From an uncultured Eubacteriales bacterium (GTDB lineage: Bacteria; Bacillota; Clostridia; Christensenellales; Aristaeellaceae), in assembly GCA_902790525.1 (NCBI GenBank), contig CADASI010000035.1:1-58683 (forward strand): a stretch of DNA of 58,683 bases. The letters run 5' to 3'. Below the pieces are notes generated by a model. The model worked only from the letters and a program-made list of their open reading frames with translations. It did not search any database and was not told the origin of the DNA. Position numbers and translations under genes: made by a program. Below are positions 1 to 58,683 of the stretch, in pieces (the stretch's first letter is position 1; each line of letters begins with the position of its first letter).

Positions 1-29
1 AATGACCTTTCCTTTCGTCGTTTTTTGTC

Positions 30-58
30 ATTATAGCGAGCAATTCTATGTCAGTCAA
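30..58 (-). promoter_or_regulatory. Sigma-A promoter for a gene beyond the left edge
   Basis: On the minus strand the -35 box TTGACT (58-53) and the -10 box TATAAT (35-30) are separated by exactly 17 nt. A purine-rich ribosome binding site (GGAAAGG, about 13-7) follows, so a minus-strand gene very probably starts just left of base 1. The boxes are seen; the gene is inferred. Confidence 0.75.
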
Positions 59-191
59 GCAGAGCAGTTTTCGGACGGCCTAAGCGGGCAGAAACAGTAC
101 TGTATTAATCACTCTGCGGCGGCAGGATAGCAAGTTAATTCTGAGCATAATCCGCACAAATATCCGGCCCGTTATTTGTACATAAAGAAAG

Positions 192-231
192 CGGCTTCAC
201 AGGAGCGTTTCTGCTCCTATGAAGCCGTTTT
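192..231 (-). terminator. Intrinsic terminator closing the polysaccharide cluster
   Basis: Perfect-arm hairpin: 8 bp (192-199 with 220-227) plus 6 bp (201-206 with 213-218), one C/A mismatch and a 6-nt loop. On the minus strand the stem is followed by CTTTCTTTATG, on the plus strand by TTTT, so it may act both ways. It lies 58 bp after the last gene of the minus-strand cluster. Confidence 0.7.
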
Positions 232-284
232 CCGTTGTTCCCGCCCGAAGAATGCTGGCTCAAATTAGCTTGTTCTCGAAATCC

Positions 285-608
285 CTAATTTGAACCGCCT
301 TTAAAGGCAGCCTGTAATTTTTCAAATGACAGGTCGGCAATCCATTCTTTTGCCCGGCGCATCCTGACCTTATTGTTCCGAAGGACCAGTGCCAGCTCTG
401 CCACTGCCACAACACACCATGAAACCGCCACATATGTACTGTCGAGCATATGAAAGAAGCTCAGCACTTCCGTTATAGCAAATAGTATAAACAGGAAGTA
501 TATTGTGGCGTAGCAATAGCTCAGGCAGCGATTCTTTTCTCTGAACGATACGATCAGATAAGTCATCAAAAAAGACAGTGCAAAACATATCATCCCAATA
601 TAACCCAT
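285..608 (-). CDS. Small membrane protein, unknown function
   Basis: A 107-residue protein that I do not recognise. It has three or four hydrophobic segments (roughly residues 2-20, 30-52, 58-75) and a short basic, soluble C-terminus with the motif RRAKEWIADL. The start is supported by GGAGC five bases upstream of the ATG. It is the last gene of the minus-strand polysaccharide cluster, 28 bp after the interrupted fucokinase gene and just before a terminator. Small membrane proteins in such clusters often partner glycosyltransferases or flippases, but that role here is inference only. Confidence 0.6.
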   Translation of the reverse strand: MGYIGMICFALSFLMTYLIVSFREKNRCLSYCYATIYFLFILFAITEVLSFFHMLDSTYVAVSWCVVAVAELALVLRNNKVRMRRAKEWIADLSFEKLQAAFKGGSN

Positions 609-636
609 AATGTGCTCCGATCAGAGAAGTGTGTTT

Positions 637-3539
637 TTAAACCAGTTCACAGTCCCATACGCTGATATCCGTGTCAAAAAATACGGATTGTATCCTGCTC
701 TTCAGTTGTTCTTTGGTAACATCCCTCTTCAGCACGACCTGCAGAAAGCCGCCGCCGCCGGCACCGCAGATCATGCGTCCTGCCAGCAGGTCGTCCACGG
801 AGCCAAATATCTGATCGATGAGCGTATTCGTGCTCTCCCTGTCGATCATCCGGCTCAGCTTCCAGTGCTCGTTCAGCAGTTCTGCAAACGCATCCACATT
901 GCCGCGCTCCAGTTCAAACCGCTGCAGAGCGGCATTCCTCTGGATCTCATTGAGCGCGTAGACCGTATCCGGTTCGTTTCCGATATAGCGCCCGACGACA
1001 TCACGCAGAAGATTGCGCGCAAGGCGTCTCTGCCCCGTATAGATCAGGCAGAATCTGTCGTTCAATTCATACTGCGTATTCTTGTCCAACGCCACATGTG
1101 TCACTGTGATCTTCTGTTTCAGCCCCGGCCTGGACGTGATGTACTTGATCCCATCGGTCACACCACCGACCTGATCCTGCCAGCCGCCGCCCGTGGACAT
1201 GATCTGCTCCATGCACAGCACATGGCTATACAGATCGTCTTCCGTGTATTGAATGCCGAGAAATTCAAAGAGCGCTTTCACGCAGGCAGCCGCCAATATG
1301 CTGCTCGTTCCGAGGCCGGACCCCTTCGGAACGCCGACGACCTCCGTATCCATCCAGATGCCGCCGCCGAGTCTTGTCAGGATCTCATCCAGATTTCCAC
1401 CGGATGCCGGTATCACGCCGCAAGCCAGAAGGGCTGCCTTTTGCAGCACAAAGGGATCGAAGGGATCGCCGACGGACTGAAGCGGTTCTATGCCTGTAAA
1501 CTCCCCGTGCACATCCATGTCCCGGCTCTCAAAGACGACCTTGCTTTCCTCCAATCGCTTCAGAGACACCCGGATTGGCCGCTCGCCGTTCAGCGTTATC
1601 GCGGCATTCAACACCGTTCCGCCGTTTTCATTGCAATAGGGCGGCTATCCGACCACCCGCCGCCCCAGTTGACGCGAAGGGGCAGCCTGACCACATGCCT
1701 GTCCAATTGTATCCTGGCGCTCCTGTTCTCCTGCAATCCTGCCAGCGTCGAATCCAGTATGGCGTTGGACAGTGTGGAAAATGCCTTCGCCACCTCGCTC
1801 TTGTCCCTGAGGGCCGTTCCCACATAGTAGTGCAAGCGCATCCGGTCGCCGTAATCCGCCTTGTTCAGGTGATTGTTGTACCATTCCCTCTGGATCTTGG
1901 TCAGCGGTTCATCGAGACGGGCCAGCGATGCCGGCTGATGATTGTCGATCAGGGTCTGAATACGGTTCATGTGAACCAGTTCCAGCATCCGGTTGTTCCA
2001 CGCGATGATCGCTTCCGAATCGGCATCATGAAAGCCGGTGGCCATTGACTTGCCGCTCGCCTCCAGCGGTTTTCCCGCCTTTACCCTGTCATAGATTTGC
2101 AGGGCGGCCTCTACGGCTTCATCAACCGTTCGCTTCTCCGGATAGATCTTCGCAAACCAGAGGATGTGCGCGTCGCCCTCATCCCACAGGTCGCCCGTCA
2201 GTTCCCTGCCGAAGAGTCTGTTTTCTCTCGGATTATCGTCTACGCCGTAGATCCGGCAGACAAAGCTGCCGTCAGACTGCTTCAATCCGTGAATCACAAC
2301 GCCGTCCGGCACCGTTCGATTGTAGATATCGATATAGGACAGCACGCAGTATTTCCCAATCCTGGAATCGCCATGAACATAGGAGACCTCGAGGTAGGAG
2401 CTGTCTTCCACCCGCGCCCGGGAGGATATGACGGAATTGTAGCCCGCCGCCGCCTTCATGGAGCAGTTGACGCAGCGCGACCAGCCCAGTTCCCTGTAAT
2501 CCTCCACGCCGCCGCACATGAGCCGGAGGATCTCCATGGTAGTACCGAAGTGGATAAACTTTGCCGGCGCAAGGCGCAACAGCTTCATGCAGAACGGGCG
2601 CAGCGCATTCCAGACGGCGGTGCGGCACGCCCTCAGCTGCGGGCTGTAATCGCCCTCGGGCTTCTCCTGATAAAACCGTTCCAGCGTGCTGTCGGTAGCC
2701 AGCGGATACTGGAAGTCCCCGTACAGCGACAGCCTGACCCTGTCGTTGACAAAGCCGGCGTACTTCGCCGCGTCCAGTTTGTCGTCCGTGCTGATCAACG
2801 ACCAGAGGGCGGACAGTATGTCCACGCCGAATATGACCGCGCCGGTGTCGATATCCACGGCGTTCCGGTCGTTGACCGCGCCGATGGCGCGAAGCGTCTC
2901 CACCGTCTGCTTGTGCAGGAAGGCGCGGACATATCCGTCCTCTCCCCGGAGAAAGACGCCGTGGTTCTTCCCGGTCTCTACGTCCTCCTTGAAGCTGATC
3001 ACCGCCGCGCCATGGCCGGAGTAATCGATGAGAAGGGGGTTGAACAGCAGCAGCACGTCGCCGGAGAGCAGCAGCATGCCCTCCCGAATGCGGCTCGGGA
3101 CCGCCGACATGGCGATGATGAACTCGTCGAACAGGGTGGAGCTGCGCCCGTCGGGCCGCACGTGGGGCACCGGGCTGAACAGCTTCCCCAGCGTGCTGTA
3201 CTGGGGCACGCGCTTGCTGTCCCCGCCGGAATGGATCACGAGGATCCGCTTGCCCTCAAACCCGTCCCGCTCCCGGATCCACTTTAGCGCGGAGAGCGTC
3301 GCGCCGCCGCTTCCGACGCGCACCCCGCCCTCATCGGGGATGATGCCGATCACCGTCCGCGCCGGGAGGTACTTTTTGCGGGCGTCGATCTGCCGCTGGA
3401 AGGATTGGGCCTGATGCGCGTTGCTCGCGGTCAGTATGATGTAATCCCAGACGGGGAAGGTGTCTGAGCGTATGGAGCGCTCATAGTCGGCCCACCCGTC
3501 CTGATAGGATTCAGAGAGAAAAAGACTCGTCTTGATCAT
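637..3539 (-). pseudogene. Bifunctional L-fucokinase/GDP-L-fucose pyrophosphorylase, frameshifted
   Basis: Together the two reading frames encode about 965 residues, the usual length of FKP-type enzymes, which phosphorylate L-fucose and convert it to GDP-L-fucose. Frame one (3539 to about 1645) carries the nucleotidyltransferase half, with the glycine-rich motif VGSGGAT at residues 75-81. It enters the GHMP kinase half with RVNWGGGWSDS, then runs to a stop. Frame two resumes as YCNENGGTVLNAAITLNG, has the GHMP ATP loop PKGSGLGTSS and ends with GAGGGGF. Restoring one C in the run near 1639-1645 gives the expected WSDSPPYC and a single open frame, so a 1-nt deletion or sequencing error separates the halves. 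A related sugar-1-phosphate substrate (for example a heptose) cannot be excluded. The start is supported by AGGGGAG. Confidence 0.8.
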
Positions 3540-3627
3540 AGTCGTTTCTGATCTCCCCTGTCATGGATTCGTATTGAACAAATTGAAATGTCAGGCACAT
3601 GTTCATCTATGACAAACAGTCCGGTCG

Positions 3628-3993
3628 TCAAAGGCGCTCGTCTTTCTCCTCGATTGCTCTGATTCGCTTTTCCATCAGCGCCGTATGCTGCACCAACTGC
3701 TTGATCGATTCATTCTGCTTGGAGATGATCGAGGTCAGCGATATCAGAATCATCAGCACGCAGAAAAAGAGAATCGCGAACAGCGCGTTGGACAGAAGCT
3801 GGATGCCAAGCAGGCGTGTGACGCCCTCCAGAATCTGAGGGAAAATGGTTACCAGCAGCATCAGCAGGCCGCTGAACATCCACAGCAGCGTATATCTCAG
3901 CGCAAGCCGCTTCTGCTTCAACAGCAATACCAATATGACAAAATAGATGAAGATGGCAACGAGTATCGCGGTCTTCAGGGATGTGGACAGCAT
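3628..3993 (-). CDS. DUF2304-type small membrane protein (GacJ-like)
   Basis: A 121-residue protein with an N-terminal hydrophobic helix (about 8-25), a KQKRLALRYTLLW connection, two more hydrophobic segments (34-50, 65-90) and a charged C-terminal helix likely to form a coiled coil (residues 92-121). This layout fits the DUF2304 family. Such proteins sit beside DPM-like GT2 enzymes; GacJ of group A Streptococcus stimulates its GT2 partner GacI. Here the gene begins 5 bp after such a GT2 gene ends, with GAGAGGTGA upstream of the ATG. A similar activating role is inference. It precedes the fucokinase. Confidence 0.7.
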   Translation of the reverse strand: MLSTSLKTAILVAIFIYFVILVLLLKQKRLALRYTLLWMFSGLLMLLVTIFPQILEGVTRLLGIQLLSNALFAILFFCVLMILISLTSIISKQNESIKQLVQHTALMEKRIRAIEEKDERL

Positions 3994-3998
3994 GTCAT

Positions 3999-4697
3999 TC
4001 ACCTCTCTTTTGAAGAGAACTTGGCAAGAATCAGCGCCAGGGATACCTTGATCATGTAATAGACCGAGCGCACGGGGTTGATGGAGCTCTTGCCGCCCTG
4101 CCGCTCCCGCATCTGCACGGGGACTTCGACGATCTTCGCGCCGCGCACGGACGCGGCGATGATGGCCTCGGGCTCCGGGTAATCCTGGGCGTAGGAGCGG
4201 GCGTATTCCTCGATGAACCGCCGGTTGACCGCCCGCATGCCGCTGGTGACGTCCGTCACGCGAATGCCGCACAGCAGCTTGATCATCCCGCTGAGGAAGC
4301 CGATGCCCAGGCGGCGCAGTCCGGTGGACTGAAAGCCCTCCTTGCGGATGAAGCGGGAACCGATGGCGATGTCCGCCGCGCCGGCTTCGAGGGGGGCGAC
4401 GAGGTCGTGCAGGTAGCGCGCCTCGTGCTGGCCGTCGCCGTCGAACTGTATCGCGATGTCGTAGCCGTTTTCGCAGGCGTAGCGGTAGCCCGTCTGCACG
4501 CCGCCCCCGATGCCAAGGTTGCACGGCAGGGACAGGTAGTTCTTGCGGTTCTCGCGCAGTATCTTTTCCGTATCGTCCTTTGAGCAGTCGTTGATGACGA
4601 TGTAATCCATCTCCGGGCAGTGGCGGTTGATGTCGTCGATCGTGTTGAGTATGTTCTCCTGCTCGTTGTACGCGGGGATGATGACGAGTGTCTTCAT
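3999..4697 (-). CDS. DPM-like family 2 glycosyltransferase
   Basis: A 232-residue GT-A fold enzyme of the dolichol/undecaprenyl-phosphate sugar synthase type. Visible motifs are VIIPAYNEQ (5-13), NDCSKD (37-42) and the metal-binding DGDGQH (86-91); the RRLGIG and RERQGGKS motifs near the end are typical of the group. No multi-TM C-terminal domain is present, so it probably acts at the inner membrane face with a partner. The ATG at 4697 is preferred because AGAGGAAA lies 8 nt upstream; a TTG 21 nt further upstream would overlap that site. The neighbouring DUF2304 gene suggests a GacI/GacJ-like pair that makes an undecaprenyl-phosphate sugar. Confidence 0.82.
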   Translation of the reverse strand: MKTLVIIPAYNEQENILNTIDDINRHCPEMDYIVINDCSKDDTEKILRENRKNYLSLPCNLGIGGGVQTGYRYACENGYDIAIQFDGDGQHEARYLHDLVAPLEAGAADIAIGSRFIRKEGFQSTGLRRLGIGFLSGMIKLLCGIRVTDVTSGMRAVNRRFIEEYARSYAQDYPEPEAIIAASVRGAKIVEVPVQMRERQGGKSSINPVRSVYYMIKVSLALILAKFSSKER

Positions 4698-4714
4698 GAT
4701 GTATTTCCTCTCGT

Positions 4715-5524
4715 TCAATCCATTTTATTGGAATCCTGTCCGGCGGAATAGACCCTGTTGATCCATCTTGCGATCGGCGCAGGCCAGAACTTCATGTACA
4801 TCGCCAAGTCCTCCCCGGAGCGCCCGTTATCATTGCCAATCACCTGGGTGGTGGTGGATTCCTCGTGGATACGGTGGCCCATCAGCGGCGCATGGACGTA
4901 GCAAAAGCCCCCCTTCAACCGGGAGAGCTTTTCCCACGCCTGCCAGTCGAGATCGCTGGAAAAATGGGATTCAAACAGCACTTCCGGCAGGTTGGGCTTG
5001 ACGTAGGTCACCGAGGGGCAGCAGATCGGGTCGCACAGCGAAAGCATGCGCCGCCGCACCCAGCGGCTGTTTTCAAGCGCGGCGATCCGAAGGGGCATCA
5101 GGACCAGCTCCTTGATCTTCAGGTTTTTGATGGTGTCGGAGAATGCCTTCTCCCCGTTGCGCAACTCGTAATAGTCGGTAAAGCAGATCATGGGACGCCT
5201 TGCCCGGTTGACCCGCGCCAATACCTGCGCCAGGTAGTCCGGTTCGTACACATCGTCCTGGTGCGTCAGCGTCACCAGGGGCGCGTCCGCCTGCGCGTAG
5301 GCGAAGTTCCAGTCCTCAGCGATGCCGTGGGGGCCGTTGTTGACGTACATCCGCAGATGATGCCGCCGGGCGATATCGTCCAGGAAGTCGCCGGGCGTCG
5401 CCGTGCAGAGTATGATCCCTGAGGGCTGCGCCTGCCGCTTCAGAGACGCGATGCAATCCTCAAGATAGCGGCTCTCGCCATAGGCGCAGACGGCAAACAG
5501 ATGATCTTTGGTGGTATACTGCAT
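4715..5524 (-). CDS. Family 2 glycosyltransferase
   Basis: A 269-residue GT2-like protein. The N-terminus (FAVCAYGESRYLEDCIASL) matches the nucleotide-binding start of GT-A enzymes, and THQDDVYEPDYL around residues 92-103 supplies the DxD-type metal site (QDD). A C-terminal segment with SDLDWQAWEKLSRLKGGFCY resembles the acceptor part of capsule and rhamnan transferases. The ATG is preceded by GGAGTGAGC. No transmembrane segment is evident, so it should act in the cytoplasm on a lipid-linked glycan. The donor sugar cannot be read from sequence. Confidence 0.75.
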   Translation of the reverse strand: MQYTTKDHLFAVCAYGESRYLEDCIASLKRQAQPSGIILCTATPGDFLDDIARRHHLRMYVNNGPHGIAEDWNFAYAQADAPLVTLTHQDDVYEPDYLAQVLARVNRARRPMICFTDYYELRNGEKAFSDTIKNLKIKELVLMPLRIAALENSRWVRRRMLSLCDPICCPSVTYVKPNLPEVLFESHFSSDLDWQAWEKLSRLKGGFCYVHAPLMGHRIHEESTTTQVIGNDNGRSGEDLAMYMKFWPAPIARWINRVYSAGQDSNKMD

Positions 5525-5563
5525 TGAAGCTCACTCCATATTCTGTCGCAGGCGGTCGAGGCG

Positions 5564-5914
5564 TCATTTGATATTCATCAGTATGATGCCGCAGAGCACG
5601 AGAAACACGCCGGCCATTTTCAATACGGTCACCGGCTCGTGAAAGATGAAGAGCGCCGCCGCGAGGGTCAGTACGTATACGACGCCGGTGGAGATCGGCG
5701 CCAGGTAGCTGAGCTGGATTTTGGACACCAGGCCCATGTAGATCAGAAAGCTGCACACGTACATGGCCAGCCCCGCCAGCGAGAGCCAGCTGATGTTCAG
5801 CGACAGCAGGCCCCCGGTGACGCTGATGCTCAGCGCCTGCTGGCTGCCCAGCTTGAACAGCGTCAGTCCGCCGACGGACAGAAGCGCGTAGACGGCTAAA
5901 ATAACGACGAACAC
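5564..5914 (-). CDS. SMR-type small membrane protein, possible lipid-linked sugar flippase
   Basis: About 116 residues with four hydrophobic helices, the size and shape of EmrE/ArnE-ArnF relatives in the drug/metabolite transporter superfamily. The final helix, FLVLCGIILMNIK, ends in the usual short tail. I place the start at a GTG (5914) because AAGGGGG lies about 10 nt upstream and the first helix (VFVVILAVYALLSVGGL) then begins at residue 1. The frame is open to 6019, overlapping the preceding gene, but has no good ribosome site there. In this setting, flipping an Und-P-sugar for the DUF2142/GT-C neighbours is a reasonable inference. Confidence 0.68.
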   Translation of the reverse strand: MFVVILAVYALLSVGGLTLFKLGSQQALSISVTGGLLSLNISWLSLAGLAMYVCSFLIYMGLVSKIQLSYLAPISTGVVYVLTLAAALFIFHEPVTVLKMAGVFLVLCGIILMNIK

Positions 5915-5987
5915 GATGAGATTACCCCCTTGTGTTATTTCCGGAATTTCCAAGAGAGATCGATTCCTCATCTCAATCATGAAATGA

Positions 5988-7913
5988 TTAACCGAAAGGG
6001 AAAAAGCACCTAGCGACATCGATCAGAGGGATACCGTTCAGGGTTATTATCAGAAGATAGAGAAAGGAGCCGCGCTCATATTGATCATTATACATCTTCA
6101 CATTGGAAAGATGCAAGCGTCTGCTTCTGCCAAGGATGAAAGAAAATGCGAGAAGGGCAATGACCGGCAGGAAATACCTGCCCTGTACGCCTTCCACGCA
6201 ATCCGAACCAACAGGCGTCCACGAAGCATACATTGCCAGTGCAACCAGTGCGGAACCCGCAAAAAACGTACCCAGAAGGATTACAATGTCCCACACAATG
6301 ATTTCAGTATCATTGACATAGCAGCTACACATCTCATAGATGAACACGATGCAGTATACTATACTTATGATGACCGGGGGCGTAATGGACATGGCACCCA
6401 AGGTCGAGCCGATCATGCTTTCTATCCAGAAGGAGCCATACTGAAGCAACGATCTCGTAGGTACTTTGTGCCAAGCCGAGACATTTGACAAAAGGTATTT
6501 TATCTGTCCGATAGAATTAACGTCTGCAGACGGCACACAAGCATATTTCAGCACCGATTTATACCATAGGAGTATTATTACCGTCGAAATAAAGATAAAG
6601 CCAAACCTGTAAAACAAAGACTGTCTTCTGCTTGAAAACCTCTCGTTTGGAATCAAAAACAAGAGAAGAAGCAGCGCAAGATAGACCGTTTTGCAGACAG
6701 CAAGGCAAAACCCCGTAACAGTCAAAATAAAATAGTCTTTCAGAGTAAGTCGGTCTGTACGATAAGTCAAATGTAAAACATATGCGAGAAACAGCATCGA
6801 AAGTGAAGTAGTAAATCCATCAGGAGAGAGCGTAACCATCTGCTGCATCGCCATTGGGAAGGACATGATGACAAACAGTACCTTTCTGCCAAATGGCGCA
6901 AAATACAGTGCCAGCACGCAGAGAAACAGGCATATCAGGGCATTTCCGATTTTTCCGCCGTAGTATATTCTATGCACATTATTGGTAAATAGAGTGGCGA
7001 TTTTTATACCGATTGTCTGTGGCAAGTAACTGATTAACGAATATGAAGCGGTTTGTGGAAACGAAATAAAACTTGTGTTGTTCCAGTCGATGACTGCGTT
7101 TTTATCAGAAAACGCCATGATGGCTACCGGCAGTTCGCTTCCACCTATGGGGGAAGTAAAAAGCTCATCGCCATGTGCAAGTTCATAGCACCTCAGGAAG
7201 TGAGCTGATTCGTCCGGAGCCATTCCAGGGGGACATAGCGTCAGATACAGCATCAACAGAATGACGAGAACGCAAGTCATAACGACATACTCATCAATGT
7301 TGAACAGAACCAATGCAAGTACGATCAAGGATGCCACCAATGACACAAGTATTGCCGTTTTTCCCCTTGAAGTATGGTATGTCAAGGAGTAACAAGCCGT
7401 CTCGTTTTGACGGTAATCATTATTATAGCAGAATCCTGTATTGTCTGCTTTATTGATCCAAACGGCAATCTCGTTTCTCCCTCTATATAATCCGGAAAGC
7501 GTAACGAAATATTGCGACTCCGTTTCAATCCTATGGGGCGAATCCAGGGCAAAGGTCACCATTCCATTGGCAGGAAGTGCAGTCGTCTCAAAATCCCACG
7601 ACTCCAATACGGTCTCGTTCTCATAGAGTTTGACGATGAGCTTTCCTTTGTTGGTGCGCCCAAAGGAATAGAAGCCGATATTGAAAGCCGACAAGGTTTG
7701 ATCGGGAATCGCGTTTATCTCCTGCTTGAAAACTGCACCGTTCTCCAACCCGATCGGGATATCTCCTGCCGGATGATTTGTCGAATAATCACTCATGACA
7801 TCAGCGTAGTTAAACAGAAATGCGAAAAGTATCAAAGCAACAAGAATAACCAAAACGGGAAAAGCCTTCCCCCGCTTTGCCGGATTATTTGTCAATCGTG
7901 GAAAATGAGCCAT
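5988..7913 (-). CDS. DUF2142 family membrane protein, GT-C-like
   Basis: A 641-residue polytopic protein. After one N-terminal helix (about 18-36) it has an extracytoplasmic domain of roughly 150 residues (about 40-185, beta-rich in appearance), then about ten membrane helices. The signature PPGMAPDESAHFLRCYE follows the second helix and GVQGRYFLPVIALL lies near the C-terminus; both are hallmarks of DUF2142. The first of these corresponds to the acidic loop of GT-C enzymes that use polyprenyl-phosphate sugars. The start is backed by AAGGAGGAGG. The gene is more AT-rich than the rfb genes. Inferred role: transferring a sugar to a glycan outside the membrane. Confidence 0.78.
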   Translation of the reverse strand: MAHFPRLTNNPAKRGKAFPVLVILVALILFAFLFNYADVMSDYSTNHPAGDIPIGLENGAVFKQEINAIPDQTLSAFNIGFYSFGRTNKGKLIVKLYENETVLESWDFETTALPANGMVTFALDSPHRIETESQYFVTLSGLYRGRNEIAVWINKADNTGFCYNNDYRQNETACYSLTYHTSRGKTAILVSLVASLIVLALVLFNIDEYVVMTCVLVILLMLYLTLCPPGMAPDESAHFLRCYELAHGDELFTSPIGGSELPVAIMAFSDKNAVIDWNNTSFISFPQTASYSLISYLPQTIGIKIATLFTNNVHRIYYGGKIGNALICLFLCVLALYFAPFGRKVLFVIMSFPMAMQQMVTLSPDGFTTSLSMLFLAYVLHLTYRTDRLTLKDYFILTVTGFCLAVCKTVYLALLLLLFLIPNERFSSRRQSLFYRFGFIFISTVIILLWYKSVLKYACVPSADVNSIGQIKYLLSNVSAWHKVPTRSLLQYGSFWIESMIGSTLGAMSITPPVIISIVYCIVFIYEMCSCYVNDTEIIVWDIVILLGTFFAGSALVALAMYASWTPVGSDCVEGVQGRYFLPVIALLAFSFILGRSRRLHLSNVKMYNDQYERGSFLYLLIITLNGIPLIDVARCFFPFG

Positions 7914-7965
7914 TTGCCTCCTCCTTATTGTTAAATGCGCGCTTCAAATAGTATTGTCCACTCTA

Positions 7966-9741
7966 TCAAACAATTTTCAGAATACAACCGGCTGTGTTTT
8001 CGAATACCGTATCGAATTTCTGCCAGATGGTATTATAATCGTTGTAAGCGCTGGTATTATACAATAATACAACATAATTCGTCTCCTTATCCGTCGCAAT
8101 CTTTTCAACAACTGTTTCTATACCACTTGTCCAATAGTAATAATCGCTCAAATCCTTGCCGGTGAAATCTTCACACCAGTATACATCTAAATAATTGGTA
8201 AAATCTCCCAGTACAGGAACTGTTTCATCTTTCAGGTTCTCAGTAATATACCTAAATATATTCACTTTATATAAATCATATGGTCCAAAGCCAGCGATCA
8301 AATTTATATTATCATCATATATCCCAAAGCTGACTGTTCTGTAGAATTCGCTGAAAAGACCATAACCCATCTCGTTAGCCTTACAAGCCAATCTTCCATT
8401 GATATTGAAAATCCAAACGAAGAATAGAAAACAAATTACCATAGTATAAGAAACAAATGCATTCTTATCTGTATCCAACATATATTTTAAACCATAGAAT
8501 GACGAGAAAGACATCATCAGCCAGAGCAGATAAGGCACCTTGGAATAATAATATATAGAGATATTATCAGTATATACCAGCAAAAGAAAAAGTGCTGCGA
8601 ACAGCGCAACGCACAGCAGAAATACGGTCAGTTCAAGATGCTGTTTTTTCTTGATATCCGTGACCAGATAATAAACAGTTGCCGGGAAAAGAATTAAAAG
8701 ATGTGAATAAAAATGACCGCGAGTGCCTCCGTTGTTTGTAATCGCATCTCCTATGGATAAGCCTCTGCCCTTGAAGAAACAGAAGTAGCAGTAGTAGATT
8801 CCCAAAACACAGGGAATCAGAAAAATCTCCAGGACAGTTTTAATAAAACAACGCATACTTGTCTTTTTGTAACTGCCTATCGCTAAACTGATGAAAAGGG
8901 CAATATAGATGACCGGCGCAAACAACATATAGCACATGACCAGAGAAAAGCACCCCAACATCATGAGACAGATTGCCCAGTTGTTGTGCATAACATTGTC
9001 TAGGTACAGTTTAACAAAGAATATCAACAATGCAATGATCGTGATCGACATCCCCAGATAGCAAAATCCCATCAAATGGTTGTGAAGAGGATAGCCAAGC
9101 ATATAAAGCAAGCTGACGATCAAACCAAACACCCTGGACAACAACCCTTTCATCGTATCGCTAATGATCGCGTAAAAAGCACAACCGGATAGAGCCAGCA
9201 TCATTATGCCCATGGCAAAGAAAGCTTTGTAATATTGGTAGGGCTTTACCAATGGTTTTACGATTGATATAAACAATCCATTATTCACCGGTGCAAAAAA
9301 CATTTCGCCTTTTACAATGCCATGATTGGAAACATTTAGTGCGTAGTGGAAATGCATACAACTGTCACCGGTAACATCGCAAATGAGAAGCTTTTTTGTG
9401 TGGAAGCGTATACCAACAGAAAGAGCTACACCTATGATGAACAGCATGAATAAAAAATCCCATATACACCATTTGTATTTTTGTATTCCATTCTTTCTGA
9501 TATATATTATTCCAAGCATAGATAGAAAAAAATAGGCAACAGAGACAGACAACAGCGTAAAAGGAATGCTGACTAAAGCATAGATTCCCGCGATCATATT
9601 ATTTATCCACATAAGCACCCCCGAATGAATGACAATCCATGCAGCAGCGCTATGATCGGAAGTGTTGTCCTTTTTCGCAAATAGAAGTATGCAGAAGAAA
9701 AAGAGCGCAAAAAGGCAATATAATATTGAATTCGTGAGCAT
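7966..9741 (-). CDS. Large polytopic membrane protein, GT-C-like
   Basis: A 591-residue protein with at least eleven hydrophobic segments and a soluble C-terminal domain (about 470-591). I cannot place it in a named family. The loop after the early helices contains CDVTGDSCMHFHYAL, an acidic/His-rich loop in the position where GT-C enzymes keep catalytic acids. The C-terminus includes GDFTNYLDVYWCEDFTGKD. The start has AGAAGGAGAAAG upstream. The gene is strikingly AT-rich (runs of tat, ata and aaa codons), unlike rfbD next to it, which suggests a separate origin. A role in sugar transfer is inferred from context and shape only. Confidence 0.6.
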   Translation of the reverse strand: MLTNSILYCLFALFFFCILLFAKKDNTSDHSAAAWIVIHSGVLMWINNMIAGIYALVSIPFTLLSVSVAYFFLSMLGIIYIRKNGIQKYKWCIWDFLFMLFIIGVALSVGIRFHTKKLLICDVTGDSCMHFHYALNVSNHGIVKGEMFFAPVNNGLFISIVKPLVKPYQYYKAFFAMGIMMLALSGCAFYAIISDTMKGLLSRVFGLIVSLLYMLGYPLHNHLMGFCYLGMSITIIALLIFFVKLYLDNVMHNNWAICLMMLGCFSLVMCYMLFAPVIYIALFISLAIGSYKKTSMRCFIKTVLEIFLIPCVLGIYYCYFCFFKGRGLSIGDAITNNGGTRGHFYSHLLILFPATVYYLVTDIKKKQHLELTVFLLCVALFAALFLLLVYTDNISIYYYSKVPYLLWLMMSFSSFYGLKYMLDTDKNAFVSYTMVICFLFFVWIFNINGRLACKANEMGYGLFSEFYRTVSFGIYDDNINLIAGFGPYDLYKVNIFRYITENLKDETVPVLGDFTNYLDVYWCEDFTGKDLSDYYYWTSGIETVVEKIATDKETNYVVLLYNTSAYNDYNTIWQKFDTVFENTAGCILKIV

Positions 9742-9780
9742 ACTTTCTCCTTCTATCGCTTTTGTCTGGTATCACTGAAG

Positions 9781-10698
9781 CTAACTCAAGCTTAACGCTT
9801 TCAGATACCGCCCCACCGCGTCCCGCCAGTCCGGCAGGGGCTCAAAGCCGCACTGTATGAGCTTTGATTTATCCAGCCGGCTGTTAAAGGGTCTGGCGGC
9901 CTTGGAGAGGCCGTATTCGGCGGTGGTGACGGGAATGACGTTCACGTTCAAGCCGGCCTGGCGAAAGATCTCCTTCGCGAAATCGGCCCAGCTGATGTAG
10001 CCGCCCTCGTTGGTGGCGTGGTAGTAGCCGTACTTGTCGGTCTCGATCATGTCCACGAGCAGGCGGGCCAAATCGAGGGTGTAGGTGGGCGTGCCGATCT
10101 GGTCGTCCACCACCCGGAGGGTATCGTGGGTCCCGCCCAGCCGGAGCATGGTCTTAATGAAGTTCTTGCCATTCAAGCCGAACACCCAGGCGATGCGCAC
10201 GATGAAGAACTTCTCCACCAGCGCGCTGACAGCCTTCTCGCCGCCCAGCTTGGTCTCGCCGTACACGTTCAGCGGCGCGTAGTCTTTGCAGTCCGGCTGC
10301 CAGGGCGCGGTGCCCTGGCCGTCGAACACGTAATCGGTGGAGATGTACATCATCTTGCAGCCCAGCGCCTTGCAGGCCTCGGCGATATTGCGCGTGCCGC
10401 CCTCGTTGATGGCCTGCACCTTGCCCCGGTTCTCCGCGTCCTCGGCGGCGTCCACGGCGGTCCAGGCGGCGCAGTGGATCACGGCGTCGGGCCGGACTTC
10501 CTCCAGCGCGCGGCGCACCGCCGCGGCGTCGGTAATGTCCGTCTGCACATAGGGCATCGAACACACCGCGCTGTTGTCCTGTATGCCGCTGTACGCGGGG
10601 GCGATGTCGCTGCCCACGCCCGCGTGGCCGCGCCTGTTCAGTTCATTCATTACGTCGTGGCCCAGCTGGCCGCCGACGCCTGTAACAAATACCTTCAT
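9781..10698 (-). CDS. rfbD: dTDP-4-dehydrorhamnose reductase
   Basis: A 305-residue short-chain dehydrogenase/reductase that makes dTDP-L-rhamnose, the last step of the RfbABCD pathway. The Rossmann motif GVGGQLG is at 7-13, STDYVFDG at 120-127 and the catalytic YGETK at 146-150; the ends and length are normal. The ATG at 10698 has GGAGGAG six bases upstream, whereas an earlier TTG overlaps that site. Codon use is GC-rich, in contrast to its AT-rich flanks. It is separated from rfbA, rfbB and rfbC by the GT-C/GT2/GtrA cassette. Confidence 0.93.
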   Translation of the reverse strand: MKVFVTGVGGQLGHDVMNELNRRGHAGVGSDIAPAYSGIQDNSAVCSMPYVQTDITDAAAVRRALEEVRPDAVIHCAAWTAVDAAEDAENRGKVQAINEGGTRNIAEACKALGCKMMYISTDYVFDGQGTAPWQPDCKDYAPLNVYGETKLGGEKAVSALVEKFFIVRIAWVFGLNGKNFIKTMLRLGGTHDTLRVVDDQIGTPTYTLDLARLLVDMIETDKYGYYHATNEGGYISWADFAKEIFRQAGLNVNVIPVTTAEYGLSKAARPFNSRLDKSKLIQCGFEPLPDWRDAVGRYLKALSLS

Positions 10699-10720
10699 AG
10701 ATTGCTCCTCCAAGTATTGA

Positions 10721-11164
10721 TTATTTATGCAGAAATTTCATTGGAGACATCATTTTTTTCCTGAAGATCAAAAGCTTGCTGGCGATGTAGTTCAGGATTA
10801 TTACGATCGCATTGCTTACCAGCTTCCAGATCATGGCATTTCCATGCAATAAATCCACCGCAAAGTACATGATGGCGACATCCAGCACACCCGTCAACAA
10901 TCTTGCTCCGAAAAAGGTCGGTATTTCGTGTTTCAGAATATCCCTATCGAAGGATTTGCTGTTAAATACCCACAGCTTGTTGGTAATAAAAGCGAATGCA
11001 ACTGCAAACACCCATGCGAACACAGTGGAAACGACATTGGATATACCCAATAAATTATAAAAAATATAGTATACTGCTATGTTGATGATTGTGGTCAGCA
11101 CACCAAATATCCCATACATGATAATGCTTTTAAATCGAATCAGCTGTTGGACTATTTTAGTCAT
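10721..11164 (-). CDS. GtrA family membrane protein, probable Und-P-sugar flippase
   Basis: A 147-residue protein with four membrane helices (about 15-36, 42-62, 80-100, 110-135). GtrA hallmarks are visible: FGVLTTIINIAVYY, FAFITNKLWVF and an end helix with ILNYIASKLLIFRK. The family is proposed to move lipid-linked sugars across the membrane. It starts 8 bp before the end of the upstream GT2 gene, with AGGAGAGAG as ribosome site. With that GT2 and the GT-C protein further upstream it forms a complete three-component glycosylation set. Confidence 0.87.
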   Translation of the reverse strand: MTKIVQQLIRFKSIIMYGIFGVLTTIINIAVYYIFYNLLGISNVVSTVFAWVFAVAFAFITNKLWVFNSKSFDRDILKHEIPTFFGARLLTGVLDVAIMYFAVDLLHGNAMIWKLVSNAIVIILNYIASKLLIFRKKMMSPMKFLHK

Positions 11165-11885
11165 TGATCTCTCTCCTGAGCCTTATAAAATCTCCCAAAG
11201 CCTTCCAGCCGATTTTGACAATCTTTTTCATATTTATTGAGTTTTTCCCTTGTACGCGTGGCTTGAACGATATCGGTATGAATAAAACACGTTCCTTGAA
11301 GTAGACGAAATACGTGGTAAACATAATATTGGGAATATTGAAATCTTCCGGAAGCTTCCTGATATATTTGTCCACCAGCGCGGCTTTCATCAGTCTGAAT
11401 GGCGCATTTGCGTCCTGTACCTTTATCCCGAAGATCATCCGAAGCAGAAAACACACGGTGTTCTCTACATATTTACGACCTTTTCCGTCCCCGCGTTCAA
11501 TGCGATTGCCTATGATCGCATCGCATTCTCCTTTTTTCCTCCAAAACTGTTCAAATTCCGCAGGGTTGGTCTGTCCATCGGAATCAGTCTGGAATATCCA
11601 ATCTGCATCGTGGTCGATGGCATAATGATAGCCATATAGCAGCGTGGGACCATGTCCGCTATTTGGCTTTGTCAGCGGTTGCAGAAGCGCGCGGTTCTCT
11701 GCAAGCGCCAATAGTTTCTCGTAGGTACAATCCTTGCTTCCGTCGTTAATAATAACGAGTCGCGATAAGCCTCCTCCAGGGTGCTTTTCTATAATCGGAT
11801 ACCAGTCCTTAACGCACTGTTCAATATTGGCCTCCTCATTGTAAGCGGGAATGACAATATATAGCACAGCCTCCAAACAAATCAC
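11157..11885 (-). CDS. DPM-like family 2 glycosyltransferase (GtrB type)
   Basis: A 242-residue single-domain GT2 enzyme with YIVIPAYNEEANI (9-21), INDGS (46-50) and DSDGQT (101-106), plus the KPRVQGKNSI motif near the C-terminus seen in polyprenyl-phosphate sugar synthases. It lacks its own membrane helices. The start is uncertain: the GTG used here has AAGGG only two bases upstream, and an internal GGAGG might serve a start a few codons later. Overlap with the GtrA gene points to translational coupling. Likely product: an undecaprenyl-phosphate sugar for use outside the membrane. Confidence 0.8.
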   Translation of the reverse strand: MICLEAVLYIVIPAYNEEANIEQCVKDWYPIIEKHPGGGLSRLVIINDGSKDCTYEKLLALAENRALLQPLTKPNSGHGPTLLYGYHYAIDHDADWIFQTDSDGQTNPAEFEQFWRKKGECDAIIGNRIERGDGKGRKYVENTVCFLLRMIFGIKVQDANAPFRLMKAALVDKYIRKLPEDFNIPNIMFTTYFVYFKERVLFIPISFKPRVQGKNSINMKKIVKIGWKALGDFIRLRREIND

Positions 11886-11932
11886 AACCCTTCTGTGATG
11901 ACTACAAAATCACATAGGCACAGTCTATTCTG

Positions 11933-13720
11933 CTATCTGTCCGCAAACAGTTTAACCGAAGGATCAAACACAGATTTCTTTTTCTTCCCCATAATAGCTA
12001 TACGAACTAGTATGATCAGAAGTAACCAGGCAGCGATGGAAAAAGAGTTTGTTATAATCCAACCATGAAGCCGCTTGTAAAAACCATCAGCAGGTAATAT
12101 GTACATCCATAGCCTATCAATGTTGCTTAGTAGGAAGGATGACAAAGCGATTATATATATATATTTCCATCCCCCGCTACACAATACAAACAGCGCGACC
12201 ATTGGGATGGCAAGATATTGATTTACAATGGCAGAGGAGAAACATACCAAAGAAATCAAATAGATTAACAATGCGATATCGTAACTTTGCTTTCTTACTA
12301 CGAAAGAAACAATTAGCATACATGCAAGAAAAACAAAAAAGCTGATCCCTCCAGACAAACCCAAATGTTCATACAGAGCATGAAATAATGGTGAGTTATT
12401 TTTACTCCTGTACAGGAACACATTGTTCATTACTCCCTCGAAAGCAGTGCCGTTTCCTATCATAAAGGGAATGAAACTTAACAGAAAAAGGGCTGGCGGT
12501 GCAAAAGCATAGAGCAGCTTCTTTTTAATGGACAATTTGCTTGAAAGGAGCAGAAATACAGGAACAAAAAACAGGATATGCTTGGTTATAAGAGATAACG
12601 TAAGAAAAACAACAAAACCTATATCCTTTCGGTTCCATTCCGTGGCTCCATTAAAACAGGGTATGGTCAGCAAGCCAAACAATACAGCCATGTTGTCAAA
12701 CTGGTTGTGATTCCCAGAGATATAAACAGATATGGGATTGAGGAAGAATAGCAGTGCAGCTTTTTCTGAATATCTTCTTGCAATAAACACTGTAATGCCC
12801 AAATCGGTAAAGGTAAGTATTGAAACAATCAATATCCTGTACAGATCTTTCCAGTTTTCCCCGGCAATAAGAGAAATGCGATAAAGTAATCCTTGAAGAA
12901 TAAAGAAAATCGGGCCATAATTGTATCTGGATGTCTCAGCGTATACATTTCTGCAGTTTCCGGCAATCTCCCCAACGATACAATAGGATTCGAAATCATA
13001 ATTATAACCAAGGGCCATGACCATGAATCGCAAGACAATACCCAGAAACAGAATTGAGAGAATACTCTCATTCTTCCATAACAAACGTGTGTTACTATCT
13101 CCGTTCAAAAATGAATATTCGGAGGTTGAGAAGCGCTTAACTAACAGCCAGATCAGTGTGAACACTGAAGCCAGAATGCATGATAAAAACAGGTTCGCAA
13201 CATGGATTGCCCAAGGAAAGGCGATTTCAAGGCTTTGATCGCTGACTTCTATATGATCAATTGTAACAATACCATTGATATCGATACGCAGTGCGCTACT
13301 CTCCCCCGCAGGAATATCCGCCGTATAAACATCGGATTTAGCCTTGATAGAATCGCTTTTTTCAAAACTCTCATTCTCAGAAACAGAATACACTTCAATA
13401 ACTGTGTCTGTCTCGAGGGGCTGCTTGAATGCAATCCTCAAAGAATTGATCTTCAGGGGGACATCAAATACAAATATCATCTGCGGATCTTCTCCGGTTG
13501 GAGCATACAAGCCGCCCAAGCCACCCGGTAACATCTCAGCATCATTGAGGTAATACCTATAACTGTCATTGGGAAACAGTTCTAACGTAGAGTTAGGCAT
13601 TCTCACTGTCAAAATCTTGTGACTAGCCCACTGATACCCTATAGCAGATGCCAGCAAGACCAGTATCATAACGATGCATCCAAGCAAAAATCTTTTTGAT
13701 GATCTAAACGGATTCCCCAT
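11933..13720 (-). CDS. GT-C-type membrane glycosyltransferase
   Basis: About 595 residues: an N-terminal helix (about 12-32), an extracytoplasmic beta-rich domain (about 40-180), then roughly ten membrane helices. The loop motif NYDFESYCIVGEIAGNCRNV followed by SRYNYGPIFF matches mannosyltransferase-like GT-C proteins, where the Asp/Glu pair is catalytic. The ATG at 13720 has TGGGGGAA seven bases upstream; an open extension to 13771 overlaps rfbB and has no ribosome site. It is AT-rich relative to rfbB. It is followed by the GT2 and GtrA genes, its probable donor-supply partners. Confidence 0.75.
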   Translation of the reverse strand: MGNPFRSSKRFLLGCIVMILVLLASAIGYQWASHKILTVRMPNSTLELFPNDSYRYYLNDAEMLPGGLGGLYAPTGEDPQMIFVFDVPLKINSLRIAFKQPLETDTVIEVYSVSENESFEKSDSIKAKSDVYTADIPAGESSALRIDINGIVTIDHIEVSDQSLEIAFPWAIHVANLFLSCILASVFTLIWLLVKRFSTSEYSFLNGDSNTRLLWKNESILSILFLGIVLRFMVMALGYNYDFESYCIVGEIAGNCRNVYAETSRYNYGPIFFILQGLLYRISLIAGENWKDLYRILIVSILTFTDLGITVFIARRYSEKAALLFFLNPISVYISGNHNQFDNMAVLFGLLTIPCFNGATEWNRKDIGFVVFLTLSLITKHILFFVPVFLLLSSKLSIKKKLLYAFAPPALFLLSFIPFMIGNGTAFEGVMNNVFLYRSKNNSPLFHALYEHLGLSGGISFFVFLACMLIVSFVVRKQSYDIALLIYLISLVCFSSAIVNQYLAIPMVALFVLCSGGWKYIYIIALSSFLLSNIDRLWMYILPADGFYKRLHGWIITNSFSIAAWLLLIILVRIAIMGKKKKSVFDPSVKLFADR

Positions 13721-13757
13721 GCAGTGGTTCCCCCAGAACGTGTCTAACATCAACGCC

Positions 13758-14777
13758 TTACCGGTTGCCATACATCTGCGCGTAGTAGTTCTGATACTCG
13801 CCAGAGATGATGGTCTCCCACCACTCGCGGTTGTCGAGGTACCACTGGATGGTCTTCTTGATGCCGTCGGCGAACTTGGTCTCCGGCAGCCAGCCCAGCT
13901 CGTTGTGGATCTTGGTGGGGTCGATGGCGTAGCGCATGTCGTGGCCCTTGCGGTCGGTCACGTAGGTGATGAGGCTCTCGGGCTTGCCCAATTCTTTGCA
14001 GATCAGCTTCACGATGTCGATGTTGCGCATCTCGTTGTGGCCGCCGATGTTGTACACCTCGCCCACGCGCCCCTTGTGGATGATCAGGTCGATGGCCTTG
14101 CAGTGGTCCTCGACGTACAGCCAGTCGCGCACGTTCAGGCCCTCGCCGTACACGGGCAGGGGCTTGTCGTTTAAAGCGTTGGCGATCATCAGCGGGATCA
14201 GCTTCTCCGGGAAGTGGTAGGGCCCGTAGTTGTTGGAGCAGCGGGAGATGGTCACCGGCAGGCCGAAGGTGCGGTGATACGCCAGCACCAAGAGGTCCGC
14301 GCCCGCCTTGGAGGACGAGTAGGGGCTCGAGGTGTGGATCGGCGTCTCCTCGGTGAACAGCAGGTCGGGCCGGTCCAGCGGCAGGTCGCCGTAGACCTCG
14401 TCGGTGGACACCTGGTGATAGCGGGTAATGCCGTGCTTGCGGCAGGCGTCCATCAGCACGGAGGTACCGATGATGTTGGTCTCCAGGAATACGCCGGGGT
14501 TCTCGATGGAGCGGTCCACGTGGCTCTCCGCGGCGAAGTTCACCACGATGTCGGGATGCTCCTCCTCGAACAGCCGGTTCACCGCCTCGCGGTCGCAGAT
14601 GTCCGCCTTCACGAAGCGGAAGTTCGGGTTGTCCATGACCGGCGCGAGCGTCGAGAGGTTGCCCGCGTAGGTCAGCTTGTCCAGGCAGACGATCCGGTAA
14701 TCCGGGTGCGCCGCGAGCATGTGAAAGATGAAGTTTGAGCCGATGAATCCGGCGCCGCCGGTGACGATGATGGTCAT
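13758..14777 (-). CDS. rfbB: dTDP-glucose 4,6-dehydratase
   Basis: A 339-residue extended SDR enzyme that converts dTDP-glucose to dTDP-4-keto-6-deoxyglucose. The NAD motif TGGAGFIGSN is at 6-15, the active-site TDEVYG at 125-130 and the catalytic YSSSK at 153-157; length and ends are normal. GGAGATAG precedes the ATG. It follows rfbC by 18 bp on the minus strand. The gene is strongly GC-rich and appears intact. Confidence 0.95.
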   Translation of the reverse strand: MTIIVTGGAGFIGSNFIFHMLAAHPDYRIVCLDKLTYAGNLSTLAPVMDNPNFRFVKADICDREAVNRLFEEEHPDIVVNFAAESHVDRSIENPGVFLETNIIGTSVLMDACRKHGITRYHQVSTDEVYGDLPLDRPDLLFTEETPIHTSSPYSSSKAGADLLVLAYHRTFGLPVTISRCSNNYGPYHFPEKLIPLMIANALNDKPLPVYGEGLNVRDWLYVEDHCKAIDLIIHKGRVGEVYNIGGHNEMRNIDIVKLICKELGKPESLITYVTDRKGHDMRYAIDPTKIHNELGWLPETKFADGIKKTIQWYLDNREWWETIISGEYQNYYAQMYGNR

Positions 14778-14795
14778 GATGCTATCTCCTCTTTT

Positions 14796-15359
14796 TCAGA
14801 TTTCGCCGTACACGAAGTTGCAGTCGCTGTCCTCAAGCAGCGGGGCGGCGGTGTCCTTCTGCGAGAGCAGCTCCTCCCGGACCTCGCCCCAGTCCACGCC
14901 GATGGCGGGATCGTTGAACCGTATGCCCCGGTCGCACGCCTTGCTGTACAGGTTGTCCACCTTGTAGCAGAACTCCACGTCCTCCGTCAGGGTCTTGAAG
15001 CCGTGGCCGAAGCCCCGGGGGATCATCAGCATGCGCTTGTTGTCCGCGGAGAGCTCCACCGCCACCCACTGGCGGTAGGTCGGGCTGCCCCTGCGCAGGT
15101 CCACCGCCACGTCCATCACCGCGCCGCGGGTCACGCGCACCAGCTTGGCCTGGGCCATGGGCGCGTTCTGAAAGTGGATGCCCCGCAGTATGCCCTTCTG
15201 CGCGGAGTAGGACTGATTGTCCTGCACGAAGTCGTAGTGAAGGCCCATCTCCTCGAAGTTCCGGGTGGACCAGGTCTCCATGAAATAGCCCCGCTGATCG
15301 CCGAACACCTGGGGCTCGATGATGTACACGCCCTCTAACTTTGTCTCGATCCTGTTCAT
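14796..15359 (-). CDS. rfbC: dTDP-4-dehydrorhamnose 3,5-epimerase
   Basis: A 187-residue RmlC cupin. The segment RGIHFQ (59-64) holds the catalytic His, IPRGFGHGF (113-121) is the family signature and the tyrosine in CYKVDN (131-136) is conserved. The start codon overlaps the stop of the disrupted rfbA (TGATG), so the two are translationally coupled. The gene looks intact and supplies the third step of dTDP-L-rhamnose synthesis. Confidence 0.95.
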   Translation of the reverse strand: MNRIETKLEGVYIIEPQVFGDQRGYFMETWSTRNFEEMGLHYDFVQDNQSYSAQKGILRGIHFQNAPMAQAKLVRVTRGAVMDVAVDLRRGSPTYRQWVAVELSADNKRMLMIPRGFGHGFKTLTEDVEFCYKVDNLYSKACDRGIRFNDPAIGVDWGEVREELLSQKDTAAPLLEDSDCNFVYGEI

Positions 15360-16172
15360 CAGTAGCGCACCTTCCCCTCCGCCACGGCCTTCAGATGCTG
15401 CCCGTAGGGGCTCTTGCCGTAGCGCGCCGCGGACTCCAACAGCTTATCCCTGGTGATCCAATCGTTCTTATAGGCGATCTCCTCCGGCGCGGAGATCTTG
15501 ATCGACTGGCGCTTCTCGATCATGCGCACGAAGTCCGCCGCGTCCACCAGGCTGTCCATGGTGCCGGTGTCCAGCCAGGCGAAGCCGCGGCCCAGGAGCT
15601 GCACGTCCAGCAGACCCTTTTTCAGGCCCCTTGGGGTAGAAGTACAGCCCGGTGATGGCGTAGTTGCTCTTGGGGTTCTTGGGCTTCTCCTCCACGGAGA
15701 CGACCTTTCCGTCCGCGTCAAACTCTACGATGCCGAAGCGCTCGGGGTCGTTGACGTAGTAGCCGAACACCGTCGCGCGGCTGTTGACCTCCGCGTCCCA
15801 GGCGGCGGAGCGCAGGATCCGGCCAAAGCCGTTGCCGTAGAAGATGTTGTCGCCCAGCACCATGGCGCAGGCGTCGTCCCCGATAAAGTCTTCGCCCAGC
15901 AGGAAGGCCTGGGCCAGCCCGTCGGGGGAGGGCTGCACCACGTACTGAAGGCGCACGCCGAACTCGCCGCCGTCGCCCAGCAGGTGCTCGAAGCGCGGGG
16001 TGTCCTCCGGGGTGGAGATGATCAGTATGTCCCGGATGCCCGCGAGCATCAGCGTGGACAGCGGATAGTAGACCATCGGCTTGTCGTAGACCGGCAAAAG
16101 CTGCTTGGATGTGACCATGGTCAGCGGATACAGCCGCGTGCCGGCGCCGCCGGCGAGTATGATGCCTTTCAT
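15359..16172 (-). pseudogene. rfbA: Glucose-1-phosphate thymidylyltransferase with internal deletion and frameshift
   Basis: RmlA makes dTDP-glucose, the entry point to dTDP-L-rhamnose. Frame one is normal from [14 protein letters not shown] (ATG at 16172, GGGGAGG upstream) through [15 protein letters not shown] to LYFYPKG at residue 182. It then reads out of frame. The correct C-terminal frame resumes at once as [20 protein letters not shown] and runs to the stop at 15359. Compared with the family, about 25 residues are missing, including the conserved PSxRGELEIT block, and the reading frame also changes. The junction lies at about 15620-15628. Everything else in the gene is well conserved, so the lesion is recent or is an assembly error. 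Confidence 0.85.
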
Positions 16173-16215
16173 AATAGCCTCCCCATCGTACAATTCAGGA
16201 TTCAGTAAACGGACA

Positions 16216-17127
16216 TCAAAGCATTTTCAAATAAGTCAGATAGTCGCGGATGCCCTGCTCCAGCGGGCGGCAGACGACGCCGGTGGCAGCGATCATCTTG
16301 TCGTTTCTCGCAATACTGCACTTGACGTCCACGCTCCTCGTGGCCTGGTAATCGACGTCCGCACGGAACCCGAGCTTCTCAAACAGGCGGATGATCTCAA
16401 CCTGGGAAACGCCGACGCCCGTCGAGATGTTGAAGGTGTGCATGTCGCCTTCGTAGTGCAGCAGCGCCTCCATGGCTTTGCACACATCCTCGATGTAGAT
16501 ATAATCCCGGACCACGCTGCCGTCGCCCCAGATCTCCAGCTTCTGACGATGCAATATGCTCTTGACCACGGCGTCGATAAAGCCGACGCCCTTCAGATAA
16601 TCCTGGCCGGGGCCGTAGGGATTCGTGATGCGGCAGGACATGAAGCACGTCCCCTGCTGCTCGTTGAAGGCCCGCATCGCCGTCTCAACGCACAGTTTCA
16701 CGCTCCCGTAGTGGTTGATGGGACGCAGGGGGTCCGATTCGTCAAAAGGACGGCCGGGGTATTTCCCGTAGACCGTGCCGGCGGAGGACAAAAAGATCAG
16801 CCGGCCTTTCGTATGGGTCAAGCGGTCGAACAGCTTGATCGTCTGGACAAAATCCCGGGTATATCCGCGCATATACATGGCGTTTGAATTGCCGGGATTG
16901 ATCGTTGAGAGCGCATGGATGATCACATCCTGTCCCTCGGTCAGCACATCAATGGAGGAATCCTCAAAAAAATCGCCGGTGAGATAGCGCACACGGGGGT
17001 CTTCCCGCTCCGGCTTTCTCACGTCAAAGACGCAAACGCGATAGCCCGCGTCGCTGAGATAGCGCGAAAGATTCTGTCCTATGAAGCCGTTGCCTCCCAG
17101 GATCATGACATTACAGTTTTTGTTCAT
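16216..17127 (-). CDS. NAD-dependent sugar epimerase/dehydratase
   Basis: A 303-residue extended SDR enzyme, GalE-like. It shows the NAD motif GGNGFIG (11-17), the catalytic SSAGTVYG region and the YGSVK tetrad, and [15 protein letters not shown], typical of UDP- or GDP-sugar 4-epimerases. The start at 17127 has GAAGGAA nine bases upstream and overlaps the preceding glycosyltransferase gene by 17 bp. The substrate cannot be named; the product is probably a sugar nucleotide used by a transferase in the cluster. Confidence 0.82.
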
Positions 17128-18337
17128 CTTCTTTGATTCCTTCGACGATGCATTCATAGACTTTATTCGTCTCATCGTCCCAATCGGTCGCTACGGCGCA
17201 TTTCAGGCCGGCCTCGCGAAGCGCCTTGAGCTTTTCAGGGTGATTCAGATAATGCTGGAGGGTGTCGGCGATGTTGAGCGGATCGTTGTCGATGATGATG
17301 GCGTTGCGCTCATCGACCATCCAGGCGTTGTTTTCGCTTCCCTGGGTGGCGATGACGGAGTTGGAGGCCATGACCTCCAACGGCAGCAGGGAGAGGTTCG
17401 TCGGCGACATCACGAGGCAGATATCGCATTGCGCGTACATATCCGACAGCTTGTCCAGCGAAACGCTCCCGGCGCTGACGTGGTTGAAGGGGATGTAATA
17501 CCTGCTCACATCCCAGCCCGCCAGGACGACTTCCACCTCCGGCATGCGCCGGGTCAATTCAATCAGCGCCAGCAGGCCAAGCTCAAAGCAGCGCCGCGGC
17601 GTGACGGGGCGCGCATAGAAGAATATGCGCTGCTTGTCGTCGCGCTTTTTGCCGGGGCGGTACAGCTGCTTGTCGTAGGAGAATCGGAAGCTGTTGCAGG
17701 GCATGGAATACTCCGTCTCCAGCTTGTGCTTCAGCCAGTCCCCCGCCGTAATGCCCCTGAATCCGAAACGATAGGTGTTCGAGGCCAGCATGTATTCCGA
17801 TCCGATCGGATAGAAATAGGATTCGAAGTCCTGTACAAAGTAAAACTTTGAAACGGCGTTGTCAAAGTGCCGCACGAAATAGGCGGTCGGCCAGGAGGTT
17901 GCGACGATGCCGTGGCAAAACGGCATGTTGTCCGTCGAGCAGTGCACCTCGATCTCAGGATCCAGTATGGGGTAGTTTTCGGACAGGAAGGCGCGCAGGG
18001 CCTTGTCCGTCGCGAAGTTGACGGGATGCACGACGTAGATGCGGTTCTTGATGCCTCTCCGTTCCAGCGCGGAGATGAACCTGAAGATATTGATGTGGCC
18101 GCCGGAGCCCTGCCCCATCTCGGGAATGACCCAGTTGAGCCGGATCGGGCCGTCCCGGTGCTCCAGGTAATCCTGCCGGTTGAAGGGGACTTTCCTGTCG
18201 TCGATCGCCATACCGTACATCTGCTCGACGTGGATCACGAACGACCCTTCCCCGTCCAGCAGCGAATCCGGGATGCCGTGGTGCACCCGCAGATAGTGTA
18301 TGCCTTTTTTAAAAAAGCGCCAGTATTTCTTCAGCAT
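17111..18337 (-). CDS. WsaF-type rhamnosyltransferase (GT4)
   Basis: A 408-residue GT-B enzyme. The N-terminal part carries LNWVIPEMGQGSGGHINIFR and a VQDFESYFYPIGSEYMLA segment, and the C-terminal domain has the donor-site LSLLPLEVMASNSVIAT. This matches the WsaF family, first described in S-layer glycan assembly of Geobacillus, which adds rhamnose to polyrhamnan. AAGGGGAG lies upstream of the ATG. The family assignment is from memory of its motifs, not a search. It fits the rfb genes and the ABC exporter in the same operon. Confidence 0.82.
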   Translation of the reverse strand: MLKKYWRFFKKGIHYLRVHHGIPDSLLDGEGSFVIHVEQMYGMAIDDRKVPFNRQDYLEHRDGPIRLNWVIPEMGQGSGGHINIFRFISALERRGIKNRIYVVHPVNFATDKALRAFLSENYPILDPEIEVHCSTDNMPFCHGIVATSWPTAYFVRHFDNAVSKFYFVQDFESYFYPIGSEYMLASNTYRFGFRGITAGDWLKHKLETEYSMPCNSFRFSYDKQLYRPGKKRDDKQRIFFYARPVTPRRCFELGLLALIELTRRMPEVEVVLAGWDVSRYYIPFNHVSAGSVSLDKLSDMYAQCDICLVMSPTNLSLLPLEVMASNSVIATQGSENNAWMVDERNAIIIDNDPLNIADTLQHYLNHPEKLKALREAGLKCAVATDWDDETNKVYECIVEGIKEDEQKL

Positions 18338-18349
18338 GGTCGTCTCCCC

Positions 18350-19330
18350 TTACTTTTTCCGATTTCTCTGCCGGTATTGTTGTGAAAACCATCGGTCCAT
18401 CCGCCTCTGGGTCTTTTCGGACATGTCCGCGTATTTGCCGCCCAGATAGCCCGCGACCGTGCGGTCGATATCCCGCCTTATGGCATAGCCGCTCCAGTAG
18501 AGCTTCTGCCTCAGCGGCAGATCCGCATGGCGCGTGTATCTCAGATCATTCAGGATCAGCGCCGCCGCGCGCAACGGTATGAACAGGCCCCGGCGCACGA
18601 TTCTGAAGCCATGAAGCTCGTACAGGCCCTTGTATTCGTCGAAATACCGGCGAAAATACTGCCTCAGGGGGAAGTTGTGGGAGTGATAGACCGGGGCGAA
18701 CGGGCAATAGACCTTGTGATAGCCCATCTCCATCATCTTTTTGGTCCAGATCTGATCCTCGGCGAACTCCACGTCCTCGTAGGGATACTTTTCAAAAACG
18801 CTTCGCCGCACGCAGGCGTTGTTGTCCGACGAAAAGGCCATCAAGTGGCGATAGCCCTCCTCCCGGGCGTAACGTTCGGGATCCTCGATCCAGTAATACG
18901 TGTTATCGACACCGAAGCCCTTGAAGTGCGCGTTGATGTCCCGGGCGTCAAAGATGTTGCAGCCGGGATAGGGATAGTGGATCCCAAAGCCCACCACGCA
19001 TTGATTGTCCTTCCGGATGGCCCGGATCATCTGATCGAGCCATTCCTCCGACGCCGGCAACGCATCCTGCGTGATGAAGAAGATGAACTCGCCGGTGCCC
19101 AGCGAGGCGGCCAGATTCCGCGTCCGCCCGTGGCCAAATTCGGAGGGCTGTATCTGATGCAGCCTGACCTTCGGATACCTTTTGATCGTCTCCAGCGTGC
19201 CGTCGACCGACCCGGAATCAACGCAGATGACCTCGTATTCAAGGCACGTCTTCTGGCTGAAAACCGCCTGAAGGACGCGATCCAGCAATTCGCCGCCGTT
19301 TTTCGTCGGAATGCAAATGGTTACGTCCAT
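18350..19330 (-). CDS. Family 2 rhamnosyltransferase
   Basis: A 326-residue GT-A enzyme with VTICIPTKNGGELL at the N-terminus, VDSGSVDGT and the FGHGRTRNLA...ITQDALP pattern. That pattern (F-x-H-G-x-T-R-N and TQDA) is characteristic of rhamnosyltransferases acting on polyrhamnose. The C-terminal third is rich in Arg and aromatic residues and may bind the membrane. The start follows the upstream stop by 2 bp; GGAGG lies 14 nt before the ATG, a rather long spacing. Confidence 0.83.
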   Translation of the reverse strand: MDVTICIPTKNGGELLDRVLQAVFSQKTCLEYEVICVDSGSVDGTLETIKRYPKVRLHQIQPSEFGHGRTRNLAASLGTGEFIFFITQDALPASEEWLDQMIRAIRKDNQCVVGFGIHYPYPGCNIFDARDINAHFKGFGVDNTYYWIEDPERYAREEGYRHLMAFSSDNNACVRRSVFEKYPYEDVEFAEDQIWTKKMMEMGYHKVYCPFAPVYHSHNFPLRQYFRRYFDEYKGLYELHGFRIVRRGLFIPLRAAALILNDLRYTRHADLPLRQKLYWSGYAIRRDIDRTVAGYLGGKYADMSEKTQRRMDRWFSQQYRQRNRKK

Positions 19331-19332
19331 GT

Positions 19333-21228
19333 TTAACTCTGCGACCTCCGCTTCTTGATCCAGTACGCGGCCTTGTGCCAGATGGGCGCGCGCTTCTTCC
19401 ATACCCGCAGTTCGGCGGCGGTCTCTTCGAGGGCCTTTTCGGCGATGTGCACGCGCTTCCAGAGCTCCTCGTTGGCCTTCAAAAGCTCCTCGTTGGCCTT
19501 GCGGTACACCTCCGTGAGCAGCATACTATCCAGGTTCAGCGATGAGAAATCCTTTTCAAATTCGCGGTTTTCAAAGCGTTCCAGCTTGTCGTTTTCCCCC
19601 GAGACGTATCGCTGGAAGCTGAGCTCCATCTCAAAGTAGGTCTTTCGCAGCGAAGCATCGACGCCCAGCCTCTCCCAGACCGAGGCGCGCTCCTCTTCGC
19701 TGAAGCACAGCATGTCCACGTTGACCAGCAGCGCTCTGTAAAGCATGAACGAGAGCGGCACGGGGAAGGGCATGACCCATTCGTAATCCGCGATGAGATA
19801 GCCGTCGCCCTCAATGAACACATTGTCATAATTGAGGTCGAGATTCGTAACCCCCAGGGCATCCGCGCCCTCCTCCAGCGGTACATCCCCGAAGATCGCC
19901 TGAAACGCCTCTGTCTTCCTGAAAGGAACGGTCCCGTAGGCGGCGATCAGCGCATCCCTGAAGCCCGCGATGGCATCGCAAAAAGCCCCCGTGTTTCCGC
20001 GCAGGTCCGACAGCAAGTCGCGCAGCGTCCTCTGGGTACAGTAGTCAAAATCGATCGTCCCGTCCTCATTCAGTCGGCAGGGAACTATGCCGACGGGTGC
20101 GCCGGGCGCCATGCCGCCAACCAGCCGGTCATGGCATTCCCGCATATGTCCAAGGTGCGCTTCGGCGGACGGGGTCGCAGCCTTTTTCCGAACCAGCCTT
20201 TCCCCGCCCTCGCGCTCGATGATCAGCGTATGGTGCCTGTATGCGGGTCTGCGTTCCATCGACGATTTGGCAAATACGACCCGGTCGCCGCCCTTCACGG
20301 CCTGCTTTGTCAGCCGGACGAGGAATGAATTGAACATATCGGGCATCAGTCCGGCGTCGATCATCACATCGTTGGCCAGATCCTCGTTGAACAGGAGGAT
20401 CCGATTCGCGTCGAAATGCTGCCAGTTCCGGTTCAGCTCGCCCCGGGCCGGCAGGTAACGGTCGGAGAAAACCTTCATCGGGAATTTGTAATCCGGATAG
20501 GGATAGTAGAACTCACAGCAAAAACCGCAGTCGTCGAAGATCTTCCTGAGCTCCCGCCTTGAGAAGGTGACCGGACCGTCGCGGTGCGGGTAGCCCTCGA
20601 TGCTCTCGTAAAAGCGCCCGGTGTGGTCCTCCCTGCACCCGGCGAAATACTTCATGCCGATCTTGTTTTCGATGGCGACAAACAGCTCCGCGTCGGGTTC
20701 CATGACGGCGCCGATGCAATCCAACATGTATTTCTGCGGGTTCTCCGCGCTGGAGAACACGGATGCGTACTCGAGCACGCCGATGAGCAGCACATAGTCA
20801 AACCGGCGGTCGATATCCTTCAGTATGTCTTCGATGGCGCCGACATAGATCTCCAGGCCCTCGCAATCGGCGTGGCGCACAGCATTGATCCTGCAGCGGC
20901 GCAGCGAAAGGTCCACGGCGGTCACCCGGAGCCCCCGGTTCAACAGCGCACCGGTGACCGCGCCGCACCCCGCGCCCAGCTCCAGCACCCTCGCGCCCTT
21001 GCGAAACGGATACCAGGAGACGATGTTTTCACGGATCGGCGAAAGATGGTACAGCACGGGCCAGGAGCCCTTGCGCATGATGATGTCGTTGTATTCCTCC
21101 GAGGGATGGTTTTCCACGATGGACAGCAGCTCGTTTTCCGTCGCGTCCCCGTCGGAATACTGATCGTCGCCCCTGTACCACTTCGTGTTCAACTGAACCT
21201 TGCCGACCCATTCAACCTTTTCAGTCAT
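19333..21228 (-). CDS. Methyltransferase/kinase-like/coiled-coil protein, WbdD-like chain terminator candidate
   Basis: A 631-residue protein in three parts. Residues about 60-260 are a class I SAM methyltransferase (motif I LELGAGCG, 82-89; acidic AVDLS near 104-108). Residues about 315-545 resemble an aminoglycoside/protein-kinase fold, with a candidate lysine in LVRKKA (345-350), the catalytic-loop motif NLDLNYDN (462-469; D464, N469) and a second metal Asp in IADYEW (D481). Residues 575-612 form a heptad-rich coiled coil, and the tail AAYWIKKRR looks amphipathic. This order matches WbdD, the methyltransferase-kinase that caps ABC-exported O-antigens and sets their length. The gene lies 1 bp after the wzt-like gene. 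GGGAGGAA sets the start. Confidence 0.75.
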   Translation of the reverse strand: MTEKVEWVGKVQLNTKWYRGDDQYSDGDATENELLSIVENHPSEEYNDIIMRKGSWPVLYHLSPIRENIVSWYPFRKGARVLELGAGCGAVTGALLNRGLRVTAVDLSLRRCRINAVRHADCEGLEIYVGAIEDILKDIDRRFDYVLLIGVLEYASVFSSAENPQKYMLDCIGAVMEPDAELFVAIENKIGMKYFAGCREDHTGRFYESIEGYPHRDGPVTFSRRELRKIFDDCGFCCEFYYPYPDYKFPMKVFSDRYLPARGELNRNWQHFDANRILLFNEDLANDVMIDAGLMPDMFNSFLVRLTKQAVKGGDRVVFAKSSMERRPAYRHHTLIIEREGGERLVRKKAATPSAEAHLGHMRECHDRLVGGMAPGAPVGIVPCRLNEDGTIDFDYCTQRTLRDLLSDLRGNTGAFCDAIAGFRDALIAAYGTVPFRKTEAFQAIFGDVPLEEGADALGVTNLDLNYDNVFIEGDGYLIADYEWVMPFPVPLSFMLYRALLVNVDMLCFSEEERASVWERLGVDASLRKTYFEMELSFQRYVSGENDKLERFENREFEKDFSSLNLDSMLLTEVYRKANEELLKANEELWKRVHIAEKALEETAAELRVWKKRAPIWHKAAYWIKKRRSQS

Positions 21229-21229
21229 T

Positions 21230-22555
21230 TCAGCGCGTTCCTCCCTGTCTCTTGATGCGCTCGTAACCGACCTTCGATTCAACATCGTATACGCCGATGG
21301 TGTTGTATTCGGAGACCACCTGAATATGGCACATATCGTACAGCCTGTGGTGAACGCACAGTTCCCCGTTGGTATAGCTGGTGATGCCCAGCGATACCAG
21401 GTACTGCCCGCCCTGCAGGCGCATGACCTGTTTGAATTTCACGATGCCGGTCATGCCGGCTTCCGTCTCCTCCAGCGTCTGGCCCTCGAGCATCGTGTTC
21501 GTGCCGCACAGGTCGGTGCCCTTTCGGTCCTTGATCGTAAAGGCGAATATGGGCTCCGAGATCTTTTCGTTAAAGCGGAACTTGATGGCGATGGTGTATT
21601 CCGAGCCCTTCATGAGGATGCTGGAAACCTCGCCCTGGTCGTTGATGATCCCATAGTCCTCGATGACCGCGCGCTCATCGCCGTACTCCACATAATTCGG
21701 GTTCTGCAGCACCGCGCTTTTCCACATCACCGGCTCCCGGTCGTCGGCGCTCTCATCGGCATCGGGCGATTCCGGCACCACCGCGTCTTCAACCGTCACG
21801 GACTTCAGCCCGTTGTCCTCGTCGTACTGGTCGACCAGTATCTTCCGGTAGATGTCCACGACCTCTTTGCACTTGCCCAGGGCGATCTGTCTGCCCTTGT
21901 GCAGGAGCAGACAGCGGTTGCAGTACTTGATGATGCTGCTCAGATCATGGGAGACGAAGAGTATCGTCTTGCCCATCTTCATAAACTCATCGAACTTTCG
22001 GTAGCACTTTGTCTGGAAGAAGATATCGCCGACGCTCAGCGCCTCGTCGATGATCAGTATGTCCGGATCGACGTTGATCGCCACGGCGAACGCCAGGCGC
22101 GCGAACATGCCGCTGGAATAGATCTTGACCGGGCGATAGATAAAATCCCCCAGCTCGGCGAACTCCTCGATCAGGGGGATGCGCTTTTTCATCTCCTCCT
22201 CGGAATAGCCCATGATCTTGCCGTTGAGAATGATGTTTTCGATCCCTGTGTATTCCTGATTAAAGCCCGCGCCGAGCTCCAGCAGGGCGCTGACCCTTCC
22301 CTTGACGTCGACCCGGCCGCTGCTGGGCTGCAACACGCCGGTAATGATTTTCAGCAGCGTGGATTTTCCCGAGCCGTTCGTGCCGATGACGCCGAGGCAC
22401 TCGCCCTGTGTGAGGCTGAAATTGATGTCCTCCAGCGCCACAAACTGATCGTGAAACGACTTGCGCCGGAACGATATGACTTCCTTGAAGCGATCAATTT
22501 CCTTTTTATAGGTGTTGTAGGTCTTATTGATATGCTCAGCTTCGATAACGGGCAT
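21230..22555 (-). CDS. Polysaccharide ABC exporter ATPase with carbohydrate-binding domain (Wzt-like)
   Basis: A 441-residue Wzt-type ATPase. The nucleotide-binding domain (1-240) shows Walker A GTNGSGKST (58-66), signature YSSGMFARLAF and Walker B ILIIDEALSVGD. Residues about 280-441 form a beta-rich Wzt_C domain (KGSEYTIAIKFRF, LQGGQYLVSLGI), the part that recognises the capped non-reducing end of the glycan in O9a-type systems. It pairs with the permease encoded directly upstream. GAGAGGAA precedes the ATG. The adjacent methyltransferase-kinase could make the cap that this domain reads. Confidence 0.93.
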   Translation of the reverse strand: MPVIEAEHINKTYNTYKKEIDRFKEVISFRRKSFHDQFVALEDINFSLTQGECLGVIGTNGSGKSTLLKIITGVLQPSSGRVDVKGRVSALLELGAGFNQEYTGIENIILNGKIMGYSEEEMKKRIPLIEEFAELGDFIYRPVKIYSSGMFARLAFAVAINVDPDILIIDEALSVGDIFFQTKCYRKFDEFMKMGKTILFVSHDLSSIIKYCNRCLLLHKGRQIALGKCKEVVDIYRKILVDQYDEDNGLKSVTVEDAVVPESPDADESADDREPVMWKSAVLQNPNYVEYGDERAVIEDYGIINDQGEVSSILMKGSEYTIAIKFRFNEKISEPIFAFTIKDRKGTDLCGTNTMLEGQTLEETEAGMTGIVKFKQVMRLQGGQYLVSLGITSYTNGELCVHHRLYDMCHIQVVSEYNTIGVYDVESKVGYERIKRQGGTR

Positions 22556-22573
22556 GAATATGTTCCTCTCCGA

Positions 22574-23377
22574 TCAGATGATATCGGCAAAATGCACCTT
22601 CAGGCTATTGAAGAGCTTTTTCCCGGCAAACAGCAGCACCAGCACAAAGCCCCAGTAATACAGCGTCAGCAGCGGGCGCTGAAAGAACCATGCCTCGTTC
22701 ATGTAGGACTGCCGGTATCCGCTGATCACGTAGTAAAGCGGGTTCAGCTTGAAGATGAAGGCGTACTTCGCAGGCAGCATCGAGATATCCCACATCACCG
22801 GGCACGCCCACATCAACACCATCAGCATGATCTCCAGCAGCTGGGTAAAATCGCGGAAGAAGGGCGTCAACGCACAGTTGATCCGGGCAAACGCGGTGGT
22901 GATGCAGAAGACGCAAACCATGTAATAGGGGATCTGCAGCATCGTCCAGCACAGGGGCAGGCCCCTGATGATGTACAGGAACAGAACAAACAACACGAAG
23001 AAGCAGTGGACGATGCTCGAGGAGATGACTTTGACAAAGGGCAGGATGTCAATGCTGAACCGCACCTTTTTTACCAGATATGAATATTCCAGAAGCGCAT
23101 ACGCACCGGACAGCGTGCCGTCGGCAAAGAAGAACCAGACGATGATGCCCGGGAGAAACCAGAACGCATAGGGGTAATGATTGCCGGCCGGTGTCGCGCG
23201 GGCAATCACCGAAAACACAAACATGTACACGCACGCCTGGACGATCGGCTTGATAAACGCCCACAGGATGCCCAGCTGAGAGCTGGCATATTTGCTCTTG
23301 AAATCGTTCTCCGCGAGGGAAAGCGTCAGCGAGATCTTCTTTTTTAATTCATCATATCGTTTTTCAGCGCTATTCAC
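22574..23377 (-). CDS. Polysaccharide ABC exporter permease (Wzm-like)
   Basis: About 267 residues with six membrane helices and the ABC-2 fold. The N-terminal cytoplasmic part ENDFKSKYASSQLGILWAF is typical of Wzm/TagG permeases, and helix 6 is followed by a short tail. I choose a GTG start at 23377 because the alternative TTG 18 bp upstream lies within the likely ribosome site (TTGGAGAAAG). It forms the exporter with the Wzt-like ATPase. Such transporters move finished, lipid-linked glycan across the membrane. Confidence 0.9.
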   Translation of the reverse strand: MNSAEKRYDELKKKISLTLSLAENDFKSKYASSQLGILWAFIKPIVQACVYMFVFSVIARATPAGNHYPYAFWFLPGIIVWFFFADGTLSGAYALLEYSYLVKKVRFSIDILPFVKVISSSIVHCFFVLFVLFLYIIRGLPLCWTMLQIPYYMVCVFCITTAFARINCALTPFFRDFTQLLEIMLMVLMWACPVMWDISMLPAKYAFIFKLNPLYYVISGYRQSYMNEAWFFQRPLLTLYYWGFVLVLLFAGKKLFNSLKVHFADII

Positions 23378-23396
23378 GACTGTCTCTTTCTCCAAT

Positions 23397-24590
23397 CTAC
23401 AGCTTTTCCCGGGTGGCGCGCATCGCTGCCGACAGCTTTTGGATCACGACCCCCGGCAGCCGCAGGCCGTAGCGACGGCTCTTTTCGACGGCCTGGTTCA
23501 GCGCGTTGCCGGTTTTCAGAAGCGGCATCGGCAGCGCCTGGATTCGGGCGCACGCGCAGGGAACAAAGATTTCCGGATGGGCTTCAAAAAGCGCCAGGCC
23601 GATGGTCTCCGGGCTCAGCTCCGTCGCCGCGAACACGCTCAGCCGCCGCCGCCGGGCCTCGCGGCCCGCATCGTCGTCGATCTCCGCGCACAGCGCGTCG
23701 TACCACGCCCCGGCTTCGTTTTTGCAGAAGCGCCCGTATATCTCCCGTTGGGGGATGAAGGTATACGGCGGCAGGTCGGAGTAGATGCCCGCGACGCCCG
23801 CCGCCGCGTATTCGCAGAACTTGTTGTAGTGCTTGCAGGCATGAAAGGGCGTGTCCGGCATCGGCGCGAGGCCGATATCCCATTCCAGGGCGTTGAGCTG
23901 CCGCCGGTAGTCGATATAGGATTCCAGATATGGCACGCAGGTCGCGCCGAGCTCCTCCGCAAAATCCGGCGTGGCGCCGAAGAACTCGAAGGCCACCCGG
24001 TCGCCGTAGCGCCGCCTGACGCCTAGCAGCGCCTCCCGCAGCAGCTTCTCCAGGTCCGACGTGCGATCGACCGAACCCGCGAAGCCGATCTTGACGGGCC
24101 TCCCCGCCGCGTGCGGCCTGAAGCGCGCCGGCTCCAGCGCGGGCTCCTCCGTGCGCATCGGCAGCCTCCCGTCCTCGGCGTACTTTTCCAGCAGTATCGG
24201 CGAGGGTGACAGTATCGCATCGCTCATCTCCACCATCGCGCGAATGTTGTCCTGTATCGCGGGCTGGCCCAGATACGCCGCGCTGCTGATCTGCGGGGGC
24301 AGGTTGAGCAGGTCGTCGTCCATGATGTAGACCAGCCGCCGTCCCGAAGCGTGCAGCGCCGTGACGATCCGGCGCTCGTACCAGTTGTCCAGGCGTCCCA
24401 GAAACGCGACGTCCGCCCACTCCAGGTCCGAGCGGCGCAGCCGCCGATCCCTGACGGCGCGGTATTCGATCCGGCCCAGCGCGTCCAGCGCCCTGAGTTG
24501 GCTGTACCCGCAAAGCCGCACGGAGGGTATCATTCTGCGGTAGATCAGCAGCGCATGGCATTTTCGCCCGTTTTGAGCCGTTTGAATCAT
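23397..24590 (-). CDS. GT-B-type glycosyltransferase (GT4-like)
   Basis: About 397 residues. The C-terminal half shows VKIGFAGSVDRTSDL and DIGLAPMPDTPFHACKHYNK followed by FCEYAAAGVAGIYSD, the glycosyltransferase-4 donor-binding pattern. The N-terminal half has YIMDDDLLNLP, common in capsule transferases that act on protein- or lipid-linked glycans. The start is uncertain among closely spaced ATGs; 24590 gives an 8-nt spacing from GGGG. It ends immediately before the Wzm-like permease gene. Confidence 0.75.
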   Translation of the reverse strand: MIQTAQNGRKCHALLIYRRMIPSVRLCGYSQLRALDALGRIEYRAVRDRRLRRSDLEWADVAFLGRLDNWYERRIVTALHASGRRLVYIMDDDLLNLPPQISSAAYLGQPAIQDNIRAMVEMSDAILSPSPILLEKYAEDGRLPMRTEEPALEPARFRPHAAGRPVKIGFAGSVDRTSDLEKLLREALLGVRRRYGDRVAFEFFGATPDFAEELGATCVPYLESYIDYRRQLNALEWDIGLAPMPDTPFHACKHYNKFCEYAAAGVAGIYSDLPPYTFIPQREIYGRFCKNEAGAWYDALCAEIDDDAGREARRRRLSVFAATELSPETIGLALFEAHPEIFVPCACARIQALPMPLLKTGNALNQAVEKSRRYGLRLPGVVIQKLSAAMRATREKL

Positions 24591-24607
24591 CCCCATATCC
24601 CCGGTAA

Positions 24608-25534
24608 TCAGCACAGCAGCAGCATCCCAGCCTTGCGGACCGCGCCGTGAATGAGGCGTCGGTATTTCAGCCAGAACAGCGGTCCGCTGTGGTTGCGCGT
24701 GAAGGCCGAAAGGAAGGCGCGGTCGTCTTCGGTCAGCGCGTCGGAAAACACACCGGCAAACGCCGAGGCCTGGCGCTTCTTTTTGACGATCGTGCGGCGA
24801 ACCTCTTTAAGCGCCCTCAGTTGCCGGGCAATGTACCCCGCGCTGTTCACGTTCTTCGCGCCCACGGCGTTGTCGATGTGCTGCCGGTAGGCGCCCAGGG
24901 GTTCGTCGAGGTACACGACATGCCCGAAACGCGCCGCCGTCGCCGCCAGCCACCAGTCGTGCATGATGATGCCGGTGGCGTCCCCGCGGGGCCTGCCCAG
25001 CCGGGCCAGCGCCCGGTTGATGCCCATCGCCCCGCCGGTAACCACGTTCTGCATCAGTATGCTCCGGTAGTCGAAGGCTTCAAAATACTGTCCCTGATAG
25101 CGCATCAGCGATGGCGCGAGGGGGTTCAGGTCCGCGTCCGTGGGAGTCTGGTCGCTGAACACCAGTATCGGCGTCTCCGGGCCCCATTGCGCCGCCGCCG
25201 CGATCAGCGCCTCGCGCGTGCGCTTCACCTTGTCCGGGTACCACACGTCGTCCTGGTCGCAGAAGAGCATGTATTCCGCGTCGCAGGTCGCCATCAGATC
25301 GAAGAAGTGGTCCCGGGCGCCGCCGAAGCGCCGCCCCGCGGGACGAACGCCGATCTTCTCCGGGTACCGCCGCGCGTAGTCCGCGATGATTGCGGGGGAG
25401 GCGTCCTCCGAGCCGTCGTCGGAGACGGTCAGGTGCCAGCGGTCGTCCGACTGCGCCAGTATGGAATCCAGCTGCTCCGCGAGGTAGCGTTCGCCGTTGT
25501 AGACGGCCAGCAGTATCTCCACAACCTCATTCAT
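24608..25534 (-). CDS. Family 2 rhamnosyltransferase (RgpB-like)
   Basis: A 308-residue GT-A enzyme beginning VEILLAVYNGERYLAEQLDS and containing SDDGSEDAS and MLFCDQDDVWYPDK, the pattern of rhamnosyltransferases in the RgpB/RfbF group. HDWW in the middle is also conserved in that group. The C-terminal basic helix may tether it to the membrane. AGGAGAAGG precedes the ATG, which overlaps the upstream gene by 8 bp. Linkage specificity cannot be read. Confidence 0.83.
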   Translation of the reverse strand: MNEVVEILLAVYNGERYLAEQLDSILAQSDDRWHLTVSDDGSEDASPAIIADYARRYPEKIGVRPAGRRFGGARDHFFDLMATCDAEYMLFCDQDDVWYPDKVKRTREALIAAAAQWGPETPILVFSDQTPTDADLNPLAPSLMRYQGQYFEAFDYRSILMQNVVTGGAMGINRALARLGRPRGDATGIIMHDWWLAATAARFGHVVYLDEPLGAYRQHIDNAVGAKNVNSAGYIARQLRALKEVRRTIVKKKRQASAFAGVFSDALTEDDRAFLSAFTRNHSGPLFWLKYRRLIHGAVRKAGMLLLC

Positions 25535-26396
25535 GCGCCTTCTCCTGCCGCCTTCCGGCGCGGTTGCCCAGCATGCGCGACAGGCAGTTGAGCCCGAAGG
25601 CGAACCATTCGATGATCCTGCCCCGCTTTAAAAGCTGCGCCGACACGGTCTTCACCATGCGCAGGCCCTCGCCCAGCGCGCCGGAATCTGGGAACCGGTC
25701 GGCGTAGCGGGTCAGGAACGCGCCCACCTTGCGGTTGCGCGTGTATTCCTGCCGCAGCGTGATATCGTGGGAGTGCCACACCTGCGCCTCGGCGCGATAG
25801 CCGAGCTTCCAGCCGGCGCGCAGGAAGTCCGCCGCGATGAGCATGTCCTCGTTGGTCTCGATGGGATGGGCGAACCCCCCGACCGCCTCGTAGGCCGCGC
25901 GGCGGTAGGCCGCGCACACGTCCGAGAGCAGGTACGCGCGGATGCCCAGCCGCGGGATGTCTGCCGCCGACCAGATGCGGCTCTCGTCGGGATAGCGAAA
26001 CGCCCGCACCAGCCTCTCCCGCTCGCTGGCCTCCGGGTACGCCACCTGCCGGGCGCACACCGCCGCCACGCCCGGGTCCTCAAAGGGCGCGAGCAACTCG
26101 GCCATGCAGCTTTCGTCCACAGGCAGGGCGTCCTGGGTCATCAGCACCGCGAAAGGCGTGCCGCACGTCCTGATCGCCATGTCCCGGGTGCCGCCGTGGT
26201 CGAACGCGCGGCGCTCGATCTCCATGACGCGCACGCCCTTGAGCTGCCTGACCCGCCGGGCGGTGCCGTTGTCCGACTGCGAATCGACCACCAGTATCGC
26301 CTCCGGCGGAAACGTCTGTCCCTGCAGCGCTTCAATCAGCCGCACGATCGCGGGGCCGGCGTTCAGCGTCGGTATGATCACCGTGTAATTTTCCAT
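25527..26396 (-). CDS. Family 2 rhamnosyltransferase, first gene of the cluster
   Basis: A 289-residue GT-A enzyme with VIIPTLNAGPAI, VDSQSDNGT, the FDHGGTRDMA motif and MTQDALPVD, all typical of rhamnosyltransferases. HSHDITLRQEY near residue 225 is also conserved. It is the promoter-proximal gene of the 26-kb cluster. No ribosome binding site is evident before its ATG, but the stop codon of a 34-codon upstream reading frame directly abuts it, so translation may be coupled. Confidence 0.83.
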   Translation of the reverse strand: MENYTVIIPTLNAGPAIVRLIEALQGQTFPPEAILVVDSQSDNGTARRVRQLKGVRVMEIERRAFDHGGTRDMAIRTCGTPFAVLMTQDALPVDESCMAELLAPFEDPGVAAVCARQVAYPEASERERLVRAFRYPDESRIWSAADIPRLGIRAYLLSDVCAAYRRAAYEAVGGFAHPIETNEDMLIAADFLRAGWKLGYRAEAQVWHSHDITLRQEYTRNRKVGAFLTRYADRFPDSGALGEGLRMVKTVSAQLLKRGRIIEWFAFGLNCLSRMLGNRAGRRQEKAHE

Positions 26397-26501
26397 CTAT
26401 ATCCAAACTCTTTGGGGGAATACAAACAACGTCAGCCGAGTGCGCCTTTGGGCAAAGCAATACCCTCCGAACACAATCGGCTTTTTCAAAAGACTGTTCA
26501 T
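26397..26501 (-). CDS. Possible 34-residue leader peptide in the cluster 5' UTR
   Basis: An open frame of 34 codons starts at ATG 26501, four bases after GGAAGG. Its TAG stop (26399-26397) is followed directly by the ATG of the first glycosyltransferase gene. The peptide is basic and hydrophobic and matches nothing I know. The exact abutment and the missing ribosome site of the next gene suggest coupling. It may equally be a chance frame. Confidence 0.3.
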   Translation of the reverse strand: MNSLLKKPIVFGGYCFAQRRTRLTLFVFPQRVWI

Positions 26502-26679
26502 CCGGCCTTCCACGCCGTCGAAACCCCAGCGTCCGCTTCCGACCGAACCTGTGCCGGACCGCCCGTAAAGCCGGGTGTCCGACGGGGTCTGGCGCTCTTC
26601 CGCATTCTGCCAAAAGCGACAGAATCCACCAAAAACCGCCTGTTATCACTACATTTCTGAAGCTAAAACCCCAACATTG

Positions 26680-26708
26680 ATTATAGCATGCAGCGCCTCA
26701 AAAGTCCA
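26680..26708 (-). promoter_or_regulatory. Promoter of the polysaccharide cluster
   Basis: On the minus strand TGGACT (-35) and TATAAT (-10) are 17 nt apart, with a TGC extension directly before the -10 box (extended -10). The next gene starts about 275 nt downstream, so the transcript has a long leader (about 26672-26397). That leader is GC-rich and contains short hairpins but no riboswitch class that I recognise. Confidence 0.7.
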
Positions 26709-26794
26709 CAAAATACCCAACTCTTTACGAATTCGTACCACCGTGATTACGATTGCATAATTATGCCGCACCAGGCCGTCGCGCGGGCATAAAG

Positions 26795-26828
26795 AACCCC
26801 CCGACATCCGTAAGGACGCCGGGGGGTT
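26795..26828 (-). terminator. Intrinsic terminator after rplA
   Basis: A long stem of ACCCCCCGGCGTCC against GGATGTCGGGGGGT (one G-T wobble) with a short loop, followed on the minus strand by TTCTTTATG. It lies 20 bp after the rplA stop. The plus-strand side also ends in TTTT. It separates the ribosomal operon from the polysaccharide promoter. Confidence 0.85.
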
Positions 26829-26847
26829 TTCAACTGCGTAACGGCGA

Positions 26848-27534
26848 TCAGAACTTCAGGCTGTTGAGCTTGATGCCGGGGCCCATGGTGCTGGAGAGCA
26901 CCGCGGAGCGGATATAGGTGCCCTTGGCGGCGGCGGGCTTGGCCTTAATGATGGCCTCCATCAGGGTGCGGAGGTTCTCATTGAGCTTCTGCTCGTCGAA
27001 GGAAGCCTTGCCGACGGGGCAGTGGATGATGGCGGTCTTGTCGACGCGATACTCCACCTTACCGGCTTTGATATCGTGCACGGCCTGGGTGACGTTCATG
27101 GTCACGGTGCCGGCCTTCGGGGAAGGCATGAGGCCCTTGGGGCCCAGCACGCGGCCCAGGCGGCCGACCTGGCCCATCATGTCGGGAGTGGCGACGACCA
27201 CGTCGAAATCGAACCAGCCGCCCTGGATCTTGGCGACCATGTCCTCGGCGCCCACGAAATCGGCGCCGGCGGCCTCGGCCTCAGCGGCCTTGTCGGCCTT
27301 GCAGATGACCAGCACGCGCACGGTCTTGCCGGTGCCATGGGGCAGGACCACGGCGCCGCGGACCTGCTGATCCGCGTGGCGGGGGTCGACGCCCAGGCGC
27401 ACGGAGATCTCGATGGTCTCGTCAAACTTGGCCTTGGCGGTCTGCTTGACCAGCGCGACGGCCTCCTCGGGGTCGTACTGCTTGCTGCGATCGATCAGCT
27501 TCAAGCTGTCGGAATATTTCTTACCCATCTTCAT
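26848..27534 (-). CDS. rplA: 50S ribosomal protein L1
   Basis: A 228-residue L1 of normal length with the signatures [29 protein letters not shown] and the C-terminal [10 protein letters not shown]. It forms the L1 stalk and in many bacteria represses its own operon. Here it is the last gene of the operon, directly before a terminator, rather than upstream of rplJ. GGAGGATG precedes the start. Confidence 0.97.
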
Positions 27535-27591
27535 GAATACATCCTCCTTGTGGTCAAACGGACAATGCGTCCTCCCACTTGTCTGTCAGGC

Positions 27592-28017
27592 TCAGTCAAC
27601 CACCACAACGCCCATGGAGCGGGCGGTGCCGGCGATCATGCTCATCGCGGCTTCCAGGGAAGCGGCGTTCAGGTCGGGCATCTTCAGCTCGGCGATCTCC
27701 TTCACCTGAGCCTTGGTGATGTTGGCGACCTTGTCCCGGTTGGGACGTCCGGACGCATGCTCGAGGCCGCAGGCCTTCTTGATCAGCACGGCGGCGGGCG
27801 GCGTCTTGGTGATGAACGTGAAGGAACGGTCCTGGTACACGGTGATGACCACAGGGATGATCAGACCGGCCTGCTTGGCGGTGCGGTCGTTGAACTCCTT
27901 GCAGAAACCGGGGATGTTCACGCCATGCTGGCCCAGCGCGGGACCGATGGGCGGCGCGGGCGTCGCCTTGGCGGCAGGCACCTGCAGCTTGATCAGCGCA
28001 GTAACTTTCTTTGCCAT
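27592..28017 (-). CDS. rplK: 50S ribosomal protein L11
   Basis: A 141-residue L11 with the N-terminal [20 protein letters not shown] and C-terminal [13 protein letters not shown], normal in length. It binds the GTPase-associated region of 23S rRNA. The ATG is preceded by AAGGAGGATACCCC. It sits between nusG and rplA, as in most bacteria. Confidence 0.97.
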
Positions 28018-28116
28018 TGGGGTATCCTCCTTAACATGTATGTGGTGAAGCGGAACGTCATAGCGTCCCTCCCACTACTGAAACCCGGTGCGGGTCGCAG
28101 TCACAGGAAGTCCGGG

Positions 28117-28647
28117 TCAGTCCTCGGTGCGCACGACCTCGTCGTAGGCGAGCTCCACGGTCGTCTCGCGCTTGAGCATCGGCACGACCACCTGCAGCTT
28201 CTGCGCGGCGTTGTCGATGGACACCACCTTGCCGGTGAAGTTCTCGAACAGGCCGGAGAGTATGCGCACCTCGTCCCCCACCTGGATGTCCAGCCGCGTC
28301 TTGGTGGCGGACTCGAAGATGGCGGCGAAGTCGGTCTCGGACAGGGGGGTCGGCTTGTTGCCGGAGCCCACAAACCCGGTAACGCCGCGGGTATTACGGA
28401 CCACGTACCACGTCTCGTTGGTCATTTTCATCTTCACGATGACGTAGCTGGGCAGCAGCTTGCGCTGTACCGTGCGGCGCTTGTTGTTTTTGATCTCGAT
28501 AGCTTCTTCCACCGGTATGCGAACGTCCACGATCATGTCCTGCATGCCGTTGTTCTCAACGGCCTTGAGCAGGCTGTCGCGCACCTTGTTCTCATATCCG
28601 GAGTAGGTATGGACGACATACCACTTGATATCCGTGTTTTCAGACAT
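28117..28647 (-). CDS. nusG: Transcription termination/antitermination factor NusG
   Basis: 176 residues: NGN domain (WYVVHTYSGYENKV at 9-22, LLPSYVIVKM in the middle, RNTRGVTGFVGSG) and a C-terminal KOW domain (GDEVRILSGLFENFTGKVVS). It couples RNA polymerase to Rho or the ribosome. It follows secE by 16 bp. Length and motifs are standard. Confidence 0.97.
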   Translation of the reverse strand: MSENTDIKWYVVHTYSGYENKVRDSLLKAVENNGMQDMIVDVRIPVEEAIEIKNNKRRTVQRKLLPSYVIVKMKMTNETWYVVRNTRGVTGFVGSGNKPTPLSETDFAAIFESATKTRLDIQVGDEVRILSGLFENFTGKVVSIDNAAQKLQVVVPMLKRETTVELAYDEVVRTED

Positions 28648-28663
28648 ATCCGTATCCCCGACC

Positions 28664-28918
28664 TTAGAGCTTGACGATCAGGTTGACCAGCGCGCCCGCG
28701 CCGGTGTCGATCACGCCGATGATGACGCCCATCACGATCAAAAATACGAACACGACCACGGAGTAGTTCAGCAGCTCCTTCCTGGTGGGCCAGGTGACCT
28801 TCTTGAGCTCATGATACATGTTCTTGAAGCTCCGGCCGATGCCCTTGAAGAAGTTGGAAACGCGCGCGCCGAAGCCGGGCTTCGCGCTCTTGTTGGTGTT
28901 CTCTGCTGCCTTTGCCAT
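28664..28918 (-). CDS. secE: Preprotein translocase subunit SecE
   Basis: An 84-residue protein with a basic N-terminal part, the amphipathic segment NMYHELKKVTWPTRKELLNY and one membrane helix (about 54-75), the minimal Gram-positive SecE form. It is a part of the SecYEG channel. It sits between rpmG and nusG as usual. Confidence 0.95.
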   Translation of the reverse strand: MAKAAENTNKSAKPGFGARVSNFFKGIGRSFKNMYHELKKVTWPTRKELLNYSVVVFVFLIVMGVIIGVIDTGAGALVNLIVKL

Positions 28919-28954
28919 GATCTCACATCCTTGTCTTGTCAGTGGACAGGGAGA

Positions 28955-29116
28955 TTACTTGGTCTCCTTGTGGCTGGTGTGCTTCTTGCAGAAGCGGCAA
29001 TACTTGTTCATCTCAAGACGGTCGGGGTCGTTCTTCTTGTTCTTCATGGTATTGTAATTGCGCTGCTTGCACTCAGAGCACGCCAGCGTAACCTTAATAC
29101 GCTTATCCGATGCCAT
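28955..29116 (-). CDS. rpmG: 50S ribosomal protein L33
   Basis: 53 residues starting [16 protein letters not shown], with GGGAGGTG upstream of the ATG. Two CxxC pairs (C13/C16 and C40/C43) mark the zinc-binding (C+) form. The secE-adjacent position is the standard one. Longer readings upstream are not supported by a ribosome site. Confidence 0.95.
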
Positions 29117-29185
29117 GCTTGACACCTCCCATGTCGTTAATCCGGCCGTGGTCAGCCGTTGATTGGAAGACAGTGCAGTTTCCAA

Positions 29186-29216
29186 ATGAGACCATGCGCT
29201 GAGCACACGGTCTCAT
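29186..29216 (-). other. Intercistronic hairpin between rplL and rpmG
   Basis: An 11-bp stem, ATGAGACCGTG against CATGGTCTCAT, encloses a 9-nt loop. It is followed by TTTGG rather than a long T run, so it is not a clear terminator. It could reduce read-through or be an RNA processing site between the rplJL part and the rpmG-secE-nusG-rplKA part of the operon. Confidence 0.5.
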
Positions 29217-29236
29217 CCGTTGCGTTCTGATTGAGA

Positions 29237-29614
29237 TTACTTGATCTCGATCTCGGCGCCGACTTCTTCCATCTTCTTCTTGAGCTCCTCGGCGGCTTCC
29301 TTGGAGATGCCCTCGGCCAGGGTGGAGGGAGCGCCGTCCACCAGCTCCTTGGCTTCCTTGAGGCCCAGGCCAGGCTTGACTTCGCGGACCACCTTGATGA
29401 CCTTCAGCTTCTGGGCGCCGGCGGCCTTCAGGATCACGTCGAACTCGGTCTTCTCTTCCTCGGCGGGAGCGGCCTCGCCGCCGGCGACAGCGCCAACCAC
29501 CACGGGAGCCGCGGCGGACACGCCAAACTTCTCTTCCATTTCCTTGACCAGGTCAGCCAGCTCAAGGATCGTCATCTTCTCAATCGCAGCGATGATCTCA
29601 GCATTGTTAGCCAT
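29237..29614 (-). CDS. rplL: 50S ribosomal protein L7/L12
   Basis: 125 residues: N-terminal dimerisation domain ([19 protein letters not shown]), an Ala/Gly-rich hinge ([16 protein letters not shown]) and the C-terminal factor-binding domain with [24 protein letters not shown] lies 8 nt before ATG 29614. It follows rplJ as in nearly all bacteria, but no rpoB follows; rpmG does. Confidence 0.97.
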
Positions 29615-29667
29615 GATTATATCCTCCATCAGATAGTATTATTAGGTCGTTGGGGTTCAGGCGGCGA

Positions 29668-30165
29668 TCATTCCTCGCCGGCCTGCTTCTTGCGAATCGC
29701 TTCCAGAGCGTACACGAACTTGGACACAGAGCTCATCATGCTGCCCATGATCCGCGCGATGAGAACCTCGCGGCTGGGGGTGTTGGCCAGGGCCTGCACG
29801 CCCGCCTCATCCAGGTAAGCGCCGTCGCAGACGCCGCACTTGATGGTCAGGTTCTTGTTCTTCTTCGCCGCCTCGCAAAGGATCTTGGCGGGGGCGATGG
29901 CATCCTCGTAACCGAAGGCCACGGCGGTGGGGCCCTCCAGGTGCTTCTCGATCCCGTCGAAGCCCATCCCCTTCACGGCCAGGTTGATCATGGTGTTCTT
30001 CAGAACCGCATACTCGACGCCGGCCTTGCGCAGCTGGTTGCGAAGCTCGGTGACCTCCGCGACGTTGATGCCGCGATAGTCGACCAGAACGGCGGTCTGG
30101 GCCTTCTCAAACTTGCCTTTGATCTCGGCCACGACGCCCTTCTTGACTTCTAAATTCTTGGACAT
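29668..30165 (-). CDS. rplJ: 50S ribosomal protein L10
   Basis: 165 residues starting MSKNLEVKKGVVAEIKGKF, with FVDYRG-type motif VLVDYRGINVAEVT and the C-terminal helix that binds L7/L12. GAGGTG precedes the ATG. It is the first gene of the ribosomal operon here, directly behind an L10 leader and attenuator, so L10(L12)4 autoregulation is expected. Confidence 0.96.
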   Translation of the reverse strand: MSKNLEVKKGVVAEIKGKFEKAQTAVLVDYRGINVAEVTELRNQLRKAGVEYAVLKNTMINLAVKGMGFDGIEKHLEGPTAVAFGYEDAIAPAKILCEAAKKNKNLTIKCGVCDGAYLDEAGVQALANTPSREVLIARIMGSMMSSVSKFVYALEAIRKKQAGEE

Positions 30166-30327
30166 ATTCTCACACCTCGCATTCCGTCCGAAACTGACGG
30201 CCAATAAAAAACCCTTGCGCAGGGCGCAAGGGCGGTGTGTCTACTCCATCCGTTGCGCCTCGGCGAGAAACCTCTCGGCATTAAGCATACGCGCTCGCTG
30301 TCTATGGCACAGGGCTTTTAAAGCCGT
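30166..30327 (-). ncRNA. Ribosomal protein L10 leader
   Basis: The 5' UTR of rplJ contains the typical L10-leader elements TTAATGCCGAGAGG and GAGGCGCAACGGATGGAG, followed by ACACACCGCCC and a terminator-like hairpin. In Firmicutes this structure binds the L10-L12 complex and attenuates transcription. The match is by eye; a covariance search would confirm it. Confidence 0.8.
30206..30232 (-). terminator. Attenuator in the L10 leader
   Basis: On the minus strand the stem CCCTTGCG/CGCAAGGG (8 bp, 5-nt loop) is followed by six T residues. It lies about 40 bp before the rplJ start and inside the leader, so it is an attenuator rather than an end-of-operon terminator. Confidence 0.85.
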
Positions 30328-30332
30328 GTATC

Positions 30333-30361
30333 ATTATAGCAAGGGATGGAAAACGTGTCAA
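30333..30361 (-). promoter_or_regulatory. Consensus sigma-A promoter of the ribosomal operon
   Basis: On the minus strand TTGACA and TATAAT, both perfect, are separated by exactly 17 nt. Transcription should start near 30326, giving a leader of about 160 nt that holds the L10 leader structure. Confidence 0.9.
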
Positions 30362-30376
30362 GGACGGCGGGAAAGT

Positions 30377-30862
30377 TTAACATTCGCCGGACAGCTTCCG
30401 CACGATCTCCTTCAACTGCCTCGAAAAGTATATGCCATGCTGCTCCATTGCGGATACCACCGGCATGACCGCCTCCAACAATCCGCGCTCTTTGGCTTTG
30501 ATCAGCACGCCGAGCGTACCTGTCAGGGGAAGCCCCAGATAATCCGCGGTCTTTCGCGCGGCGTCGTCGTCAATGATAACCAGATCCGCGCCCGTATCCT
30601 GCGCCAGGAGCATCACCTCAACCTCGCCCTCGTGCAGCTTGGCGCGGTACATCCGCCGGTCCACATTCGGATCAACCCTGAAAATCTCTATCCACTCCTG
30701 CGCCTGGCCGATCTCCTGCGAGACGATGTCCTCTTTTCCGGTGACCTCCCTGTATACGGCTTCCGGGATGACGATGCGCCCATACAGCCTCTTCAGCAGG
30801 TCCAGCTGTCCGGATTTCGCCAGGGCGATCAGCGGCGTGGAATTGACGATTACCTTACGCAT
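30377..30862 (-). CDS. DUF3368 PIN-domain protein, putative toxin
   Basis: A 161-residue PIN-like protein: [13 protein letters not shown] at 6-18, the acidic [13 protein letters not shown] in the middle, and [18 protein letters not shown] with the second acidic cluster, then [17 protein letters not shown]. These are the DUF3368 hallmarks. Family members are proposed RNases paired with UPF0175 proteins. The start overlaps the upstream antitoxin-like gene by 8 bp. Whether this pair is an active toxin-antitoxin module is inferred. Confidence 0.83.
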
Positions 30863-31109
30863 TGGCGATATCCCTCTTCAACGCATCCTCTGTCATGCGG
30901 TCAAAAATCCCCACGTCATGGCTGCCGAGGAACCGTATGAAATCCGCCTCGCTCATCCCCGCGATCCCGGCGCAGTAGCCGATCGAAACCTTGTTCTGCG
31001 TGTAATACCCCAGGGCGACCATCTGGCGCGCGAAGGCTGTGGCGTCCGCGACGCTCATGTTCGTATCGTACAAAACCTCATTGGGGATGCTCACGGAAAC
31101 CTGACACAT
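30855..31109 (-). CDS. UPF0175 family protein, putative antitoxin
   Basis: An 84-residue protein ending with [27 protein letters not shown], which matches the helix-turn-helix-like C-terminus of UPF0175 (AAELAGLSRxEFxxxLxxxGI). The ATG at 31109 has GGGAGG seven bases upstream; the open frame upstream lacks such a site. It overlaps the DUF3368 gene, the usual arrangement of this two-gene module, and has its own promoter. Confidence 0.82.
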
Positions 31110-31155
31110 AGCATCGCCTCCCTGCAAGATCGCATGATTCTCCGTTTCAATACTG

Positions 31156-31184
31156 ATTTTATCATAGTACCCTGCCGATTTCAA
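31156..31184 (-). promoter_or_regulatory. Promoter of the UPF0175/DUF3368 pair
   Basis: On the minus strand TTGAAA and TAAAAT lie 17 nt apart, with TATG directly upstream of the -10 box (extended -10 context). The antitoxin-like gene starts about 40 nt after the predicted transcription start. Confidence 0.7.
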
Positions 31185-31295
31185 GCACCCCCGCGGCTCA
31201 ATTTAAGGCAAATGCGGCGCGCGGGGCATTCCTTCATCATTATCCGGGAACCGCGAGGCTTCCCCATTTCTAAAGATGAAATTTACCTTCTTATG

Positions 31296-31324
31296 TTGAA
31301 AAAAAAGTGCGGCTGTGATACACT
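31296..31324 (+). promoter_or_regulatory. Promoter of tig
   Basis: TTGAAA and TACACT are separated by 17 nt, with TG near the -10 box. The trigger factor gene follows after about 40 nt with GGAGG upstream of its ATG. Confidence 0.65.
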
Positions 31325-31371
31325 GTTCCCTGCAATATGGACAGTTATGTAATTGAAACGGAGGATTATCC

Positions 31372-32655
31372 ATGACCACCACCTTTGAAAAGCTCTCTTC
31401 CAACAAGGTCAAGCTCGGCTTTGTCGTCGAACCCGAAAAGTTCGAGGAAGGTCTCAGGATCGCATATAATAAGATGAAGGGCCGCATCCAGATTCCCGGC
31501 TTCCGCAAGGGCAAGGCCCCGATGAAGGTCATCGAAAACTTCTACGGCAAGGAGGTCTTCTACGAGGACGCCTTCGACGCCATCTTCCCCGAGATCTACC
31601 AGGCCGCGCTCAAGGAGCACGACGTGCACGTGGTGGACCGTCCCGAGCTCAACGTGGAGCAGATCGCCCGCGGCCAGGAGCTCAAGTTCACCGTGGAGGT
31701 GTTCGTGCGCCCCGACGTGGAGCTGGGCGAGTACAAGCACCTGGGCATCGTCAAGACCGTGGACGAGGTCACCGACGACGACGTCATGGCCGAGATCGAG
31801 CGCGCCCGCGACCGCGCCTCCCGCTGGGTGGAGATCAGCGACCGCCCCGCGAAGCTGGACGATCAGGTGAACATCGACTACGCCGGCTTCGACGGCGACG
31901 TGCAGTTCGACGGCGGCACCGCCGAAAAGCACGATCTCATACTGGGCTCCGGCAGCTTCATCCCCGGCTTCGAGGAGCAGCTGGTGGGCAAGTCTGTGGG
32001 CGACGAGTGCGAGGTCAACGTCACCTTCCCCGAGGACTACCACGCCAAGGAGCTGGCCGGCAAGCCCGTCGTGTTCAAGGTGAAGATCAACGGCATCCGT
32101 GAAAAGGAAGTGCCCGCGCTGGACGAGGACTTCGTGAAGGAGGCCTCCGAGACCGCCGACACCGTGGACGAGTACAAGGCCGAGATCCGCGCAAACCTCG
32201 AGAAGGCCGCCGACAGCCGCGCCGAGAACAGCTTCGAGAACGAAGTGATCGAGACCATATGCGAAAACGCCAAGGTGGACATCCCGCAGGCCATGATCGA
32301 GGACCAGATCGACAACATGCTGCGCGACATGGAGATGCGCATGGCCTACCAGGGCATCAAGCTGGACGACTACTTCAAGTACACCGGCCAGACCCGCGAG
32401 CAGGTGCGCGATATGTACCGCGCCCAGGCCGAGGAGCGCGTGAAGACCCAGCTGGTGATGGAGGCCGTCCGCAAGGCCGAGGGCATTGAGGCCACCGACG
32501 AGGAGACCGACGCCGAGATCGCCAAGTACGCCGAGCAGAACAAGAAGACCCTCGACGAGTTCAAGAAGGTGCTCTCCGACGACGACCGCAAGCTGTTCAC
32601 CGACGGCGCGGCCATGCAGAAGACCCTGGACTTCATCAAGGCCAACGCCGAATAA
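31372..32655 (+). CDS. tig: Trigger factor, ribosome-bound chaperone and prolyl isomerase
   Basis: 427 residues of standard build: the N-terminal ribosome-docking domain with PGFRKGKAPMKVI (about 43-55), a central FKBP-like domain beginning near residue 160 (DDQVNIDYAGF, LGSGSFIPGFEEQLVG) and an all-helical C-terminal chaperone domain. CGGAGG precedes the ATG. It lies upstream of clpP-clpX, the common bacterial arrangement for protein quality control genes. Confidence 0.97.
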   Translation: MTTTFEKLSSNKVKLGFVVEPEKFEEGLRIAYNKMKGRIQIPGFRKGKAPMKVIENFYGKEVFYEDAFDAIFPEIYQAALKEHDVHVVDRPELNVEQIARGQELKFTVEVFVRPDVELGEYKHLGIVKTVDEVTDDDVMAEIERARDRASRWVEISDRPAKLDDQVNIDYAGFDGDVQFDGGTAEKHDLILGSGSFIPGFEEQLVGKSVGDECEVNVTFPEDYHAKELAGKPVVFKVKINGIREKEVPALDEDFVKEASETADTVDEYKAEIRANLEKAADSRAENSFENEVIETICENAKVDIPQAMIEDQIDNMLRDMEMRMAYQGIKLDDYFKYTGQTREQVRDMYRAQAEERVKTQLVMEAVRKAEGIEATDEETDAEIAKYAEQNKKTLDEFKKVLSDDDRKLFTDGAAMQKTLDFIKANAE

Positions 32656-32670
32656 TTCCCGCTTTTTTCC

Positions 32671-32712
32671 ACCCCGCGGCGCATGACCATCCGCGCAGCG
32701 GGGTAGTATTTA
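32671..32712 (+). terminator. Possible terminator after tig
   Basis: ACCCCGC (32671-32677) pairs with GCGGGGT (32698-32704), and an inner GCGC/GCGC extends the stem. The downstream AGTATTTAA is only moderately T-rich, so termination may be partial. Confidence 0.5.
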
Positions 32713-32715
32713 ATC

Positions 32716-32788
32716 AGAGTGAAGAGTGAAGAGATAAGGATGCGCGACAATTCATCTCCACTCTCCACTCTCAACTCTCCACTCTCAA
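32716..32788. repeat. Inverted heptad-repeat element 1 (tig-clpP gap)
   Basis: The left arm has three 7-bp units (AGAGTGA, AGAGTGA, AGAGATA; 32716-32736). The right arm has five units of the complementary type (ATCTCCA, then CTCTCCA or CTCTCAA; 32754-32788). The core is only 17 nt. The right arm ends 4 nt before the clpP ribosome site. The same design occurs twice more in the window. Confidence 0.8.
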
Positions 32789-32804
32789 AACTGGAGGTGT
32801 GTCC

Positions 32805-33389
32805 ATGACTTTGGTGCCCTATGTAATCGAACAAACCAGCCGCGGCGAGCGCAGCTACGACATCTATTCCCGCCTGTTGAAGGATCGCATCATCTTCCTG
32901 GGCGGCCCCATTGACGACGACGTGGCCAACATCGTGGTGGCCCAGATGCTCTTTTTGGAGATGGAGGACCCGGACCAGGACATCATGCTCTACATCAACT
33001 CCCCCGGCGGCAGCGTGTCGGCGGGCATGGCGATCTACGACACCATGCGCTACCTGAAGTGCGAGGTGTCCACGCTGTGCATCGGCCTGGCGGCCTCCAT
33101 GGGCGCGTTCCTGCTGGCGGCGGGCGCGAAGGGCAAGCGCAAGGCCCTCCCCCACGCCGAGATCATGATCCACCAGCCCCTGGGCGGCGCGCAGGGCCAG
33201 GCGACGGACATCCAGATCCACGCCGAGCAGATCCTGCGCATCAAGAAGACCATGAACGAGCTCCTCGCCGAGAACACCGACAAGCCCCTCAGGACCATCG
33301 AAAAGGACACCGAGCGCGACCACTTCATGACGGCGGAGCAGGCGAAGGACTACGGCCTGATCGACGAAATCATCACTCCGAGGAGATAA
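32805..33389 (+). CDS. clpP: ATP-dependent Clp protease proteolytic subunit
   Basis: 194 residues, normal length. The catalytic triad is visible: Ser98 in GLAASMGAF, His123 in MIHQPLGG, Asp172 in ERDHFM. It forms a double heptamer that degrades substrates fed by ClpX, encoded 3 bp downstream. I use ATG 32805, seven bases after GGAGG; a GTG two codons upstream is closer to the site. The heptad-repeat element lies immediately upstream. Confidence 0.97.
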
Positions 33390-33392
33390 AGA

Positions 33393-34703
33393 ATGGCAAC
33401 CAACAACAATAACCGGCGCGTGGTGCGCTGCTCCTTCTGCGGCAAGACCCAGGATCAGGTGCGCAAGCTGGTCTCCGGGCCCAACAACACCTACATCTGC
33501 AACGAGTGCGTGCTGCTGTGCAACGAGATCGTGTCCGACGACGTCGAGTCCATCGGCATGTCCGGCAACCTGGAGATCAAGAAGCCCGCGGAGATCAAGG
33601 AGATACTGGATCAGTACGTGGTGGGCCAGGAGCAGGCCAAGAAGGCCCTGTCCGTGGCGGTCTACAACCACTACAAGCGCATACAGTGCATGGGCAACCG
33701 CAAGTCGGACGTGGAGCTCCAGAAGTCCAACATCGTCATGCTGGGCCCCACCGGCTGCGGCAAGACCTACCTGGCCCAGACCCTGGCCAAGATACTCAAC
33801 GTGCCCTTCGCCATCGGCGACGCCACCAGCCTCACCGAGGCCGGCTACGTGGGCGAGGACGTGGAGAACATACTGCTCCGCCTCATCCAGAACGCCGATT
33901 TCGACGTGGAGCGCGCCCAGCGGGGCATCATCTACATCGACGAGATCGACAAGATCGCCCGCAAGTCCGAGAACCCTTCCATCACCCGCGACGTGTCCGG
34001 CGAGGGCGTGCAGCAGGCGCTTTTGAAGATCCTCGAGGGCACCATCGCCTCCGTGCCGCCCCAGGGCGGCAGGAAGCACCCGCTGCAGGAGTTCATACAG
34101 ATCGACACCACCAACATACTCTTCATCTGCGGCGGCGCGTTCGACGGCATCGAGAAGATCGTCGAGAGCCGCATCGGCAAGAAGGTCATGGGCTTCGGCG
34201 CCGAGATCAAGGGCAAGTACGAGCACACCAACGCCGAGATCATGTCCCAGGTGCGCCCGGAGGACCTGCTGCGCTTCGGCCTGATCCCCGAGTTCATCGG
34301 CCGTCTGCCCGTGCTGGTCACCCTGAACAGCCTGGACGAGGAGGCGCTGGTGAAGATCCTCACCGAGCCCAAGAACGCCCTGACCCGCCAGTACGCAAAG
34401 CTGCTGAGCTTCGACGACGTGGAGCTGGAGTTCACCCACGACGCGCTCCAGGCCATCGCCCGGCAGGCGCTGACCCGCAAGAGCGGCGCGCGCGGCCTGC
34501 GGGCCATCATCGAGGGCGTCATGATGGACACCATGTACGAGCTGCCCAGCATGGAGGGCGTCAAGAAGTGCATCATCACCCGCGAGGCCGTGGTGGACGG
34601 CGAGCGCCCCCGCCTGATCTTCGCCCAGCCCGACCAGCTCCCCGGGGACAATGCGCTGCCCGAGCCCAAGGCGACCCGCGCGACCACCAAGCCCTCGGCG
34701 TGA
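33393..34703 (+). CDS. clpX: Clp protease ATP-binding subunit ClpX
   Basis: 436 residues: N-terminal zinc finger (C13, C16, C36, C39), AAA+ domain with Walker A GPTGCGKT (118-125), Walker [12 protein letters not shown], the [16 protein letters not shown] pore/sensor region and the small C-terminal domain with [11 protein letters not shown]. It unfolds proteins for ClpP. It starts right after clpP with GAGGAG at the junction. The C-terminal 25 residues (poly-Pro/Ala/Lys) are variable in the family. Confidence 0.97.
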
Positions 34704-34765
34704 CAATCGCATTTACCCAAGCGAATGGGGCTGTCTCAAAATGCATATGGATTCATGAAACCTGC

Positions 34766-34790
34766 GTAGGGGCGCCGATGCGGCGCCCGC
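34766..34790. repeat. GTAGGGGC-type hairpin repeat
   Basis: GTAGGGGCG starts a perfect 8-bp palindrome, GGGCGCCG (34770-34777) and CGGCGCCC (34781-34788), with an ATG loop. The same GTAGGGGC opening recurs in the windows near 48.4 and 50.1 kb. It lies in the clpX-phosphoribosyltransferase gap. Confidence 0.6.
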
Positions 34791-34833
34791 CCGAGTACGA
34801 AATGCAACGTACTTCATGGGCGTTCAATTTCAA

Positions 34834-34862
34834 TTGACAAACGCATAGCGCTAAGATATAAT
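34834..34862 (+). promoter_or_regulatory. Consensus sigma-A promoter
   Basis: Perfect TTGACA and perfect TATAAT boxes lie 17 nt apart, about 35 nt upstream of the phosphoribosyltransferase-like gene, whose AAGGGGG ribosome site follows. Confidence 0.9.
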
Positions 34863-34896
34863 ATAACCATAACATTCCGGAAGGGGGATTTGACGC

Positions 34897-35529
34897 ATGG
34901 AACCCATCAGGCATCCGACCTCAAAGGAAGACATCGTCCTGAAGGTCAGCAGGGGACATTTCGCCACCGGCCACAGCCACATCAACTACTATATCGACGT
35001 GACGGCCCAGAAATTCTGCCTCTCCGAGGCGCGCAAGGTGGCCCTGGAGCTGGCGAAGGAATACAAGATGGACACCCTGATCGACACCATACTGTGCCTG
35101 GACGGCACCGAGGTGATCGCCGCCTGCATGGCCAGCGAGATGACCAAGGCGGGCTATATGAACATCAACCAGCACACGGACATGAACGTGGTCACCCCGG
35201 AGCGCACGGTGGGCAGCCAGCTGATCTTCCGTGAAAACACCGCGCCGCTGATCACCGGCAAAAACGTGCTGATCCTGATGGCCTCGGTCTCCACCGGCTA
35301 CACCGCAAAATCCGCCATCGAGGCCGTCGCCTACTACGGCGGCAACACCGTGGGCATCGCCTCCATATTCGCCACCATCGACCGGCTGGGCGGCCTGCCC
35401 GTCACCAGCCTCTTCAACCCCCACGACCTGCCCGATTACCAGTCCCACGACGCCACCGCCTGCCCCCTGTGCAAGGCCGGGCAGAAGCTGGACGCCCTGG
35501 TGAACAGCTTCGGGTACTCCAAGCTGTGA
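34897..35529 (+). CDS. Phosphoribosyltransferase-like protein
   Basis: A 210-residue protein with a type I PRTase fold: the N-terminal hood, a central beta/alpha core and the signature region NVLILMASVSTGYTAKSAI at about 123-141. In active orotate-type enzymes the hydrophobic strand is followed by two acidic residues (V/E-D-D/V) that bind the ribose; here it reads MASVSTG, with neither acid, though the STG loop is retained. CPLCKAGQKLD near the C-terminus holds a Cys pair. The family is related to orotate phosphoribosyltransferase, but the function is unclear. Its strong own promoter and terminator make it a single-gene unit. Confidence 0.7.
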   Translation: MEPIRHPTSKEDIVLKVSRGHFATGHSHINYYIDVTAQKFCLSEARKVALELAKEYKMDTLIDTILCLDGTEVIAACMASEMTKAGYMNINQHTDMNVVTPERTVGSQLIFRENTAPLITGKNVLILMASVSTGYTAKSAIEAVAYYGGNTVGIASIFATIDRLGGLPVTSLFNPHDLPDYQSHDATACPLCKAGQKLDALVNSFGYSKL

Positions 35530-35546
35530 TGATCGGCATCATAAAC

Positions 35547-35585
35547 CGCGGGTGTCATTGCGACGCCCGCGATTTTATTTTAATT
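35547..35585 (+). terminator. Intrinsic terminator
   Basis: A 10-bp stem, CGCGGGTGTC against GACGCCCGCG (one T-G wobble), with a 5-nt loop, is followed by ATTTTATTTTAATTTT. It closes the phosphoribosyltransferase-like gene. Confidence 0.88.
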
Positions 35586-35598
35586 TTCTGATACCGCA

Positions 35599-35627
35599 TA
35601 GGCAAGCGGGACAGGATGTGCTATAAT
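35599..35627 (+). promoter_or_regulatory. Promoter of the yicC-gmk-rpoZ operon
   Basis: TATAAT with a TGC extension is preceded at 17 nt by TAGGCA (four matches to TTGACA). It lies about 37 nt before the yicC start. Confidence 0.65.
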
Positions 35628-35663
35628 AGAATAGGAAAATGAGTATCCTTGGAGGCTGTGACC

Positions 35664-36536
35664 ATGCAGAGCATGACCGGATATGGCCGCGGCGATTGCG
35701 AAATCGACGGGCGGCAGATGACGATAGAGTTAAAGAGCGTTAACCACCGCTTTCTCGACCTGGCGTTTCGCATGCCGCGAAACCTGATGTTTGTGGAGGA
35801 CGCGGCCCGCAGGGCCATCGGCGCGCGCCTGAGCCGCGGCCACGTGGACGTGTTCGTGACCTACCGCAACCTGCGCGCCGACGCCAAGACCGTCATGGCG
35901 GACCGGGCGCTGTTCGAGGTGTACGCCAAGGCGCTGGAGGGGCTCAAGTACGTCGGGGTGATGGACGACCGCAGCCTCATGACCATCGCGAAGATGCCGG
36001 ACGTGCTGGTGGTCACCGAGGCCGAGGAGGACCGGGACGCCGTCACGGATCTGATGCTCCGGGCCCTGAACGCCGCGCTTAACCAGCTCATCGCCATGCG
36101 CGCGCGGGAGGGCGAGGCCATGAAGCGGGATCTGAGCGACCGGGTGGACGCCATCGAGCGCATCACCGGCGAGATCGAGGCCCGCTACCCCGAGACGGTG
36201 GATGCCTACCGGGAGCGCCTGCGCGCCGCGGTGAAGGAGCTCCTCGGGGACGCCGAGGTGGACGAGACGCGGCTTTTAACGGAGGTGGCGCTCATGGCGG
36301 ACCGCAGCGCCATCGACGAGGAGATCGTGCGCCTCAGAAGCCACGTCACGCAGCTTCGCCGGCTGTTTGAGGACGACAAGCCCATCGGCCGCAGGATCGA
36401 CTTCATCGTCCAGGAGCTGAACCGGGAGGTCAACACCGTCTCCTCCAAGTCCCAGGACATCCCCATCACCCGGCTGGCCGTGGACATGAAGGCCGAGATC
36501 GAAAAGCTCCGGGAGCAGCTCCAGAACGTGGAGTGA
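35664..36536 (+). CDS. YicC/YloC family endoribonuclease
   Basis: 290 residues, normal length. N-terminal MQSMTGYGRGD, then LKSVNHRFLDLAFRMP, and the C-terminal RRLDFxxQELNRExNT signature (here GRRIDFIVQELNREVNT) are all present. Members are reported to be RNases in E. coli and B. subtilis. GGAGG lies 8 nt before the ATG. It leads an operon with gmk and rpoZ; the small RemA-like gene often found between them is absent. Confidence 0.9.
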   Translation: MQSMTGYGRGDCEIDGRQMTIELKSVNHRFLDLAFRMPRNLMFVEDAARRAIGARLSRGHVDVFVTYRNLRADAKTVMADRALFEVYAKALEGLKYVGVMDDRSLMTIAKMPDVLVVTEAEEDRDAVTDLMLRALNAALNQLIAMRAREGEAMKRDLSDRVDAIERITGEIEARYPETVDAYRERLRAAVKELLGDAEVDETRLLTEVALMADRSAIDEEIVRLRSHVTQLRRLFEDDKPIGRRIDFIVQELNREVNTVSSKSQDIPITRLAVDMKAEIEKLREQLQNVE

Positions 36537-36581
36537 CCGTTCGTTTGAAGTTATAAACAAATGAAAAAGGGGAGAAAACCA

Positions 36582-37220
36582 ATGCCTGAACGCGGCAGAC
36601 TGTTTGTCATCTCCGGTCCCGCGGGTGTGGGAAAGTCCGAAATCGTCAAGACGGTGCTGAAAAGACACCCGGACGTGTCGCTGTCCGTGTCCTGCACCAC
36701 CCGCGCGCCCCGTCCGGGCGAGGTGGACGGCGTGAGCTACCACTTCGTCTCCGACGCGCGCTTCGACGAGCTGGTCCGCCAGGACGCCTTCTACGAGTGG
36801 GCCCACGTCCACCAGAACCGCTACGGCACCCTCAAGCAGGTCGTACGGGACGAGCTGGACGCCGGGCGCGACCTGATCCTCGAAATCGACGTGCAGGGCT
36901 GTTTACAGGCCATGGCCCAGGACGACACCGTCACCGGCATATTCGTGTGCCCGCCCAGCCGGGAAAACCTCGAGGCGCGGCTTCGGCACCGCGGCACCGA
37001 GACGGAGGAGTCCATCCGCGTGCGGCTCAACAACGTGGCCAGGGAGTGCGCCACGGCCTACAAATACCACTACATCATCATCCACCAGGACTGGTCGGTG
37101 GAGCCCAACGCCCTGGAGATCGCGGCGGAGCAGGTCTACGCCGTCATCACCGCCCGGCGCCGGGAGCTTGAGAGCAACCGCGCCTTCCTGGATGAACTCA
37201 ACCGTTCCCTCAACGCTTAA
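36582..37220 (+). CDS. gmk: Guanylate kinase
   Basis: 212 residues; P-loop GPAGVGKS (12-19), the GMP-binding TTRAPRPGEVDGVSYHF and Lid residues are present. It phosphorylates GMP/dGMP to GDP/dGDP. The start at 36582 has AGGGGAG six bases upstream; an earlier ATG is within that ribosome site region. It sits between yicC and rpoZ, the usual Firmicute order. Confidence 0.96.
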   Translation: MPERGRLFVISGPAGVGKSEIVKTVLKRHPDVSLSVSCTTRAPRPGEVDGVSYHFVSDARFDELVRQDAFYEWAHVHQNRYGTLKQVVRDELDAGRDLILEIDVQGCLQAMAQDDTVTGIFVCPPSRENLEARLRHRGTETEESIRVRLNNVARECATAYKYHYIIIHQDWSVEPNALEIAAEQVYAVITARRRELESNRAFLDELNRSLNA

Positions 37221-37238
37221 TCAGGAGGTATATGCACT

Positions 37239-37457
37239 ATGATGACCGAACCCCCCATCGGCGAGCTGCTGGAAAAGGTGGATTGCCGCTACACGCTGGC
37301 CGTGGAGGCGTCCAAGCGCGCCCGCGAGCTGATCGGCGGCAGCCTGCCGCTGATCGACACCAAGGAGACCAAGCCCCTCTCCATCGCCATTGAGGAGATC
37401 AACCGCCGGCTGATCACCTACTCCCGCAATGAAGAGGCGGAGGATGACGAGATCTGA
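37239..37457 (+). CDS. rpoZ: DNA-directed RNA polymerase omega subunit
   Basis: 72 residues; the conserved core CRYTLAVEASKRARELIGG and the KPLSIAIEEI segment are clear. It stabilises the beta' subunit of RNA polymerase. AGGAGG lies 10 nt before the first ATG. It follows gmk by 18 bp. Confidence 0.94.
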   Translation: MMTEPPIGELLEKVDCRYTLAVEASKRARELIGGSLPLIDTKETKPLSIAIEEINRRLITYSRNEEAEDDEI

Positions 37458-37565
37458 CAGACGTCATCGAACTGAATAGCCGCGCGACAGGGCGAAAACC
37501 GACAAAAAACGTTGGCTTTCGCTTGTTGCACTGTTTACATTCCAAACGACAGGGAGGGCGGGAAA

Positions 37566-38753
37566 ATGCTCAAGGACAGGCGAATCGTGCTGGGCGTCAC
37601 CGGCGGCATCGCGGCCTACAAGGCGTGCGAGCTGGTGAGCCGTCTTACCAAGGCCGGGGCGCAGGTGCGGGTGGTGCTCACGGCGCACGCCGCGAAATTT
37701 GTGCCGCCGCTGACCTTCGAAACCCTGAGCGGCCAGCCCGCCTGCGTGGACACCTTCGCCCCCCGCTCCGAGATGGAGCACATCGCCCTGTCGAAGTGGG
37801 CGGAGCTGTTCGTGATCGCCCCGGCGACGGCCAACTGCCTGGCCAAGCTGGCGGGCGGCATCGCGGACGACCTGCTGTCCACCACGGCGCTGGCCATGAC
37901 CTGCCCGCTGCTCATCGCCCCGGCGATGAACGCCAACATGTACCGCCACCCCGCCACCCAGGCCAACCTGGCCACGCTGGCGGAGCGCGGCGCGCGCTTC
38001 GTCGGCCCGGCGCGGGGGCGTCTGGCCTGCGGCGACGACGACATCGGCCGCATGTCGGAGCCTCAGGAGATCGCGGAGGCGGCGTCCGCCCTGTTCGCGC
38101 CCCGGGATTTCGAGGGCGTGAGGGTGCTGGTCACGGCGGGCCCCACGGTGGAGCGCATCGACCCGGTGCGCTACATCACCAACCGCTCCACCGGCAAGAT
38201 GGGCTACGCCCTCGCCGAGGCCGCCCGGGACCGCGGCGCGCAGGTGACGCTGGTGTCCGGCCCGGTGCACCTTGAGAAGCCCGCGGGCGTGGAGGTGGTG
38301 GGCATCGAGTCCAGCGCCCAGCTCTGCGAGGCGGTGCTGTCCCGGGGCGACCAGGCCGACGTGGTGATCCAGGCCGCCGCCCCCGCCGACTTCCGCCCGG
38401 TGCGGGCGGCGTCGGGCAAGATCAAGAAGACCGGCGCGGGCATGACCCTCGAGCTTGAAAACACCACCGACATCGCCGCCGAGCTGGGTCGCCGCAAGCG
38501 CCCGGGCCAGGTGCTGGTGGCCTTTGCCGCCGAGACCGACGACGTGCTGGACAACGCCCGGGGCAAGCTGGACAGGAAAAACGCCGACATGGTGGTGGCC
38601 AACGACGTGTCCCGGAAGGACGCGGGCTTCGGCGTGGACACCAACACCGTGACGCTGATCACCCGCGACGACGCCCGGGAGCTGCCGCTTCAATCCAAGC
38701 GGGCGGTGGCCGACGGCATACTCGACCGGGTGGCCGAGCTGATGGGGCGCTGA
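37566..38753 (+). CDS. coaBC: Phosphopantothenoylcysteine decarboxylase/synthase
   Basis: 395 residues with two domains: the flavin-dependent CoaC half (GVTGGIAAYKACEL near the start, PAMNANMYRHPA in the middle) and the CTP-dependent CoaB half starting near 180 (VLVTAGPTVERIDPVRYI, NRSTGKMGYALAEAA, AAVADFRP-like AAAPADFRP, and the KIKK segment). It makes 4'-phosphopantetheine for coenzyme A. GGGAGGGCGGG precedes the ATG. It is followed one base later by priA. Confidence 0.96.
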   Translation: MLKDRRIVLGVTGGIAAYKACELVSRLTKAGAQVRVVLTAHAAKFVPPLTFETLSGQPACVDTFAPRSEMEHIALSKWAELFVIAPATANCLAKLAGGIADDLLSTTALAMTCPLLIAPAMNANMYRHPATQANLATLAERGARFVGPARGRLACGDDDIGRMSEPQEIAEAASALFAPRDFEGVRVLVTAGPTVERIDPVRYITNRSTGKMGYALAEAARDRGAQVTLVSGPVHLEKPAGVEVVGIESSAQLCEAVLSRGDQADVVIQAAAPADFRPVRAASGKIKKTGAGMTLELENTTDIAAELGRRKRPGQVLVAFAAETDDVLDNARGKLDRKNADMVVANDVSRKDAGFGVDTNTVTLITRDDARELPLQSKRAVADGILDRVAELMGR

Positions 38754-38754
38754 G

Positions 38755-40977
38755 ATGCGGTACGCGGAAGTGATCGTGGACCTGTCCGCCGAGGCGGTGG
38801 ACAGGCGCTTTACCTACGCCGTGCCCGAGGGCATGGCCCTCTCCCCCGGCATGCTGGTGACGGTGCCCTTCGGCCCGCGCACGCTGGACGGCTTCGTGAT
38901 CCGCCTGACGGACCAGTGCAATCTCGACCCGGAGAAGATCAAACCCGTGCTGCGCGCAGCCCGACAGGAGCCGGTGATCCTGCCGGACCTGATGGCGCTG
39001 GCCGACTGGATGCACAGGCGCTACCTGTGCAACCTGGTGGACGCCCTGCGGCTGATGATCCCCGCGGAGATGCGGGGCGGCCGGGTGCGGGAGAAGACCC
39101 TGCGCTACGCGCATCTGAAGCTCTCCCCGGAGGCGGTTGCCGGCTTCATCGAACAGCACCCGCGGGCGAAGAAGCAGATCGAGATCGTGCGTCGGCTCAC
39201 GGAGGGCGACATCGAGACCCCTCGGCTGGACAGCGGGGCGCTCAAGGCGCTCGTGGACAAGGGCGCGGTGGAGATCGTCGCCCATGAGGCGCGGCGCACG
39301 CCGCTGGCGCTGGCGGACGACGAACGCGCCCCCGACCCGGCGCTGATGCCGGGCCAGGCCATGGCCGTCGAAAAGCTGACGGCGGCGCTCTCGACCGGCG
39401 GGCGGTTCCTGCTGCACGGCGTCACCGGCAGCGGCAAGACCGAGGTGTACATCCGGCTGATCCGCGAGGCGCTCAGGCAGGGCAAAACCGCCGTGGTGCT
39501 GGTGCCGGAGATCGCGCTGACGCCCCAGATGGTGCGCTGGCTGCACGCCCGCTTCGGCGCGGACGCAGCGGTGCTGCACTCGGCGCTTTCGGCGGGCGAG
39601 CGCTTCGACGAGTGGCGGCGCATACGCTCCGGCGCGGCCCGGGTGGTCATCGGCGCGCGCAGCGCCATATTCGCGCCGCTTCAGAACATCGGCTGCATCA
39701 TCGTGGACGAGGAGCACGAGTCCAGCTACCAGTCCGACCGGCGGCCCCGCTACGATGCCAGGCAGATCGCCTGGCGGCGCGCGGCGGACCACAGCGCCGT
39801 GCTGGTGCTGGGCAGCGCCACGCCCTCCATCGACACCTACATGCGGGTCATGCCCGGGGTGCGCCCCGAGAACAAGCTGGAGCTGATCGAGCTCAAGCAG
39901 CGGGTCATGAACCGCCCGCTGCCGGAGGTCGAGCTGGTGGACATGCGCGGCGAGTTCGAGCGCGGCAACAGCTCCGTGTTCAGCGGCAGGCTGGCCCGGG
40001 CCCTGCGGGAATGCCTGGACGGCGGCCGTCAGGCCATGCTGTTCATCAACCGCCGGGGACACTCGTCGTTCGTGTCCTGCCGCAGGTGCGGCTACGTGGT
40101 CAAGTGCGACCAGTGCGACGTGTCCATGACCTACCACCGCGCCGGCGAGGCGCTCCGGTGCCACTACTGCGGCAGGACCATGCCCCCGCCCAGGACCTGC
40201 CCCAGCTGCGGCAGCGTGTACATCAAGTACTTCGGCGCGGGCACCCAGAAGGTGCAGGAGGAGGTCGCCCGGCTGTTCCCCGACGCCCGGGTGGGGCGCA
40301 TGGACATCGACACCACCCAGGGCAAGGACGCGCACCAGAAGATACTGGACGCCTTCCGCCGCGGCGACACCAACGTGCTGGTGGGCACCCAGATGATCGC
40401 CAAGGGGCTGGACTTCCCCAACGTGACGCTGGTGGGCGTGGTGGCCGCGGACATGACGCTCAACCTGCCGGACTACCGCAGCGTCGAGCGCACCTTCCAG
40501 CTCATCACCCAGGTGGCGGGCCGCGCGGGCCGCGCGGACGCGCCCGGGCGCGTGGTGGTGCAGACCTACGACCCGGAGCACTACGGCATCGCCTGCGCCG
40601 CCGCCCAGGACTACCGCGCCTTCTACACCCGGGAGGCCGCCAGCCGCAGGCTGGCCCTCTACCCGCCCTACACCGTCATCGCGCGGGTGGTGTTTTCCTC
40701 GAAGGAGGCCCGGAAGGCAGAGAATGCGGCGCGGGAGGCGGAGAGCGCCCTGCACCGGTATCTCGTCGAGACCGGGCAGGAGGCCGACGCGCTCCAGTGC
40801 CGCGCTTGCGAGGCCCCCATCGCCTTTCTGCGCAGCGAGCACCGCTGGCAGCTGTTCGTGAAGCTCTACTTCAAGGCCGACGTGGAGGCCGTGACCCGCA
40901 AAATGCAGGCCATCGCCGAGGCCGCGCCCGAGGGCGTGCGGGGCGAGCTGGAGGTCAATCCGGTGAACATGATATAA
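38755..40977 (+). CDS. priA: Primosomal replication restart helicase PriA
   Basis: 740 residues: an N-terminal 3'-end-binding domain, helicase core with Walker A GVTGSGKT (222-229), DEEH box ([11 protein letters not shown]), the zinc-binding cysteines from about residue 442 (CRRCGY, CDQCDV, CHYCGR, CPSCG) and the C-terminal motifs ([25 protein letters not shown]). It reloads the replisome at stalled forks. It begins one base after coaBC. Confidence 0.97.
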
Positions 40978-40991
40978 AGGATGAGAAAAAA

Positions 40992-41489
40992 ATGGCAATT
41001 CGCAAGATCGTTGAAATGGGCAAGGACGACATACTGCGCAAGCGCGCGCGTCGGGTGGACAAATTCGACCGGCGGCTCCATCAGTTGCTGGAAGACATGG
41101 CCGACACCATGCTGGAGGCCGACGGCGTCGGGCTGGCCGCGCCGCAGGTGGGCATCCTCAAGCGCTGCTGCGTGATCGACGTGGGCGAAGGGCTGATCGA
41201 GCTGGTCAACCCGGAGATCCTCTGGACCGAGGGCGAGGTGGTGGACGTGGAGGGCTGCCTGTCCGTGCCCGGCCGCCGCTGCACCGTGGCGCGGCCCGAG
41301 AAGGTGCGGGTGCGCGCCCAGGACCGGAAGGGCAAGCATTTTGAAATCGAGGGCGAGGGCCTGCTGGCCCGGTGCCTGTGCCACGAGCTGGACCACCTGG
41401 ACGGGGTGCTGTACGTGGACAAGATGATCGAGGACGTCACCGACAAGCTGGAGGAGGAAGGGGAGGCGGCCGAGCCGCTCTCCGAATGA
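40992..41489 (+). CDS. def: Peptide deformylase, first copy
   Basis: 165 residues. The three deformylase motifs are intact: [10 protein letters not shown] (45-54), EGCLSVP (87-93, metal ligand C89... C in EGCLS) and CHELDHLDG (130-138, metal His pair and catalytic Glu132). It removes the formyl group from new N-terminal methionines. AAAGGA lies upstream of the ATG. It is followed, after 3 bp, by a second deformylase that aligns with it without gaps. About 109 of the first 150 residues are identical by my hand count. Confidence 0.95.
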
Positions 41490-41492
41490 GCC

Positions 41493-41981
41493 ATGGCAAT
41501 CAGAAGCATCAGGATCATCGATCAGGACGACGTTCTGCGCAAGCACGCGCGGAAGGTGGAGAAATTCGACGAACGGCTGCACACGCTGCTTGGCGACATG
41601 GCCGAGACCATGGCGGCGGGCAACGGCGTGGGGCTGGCCGCGCCGCAGGTGGGCGTGCTCAAGCGCTGCTGCGTGGTCGACGTGGGCGACGGGCTGATCG
41701 AGCTGGTCAACCCGGAGATCGTGTCCCGGGAGGGCGAGGTCACCGTCATCGAGGGCTGCCTGTCCGTGCCGGACCGCGCGGGCAAGGTGGTGCGCCCGGA
41801 GAAGGTGAAGGTCAGAGCCCAGGACCGAAACGGCGAACCCATCGAGGTCGAGGGCGAGGGCCTGCTGGCCGTGTGCCTGTGCCACGAGCTCGACCACCTG
41901 GACGGCATACTCTACGTGGACAAGATGATCGAGGACGCCACCGAGGAGATGCGTCAGAAGAGCGGAGGCGATGCGCAATGA
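41493..41981 (+). CDS. def: Peptide deformylase, tandem second copy
   Basis: 162 residues; it has the same three motifs at the same positions as the copy upstream ([26 protein letters not shown]), so both are probably active. The C-terminal tails differ. Its stop overlaps the fmt start (ATGA), so it is coupled to the formyltransferase gene. Tandem def copies are uncommon and suggest a local duplication. Confidence 0.95.
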   Translation: MAIRSIRIIDQDDVLRKHARKVEKFDERLHTLLGDMAETMAAGNGVGLAAPQVGVLKRCCVVDVGDGLIELVNPEIVSREGEVTVIEGCLSVPDRAGKVVRPEKVKVRAQDRNGEPIEVEGEGLLAVCLCHELDHLDGILYVDKMIEDATEEMRQKSGGDAQ

Positions 41982-42928
41982 CCCGCGTGGTCTTCATGGG
42001 CACCCCGGAGTTCGCGGTGCCGTCGCTAAAGGCGCTGTGCGACGCGGGCTACAACGTGGTCGGCGTGTTCACCCAGCCGGACCGTCCCGCGGGCCGCGGC
42101 AGGAAGCTGACCGCCTGCCCGGTGAAGCTCGAGGCGCTCGGGCGCGGGCTGCCGGTGTATCAGTTTGAAAAGGTCAAGGCCCCCGAGGGCGTGGCGCAGC
42201 TGAAGGCGCTTCAGCCGGACGTGATGGTCACCGCCGCCTTCGGGCAGATCCTCACCCGGGAGATATTGGACATCCCGACCCACGGCACCGTGAACGTGCA
42301 CGCCTCGCTGCTGCCTAAGCACCGCGGCTCCGCCCCCATCAACTGGTGCATACTGAACGGCGATAAGGAGGCCGGGGTCACCCTGATGCTCACCGACGTC
42401 GGCATCGACACCGGCGACATGCTGGCCTCCCGCGCCACCCCCGTCGGCGCGCTGGAGACCGCCGGGGAACTGACCGAACGGCTCTCCGAACTGGGCGCGG
42501 AACTGCTTCGCGAGACGCTGCCGAGGTATCTGGCCGGGGAGATCGTCCCTCAAAAGCAGGACGAGGCCCTGTCCAGCTACGAGCCCATGCTCAAAAAGGA
42601 GATGGGCGAGATCGACTGGACCCGGGACGCGCAGTTGATCGCCAACCAGGTGCGCGGGCTGAACCCCTGGCCCTGCGCGGCCACCGGCATGGCCGGCGGG
42701 CAGCTGAAAATCACCCTGGCGCGGGCCGTCGAGACCGATTCCGACGCCGCCCCCGGCACGGTGATCACCGCCTCCCCGAAGGCGGGGCTGGTGGTGAAGT
42801 GCGGCGCGGGCGCGCTGGAGGTCCTGGAGATGCAGGCCCCCGGCGCAAAGCGCATGGCGGCGAAGGCCTATCTGGCGGGCAAGCGGATCGACGAGGGCAG
42901 CGCCTTCGGAAAGGATGTCGAGGCATGA
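41978..42928 (+). CDS. fmt: Methionyl-tRNA formyltransferase
   Basis: 316 residues; N-terminal VVFMGTPEFAVPSL, the folate/active site segments NVHASLLPKHRGSAPINW and ITLMLTDVGIDTGDML-like region, and a C-terminal OB-like domain. It formylates initiator Met-tRNA. Its start overlaps the second def by 4 bp and its stop overlaps rsmB by 4 bp (ATGA). GGAGG lies 9 nt upstream. Confidence 0.96.
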   Translation: MTRVVFMGTPEFAVPSLKALCDAGYNVVGVFTQPDRPAGRGRKLTACPVKLEALGRGLPVYQFEKVKAPEGVAQLKALQPDVMVTAAFGQILTREILDIPTHGTVNVHASLLPKHRGSAPINWCILNGDKEAGVTLMLTDVGIDTGDMLASRATPVGALETAGELTERLSELGAELLRETLPRYLAGEIVPQKQDEALSSYEPMLKKEMGEIDWTRDAQLIANQVRGLNPWPCAATGMAGGQLKITLARAVETDSDAAPGTVITASPKAGLVVKCGAGALEVLEMQAPGAKRMAAKAYLAGKRIDEGSAFGKDVEA

Positions 42929-44397
42929 ACAACCGACAGGATCGCGACCATCGTCCCGGGGTGGGCGACCATCGCCCCGGTAAGGGAGGACTACGGGGTG
43001 GCGGTGTATCAAAAGGCGGCTTCAGGGGTGGTCGAAAGCAGCCTCCGAAGCCGATGGGCCCCTCCCCCCGGCAGGTGGCCTTGAAGGCCCTCCAGGACGT
43101 GATGCGGGACGACGCCTACGCCGCCCAGGCGCTGGACCGGCAGCTCGGGGCCGCGCGGCTCTCCGCGGAGGACCGCCGCCTGGCCGCCAGCCTGTTCTAC
43201 TTCGCGGTGGAGAACCGGCTTTACATCGAGACCATGCTCGGCCGGTTCATGGAGGCCAAGCCCGAGCCCGTGGTGAACGACATACTGCACGTCGCCGCGG
43301 CGCAGCTTTTGTTCATGGACCGCGTGCCCGACCACGCGGCGGTGGACGAGGCCGTCAAGCAGGTGCGCGCCGCGGGCCGCGAGGGTCTGACCGGGCTGGT
43401 GAACGCCGTGCTGCGCAACCTGATCAGGGCGCGGGACGCCGGGGATCTGACCCTGCCCGACCGCAAGACCGAGCCGACAGCGTGGCTGTCGGTAAAGCAC
43501 TCGCTTTCCCCGGTGATCGCCGATAAGCTGATCGCCGCCTACGGCCTCGACACAGCCGAACAGATCGCCGCCTGCCGCGGCGAGGGAAGGACGGTCACCG
43601 TCCGCCCCAACCGCATGCGCCTGGACGCCGCCGCCTTTGAAAAGTGGCTGGACGCGCAGCATTACGCCTGGCGGCGGGGCATCGTCGAAGACGCCTATGT
43701 GCTCTCCGACGCGGGCAACCTGGCCGACACCGACGGCTACCGCCGGGGCTTCTTCTCCATACAGGGTGAAAGCGCCATGCTGGCGGCGCTGGCCGTGGGC
43801 GCGAGGCCCGGCATGCAGATTTTGGACGCCTGCGCGGCCCCCGGCGGCAAGACCTGCCTGATGGCCGAGCGCATGGCGGGCGCGGGCCGCGTGTTCGCCT
43901 GGGACGTGCACGAGCACCGGGTGCAGCTCATACGCGCCGCCGCCCGGCGGCTGGGGCTGGACAACGTGCGCGCCACGGTGTACGACGCCCGCATGCCCAT
44001 GGAGAGCGCGCGGCTGACCATGGACGCCGTGCTGGTGGACGCCCCCTGCTCCGGGCTGGGCGTCATCGCCGAAAAGCCGGACATCAAGTACCGGGTCAAC
44101 GCCGAGACCCTCGCGGCGCTGCCGCCCCTCCAGCGGGACATTTTAAACGCCTGCGCCCGGGCGGTGAAGGTGGGCGGGCGGCTGGTCTATGCCACCTGCA
44201 CGCTGCTGCCCGAGGAAAATGAAGATCGGGTCAGGGCGTTCCTGGCCGATCATCCCGAGTTTGAGCCCGACCCCGACGACGGCTGGCTGCCCGACGCGCT
44301 GAAGCCCCGCCTTGAGGGCGGCATGATACAGATCCTCCCCCACCGGGACGGCATCGAGGGCTTCTTCATCGCGCGGATGATCAGAAGGGGCGTGTGA
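42925..44397 (+). CDS. rsmB: 16S rRNA m5C967 methyltransferase RsmB with basic N-terminal extension
   Basis: 490 residues. From about residue 47: the NusB-like domain (SPRQVALKALQDVMRDDAY), then the SAM methyltransferase (DACAAPGGKTCLMAERM, DAPCSGLGVIAEKPD with catalytic Cys, YATCTLLPEENE). The first roughly 45 residues are an Arg/Gly-rich, low-complexity extension (HRPG twice, GGGV, GGFRGGRK) that is not part of the usual family. The start overlaps fmt by 4 bp. An internal start near the NusB-like domain lacks an obvious ribosome site. Confidence 0.93.
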   Translation: MNNRQDRDHRPGVGDHRPGKGGLRGGGVSKGGFRGGRKQPPKPMGPSPRQVALKALQDVMRDDAYAAQALDRQLGAARLSAEDRRLAASLFYFAVENRLYIETMLGRFMEAKPEPVVNDILHVAAAQLLFMDRVPDHAAVDEAVKQVRAAGREGLTGLVNAVLRNLIRARDAGDLTLPDRKTEPTAWLSVKHSLSPVIADKLIAAYGLDTAEQIAACRGEGRTVTVRPNRMRLDAAAFEKWLDAQHYAWRRGIVEDAYVLSDAGNLADTDGYRRGFFSIQGESAMLAALAVGARPGMQILDACAAPGGKTCLMAERMAGAGRVFAWDVHEHRVQLIRAAARRLGLDNVRATVYDARMPMESARLTMDAVLVDAPCSGLGVIAEKPDIKYRVNAETLAALPPLQRDILNACARAVKVGGRLVYATCTLLPEENEDRVRAFLADHPEFEPDPDDGWLPDALKPRLEGGMIQILPHRDGIEGFFIARMIRRGV

Positions 44398-45449
44398 CGG
44401 TGGAGCGCATACAACTGCTGGGGCTGAACCATGACGAGCTCCTGGGCTTCGTATTAAACGACCTGAACGAGAGCAAGTTCCGGGCCAAACAGATTCGGGA
44501 GTGGCTCAACCGTGGGGCGTCCATCGACGAGATGACCAACCTCTCCGCGGCGCTTCGGGCAAAGCTGAACGCAATCGCGGTGGCGAACCCGGTGCGCATA
44601 CTGGAATCCTACCGGTCGAAGATCGACGAGACCGAGAAATTCCTCTACGCGCTCACGGACGGCAACCTGATCGAGGGCGTGGTGATGCGCTACCACCACG
44701 GCGACACGCTGTGCGTGTCCACCCAGGTGGGCTGCCGGATGGGCTGCGCTTTCTGCGCCTCGACGCTGGAGGGCCGGGTGCGCAACCTGACGCCGGGCGA
44801 GATCCTGGGCCAGGTGGCCGCCGCCAACCGGCACATCCACGATCAGGACCCCGAGCGCCGGGTGCACAACATCGTGCTGATGGGCTCCGGCGAGCCGCTG
44901 GACAACTACGACAACGTGGTGAAATTCCTGCATCTCGTCAACGACCCGGAGGGCTTCAACATCTCCCTGCGCAACGTGTCGCTGTCCACCTGCGGGCTGG
45001 TACCGAGGATGTACGACTTCGCCAAAGAGGGCCTGCCGGTGACGCTTTCGCTGTCGCTGCACGCGCCCAACGACGAGGTGCGCCGGAAGATCATGCCCGT
45101 GGCCAACGCCTACCCCTACGGCGAGGTCATCGCCGCCTGCCGCAACTACGTGGAAAAGACCGGGCGGCGGGTGATCTTCGAGTACGCGCTCATCAAAGAT
45201 GTCAACTGCGACGTCAAACAGGCCGAGGAGCTCGCCCGCCGACTCCGTGGCCTCCAGTGCCACGTGAACCTGATCCCCCTAAACGACGTGAAGGAGCGCA
45301 ACCTGCGCGCCCCGTCCAGGCAGGACGTGGACGCCTTCCTCAAGCGCCTCACCCTCAAGAATATCTCCGCCACCGTCCGACGCGAGATGGGCGCGGATAT
45401 CGAGGGCGCGTGCGGACAGCTCAGAAGGAAGGTACTTGATTTGAATTAG
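44394..45449 (+). CDS. rlmN: 23S rRNA (adenine-2503)-C2 methyltransferase RlmN
   Basis: 351 residues, a radical SAM enzyme that also modifies tRNA. The cluster motif CRMGCAFC (C114, C118, C121) is intact, with MGSGEPLDNYDNV and the active-site Cys in the LSTCGLVP and C-terminal regions. The GTG start overlaps rsmB; a second GTG six bases later is possible. Its stop TAG is contributed by the first unit of the heptad-repeat element that follows. Confidence 0.95.
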   Translation: MTVERIQLLGLNHDELLGFVLNDLNESKFRAKQIREWLNRGASIDEMTNLSAALRAKLNAIAVANPVRILESYRSKIDETEKFLYALTDGNLIEGVVMRYHHGDTLCVSTQVGCRMGCAFCASTLEGRVRNLTPGEILGQVAAANRHIHDQDPERRVHNIVLMGSGEPLDNYDNVVKFLHLVNDPEGFNISLRNVSLSTCGLVPRMYDFAKEGLPVTLSLSLHAPNDEVRRKIMPVANAYPYGEVIAACRNYVEKTGRRVIFEYALIKDVNCDVKQAEELARRLRGLQCHVNLIPLNDVKERNLRAPSRQDVDAFLKRLTLKNISATVRREMGADIEGACGQLRRKVLDLN

Positions 45450-45638
45450 GAATTGGGAATGAGGAATTAGGAATTAAAGAATGCCCGAAACCCACCGTAG
45501 ACGCGGACGCCAATAATGGCGTCCCTACGGATATGCCGCGCCGCACCGGGCAACTCAACTCCTAATTCCTAATTCCTAATTCCTAATTCCTAACTCCTAA
45601 CTCCACACTCCACTCTCCACACTCCACTCTCCACTCTC
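45443..45638. repeat. Inverted heptad-repeat element 2 (rlmN-phosphatase gap)
   Basis: The left arm consists of GGAATTA-type 7-bp units (45449-45476, preceded by a half unit). The right arm has ten full units in strict period 7 (45563-45632: four TAATTCC, two TAACTCC, then alternating ACACTCC and ACTCTCC) plus a partial one. The core has a hairpin: CCGTAG/CTACGG outer (45495-45500, 45525-45530) and GGACGCC/GGCGTCC inner around an AATAAT loop. The element begins in the rlmN stop codon and ends 4 nt before the next ribosome site. Confidence 0.85.
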
Positions 45639-45655
45639 TTTCGGAGGTTTTGCGC

Positions 45656-46381
45656 ATGAAAGTCTACTCTATGACGGATATCGGCCGGGTGCGCCAGTTG
45701 AACGAGGATTCGTGCTATCAGCCCGCGCGGGGCGAGCGCTTCTGCGCCGTGGCGGACGGCATGGGCGGCCACAACGCCGGGGAGGTCGCCAGCGCGCTGG
45801 CGGTCAACACGTTTGCGGACTACATGCGCGGGGTGGAGCGGATCACGGCGGAGGCCCTGCGCGCCGCGGTGGCCCGGGCCAACGACGCGGTCTACCGGGC
45901 CAGCCAGGAGTCCGACGAGGTCAGCGGCATGGGCACCACCTTCTCGGCGCTGGGCATGGAGGGCAGCACCGCCTTCATCGCCCACGTCGGGGATTCCCGG
46001 GTCTACCTGGTGCGGCGCGGGGCGCTGATGCAGGTGACCATCGACCACACGCTGGTGGAGGAGATGGTGTTAAAGGGCCTGATCACCGTGCGCGAGGCCC
46101 GGGTGCACCCCAAGCGCAACATCATCACCCGCGCCCTGGGCACCGAGCCCCGGGTGGAGATCGACACGCTCCAGCTCGACCTTCGGGCGGGGGACGTGTT
46201 CTTCCTGTGCTCCGACGGGCTGACCAACCACGTGCCCGAGCGGGAAATACTGCGCGCCGTACTGAACGACATGGACTGGCAGGAGAAGCTGCGCCATCTG
46301 ATCGGCATCGCGCTGGAGGACGGCGGGCCGGACAACATCACCGCGATGTTCGCGATCTATGAGGAGGCGGACGGCCGATGA
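45656..46381 (+). CDS. PP2C-type protein phosphatase
   Basis: 241 residues. PP2C motifs are clear: RQLNEDS, ADGMGGHNAGE, SGMGTTFS, HVGDSRVYLVRRG, FFLCSDGLTNHV and DGGPDNIT with metal-binding Asp residues. It reverses phosphorylation by the PASTA kinase encoded downstream (4-bp overlap), the standard Stp/PrpC-PknB pair in Gram-positives. CGGAGG lies 9 nt before ATG 45656. It follows repeat element 2. Confidence 0.95.
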   Translation: MKVYSMTDIGRVRQLNEDSCYQPARGERFCAVADGMGGHNAGEVASALAVNTFADYMRGVERITAEALRAAVARANDAVYRASQESDEVSGMGTTFSALGMEGSTAFIAHVGDSRVYLVRRGALMQVTIDHTLVEEMVLKGLITVREARVHPKRNIITRALGTEPRVEIDTLQLDLRAGDVFFLCSDGLTNHVPEREILRAVLNDMDWQEKLRHLIGIALEDGGPDNITAMFAIYEEADGR

Positions 46382-48213
46382 TCGGGCGCGTCATATCGGG
46401 CAGGTATGTCGTGCAGGCCATCGTCGGCACGGGCGGCATGGCCGTCGTGTACCGCGCCTTTGACAAAAAGAAAAACCGGATCGTGGCCATCAAGGTGCTG
46501 CGGCCCGAATACGAATCCGACGAGGAGTTCGTGCGCCGTTTCAGCCGGGAGGCCGAGGCGGCCTCCAAGGTGAGCCACGAGAACATCGTCAACATGCTGG
46601 CCGTGGGCACCGACGGCGACGTGCGCTACATCGTCATGGAGTACGTGGACGGGCAGACCCTCAAGGACATGATCCGCCAGCAGGGCTGCATCAACCCGGA
46701 CACCGCCATCCGCATGACCATCCGCATACTGGCCGCGGTGGACCACGCCCACCGCAACGGCATCGTGCACCGGGACATCAAGCCCCAGAACATACTGGTG
46801 GACTCCGAGGGCCGGGTGAAGGTGGCGGACTTCGGCATCGCGCGCCTCAAGACCACCCAGACCACCACCGTGGAGGAGGGCCCCGGCGTGTCCGCGCTGG
46901 GCAGCGTGCACTACTTCTCCCCGGAGCAGGCCAAGGGCGAGGTGGCCGACGAGAAGAGCGATCTGTACTCCGTGGGCGTGGTGATGTACGAGATGCTCAC
47001 CGGGCAGGTGCCCTTCGACGGCGAGACCAGCGTGTCCGTGGCGTTAAAGCACGTCAACGAGGCCCCGAAGTCCATGCGGGAGCACCGGGAGGACATCTCC
47101 GTGGCGCTGGACGAGGTGGTCATGCGCGCGCTGTGCAAGGATGCCACCAAGCGCTACCAGAGCGCGGCGGAGATGGCCGCGGACCTCAGGAAGTGCATCA
47201 CCAACCCCGAGGGCGGCTTCGTGAAGTACCCCCGCACCCCGGAGGAGATCGAGAAGGAGCGGGAGGCCCGCCGCCGCAGGCGCGCCAGGGACCGCCGCCG
47301 CGTGCAGCAGACCTTCATCGCCGCCGCCACGCTGATCACCGCGGTGCTCATCGCCTTCACGGTGTGGTTCGTGTCGCGCTTCGTGCACACCTACAGCATG
47401 CCCGACGTGGTGGGCGAGGAGCAGATGATGGCCCAGGACACGCTGGAGCAGCTCAAGGCCACCACCGAGGTGGCGTTCGATTACAGCGAGGAGTACGAGG
47501 AAGGCATCGTGATGAACCAGTCCCACCGGGCCGGGGCGCGGGTCAAGTACGACGTGCCCGTCACGCTGACGGTCAGCCTGGGCTCCGAGTGGTATTACAT
47601 GGAGGACATCACCGGCTTAAAGGCCGCCGACGTGGTAGACCAGCTCTCCGCCGAGGGCGTGGAGTCCATCGACTTAAGCTACGTGCAGTCCGACAGCCCG
47701 CCGGGCGCCATCGTGGCCTTCCAGCCCGAGCCCGGCACCCAGAGCAAGCGGACCCCCGTGAAGATCACCGCCAGCGGCCTCAGGGTGCTGATGCCCACGC
47801 TCACCGGCCTGAGCCTCGAGGGCGCCCAGGCGCTGATCGAGGCCGAGGGGCTCGTGCTGGGCGAGGTGACCGAGGGCTACTCCGCCGACGCCAAGCCCAA
47901 CACCGTCGTGGCCCAGAGCGTCGCCGCCGACACCCAGGTGCTGGCCGGGACCACCGTGGACCTCACCGTCAACCAGGCCCAGCCCCAGGTGTACTACCCC
48001 GCCTCCAAGCTGTCGGTGGTGGTGCCCCTGAACGCCAGCCAGGTGCGCATACAGCTCACGCTGTCCTCCGGCGACGTGCAGGAGGTCTACTCCGGCGCGC
48101 TCAACACCGGCACCTACCGCATCGCGCTGTCCTGCGCCGAGTCCGGCGTGCACACCGTGTCGATCTACATGGACGGCGTGCTGATGGAGCAGCAGGACAT
48201 CGACTTTGAATGA
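46378..48213 (+). CDS. PASTA-domain serine/threonine kinase (PknB/PrkC type)
   Basis: 611 residues: Hanks kinase domain (1-270) with glycine loop GTGGMA (17-22), Lys39, HRDIKPQN (131-138), DFG (151-153) and SPEQAKGE. A basic linker (RRRRRARDRRR) and one membrane helix (about 311-333) follow. Outside the cell are three PASTA-like repeats starting YSMPDVVG, YYMEDITG and VLMPTLTG, and a beta-rich C-terminal domain of about 80 residues that is not a PASTA. Such kinases sense muropeptides or lipid II and regulate cell wall and translation. Confidence 0.95.
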   Translation: MIGRVISGRYVVQAIVGTGGMAVVYRAFDKKKNRIVAIKVLRPEYESDEEFVRRFSREAEAASKVSHENIVNMLAVGTDGDVRYIVMEYVDGQTLKDMIRQQGCINPDTAIRMTIRILAAVDHAHRNGIVHRDIKPQNILVDSEGRVKVADFGIARLKTTQTTTVEEGPGVSALGSVHYFSPEQAKGEVADEKSDLYSVGVVMYEMLTGQVPFDGETSVSVALKHVNEAPKSMREHREDISVALDEVVMRALCKDATKRYQSAAEMAADLRKCITNPEGGFVKYPRTPEEIEKEREARRRRRARDRRRVQQTFIAAATLITAVLIAFTVWFVSRFVHTYSMPDVVGEEQMMAQDTLEQLKATTEVAFDYSEEYEEGIVMNQSHRAGARVKYDVPVTLTVSLGSEWYYMEDITGLKAADVVDQLSAEGVESIDLSYVQSDSPPGAIVAFQPEPGTQSKRTPVKITASGLRVLMPTLTGLSLEGAQALIEAEGLVLGEVTEGYSADAKPNTVVAQSVAADTQVLAGTTVDLTVNQAQPQVYYPASKLSVVVPLNASQVRIQLTLSSGDVQEVYSGALNTGTYRIALSCAESGVHTVSIYMDGVLMEQQDIDFE

Positions 48214-48540
48214 GAGCACAGAGTGGAGAGTGCAGAGTTCAGAGTGCAGATGTGGAGCAAATCCTACGGATTTGTTTGATTGAATGCAACTGTTCAGTCG
48301 GGACTGCGCTTTATAAAGGCGATAAGGACGGGCACAAGCGTGGAAACACCCCTGCACAGGCGTATTAACCGTAGGGGCACTTCCGCGCTTGCGCCTCCCC
48401 TGATCGTCCGCGGGAGCGACCCGAAACAATATACCCTGTGATATCAATGACAATACGACTGTCCGTAACCTTAAATCAAAAGAAATCCGTCAGGATTTCC
48501 ACCAAAACTGCACTCTGCACTCTGTACTCTGAACTCTGAT
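48213..48540. repeat. Inverted heptad-repeat element 3 (kinase-rsgA gap)
   Basis: The left arm has about five 7-bp units (AGAGCAC, AGAGTGG, AGAGTGC, AGAGTTC, AGAGTGC; 48213-48247). The right arm has four complementary units (GCACTCT twice, GTACTCT, GAACTCT; 48510-48537). A core of about 260 nt lies between, containing a GTAGGGGC-type repeat (48371 on) and two small AAATCC/GGATTT palindromes. No gene is visible in the core. The left arm starts in the kinase stop codon and the right arm ends about 10 nt before the rsgA ribosome site. Confidence 0.85.
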
Positions 48541-48557
48541 ATAATCGAGGTCATTTC

Positions 48558-49436
48558 ATGCAGGGAATCATCTTAAAGGGTATCGGCAGCTTCTACTACG
48601 TGCTGGATGACGCCGGCGCGGTGCACCAGGTTCGGGCCCAGCGCAAGCTGCGGCGCGAACGGCTCAAGCCCAGGATCGGCGACCGGGTGGAGATCACCCC
48701 CGGCGAGGGCGAGGAGGACGGCTGGATCCACGGCATACTCCCCCGCCGCAACGCGCTCGTGCGCCCGCCGGTGGCCAACATCGACGTGGTGGTGATCGTG
48801 GCCGCCGCCGCCGCGCCGCTGCCGGACCTGATGATGGTGGACCGGCTGCTGCTCAACGCCCGCCGCAGCCACATCGACGCGCTGCTGGCGATCACCAAGT
48901 GCGACCTGGACGAGGGCCTGGCGGACGACATCGTCAATCAGTACCGCGGCGCGGCCTGCGATCCCGTCAAGGTGTCCGCCGTGACCGGCGAGGGCGTCGA
49001 CGCCCTGCGCGAACGACTCTCGGGGCGGGTGCACGCCCTGGCGGGGCAGAGCGGCGCGGGCAAGTCCACGCTGATCAACGCGCTGTACGGACTGACACTT
49101 GAGACCGGGGACCTGTCCCGGAAGATCGACCGAGGCAAAAACACCACCCGCTCCTGCGAGCTCATCCCCGTCTCCTGCGGCGGCATGGTGCTGGACACCC
49201 CCGGCTTCAGCCTGCTGGAGACCGACGTATTCGACCCGGTGGAGATCAAGGACAGCTACCCGGAGTTCGCGCCCCTGGAGGGCGGCTGCTTCTTTCAGCC
49301 CTGCTATCACGCCTCGGAGCCCCGGTGCGCCGTGCGCGACGCGGTGCGGGCGGGAGAGATCGACCCAAAGCGCCACGAGCGCTATGTAGAGCTGTTGAAC
49401 GACATGCGACAGAGGTGGAGGGAGCGCTATGATTAA
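48558..49436 (+). CDS. rsgA: Ribosome small subunit GTPase RsgA
   Basis: 292 residues with a circularly permuted GTPase: TKCD (113-116) precedes the P-loop GQSGAGKST (163-171) and DTPG (213-216). A zinc-binding domain at the C-terminus has C244, C249, H251 and C257. It helps mature the 30S subunit. GAGG lies 7 nt before the ATG. It overlaps rpe by 8 bp. A TATAAT at 48540-48545 could form part of a promoter, but no good -35 box is visible. Confidence 0.95.
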   Translation: MQGIILKGIGSFYYVLDDAGAVHQVRAQRKLRRERLKPRIGDRVEITPGEGEEDGWIHGILPRRNALVRPPVANIDVVVIVAAAAAPLPDLMMVDRLLLNARRSHIDALLAITKCDLDEGLADDIVNQYRGAACDPVKVSAVTGEGVDALRERLSGRVHALAGQSGAGKSTLINALYGLTLETGDLSRKIDRGKNTTRSCELIPVSCGGMVLDTPGFSLLETDVFDPVEIKDSYPEFAPLEGGCFFQPCYHASEPRCAVRDAVRAGEIDPKRHERYVELLNDMRQRWRERYD

Positions 49437-50097
49437 AATCGCCCCGTCGCTGCTGGCGGCGGACTATCTGAAAATCGGAGACGAGATCCGCCGCATGGCC
49501 GAGGCCGGCGCGGACTGCCTGCACTACGACGTGATGGACGGCAGCTTCGTGCCGAACATCAGCTTTGGACAGGACCTGGCAAAGCGCGCGGCGACCTGCG
49601 GCCTGCCGGTGGACGCCCACCTGATGATCGTGAATCCGGAAAAGTACGTCGACGCCTTCGCCGCGGCGGGCTGTAAGATCGTCACCGTGCACGCCGAGGC
49701 CACGCACCACCTGCACCGGGCGCTCCAGCAGATTCGCGCCGCCGGGTGCCTGGCGGGCGTGGCGCTGAACCCGGCCACCTCCCCGGAGTGCCTTAGGTAC
49801 GTGCTGGGGGACTTCGACCTCGCCCTGGTGATGACCGTGAACCCCGGCTTCGGCGGGCAGAAGCTGATCCCCGGCTGCGTTAAGAAGATCGCGGAGATCC
49901 GCCGCATGCTGGACGACGCCGGCTGCGACGCGATCATCGAGGTGGACGGCGGCGTCAACACCGACACCGCGCCCATGCTGATGCGCGCCGGGGCCACCAT
50001 GCTCGTGGCGGGCAGCGCCCTCTACGGCGCGCCGGACGCCAAGGCGTTCATCGACACCATCCGACGCCAGTCTGATGAAATCGCCCCGCAACCGTAG
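49429..50097 (+). CDS. rpe: Ribulose-phosphate 3-epimerase
   Basis: 222 residues, a TIM barrel with the conserved start IAPSLLAADYLKIGDEI, the metal-binding CLHYDVMDGSFVPN and DAHLMI, VMTVNPGFGGQK and VDGGVN. It interconverts ribulose 5-phosphate and xylulose 5-phosphate. It overlaps rsgA by 8 bp. Its stop TAG (50095-50097) is supplied by the GTAGGGGC repeat that begins at 50091. Confidence 0.96.
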   Translation: MIKIAPSLLAADYLKIGDEIRRMAEAGADCLHYDVMDGSFVPNISFGQDLAKRAATCGLPVDAHLMIVNPEKYVDAFAAAGCKIVTVHAEATHHLHRALQQIRAAGCLAGVALNPATSPECLRYVLGDFDLALVMTVNPGFGGQKLIPGCVKKIAEIRRMLDDAGCDAIIEVDGGVNTDTAPMLMRAGATMLVAGSALYGAPDAKAFIDTIRRQSDEIAPQP

Positions 50098-50129
50098 GGG
50101 CGCTTCCGCGCTTGCGCCTGCCCTCATCG
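50091..50129. repeat. GTAGGGGC-type repeat, copy after rpe
   Basis: Near-identical over about 38 nt to 48368-48406: both read ACCGTAGGGGC then CTTCCGCGCTTGCGCCT, differing at only a few positions. The copy here contains the rpe stop codon. It is part of a dispersed intergenic repeat family. Confidence 0.7.
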
Positions 50130-50143
50130 CCCCCCCCGATTTA

Positions 50144-50231
50144 GACATTCATACATCTTTTTTATGAGATTTCCGCGATATCAATAGGCAACCGGGGTGG
50201 ATTCGTGTTATACTAAGGATGTATGAATGTC
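50144..50231. repeat. 14-bp inverted repeat around a promoter
   Basis: GACATTCATACATC (50144-50157) and its perfect reverse complement (50218-50231) flank the promoter of the foldase gene. The arm centres are 74 bp apart, close to seven helical turns. The right arm overlaps the expected transcription start. It may be a pair of operators; that is inference. Confidence 0.6.
50185..50214 (+). promoter_or_regulatory. Promoter of the foldase gene
   Basis: TAGGCA and TATACT are separated by 18 nt, and the TATACT is preceded by GTGT. TAGGCA is also the -35 box of the yicC promoter. The foldase gene starts about 45 nt downstream. Confidence 0.55.
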
Positions 50232-50265
50232 ACAACCCGCAGACGGGATTGGGGAGGATACAGGC

Positions 50266-51708
50266 ATGGCAAACGAAACGAAGCAGAATAAGAAGAAAAA
50301 GCAGCGCCCGAGCGGGGTGCCGACGCTGTTGGTGATCCTGCTTTTGATCATCGCCCTGGCGATGGGCGGCCTGGCCGGCTTCGCCATCGCGCGGCACACC
50401 GCCCCGGTGAACGACGAGCTGGAGAAGGCCAACGAGCGGATCATCGAGCTGGAAAACACGCTCAACCTGATCGGCTTCCCGATGGACGAGGACCCCGAGG
50501 ACTGGGTGTTCGACGACTCCGCGGAGACCAGCGCCCAGCAGGAGCTGTCCGGCAAGGCCACCAGCGGCGCGTCCGACGATCTCTCCGATCTGTGGGACGA
50601 CGAGAGCCTGCTGACCGGCACGCTGGATGAAAATACCGAGCCCGTGGTCGTGGCCGAATTTGACGGTGGACAGCTTTTGTCCACCGAAGTTATTCCCGAG
50701 TTCAACGACCAGCTCACCACCCAGATCTTCGCCGGTTACAGCGCCAGCGAGGTGGCCCAGGCCCAGGGGCTGGACAAGCTGACCGACGAGGATCTCAAGC
50801 AGATCAACGCCCAGGCCCAGCAGGCCTACGCCGATCAGCTCGAGTACTACACCGCCTTCGTCGCCCAGCCCGGCAAGAGCCCGGAGGAGATCCGCGCCGA
50901 CGCCGAGCGGTACATGCGCGAGGAGGAGAACATCACCCTCCAGGCCATCACCGACGAGATCAAAGCGGACTGGCCCGCCCAGAAATACTACAAGGAGATC
51001 GTCAAGGACGTCACCGTCTCCGAGGAGGAGGTCCAGCAGTACTATCAGGAGCAGCTCGCCATCCAGCGGGAGAACTACTCCCAGTACCCCGAGGAGTTCG
51101 AGTTCGCCCACACCGACGGCGCGCTGATCCTCTACCGGCCCGCGGGCTACCGCGCCGTGCGGGACATACTGATCCCTTTTGAAAACGACGAGGACGAGGT
51201 CAAGGCCACGGCGCTGATGGACGAGATCACCCAGCTCGACCCCCAGGCCGACGCCGCCCGCATCCAGGAGATCGAGGCGGAGCTGAACCCGCTGTTCGCG
51301 CCGCTGGAGGCCACCGCCAAGGAGATCTCCGACAAGCTCCAGGCCGGGGAGAGCTTCATGTCCCTGGCGGATCAGTACGGCAAGGACGAGATGATGGAGT
51401 CCGAGCCCGTGCGCTCCGAGGGCTACTACATCAACGAAAACAGCTACCTGTTCTCCACCGAGTTCATACAGGGCGCCATGATACTGGACCGGCCCGGCCA
51501 GGTGTCCTCCCCGCTGCGCAGCCCCTCAGGCCTGCATCTGGTGGAGTACCTGAGCGACGTCACCCCCGGCGACGTGCCGCTCGACGAGGTCCGCCCGACC
51601 ATCGAGGCCCAGGCGCTGGAGATTCGCCAGCGCGCCTATTACGACGAGCAGACCGCCGCCATGCTGGAGGAGGCCAACGTGCAGTACTACCCGGAGCGGC
51701 TGCAGTAA
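50266..51708 (+). CDS. Membrane-anchored PpiC/SurA-like foldase
   Basis: 480 residues: a Lys-rich cytoplasmic N-terminus, one membrane helix (about 20-42), an acidic linker (45-110), an N-terminal chaperone-like region (110-270) and a PpiC-type rotamase region (about 290-440, with VRDILIPF, AGESFMSLADQYG, GYYINENSYLFSTEF, PGQVSSPLRSPSGLHLVE). The usual signal-peptidase Cys of PrsA lipoproteins is absent, so the helix probably stays as an anchor. It likely assists folding of exported proteins. GGAGG lies 8 nt before the ATG. A 14-bp inverted repeat surrounds its promoter. Confidence 0.85.
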   Translation: MANETKQNKKKKQRPSGVPTLLVILLLIIALAMGGLAGFAIARHTAPVNDELEKANERIIELENTLNLIGFPMDEDPEDWVFDDSAETSAQQELSGKATSGASDDLSDLWDDESLLTGTLDENTEPVVVAEFDGGQLLSTEVIPEFNDQLTTQIFAGYSASEVAQAQGLDKLTDEDLKQINAQAQQAYADQLEYYTAFVAQPGKSPEEIRADAERYMREEENITLQAITDEIKADWPAQKYYKEIVKDVTVSEEEVQQYYQEQLAIQRENYSQYPEEFEFAHTDGALILYRPAGYRAVRDILIPFENDEDEVKATALMDEITQLDPQADAARIQEIEAELNPLFAPLEATAKEISDKLQAGESFMSLADQYGKDEMMESEPVRSEGYYINENSYLFSTEFIQGAMILDRPGQVSSPLRSPSGLHLVEYLSDVTPGDVPLDEVRPTIEAQALEIRQRAYYDEQTAAMLEEANVQYYPERLQ

Positions 51709-51725
51709 GCGCAACGTCACAAAAA

Positions 51726-51764
51726 ACGGATCGGTTCCCGCGAACCGGTCCGTTTGCTTGTTTT
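51726..51764 (+). terminator. Intrinsic terminator after the foldase gene
   Basis: A 12-bp stem, ACGGATCGGTTC against GAACCGGTCCGT (one T-G wobble) with a 4-nt loop, followed by TTTGCTTGTTTT. It closes the operon. Confidence 0.88.
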
Positions 51765-51814
51765 CCACGGTCACCGGACTGCCGGACGGCGACCCGGCGT
51801 GACCAATTTTCCCC

Positions 51815-51843
51815 TTGCCCGCGCCCCCTTCCTATGGTAGAAT
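51815..51843 (+). promoter_or_regulatory. Promoter of the sensor kinase operon
   Basis: TTGCCC and TAGAAT lie 17 nt apart with CTATG just before the -10 box. The stretch strongly resembles the promoter of the zinc-ribbon gene at 56219-56247 (shared TTGCCCGCGC, CTATG, TAGAATAGAGCC). Confidence 0.7.
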
Positions 51844-51889
51844 AGAGCCATAATGGGCGATACTTCCCGCCAAAGGACGTGAAATACTC

Positions 51890-54187
51890 ATGGCACCCGC
51901 AATCCACATAGAGCTCAACGCCCTGTGCCTGATACTGCTGTGCACCATCGCCTATCAGAGCCACAGGAGCGTCAACCAGCGGAAGGACCGCATGCTGTTC
52001 CGCACGACGGCTTACGGCATCATCATACTGCTGATACTGGACATACTGTGGGTGCTGGTCGAGGGCCGCCGCTTCCCCGGCGCGATCGCGGCCAACCTGG
52101 TCATCAACGCGCTGTACCTGGGCGGGGGCGTGGTGATCGGCTGCCTGTGGTACCTGTACGTGCTGGAGACGCTGGGCTACCGGATCACCCGCAGGCTGCA
52201 CGCCATCGTCATGCTGCCGGGCATCGTGTTCATGCTGCTCAACATCGCCTCCATCTGGACCAAATGGTTCTTCACGGTCACCCCCGAAAACATCTACGAG
52301 CACGCCCATCTTTACTGGGTGCAGATGATCGGCGCCTACGGCATGATCGTGATATCCTTCACCCACATCATCATCCGGCTGGTGCGCAACCGGGGCAACA
52401 ACATACTGCGCCGCGACATCAAGAAGCTGCTCAAGTTCTACCTGGTGCCCATCATCGGCTCCATCGTGAGCCTGTTTGAGACCGGCATGCCCGGCACCTG
52501 GACCTGCGGCGCGATCTCCATCGTGCTGATCTACCTGGACGACCAGAATCGCGAGATGCTGCAGGGCATGATCACGGCCATGGCCGCCGACTACCGCAGC
52601 ATCTACTACGCCGATCTGGACAAGGACGAGAGCCGCTGCGTGCGCGCCACGTCCAAGCTGTACGCGGGCAAGATGTGGGAGGGCAAGAACTTCTCCTTCG
52701 TCGAGGGCTTCACGGAGTACGCGGAGCACTGCGTGGCCGAGTCGGACCGGCAGGCGTTCCTGGAATTCATCAGGCCCGAGAACATCCGCGCGGGGCTGGC
52801 CAACGAGGCCATGATCTCCCTGCGCTACCTGACCAACAAGGGCGGCGTGGAGCAGTACGAGATGCTGCGCATCGCGGGCGTCCGGCTGATCGAGGACCGC
52901 GACGACCACATGATCCACGCCATCGGCGCGGGCCTGTCCGACGTGGACCGCGAGACGCGGGAGGACATGGCCCAGAACCGCGCCCTCTCGGAGGCCCTCG
53001 CCCGGGCCGAGGAGGCCAGCGCCGCGAAGTCGTCCTTCCTGAGCGCCATGAGCCACGAGATCCGCACGCCTTTAAACGCCATCATCGGGCTGGACAACAT
53101 CGCCTTAAAGGATCAGAACATCTCCCCGGACATCCGCGACGAGCTGGAGAAGATCGGCTCCAGCGCCCGGCACCTGCTGTCCCTGATCAACGATATCCTC
53201 GACATGAGCCGCATCGAGTCCGGCCGCATGGAGCTGAAGAGCGAGCTGTTCTCCTTTCGGGAGATGCTGGCGCAGATCTCCATCATCGTGGACGGACAGT
53301 GCAAGGACAAGGGCCTGCGCTTCGTCTGCAACAAGGCAGAGCCGCTGGACGAATACTTCGAGGGCGACGACCTGCGGCTCAAGCAGGTGATCATCAACAT
53401 CCTCGGCAACGCCGTCAAGTTCACCGACGCGCCGGGGACCGTCACCTTCGGCGTGGCGCAGCAGACCCTCTCCGAGGACAGGGCGGAATTGTGCTTTACC
53501 ATGCAGGACACCGGCGTCGGCATGGACGCGGCGTTCATCCCGAAGCTGTTCGAGCCCTTCTCGCAGGAGGACGCCACCACCACCAACCGCTACGGCGGCA
53601 GCGGCCTGGGCATGGCCATCACCCGCAACATCGTGGACCTGATGGGCGGCGAGATCGCCGTCGAGAGCGAAAAGGGCCGCGGCACCACGTTCACGGTACG
53701 CATACCGCTTCTGCGGGCGCAGTACGTCGAGCCGGCATCGCCCGACGACGACGCGCCCGAGGCGGCCCCGCCCGCCTCCCTGGCGGGACTTCACGTGCTG
53801 ATCGTGGAGGATATGGCGCTCAACGCGGAGGTGCTGACGGACCTGCTGGAGATGGAGGACGTGACCTGCGAGTGGGCGGAGAACGGCCAGAAGGCCGTGG
53901 AGCTGTTTGAGAAGTGCGAGCCCGGCCACTTCGACGCCATACTGATGGACATGCGCATGCCGGTGATGGACGGCCCCACCGCCACCATAGCGATCCGCAA
54001 GCTGCCGCGGGCCGACGCGGTGACGGTCCCCATCATCGCCCTCACCGCCAACGCCTTCGAGGAGGACGTCAAACAGTGCCTCCAGGCCGGCATGGACGCG
54101 CACCTGTCCAAGCCCGTGGACATCGCGAAGCTCACCGAGTTGCTGGGCCGCATGCGCGCGGCGCGGCCGGGTCCCAGCCGGGGCTGA
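51890..54187 (+). CDS. Hybrid histidine kinase with 7-TM input and C-terminal receiver
   Basis: 765 residues. Residues 1-220 hold about seven hydrophobic helices, followed by a PAS-like domain (225-345). The kinase core has His389 in SAMSHEIRTPLNAI, N-box NILGNAVKF, DTGVGMD and GSGLGMAI. The C-terminal receiver (from about 640) has IVEDMAL, the acceptor Asp687 in ILMDMRMPVMDG, and a conserved Lys in LSKPVD. The ligand is unknown. It heads an operon with a small unknown gene and a SARP-type regulator. The ATG is probably 51890, with AAAGGACG upstream. Confidence 0.92.
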   Translation: MAPAIHIELNALCLILLCTIAYQSHRSVNQRKDRMLFRTTAYGIIILLILDILWVLVEGRRFPGAIAANLVINALYLGGGVVIGCLWYLYVLETLGYRITRRLHAIVMLPGIVFMLLNIASIWTKWFFTVTPENIYEHAHLYWVQMIGAYGMIVISFTHIIIRLVRNRGNNILRRDIKKLLKFYLVPIIGSIVSLFETGMPGTWTCGAISIVLIYLDDQNREMLQGMITAMAADYRSIYYADLDKDESRCVRATSKLYAGKMWEGKNFSFVEGFTEYAEHCVAESDRQAFLEFIRPENIRAGLANEAMISLRYLTNKGGVEQYEMLRIAGVRLIEDRDDHMIHAIGAGLSDVDRETREDMAQNRALSEALARAEEASAAKSSFLSAMSHEIRTPLNAIIGLDNIALKDQNISPDIRDELEKIGSSARHLLSLINDILDMSRIESGRMELKSELFSFREMLAQISIIVDGQCKDKGLRFVCNKAEPLDEYFEGDDLRLKQVIINILGNAVKFTDAPGTVTFGVAQQTLSEDRAELCFTMQDTGVGMDAAFIPKLFEPFSQEDATTTNRYGGSGLGMAITRNIVDLMGGEIAVESEKGRGTTFTVRIPLLRAQYVEPASPDDDAPEAAPPASLAGLHVLIVEDMALNAEVLTDLLEMEDVTCEWAENGQKAVELFEKCEPGHFDAILMDMRMPVMDGPTATIAIRKLPRADAVTVPIIALTANAFEEDVKQCLQAGMDAHLSKPVDIAKLTELLGRMRAARPGPSRG

Positions 54188-54230
54188 ACGGACACACGAC
54201 ATCAATACGATACGAGGAGTTGACGACCCC

Positions 54231-54719
54231 GTGGCCCACCCCTACATCAACCGAAAGCTGTACGACGCCATCGTCCGCTTCGACCAGGACGAGGCCGCCC
54301 AGGACTACTACTACGCCGCCATGAGCGCGGAGGTGGAGCGCAACGGCCGCCGCGAGACCGTGCGCAACCAGATACTGCGCGCCTACGCCATGCTGTTCTG
54401 CGAGGACCTGCCCTCCGGCGATATCGCGGGGCCCGACGAGGTGGAGGCCACGGCGGACCGGCTCTACACCGGCAGCGCGGGCTTCGACCCGCGGCACTGG
54501 TACCGCATGCGGCACCACTTCCCCGTCATTGACGACGACAACTACGACCGCTTCGCCGCGCTGGTGATCTCCGATCTGAGCGCCGGTCCGCTGCACGACG
54601 CGGCGGTGAACGGCGGCGACATGCTGCTGGTGGGCGAGCCGGACCCGCTGCACATGACCCGCGAGCAGCGCCAGCGCCAGCGCGTGCGCGCCGTAAAGCT
54701 GGGAGGGCCTGAACAATGA
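54231..54719 (+). CDS. Unrecognised 162-residue acidic protein
   Basis: A predicted soluble, mostly helical protein with many acidic residues and an Arg/Gln-rich end (REQRQRQRVRAVK). I recognise no family. The GTG start has GAGGAG about 11 nt upstream. It overlaps the downstream regulator gene by 4 bp and follows the sensor kinase by 43 bp, so it is translated with them. A role as an accessory or adaptor protein of the two-component set is only a guess from position. Confidence 0.7.
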   Translation: MAHPYINRKLYDAIVRFDQDEAAQDYYYAAMSAEVERNGRRETVRNQILRAYAMLFCEDLPSGDIAGPDEVEATADRLYTGSAGFDPRHWYRMRHHFPVIDDDNYDRFAALVISDLSAGPLHDAAVNGGDMLLVGEPDPLHMTREQRQRQRVRAVKLGGPEQ

Positions 54720-55528
54720 CGGTATTTGCGGTGGATCAGAGCGCGGACAGCCTGCGCCATATTTCAAAGGTGCTCTCGGAGGTGCTGCCGGAGGGCGAGC
54801 TCAGGTGCTTTCAGAGCAGCCTGGAGGCCCTGGCCGCCGCCCGCGAAACCGAGGTGGACGCCGCCCTGCTGGAGGTCGATCTGCCCGAGCTCAACGGGCT
54901 GGACCTGGGGCAGTATTTAAAGGAGCTCTACCCCCTCGTGAACCTGATCTTCCTGTCCGAGGGGCGGGAGAAGTGCTTCGAGGCCCTGCAGATGCACTGC
55001 AGCGGCTACCTGCTCAAGCCCGCAGACGCCGAGGCCGCCCGGCGGGAGTTCGCCGACCTTCGCCACCCCGCCGAGCAGCAGAACCGCCGCCGGGTGTTCG
55101 CCCAGACCTTCGGCAACTTCGAGCTGTTCGTGGACGGCAAGCCCGTGGCGTTCAAGTACAGCCGCACCAAGGAGATCGTGGCGCTGCTGGTCAACAACCG
55201 GGGCGCGCAGACCACCAACGGGGAGATCATCGGTGCCCTGTGGGAGGACGACGGCGACCCGGACAGGAAGGCCTCCTACTTGAGCAACCTGCGCCAGGAC
55301 CTGCAGAACACATTAAAAAAGCTCCGCGCCACCGACATCATCGTCAAGCAGCGCGGCAGTCTGGCCATCGCCCCCAGCCGCATCGAGTGCGACCTCTACG
55401 ACTGGCTGGAGAAGAAAAAGGCGTCCAAGTACAGCTATCTCGGCGATTACATGAACCAGTACAGCTGGGCCGAATACGTCCACGCCGAGCTGGATGACAT
55501 CAGCTACGCCATGGAGGACGACGAATAG
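54716..55528 (+). CDS. SARP-type response regulator with a non-canonical receiver
   Basis: 270 residues: receiver (1-115), linker, then a winged-helix DNA-binding part with FGNFELFVDGKPV and SRTKEIVALLVNNRGA, followed by KASYLSNLRQDLQNTLKK, as in the SARP/BTAD regulators common in Clostridia. In the receiver the acidic pocket reads VDQS instead of VDDE, and the phospho-acceptor Asp is replaced by Glu53 in LLEVDLPELNG; Lys101 (YLLKP) and Ser81 are kept. The protein may thus be constitutively active or use another signal. It overlaps the preceding gene by 4 bp. Confidence 0.88.
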   Translation: MTVFAVDQSADSLRHISKVLSEVLPEGELRCFQSSLEALAAARETEVDAALLEVDLPELNGLDLGQYLKELYPLVNLIFLSEGREKCFEALQMHCSGYLLKPADAEAARREFADLRHPAEQQNRRRVFAQTFGNFELFVDGKPVAFKYSRTKEIVALLVNNRGAQTTNGEIIGALWEDDGDPDRKASYLSNLRQDLQNTLKKLRATDIIVKQRGSLAIAPSRIECDLYDWLEKKKASKYSYLGDYMNQYSWAEYVHAELDDISYAMEDDE

Positions 55529-55547
55529 CCACATCGCCCCCGGGGCA

Positions 55548-56168
55548 TTAAAGGTCCACGCCCCGCCTCAGGCTGCTCTCCGACACCAGGCCCAGCCAGG
55601 CGCGTATGAAACGGTTGTACGCCTCGGTGGGGTTTTCGGTGATGCGCTCAAGCCCGATGGCCTGCACCGCGTCCGCGCCGGGGACGGCGTGGGGGTCGGG
55701 CGTCTCGAAGGCGTACAGCGTCCGAAGCGCCGGACCGAAGCGCTCCCAGTTGGCGACCACCGGCGCGCCGGCGTCGTCCCGCAGCATGTACCCCGGCTCC
55801 ACCACGCCGTCGGCAGCCAGCGCGGACTTGTCCTCCCGCACCTTTCGCAAGAACTCCCAGCGCATGCTCTTGTAGGTGTCCAGCGTGATCTCTGGCGTGG
55901 CGTCGAGTATGTGCCCGCGCAGGAAGGCGGCGGTGAAGTAGGAGGCGCGGGGCCGGTTCAGGTACAGCAGCACGCGGGTCCAGTTGCGCTCGTCGGCGGA
56001 CATCCCGGGCTCCGCTTCCTCCCGAAGCACGGCGAGGGTCGATTCGTAGAAACGGTCGTATTCCACCTCCGTGGACGGTATCACCCGGCCGTGCCCGCAG
56101 TCGGGACACGTCGTGGGCTTGTCGGCGGAGGCAAACGTGTAATGGCAGCGTGGACAGGTAAACAGCAT
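55548..56168 (-). CDS. Zinc-ribbon protein of unknown function
   Basis: 206 residues. The N-terminus forms a zinc ribbon, C5/C8 (CPRC) and C21/C24 (CPDC), and the rest is helical and soluble with conserved-looking RFYESTLAVLREE and MRWEFLRKVREDK. I know no function. ATG 56168 is preferred, with GGAG upstream; an ATG 21 bp earlier has no ribosome site. It is convergent with the two-component operon and has its own promoter. Confidence 0.75.
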   Translation of the reverse strand: MLFTCPRCHYTFASADKPTTCPDCGHGRVIPSTEVEYDRFYESTLAVLREEAEPGMSADERNWTRVLLYLNRPRASYFTAAFLRGHILDATPEITLDTYKSMRWEFLRKVREDKSALAADGVVEPGYMLRDDAGAPVVANWERFGPALRTLYAFETPDPHAVPGADAVQAIGLERITENPTEAYNRFIRAWLGLVSESSLRRGVDL

Positions 56169-56218
56169 GGTCCAAACAACTCCGATCATAGTTTAAAACA
56201 TGTGCCCGGCACGGCTCT

Positions 56219-56247
56219 ATTCTATCATAGACGCGGTGCGCGGGCAA
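56219..56247 (-). promoter_or_regulatory. Promoter of the zinc-ribbon gene
   Basis: On the minus strand TTGCCC and TAGAAT are 17 nt apart with CTATGA before the -10 box. The sequence shares TTGCCCGCGC, CTATG and TAGAATAGAGCC with the sensor kinase promoter. Confidence 0.7.
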
Positions 56248-56328
56248 GTTTTAATTTTAAGCCCGTGTAAAACCCCGGTATTTAACCCGCCCCTTCACAA
56301 GATAACCGTGGGAGTAACCCGCATACCC

Positions 56329-56334
56329 TATAAT
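56329..56334 (+). promoter_or_regulatory. Possible -10 box of the surface protein gene
   Basis: TATAAT lies 71 nt before the ATG at 56405, but no convincing -35 box is visible at 16-18 nt. Confidence 0.35.
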
Positions 56335-56404
56335 TAACATGTATAGTTAGCGCCATTTTACACATCATGAGCCAGATATTACTACAATCCGAAGGGGCAG
56401 AGCC

Positions 56405-58587
56405 ATGAAACAGTTTATACCGCCCAAGGGTGACATCATATCCGGGAGGACGGGGCCCTCAAAGTAACCCTCCGTCGCGCGCTCAGCCTGGCCTTGATGA
56501 TGATGCTGTTCATCAATTCCGTGCCGTGCGCGTTGCTGACGTCGGCCGAGGAAAAGGGCGACGTCCCGGCCGCGGAAGAGCAGGTCCTGATCCACGCCGA
56601 AAGCGTGGACAAGCCCGTCCCCGAGGGCGTATACGACCTGGACGGCGGCGAGGCGGAGGGAGGCCTGACCTTCGACGACGATTCCGGCAAGGACGGCCGG
56701 GCGTCGGCGGAGGTCCCTGAGGAAGCGCCAGAGACCAAGCCGACCGAGCCGACCGAAGCCGAGCTCCCGGAGACGCCGGTTATACCGGAGACCCCCGTCG
56801 AGCCCGAGGCCCCCGTCGAACCGGAGGCCCCCGTCGAGCCGGAAGAACCCGTCGAGCCCGAAGAACCGGTCGAGCCGGAGGCCCCCGGCGAACCGGCAGC
56901 GCCCGAGACTGCGGAAGCGCCGCAGGCCCCGGAGGAGGGCACGGTCGCCAGGCCGGACGATGCGCCCGAGGGTCAGGATGCCGGGGATCAGGGCGACGCC
57001 GCTGCGACGGACCCGGCCAAGCAGCCGGACACGGAGGCCGAAGAACCGGCCAGCCAGCCGGATGAAGCGGCAACATAAGAGAATGAAGAACCCGCGGAGG
57101 AGGCTCCGGAAAAGAAGGAAGAATCCACAGAGGACCAGCCCGAAGGCGGCGAAAAGCCCGCCGACGATCAGCCCGAGGACGGCGAAAAGCCCGCCGACGA
57201 TCAGCCCGAGGACGGCGAAAAACCCGCCGACGATCAGCCCGAGGACGGCGAAAAGCCCGCCGACGATCAGCCCGAGCATGACGAGGAACCCGGCCAGGCG
57301 TCCGAACCCGCCGAACCCGAGGCCGCCTGCCCGGCGCAGTCCTTCACGGCCAGCGCGGGGCTGTTGAGCGTGACCGCGGAGGCCCCGGAGGGCGCGTTCC
57401 CCGAGGGCACCGTGATGGAGGTCCGCCGCGTGTTCAACGCGGACACCCTCTCGGACATCCGCGAGACCGTCGCGGAGGACTTCGTCGAGGTCAGGAAGGT
57501 CTACGCGGTGGACATCACCTTCCTGCACAACGGCGCGGAGGTCCAGCCGCGGATGCCCGTGTCCGTGGCCATGGGCGTGGACCGCATCAGGGAGAGCGAG
57601 GCGGCCGTGGTGGTCCATGTGGAGGACGGCGGCGCGCCGGTCGTGGTCGACCAGGTGCAGGACGACGTCGCGACCGTGGAGATCCAGCCCATCGGGGATG
57701 TATCGCCCGCCGGGGATGAATCGCCCGCCGAAGAAACCGATACTCCCGAGGAAACCGACACCCCCGAAGAAACCGATACCCCCGAGGATGCCGACATCCC
57801 CGGGGAGACCGACGCGCCCGAGACGCCCGCCGGGGACGCGGCGGCGCCCGAGACCATCGTCGAAGACGCCCCCGAATACACCCCCGAAGACGTCCCCGAT
57901 GACGCCGACGCGCCGCAGGAGGACGCCGAGGAAGCGCCGGACGACGAGGCGGTCGTGACGGCGGAGGCCGTCGATGCCGAGTACCGCGTCGTCGAGATCG
58001 AGGCGGATGCCTTCTCCATCTACGCCCTCGTGGTGACCCAGACCATCGAAAAGCTGTATATCGACGCCGAGGGCGCCTCCTGGAGGATTACCGTCGGCTA
58101 CGACCCCGACGCCGGCATCTCCGCCGACGCCGCGCTTGAGGTGCGCGAAGTCGAGGACCTGGACTGCCTCGCCCAGGCCGAGCGGCTGCTGCCCGAGGAC
58201 GAGCAGTTGTCCCAGGCCCGCTTCTTCGACATCACCATCATCGACGGGGGCGAGGCCGTGCAGCCCGCCGCGCCGGTGAACGTCTGCGTCGCGCTGGCGG
58301 ACGCGCCCGAGGGCACGGCCCGGGCGGTCCACTTCGGCGAGGACGGCGCGGCGCTGCTGGACGCGCAGCGCGAGGCGGACGGCATAATGTTTGACGCCGA
58401 GCGCTTCTCCACCTTTGGCCTGATGTTTTCAAATCGCGTCAGGAACGCCGGTGACTTTGATTTGACGAATTTTCTGACCTCCGTGGAGTTCACCGAGACG
58501 AACGGCACCTATCTGGGCGGCTCTGACGACCCCAACCCCATCCCCGTGCGGTTCGGCGACCATCACTATACCCTGAAGATGACCTAG
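56405..58587 (+). pseudogene. Acidic, repeat-rich exported surface protein, interrupted
   Basis: ATG 56405 (AAGGGG upstream) opens a frame that meets TAA at 56465. From about 56455 the next frame encodes LKVTLRRALSLALMMMLF, an obvious signal peptide core, so one G is missing in the GGGG run (56452-56455) or the ribosome shifts. That frame continues through Pro/Glu-rich repeats (VEPEAP/VEPEEP) to an in-frame TAA at 57076, then onward in the same frame as ENEEPAEEA with four 11-residue EDGEKPADDQP repeats. A more structured part follows (APEGAFPEGTVMEVRRVF, DIRETVAEDFVEVRKV, and again FSTFGLMF) up to a TAG at 58587. The structured part resembles Cna-B-type or SpaA-type adhesin modules. No anchor is seen before the end. 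Confidence 0.65.
57142..57273 (+). repeat. Four tandem 33-bp repeats in the surface protein gene
   Basis: Units at 57142, 57175, 57208 and 57241 encode EDGEKPADDQP; the first differs by two bases (GAAGGC for GAGGAC) and the third has AAAAA. The period is a multiple of 3, so copy number can change without a frameshift. It is not a CRISPR array: the units abut directly. Confidence 0.9.
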
Positions 58588-58683
58588 GCGATTGTAAAAG
58601 TCAGCACGGAACAGCGAGATGACGGGAACAACAAGCTCGGAATTACAAGAGGAAAGAAAGGGAAAAGAGCGAGAAAGAGAGAA
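58588..58683. other. Purine-rich tail at the window edge
   Basis: After the TAG stop the sequence turns strongly purine-rich (runs of G and A such as AAAGAAAGGGAAAAGAG) and loses the GC-rich codon pattern. No gene is visible. It could be a real intergenic region or low-quality sequence at a contig end. Confidence 0.4.

Follow-up and report, generated by a model that had tools for sequence, protein, structure and literature searches.

The stretch of DNA analysed here (the window, 58,683 nucleotides from an uncultured Eubacteriales bacterium) likely carries a terminate-then-export module of the type known from ORF6 of Klebsiella pneumoniae O7, here in a Clostridia genome of monoderm type. In tight order on the minus strand, genes for a Wzm-like permease, a Wzt ATPase with a Wzt_C domain and a 631-residue methyltransferase-kinase adjoin RmlA-D, and the module is recognised by this gene order, by domain identity, by a predicted kinase fold, by conserved catalytic residues and by conserved linkage. 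The recurrence of an O7-type terminator system in monoderms is real; the kind of system was already known, and the variant is new.

The exporter and the methyltransferase-kinase protein

A sequence-only reading of the window had proposed a Wzm-like permease followed by a Wzt with a carbohydrate-binding C-terminus and a 631-residue protein, and this order was confirmed in the following features:

22574..23395, minus strand: Wzm-like ABC permease, 273 aa, TTG start at 23395 (Pfam ABC2_membrane, E 2.6e-18)
21230..22555, minus strand: Wzt ATPase with C-terminal carbohydrate-binding domain, 441 aa (Pfam ABC_tran, E 1.2e-21, and Wzt_C)
21281..21691, minus strand: Wzt_C carbohydrate-binding domain, presumed cap reader (PF14524, E 5.2e-42)
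19333..21228, minus strand: putative methyltransferase-kinase terminator, 631 aa (AlphaFold mean pLDDT 90.4, pTM 0.86)
20308..21228, minus strand: SAM methyltransferase domain, residues 1-307 (Pfam Methyltransf_12/25/11, over cut-off)
19594..20307, minus strand: predicted APH-like kinase domain, residues 308-545 (kinase-only AlphaFold model pLDDT 90.7; Foldseek top APH(3')-Ia)
19390..19512, minus strand: predicted long helix 573-613, presumed coiled coil (DSSP of the AlphaFold model; 41 residues, block pLDDT 50-82)
19456..19500, minus strand: 21-bp (one-heptad) tandem repeat in the coil, 2.1 copies (TRF score 76)
19339..19380, minus strand: basic C-terminal helix 617-630, possible membrane anchor (helix in model; sequence)

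The permease, which scores under the family cut-off against NCBIfam galactan_ABC_perm (E 1.8e-14), had been ended at 23377, where an in-frame GTG is a possible alternative start, but the ORF itself extends to the TTG. The Wzt_C domain anticipated in the C-terminal part of 21230-22555 was recovered by the profile check (Pfam E 2.7e-41) and is the sole Wzt_C match in its own genome; a Wzt_C-bearing ABC ATPase beside Wzm is the arrangement that marks genes for cap-dependent O-antigen exporters. Full-length Wzt has Aquifex Wzt (8dku) as its best PDB match. A profile of the carbohydrate-binding domain (n = 23, the window and 22 loci) found E. coli Wzt-CBD (2r5o) best, at E 1.3e-13; the window sequence taken alone does not tell these structures apart, Aquifex, 2r5o and 5hno scoring about alike. 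By analogy with its family, the domain is presumed to read the terminal cap.

Depending on the start chosen, the methyltransferase-kinase ORF spans 19333-21285 (650 aa) or 19333-21228 (631 aa), the shorter version starting one base past the Wzt stop with a GGGAGG-type ribosome site. Pfam returned matches of methyltransferase type only, with no family on the kinase segment and no glycosyltransferase domain in the 631-aa protein. Because Pfam misses the kinase, its function is easily overlooked; two plasmid-borne relatives (P0009 and P0010) are annotated merely as 'class I SAM-dependent methyltransferase' and 'glycosyltransferase'. The kinase proposed from sequence is nonetheless predicted to fold as such, and K348, D464, N469 and D481-Y-E-W484 (631-aa numbering) are invariant across 42 sequences, D464/N469 being the Asp-Asn pair and D481 the metal Asp of the earlier reading. 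P0010, a Citrobacter relative, has Glu at the D481 equivalent, and the aligned N-lobe Lys is replaced by Arg in P0010 and by His in P0009, in a stretch that aligns poorly. Of the three parts ascribed to the protein, methyltransferase and kinase hold; the coiled coil is weaker, with a crude heptad score not above shuffles (2 of 20 reached it), and the 96 residues after E535 hold, besides the 41-residue helix, only a short final one.

Genomic neighbourhood and linkage among relatives

The genes around the module, with the number of the 80 related loci that hold relatives where counted, are as follows:

23397..26396, minus strand: three ORFs upstream of Wzm, namely 23397-24614 (no Pfam family; 3/80), 24608-25534 (GT2 glycosyltransferase, Glycos_transf_2; 1/80) and 25527-26396 (GT2 glycosyltransferase, Glycos_transf_2; 1/80)
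18350..19402, minus strand: GT2 glycosyltransferase (Pfam Glycos_transf_2, E 1.5e-21)
17111..18337, minus strand: WsaF-like glycosyltransferase (Pfam WsaF_C, E 1.9e-15; WsaF_N, E 9.8e-7; 7/80)
16216..17175, minus strand: NAD-dependent epimerase/dehydratase (Pfam Epimerase, E 4.2e-42; 7/80)
15359..16193, minus strand: RmlA-like gene in two overlapping frames (51/80)
14796..15359, minus strand: RmlC (NCBIfam rmlC, E 1e-67, over cut-off; 56/80)
13758..14777, minus strand: RmlB (NCBIfam dTDP_gluc_dehyt, E 2.3e-150, over cut-off; 42/80)
9781..10713, minus strand: RmlD (NCBIfam rmlD, E 2.9e-83, over cut-off; 14/80)

The rhamnose context suggested at the outset is supported by RmlB, RmlC and RmlD; in the RmlA-like gene, the first part of frame 15468-16193 matches NCBIfam rmlA under its cut-off (E 1.1e-91) and frame 15359-15721 holds the end of NTP_transferase (E 0.00036). 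The GT2 gene at 18350-19402, for which an ATG at 19330, three bases past the terminator stop, is the likelier start, has 72-80% identical ORFs in 5/5 close loci (L042-L046) and in 8/80 overall, and, like the WsaF-like gene (7/80), it is limited to near kin. A Clostridia-type genome, as had been surmised, agrees with the lack of any LpxC match in the window's genome, which encodes three LCP proteins.

A survey of co-occurrence, proposed as a check on the association, found that in 74 of the 80 kept loci no more than 150 bp separate the terminator from a Wzt_C-type ORF upstream of it, and that 68 of the loci have Wzm in addition. These loci are mostly Clostridia as labelled in their records and include the cultured Clostridium puniceum, Tepidibacter thalassicus and Robinsoniella peoriensis, and also Schinkia azotoformans; a single cluster of T. 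thalassicus (L113) holds initiator, Wzm, Wzt with its carbohydrate-binding domain, methyltransferase, kinase and a Wzy_C-type ligase. Methyltransferase and kinase are separate ORFs in 19/80 loci, and of the 12 long kinase ORFs the four checked all carry RgpF or GT2 domains. The terminator system was present in 15 of 398 genomes of a phylum sample. Among 60 relatives, the window's own genome included, both genes occur in 10, the terminator only in 2, Wzt_C only in 5 and neither in 43 (Fisher p 2e-6, ignoring phylogeny). Exceptions include a genome in which the terminator stands one gene away from a 243-aa Wzt without Wzt_C (G035), one with terminator and Wzt_C on different contigs (G056), one whose 19-kb contig yields methyltransferase and kinase without any transporter hit (G009), and two loci with no transporter within 8-kb flanks (L109) or within 2 kb upstream (L074). 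Linkage alone does not prove interaction, because adjacent genes may simply be inherited together.

Relationship to known terminators

WbdD of Escherichia coli O9a, to which the sequence-only reading had likened the protein, heads the whole-model Foldseek search against the PDB (4azs at rank 1; among the 50 matches listed, WbdD entries take ranks 1, 2, 3, 5 and 48) because it too joins a methyltransferase to a kinase. The window protein shares with it an N-terminal SAM methyltransferase, the order methyltransferase, kinase and C-terminal helix in one chain, and an ABC-transporter pathway (PMC3482155), and the carbohydrate-binding domain profile is closest to 2r5o, as a true WbdD with a eukaryotic-like kinase, a methyl-phosphate cap and a long trimeric coiled-coil ruler might have it. 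Such an identity is nevertheless very unlikely. Searched alone, the kinase is led by APH(3')-Ia and macrolide phosphotransferases; among the 50 matches listed, human RioK1 (rank 34) and PKMYT1 (rank 43) appear, WbdD does not, and other APH-like enzymes are present without AmiN (6sul). On its predicted structure, the nearest kin of the isolated kinase thus seem to be small-molecule kinases of APH(3') type, whereas that of WbdD is described as eukaryotic-like (PMC3482155). By sequence, no WbdD chain was found at E up to 1, nor, at E up to 10, in the best 60 of 62 matches or in all 17 of another search. The domains are arranged differently (TM 0.22-0.33, low across both domains), and the WbdD C-terminal region, spanning residues 460-708 as published (PMC3482155), far exceeds the 96-residue tail of the window protein. 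The likeness survives at the level of whole-protein ranking and not as a strict counterpart, and present models lean to grouping the kinase with APH and ORF6-O7 over WbdD.

On its published description (PMC11231755), ORF6-O7 is the best-fitting known relative, nearer than WbdD. It is reported as a chain terminator that puts methyl-phosphate on terminal rhamnose, methylating incompletely in vitro, and it likewise combines a methyltransferase with an unannotated APH/AmiN-like kinase in a Wzm/Wzt pathway for a rhamnose-containing glycan (PMC11231755). P0009, from Pseudomonas asturiensis, carries Y28/Y66/G91/G93/E112/Y158 at numbers identical to the published ORF6-O7 SAM site, and its kinase Asp 443 (441 in published ORF6-O7, PMC11231755) aligns with window D464. 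Through this bridge, not through ORF6-O7 itself, window residues Y24/Y60/G85/G87/D106/Y154 align with that site, with Glu replaced by Asp once. In P0009 the methyltransferase and kinase region are accompanied by Ig-like motifs and two GT2 stretches, and its gene comes immediately behind those for a permease and a Wzt_C ATPase; P0010 is likewise preceded by a Wzt_C ATPase. C-terminal GT2 or RgpF modules, as described for ORF6-O7, also occur on some Clostridia relatives. Unlike ORF6-O7 as described, the window protein has neither Ig-like motifs nor GT2 modules, its host has no LpxC match, methyltransferase and kinase are split in 19/80 related loci, and its genus builds the coil from heptad-phased tandem repeats.

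A cap-and-read system in a Gram-positive, which the sequence-only reading had called notable, has precedents: published accounts of C. difficile SLCT-11 and Geobacillus WsaE already describe caps with Wzm/Wzt export (PMC6254364; PMC2943079). The Geobacillus stearothermophilus system resembles the window in its Gram-positive host, its rhamnan, a cap enzyme after Wzm/Wzt, a WsaF relative and a Wzt predicted to bind the cap; WsaE differs, as described, in its 2-O-methyl cap, methylated in vitro independently of chain length, and in joining a methyltransferase to two rhamnosyltransferase domains with no kinase (PMC2943079). The window protein does not match a trifunctional enzyme of WsaE type, having a predicted kinase fold and no glycosyltransferase domain hit. 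The SLCT-11 (Ox247) S-layer glycan of Clostridioides difficile, which its authors compare with O9a, has ABC export and phosphate on terminal rhamnose, in the form of a 2,3-cyclic phosphate unlike methyl-phosphate (PMC6254364). Aquifex aeolicus Wzt reportedly recognises a rhamnosyl or mannosyl cap through its binding domain, the cap being a 3-O-methyl sugar with no phosphate (PMC9445017).

A model for termination and export

In the O7-type model, neighbouring glycosyltransferases would build a rhamnose-containing chain on a lipid carrier. By the chemistry of ORF6-O7 and WbdD, the APH-like kinase would phosphorylate the non-reducing terminal sugar, most likely rhamnose, and the methyltransferase domain would then methylate the phosphate and stop growth, so that the enzyme probably caps the finished chain with (methyl-)phosphate. 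The C-terminal helix or coil may keep the catalytic head off the polymerase and so impose a minimum length; Wzt_C would recognise the cap and keep unfinished chains out of the Wzm/Wzt channel, and an enzyme encoded outside the window would join the chain to the wall or a surface protein.

A kinase-made phosphate cap could also end in another product, such as the 2,3-cyclic phosphate of SLCT-11, or phosphate combined with O-methylation of a sugar hydroxyl. The terminal cyclophospho-rhamnose of C. difficile accompanies an ABC exporter, and sections 5, 12 and 14 of the published SLCT-11 account name no cap enzyme (PMC6254364); moreover, methyltransferase and kinase are separate ORFs in 19/80 loci and therefore may act independently, and ORF6-O7 itself methylates incompletely in vitro. 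We consider this outcome unlikely: the methyltransferase is retained with a conserved SAM site, and the closest characterised methyltransferase-kinase is reported to methylate phosphate (PMC11231755). That the protein instead modifies repeat units or some lipid-linked intermediate and does not terminate chains, with Wzt_C reading something else, would accommodate the loci without Wzt_C nearby and the five relatives with Wzt_C and no methyltransferase-kinase, but is highly improbable given direct linkage in 74/80 loci and the reported chain termination by ORF6-O7 (PMC11231755).

Possible implications for chain-length control

Methyl-phosphate capping followed by export was worked out in enterobacterial O antigens, and equivalent parts in conserved order recur in the 80 loci, which points to a class of enzymes that may make phosphate caps in Clostridia and renders chain-length control of monoderm surface glycans testable. 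The tails of the relatives vary: many have Ig-like motifs in place of a plain coil, which speaks against a common coil ruler (at least 2 of 3 motifs in 49/83 tails, with none in the window clade), and in four same-genus relatives the coil is an array of a 21-residue unit of three heptads, present 2, 4, 6 and 6 times, so that copies number 0, 2, 4, 6 and 6 across five genomes of the genus. These arrays suggest a ruler changing by whole turns and form a natural series for tests of the ruler model. A more speculative and rather doubtful extension holds that Clostridia use (methyl-)phosphate termination widely and that, in the window's genus, the heptad-phased repeat in the terminator sets glycan length. 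Were this true, repeat copy number would set length and chain length would therefore evolve by repeat gain and loss, perhaps varying within a population, and phosphate caps, including the one on the SLCT-11 S-layer glycan of C. difficile, would have a candidate source in the methyltransferase-kinase family.

Organization of the export cluster

The three genes follow one another on the minus strand in the order that the sequence-only reading had described, and Pfam recovers the expected families in the two transporter proteins, including the cap-reading type of C-terminal domain proposed for the ATPase:

22574-23395, minus strand: Wzm-like permease (Pfam ABC2_membrane)
21230-22555, minus strand: Wzt ATPase, 441 residues (Pfam ABC_tran and Wzt_C, the latter at E 2.7e-41)
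19333-21285 or 19333-21228, minus strand: methyltransferase-kinase (putative terminator), 650 or 631 residues (Pfam methyltransferase-type families only)

The start of the 631-residue form, whose numbering is used here, has a good ribosome site and is separated from the Wzt stop by one base. The neighbors include two GT2 proteins on the upstream side and, downstream, a further GT2 together with a WsaF-like protein; RmlB, RmlC, and RmlD of the cluster exceed NCBIfam cut-offs. Among 80 related loci, Rml relatives are frequent for RmlA (51/80), RmlB (42/80), and RmlC (56/80) and occur in 14/80 for RmlD, with relatives of the WsaF-like protein and of the downstream GT2 in only 7/80 and 8/80, respectively.

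Elsewhere in the window, the RmlA gene (15359-16193, minus strand) is split over two overlapping frames, 15468-16193 matching the first part of the profile and 15359-15721 its end, suggesting a frameshift that is either natural or assembly-derived. A fucose pyrophosphorylase domain (1608-3539, minus strand; E 1.8e-76) is followed by an overlapping frame with a GHMP kinase domain (637-1614, minus strand; E 7.7e-10), and the two may work together in salvaging or activating a sugar. Finally, G+C falls to 0.40-0.44 at 6001-10000 and 12001-14000, against 0.50-0.67 in the adjacent 2-kb steps; these stretches, perhaps recently acquired, mostly cover big membrane proteins, one with DUF2142 and two with no Pfam family.

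Predicted fold of the methyltransferase-kinase

Profile methods gave no assignment for the kinase part. A profile built from the full-length window protein and five relatives gave methyltransferases and chance-like matches among the best 60 of 62 PDB matches, a kinase profile searched against the PDB with hmmsearch gave chance-level matches only (best E 0.11), and Pfam found no family in the window's kinase segment and none common to more than two of 42 members. A full-length AlphaFold model, built on an alignment of 58 sequences (the window's and 57 from the related loci), has a mean pLDDT of 90.4 and a pTM of 0.86, and divides into a methyltransferase (~1-307), a domain of two lobes (308-545), and, beyond a weak linker, a helix at 573-613 and a final one at 617-630. 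Its top three matches in a PDB structure search are WbdD (E. coli O9a terminator) entries (4azs, E 3.6e-12), with TM scores of only 0.22-0.33, so that the order of the domains agrees with WbdD but their arrangement differs. The kinase modeled alone (pLDDT 90.7) matches APH(3')-Ia first, together with macrolide phosphotransferases (best E 6.1e-6; TM ~0.5 for APH(3')-Ia), with human RioK1 at rank 34 and PKMYT1 at rank 43, and WbdD is absent among the best 50 matches listed. The kinase fold proposed earlier for residues 315-545 is hence upheld by structure prediction, as are its Asp-Asn pair and metal Asp by conservation, D464, N469, and D481 (in D481-Y-E-W484) being invariant over 42 sequences along with K348, R326, T334, R498, and E535. 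The likeness to WbdD survives in domain order and in the whole-model matches, but not in domain arrangement or in the APH-like kinase.

Probable affinity with O7-type terminators

A closer parallel is offered by ORF6 of Klebsiella pneumoniae O7, which in its available description combines an N-terminal methyltransferase, an unannotated AmiN-like kinase, an Ig-like domain, a coil, and GT2 modules, and puts phosphate, then methyl, on position 3 of the terminal rhamnose; its D441A mutation abolished acceptor conversion (PMC11231755). The comparison was made through the residue numbers published in that text and a plasmid-borne relative in Pseudomonas asturiensis (P0009), one of two matching records among 72,556 plasmids, rather than through the ORF6-O7 sequence itself. 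P0009 has the published SAM-site residues at the same numbers (Y28, Y66, G91, G93, E112, Y158) and its kinase Asp at 443 versus 441, and these align with Y24, Y60, G85, G87, D106, Y154, and D464 of the window protein. ORF6-O7 and the window protein both have a methyltransferase followed by a kinase without annotation, with corresponding SAM-site residues (the published E112 being D106 in the window) and catalytic Asp. The P0009 gene and its Citrobacter counterpart (P0010), which has Glu at the position equivalent to D481, each come immediately after the gene of a Wzt_C ATPase (E 2.1e-29 and 1.8e-26). Because of these residue correspondences and the ATPase before both plasmid genes, the window protein is grouped here with terminators of the ORF6-O7 type and not with WbdD.

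For the reader domain, a profile of 23 Wzt_C domains (the window's and 22 from related loci) matches 2r5o, which we take to be the O9a Wzt domain, at E 1.3e-13, an Aquifex transporter at 5.4e-10, and 5hno at 0.0011; with two Gram-negative sequences added, the lead of 2r5o widens (6.9e-23 versus 8.9e-11). The window domain by itself does not discriminate (Aquifex 6e-5, 2r5o 1.8e-4, 5hno 2.3e-4). 2r5o is given as the E. coli Wzt-CBD in the available text of PMC6856556. The profile results are no more than suggestive of a lean toward the methyl-phosphate reader type.

Linkage among relatives

A profile scan of genome contigs yielded at least 592 stretches, at least 451 of them encoding a relative. 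The analysis retained the best 80, a set biased to the nearest kin of the query and, by record title, drawn mostly from Lachnospiraceae or other Clostridia, plus one Schinkia and one Erysipelotrichales record. Scored by blastp with the window's Wzt_C domain, a Wzt_C-type frame is present in 77 of these loci, an NBD above the bit-score cut in 75, and Wzm in 72. The linkage to Wzt_C-type ATPases anticipated earlier is evident within this biased set, the Wzt_C-type frame lying directly upstream of the terminator (within 150 bp) in 74/80 loci, accompanied by Wzm in 68/80. As for the other six, one starts at a contig end (L089), three have Wzt_C farther away (L056, L072, L107), L074 has no Wzt_C-type frame in the 2 kb upstream, and L109 none in its flanks. 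Methyltransferase and kinase share one frame in 61/80 loci and occupy two in 19/80 (one of them cut by a contig end); four of the 12 long kinase frames were examined, two of which carry RgpF and two GT2 domains. Three loci (L058, L067, L072) hold a second Wzm/ATPase pair, whose ATPase, at 249-258 residues, leaves no room for a Wzt_C domain.

In a sample of the phylum, 15 of 398 genomes, the window's own included, match the terminator at E <=1e-20. Among 60 relatives (own genome included; strong match, E <1e-20), the terminator occurs in 12 and Wzt_C in 15, with both in 10, the terminator only in two, Wzt_C only in five, and neither in 43, a co-occurrence in keeping with the earlier proposal (Fisher p 2e-6, descent not corrected for). 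Nine further genomes, in which the only matches were weak ones to the methyltransferase (E 1.8e-6 to 9.6e-4), were left out of the terminator count, and in G056 the two genes lie on different contigs. Of the two terminator-only genomes, G009 has no transporter match on its 19-kb terminator contig, and G035 is a true exception: its locus (L040; terminator 4335-7721, minus strand) has a Wzt of 243 residues without Wzt_C and a GT2 gene between Wzt and terminator, and is a methyltransferase-kinase without an obvious cap reader. In two same-genus genomes that lack the terminator, the Wzt_C ATPases (L161 in G021, L162 in G019) precede charged, helix-rich-looking frames of ~300 residues, which might be another kind of coil protein in capping systems.

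Variation in the C-terminal tail

In four same-genus relatives (P0004-P0007, three of whose genomes are judged to be those of loci L042-L044 again), the coil consists of tandem copies of a 63-bp unit (21 residues, three heptads), with 6, 4, 6, and 2 units and 205, 159, 205, and 121 residues after the kinase motif; the window has no such unit and 85 residues. TRF reports 5.5, 5.6, and 3.6 copies in three of them, none for the two-unit array, and 2.1 copies of a 21-bp unit in the window. Over 79 loci and the window it finds 20 arrays after the kinase, nine of which, in seven loci and the window, repeat every 63, 42, or 21 bp, all multiples of 21 (scores 76-576); the others are one 30-bp row within a 63-bp array and 10 weak arrays (scores 40-51) with other periods. 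These whole-heptad steps, with copy numbers taken from draft assemblies, fit a coil under length change. A crude, unvalidated heptad score fails to tell the window tail apart from its shuffles (2/20), and since it also misses L042 and L043 (3/20 each), which carry heptad-phased repeats, it is insensitive. For the coiled coil proposed earlier, the observations are a predicted helix of low to middling confidence and the 21-bp repeat.

At least two of three Ig-like motifs occur in 49/83 tails, and none in the window clade, so that not every member of the family would have a plain ruler. A coil ending had been assigned to 58 fused relatives, wrongly, as the tails of many show these motifs. In several relatives, among them L051 (Clostridium puniceum, 7971-10328), the motifs Y-x-D-x-G-x-G-F, R-x-D-P, and D-P-x-I follow the kinase, with no Pfam family in L051; this stretch is perhaps the counterpart of the ORF6-O7 Ig-like domain.

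Host and precedents

The window's genome (199 contigs, about 95% complete) gives no match to LpxC, and encodes three LCP proteins, three Bac_transf initiators, one Wzy_C protein on another contig, and a single open frame with three SLH repeats. Same-genus relatives are recorded under the titles Clostridia or Clostridiales, and one of them comes from sheep rumen. The Tepidibacter thalassicus cluster comprises Wzm, Wzt with its CBD, a methyltransferase and a kinase as separate proteins, an RmlB-like dehydratase, glycosyltransferases, a Bac_transf initiator, and a Wzy_C-TPR ligase, a makeup close to that of the S-layer glycan clusters in the available text of PMC2943079.

Capping in Gram-positive bacteria is not new as an idea, since a 2-O-methyl cap made by WsaE in Geobacillus, and its binding by Wzt, were proposed in a 2010 review (PMC2943079), and C. 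difficile Ox247 carries a terminal 2,3-cyclophospho-rhamnose that its authors compare with O9a, the available text naming no enzyme for the cap (PMC6254364). The earlier claim of a notable Gram-positive counterpart is narrowed by these precedents; what stands is that the papers listed from the literature searched, with most subscription journals outside it, gave no description, beyond the work cited here, of a (methyl-)phosphate terminator family with its reader in Clostridia, Lachnospiraceae, or Gram-positives. The system is real and well conserved, and most likely pairs a methyl-phosphate terminator of the O7 type with an exporter that reads the cap.
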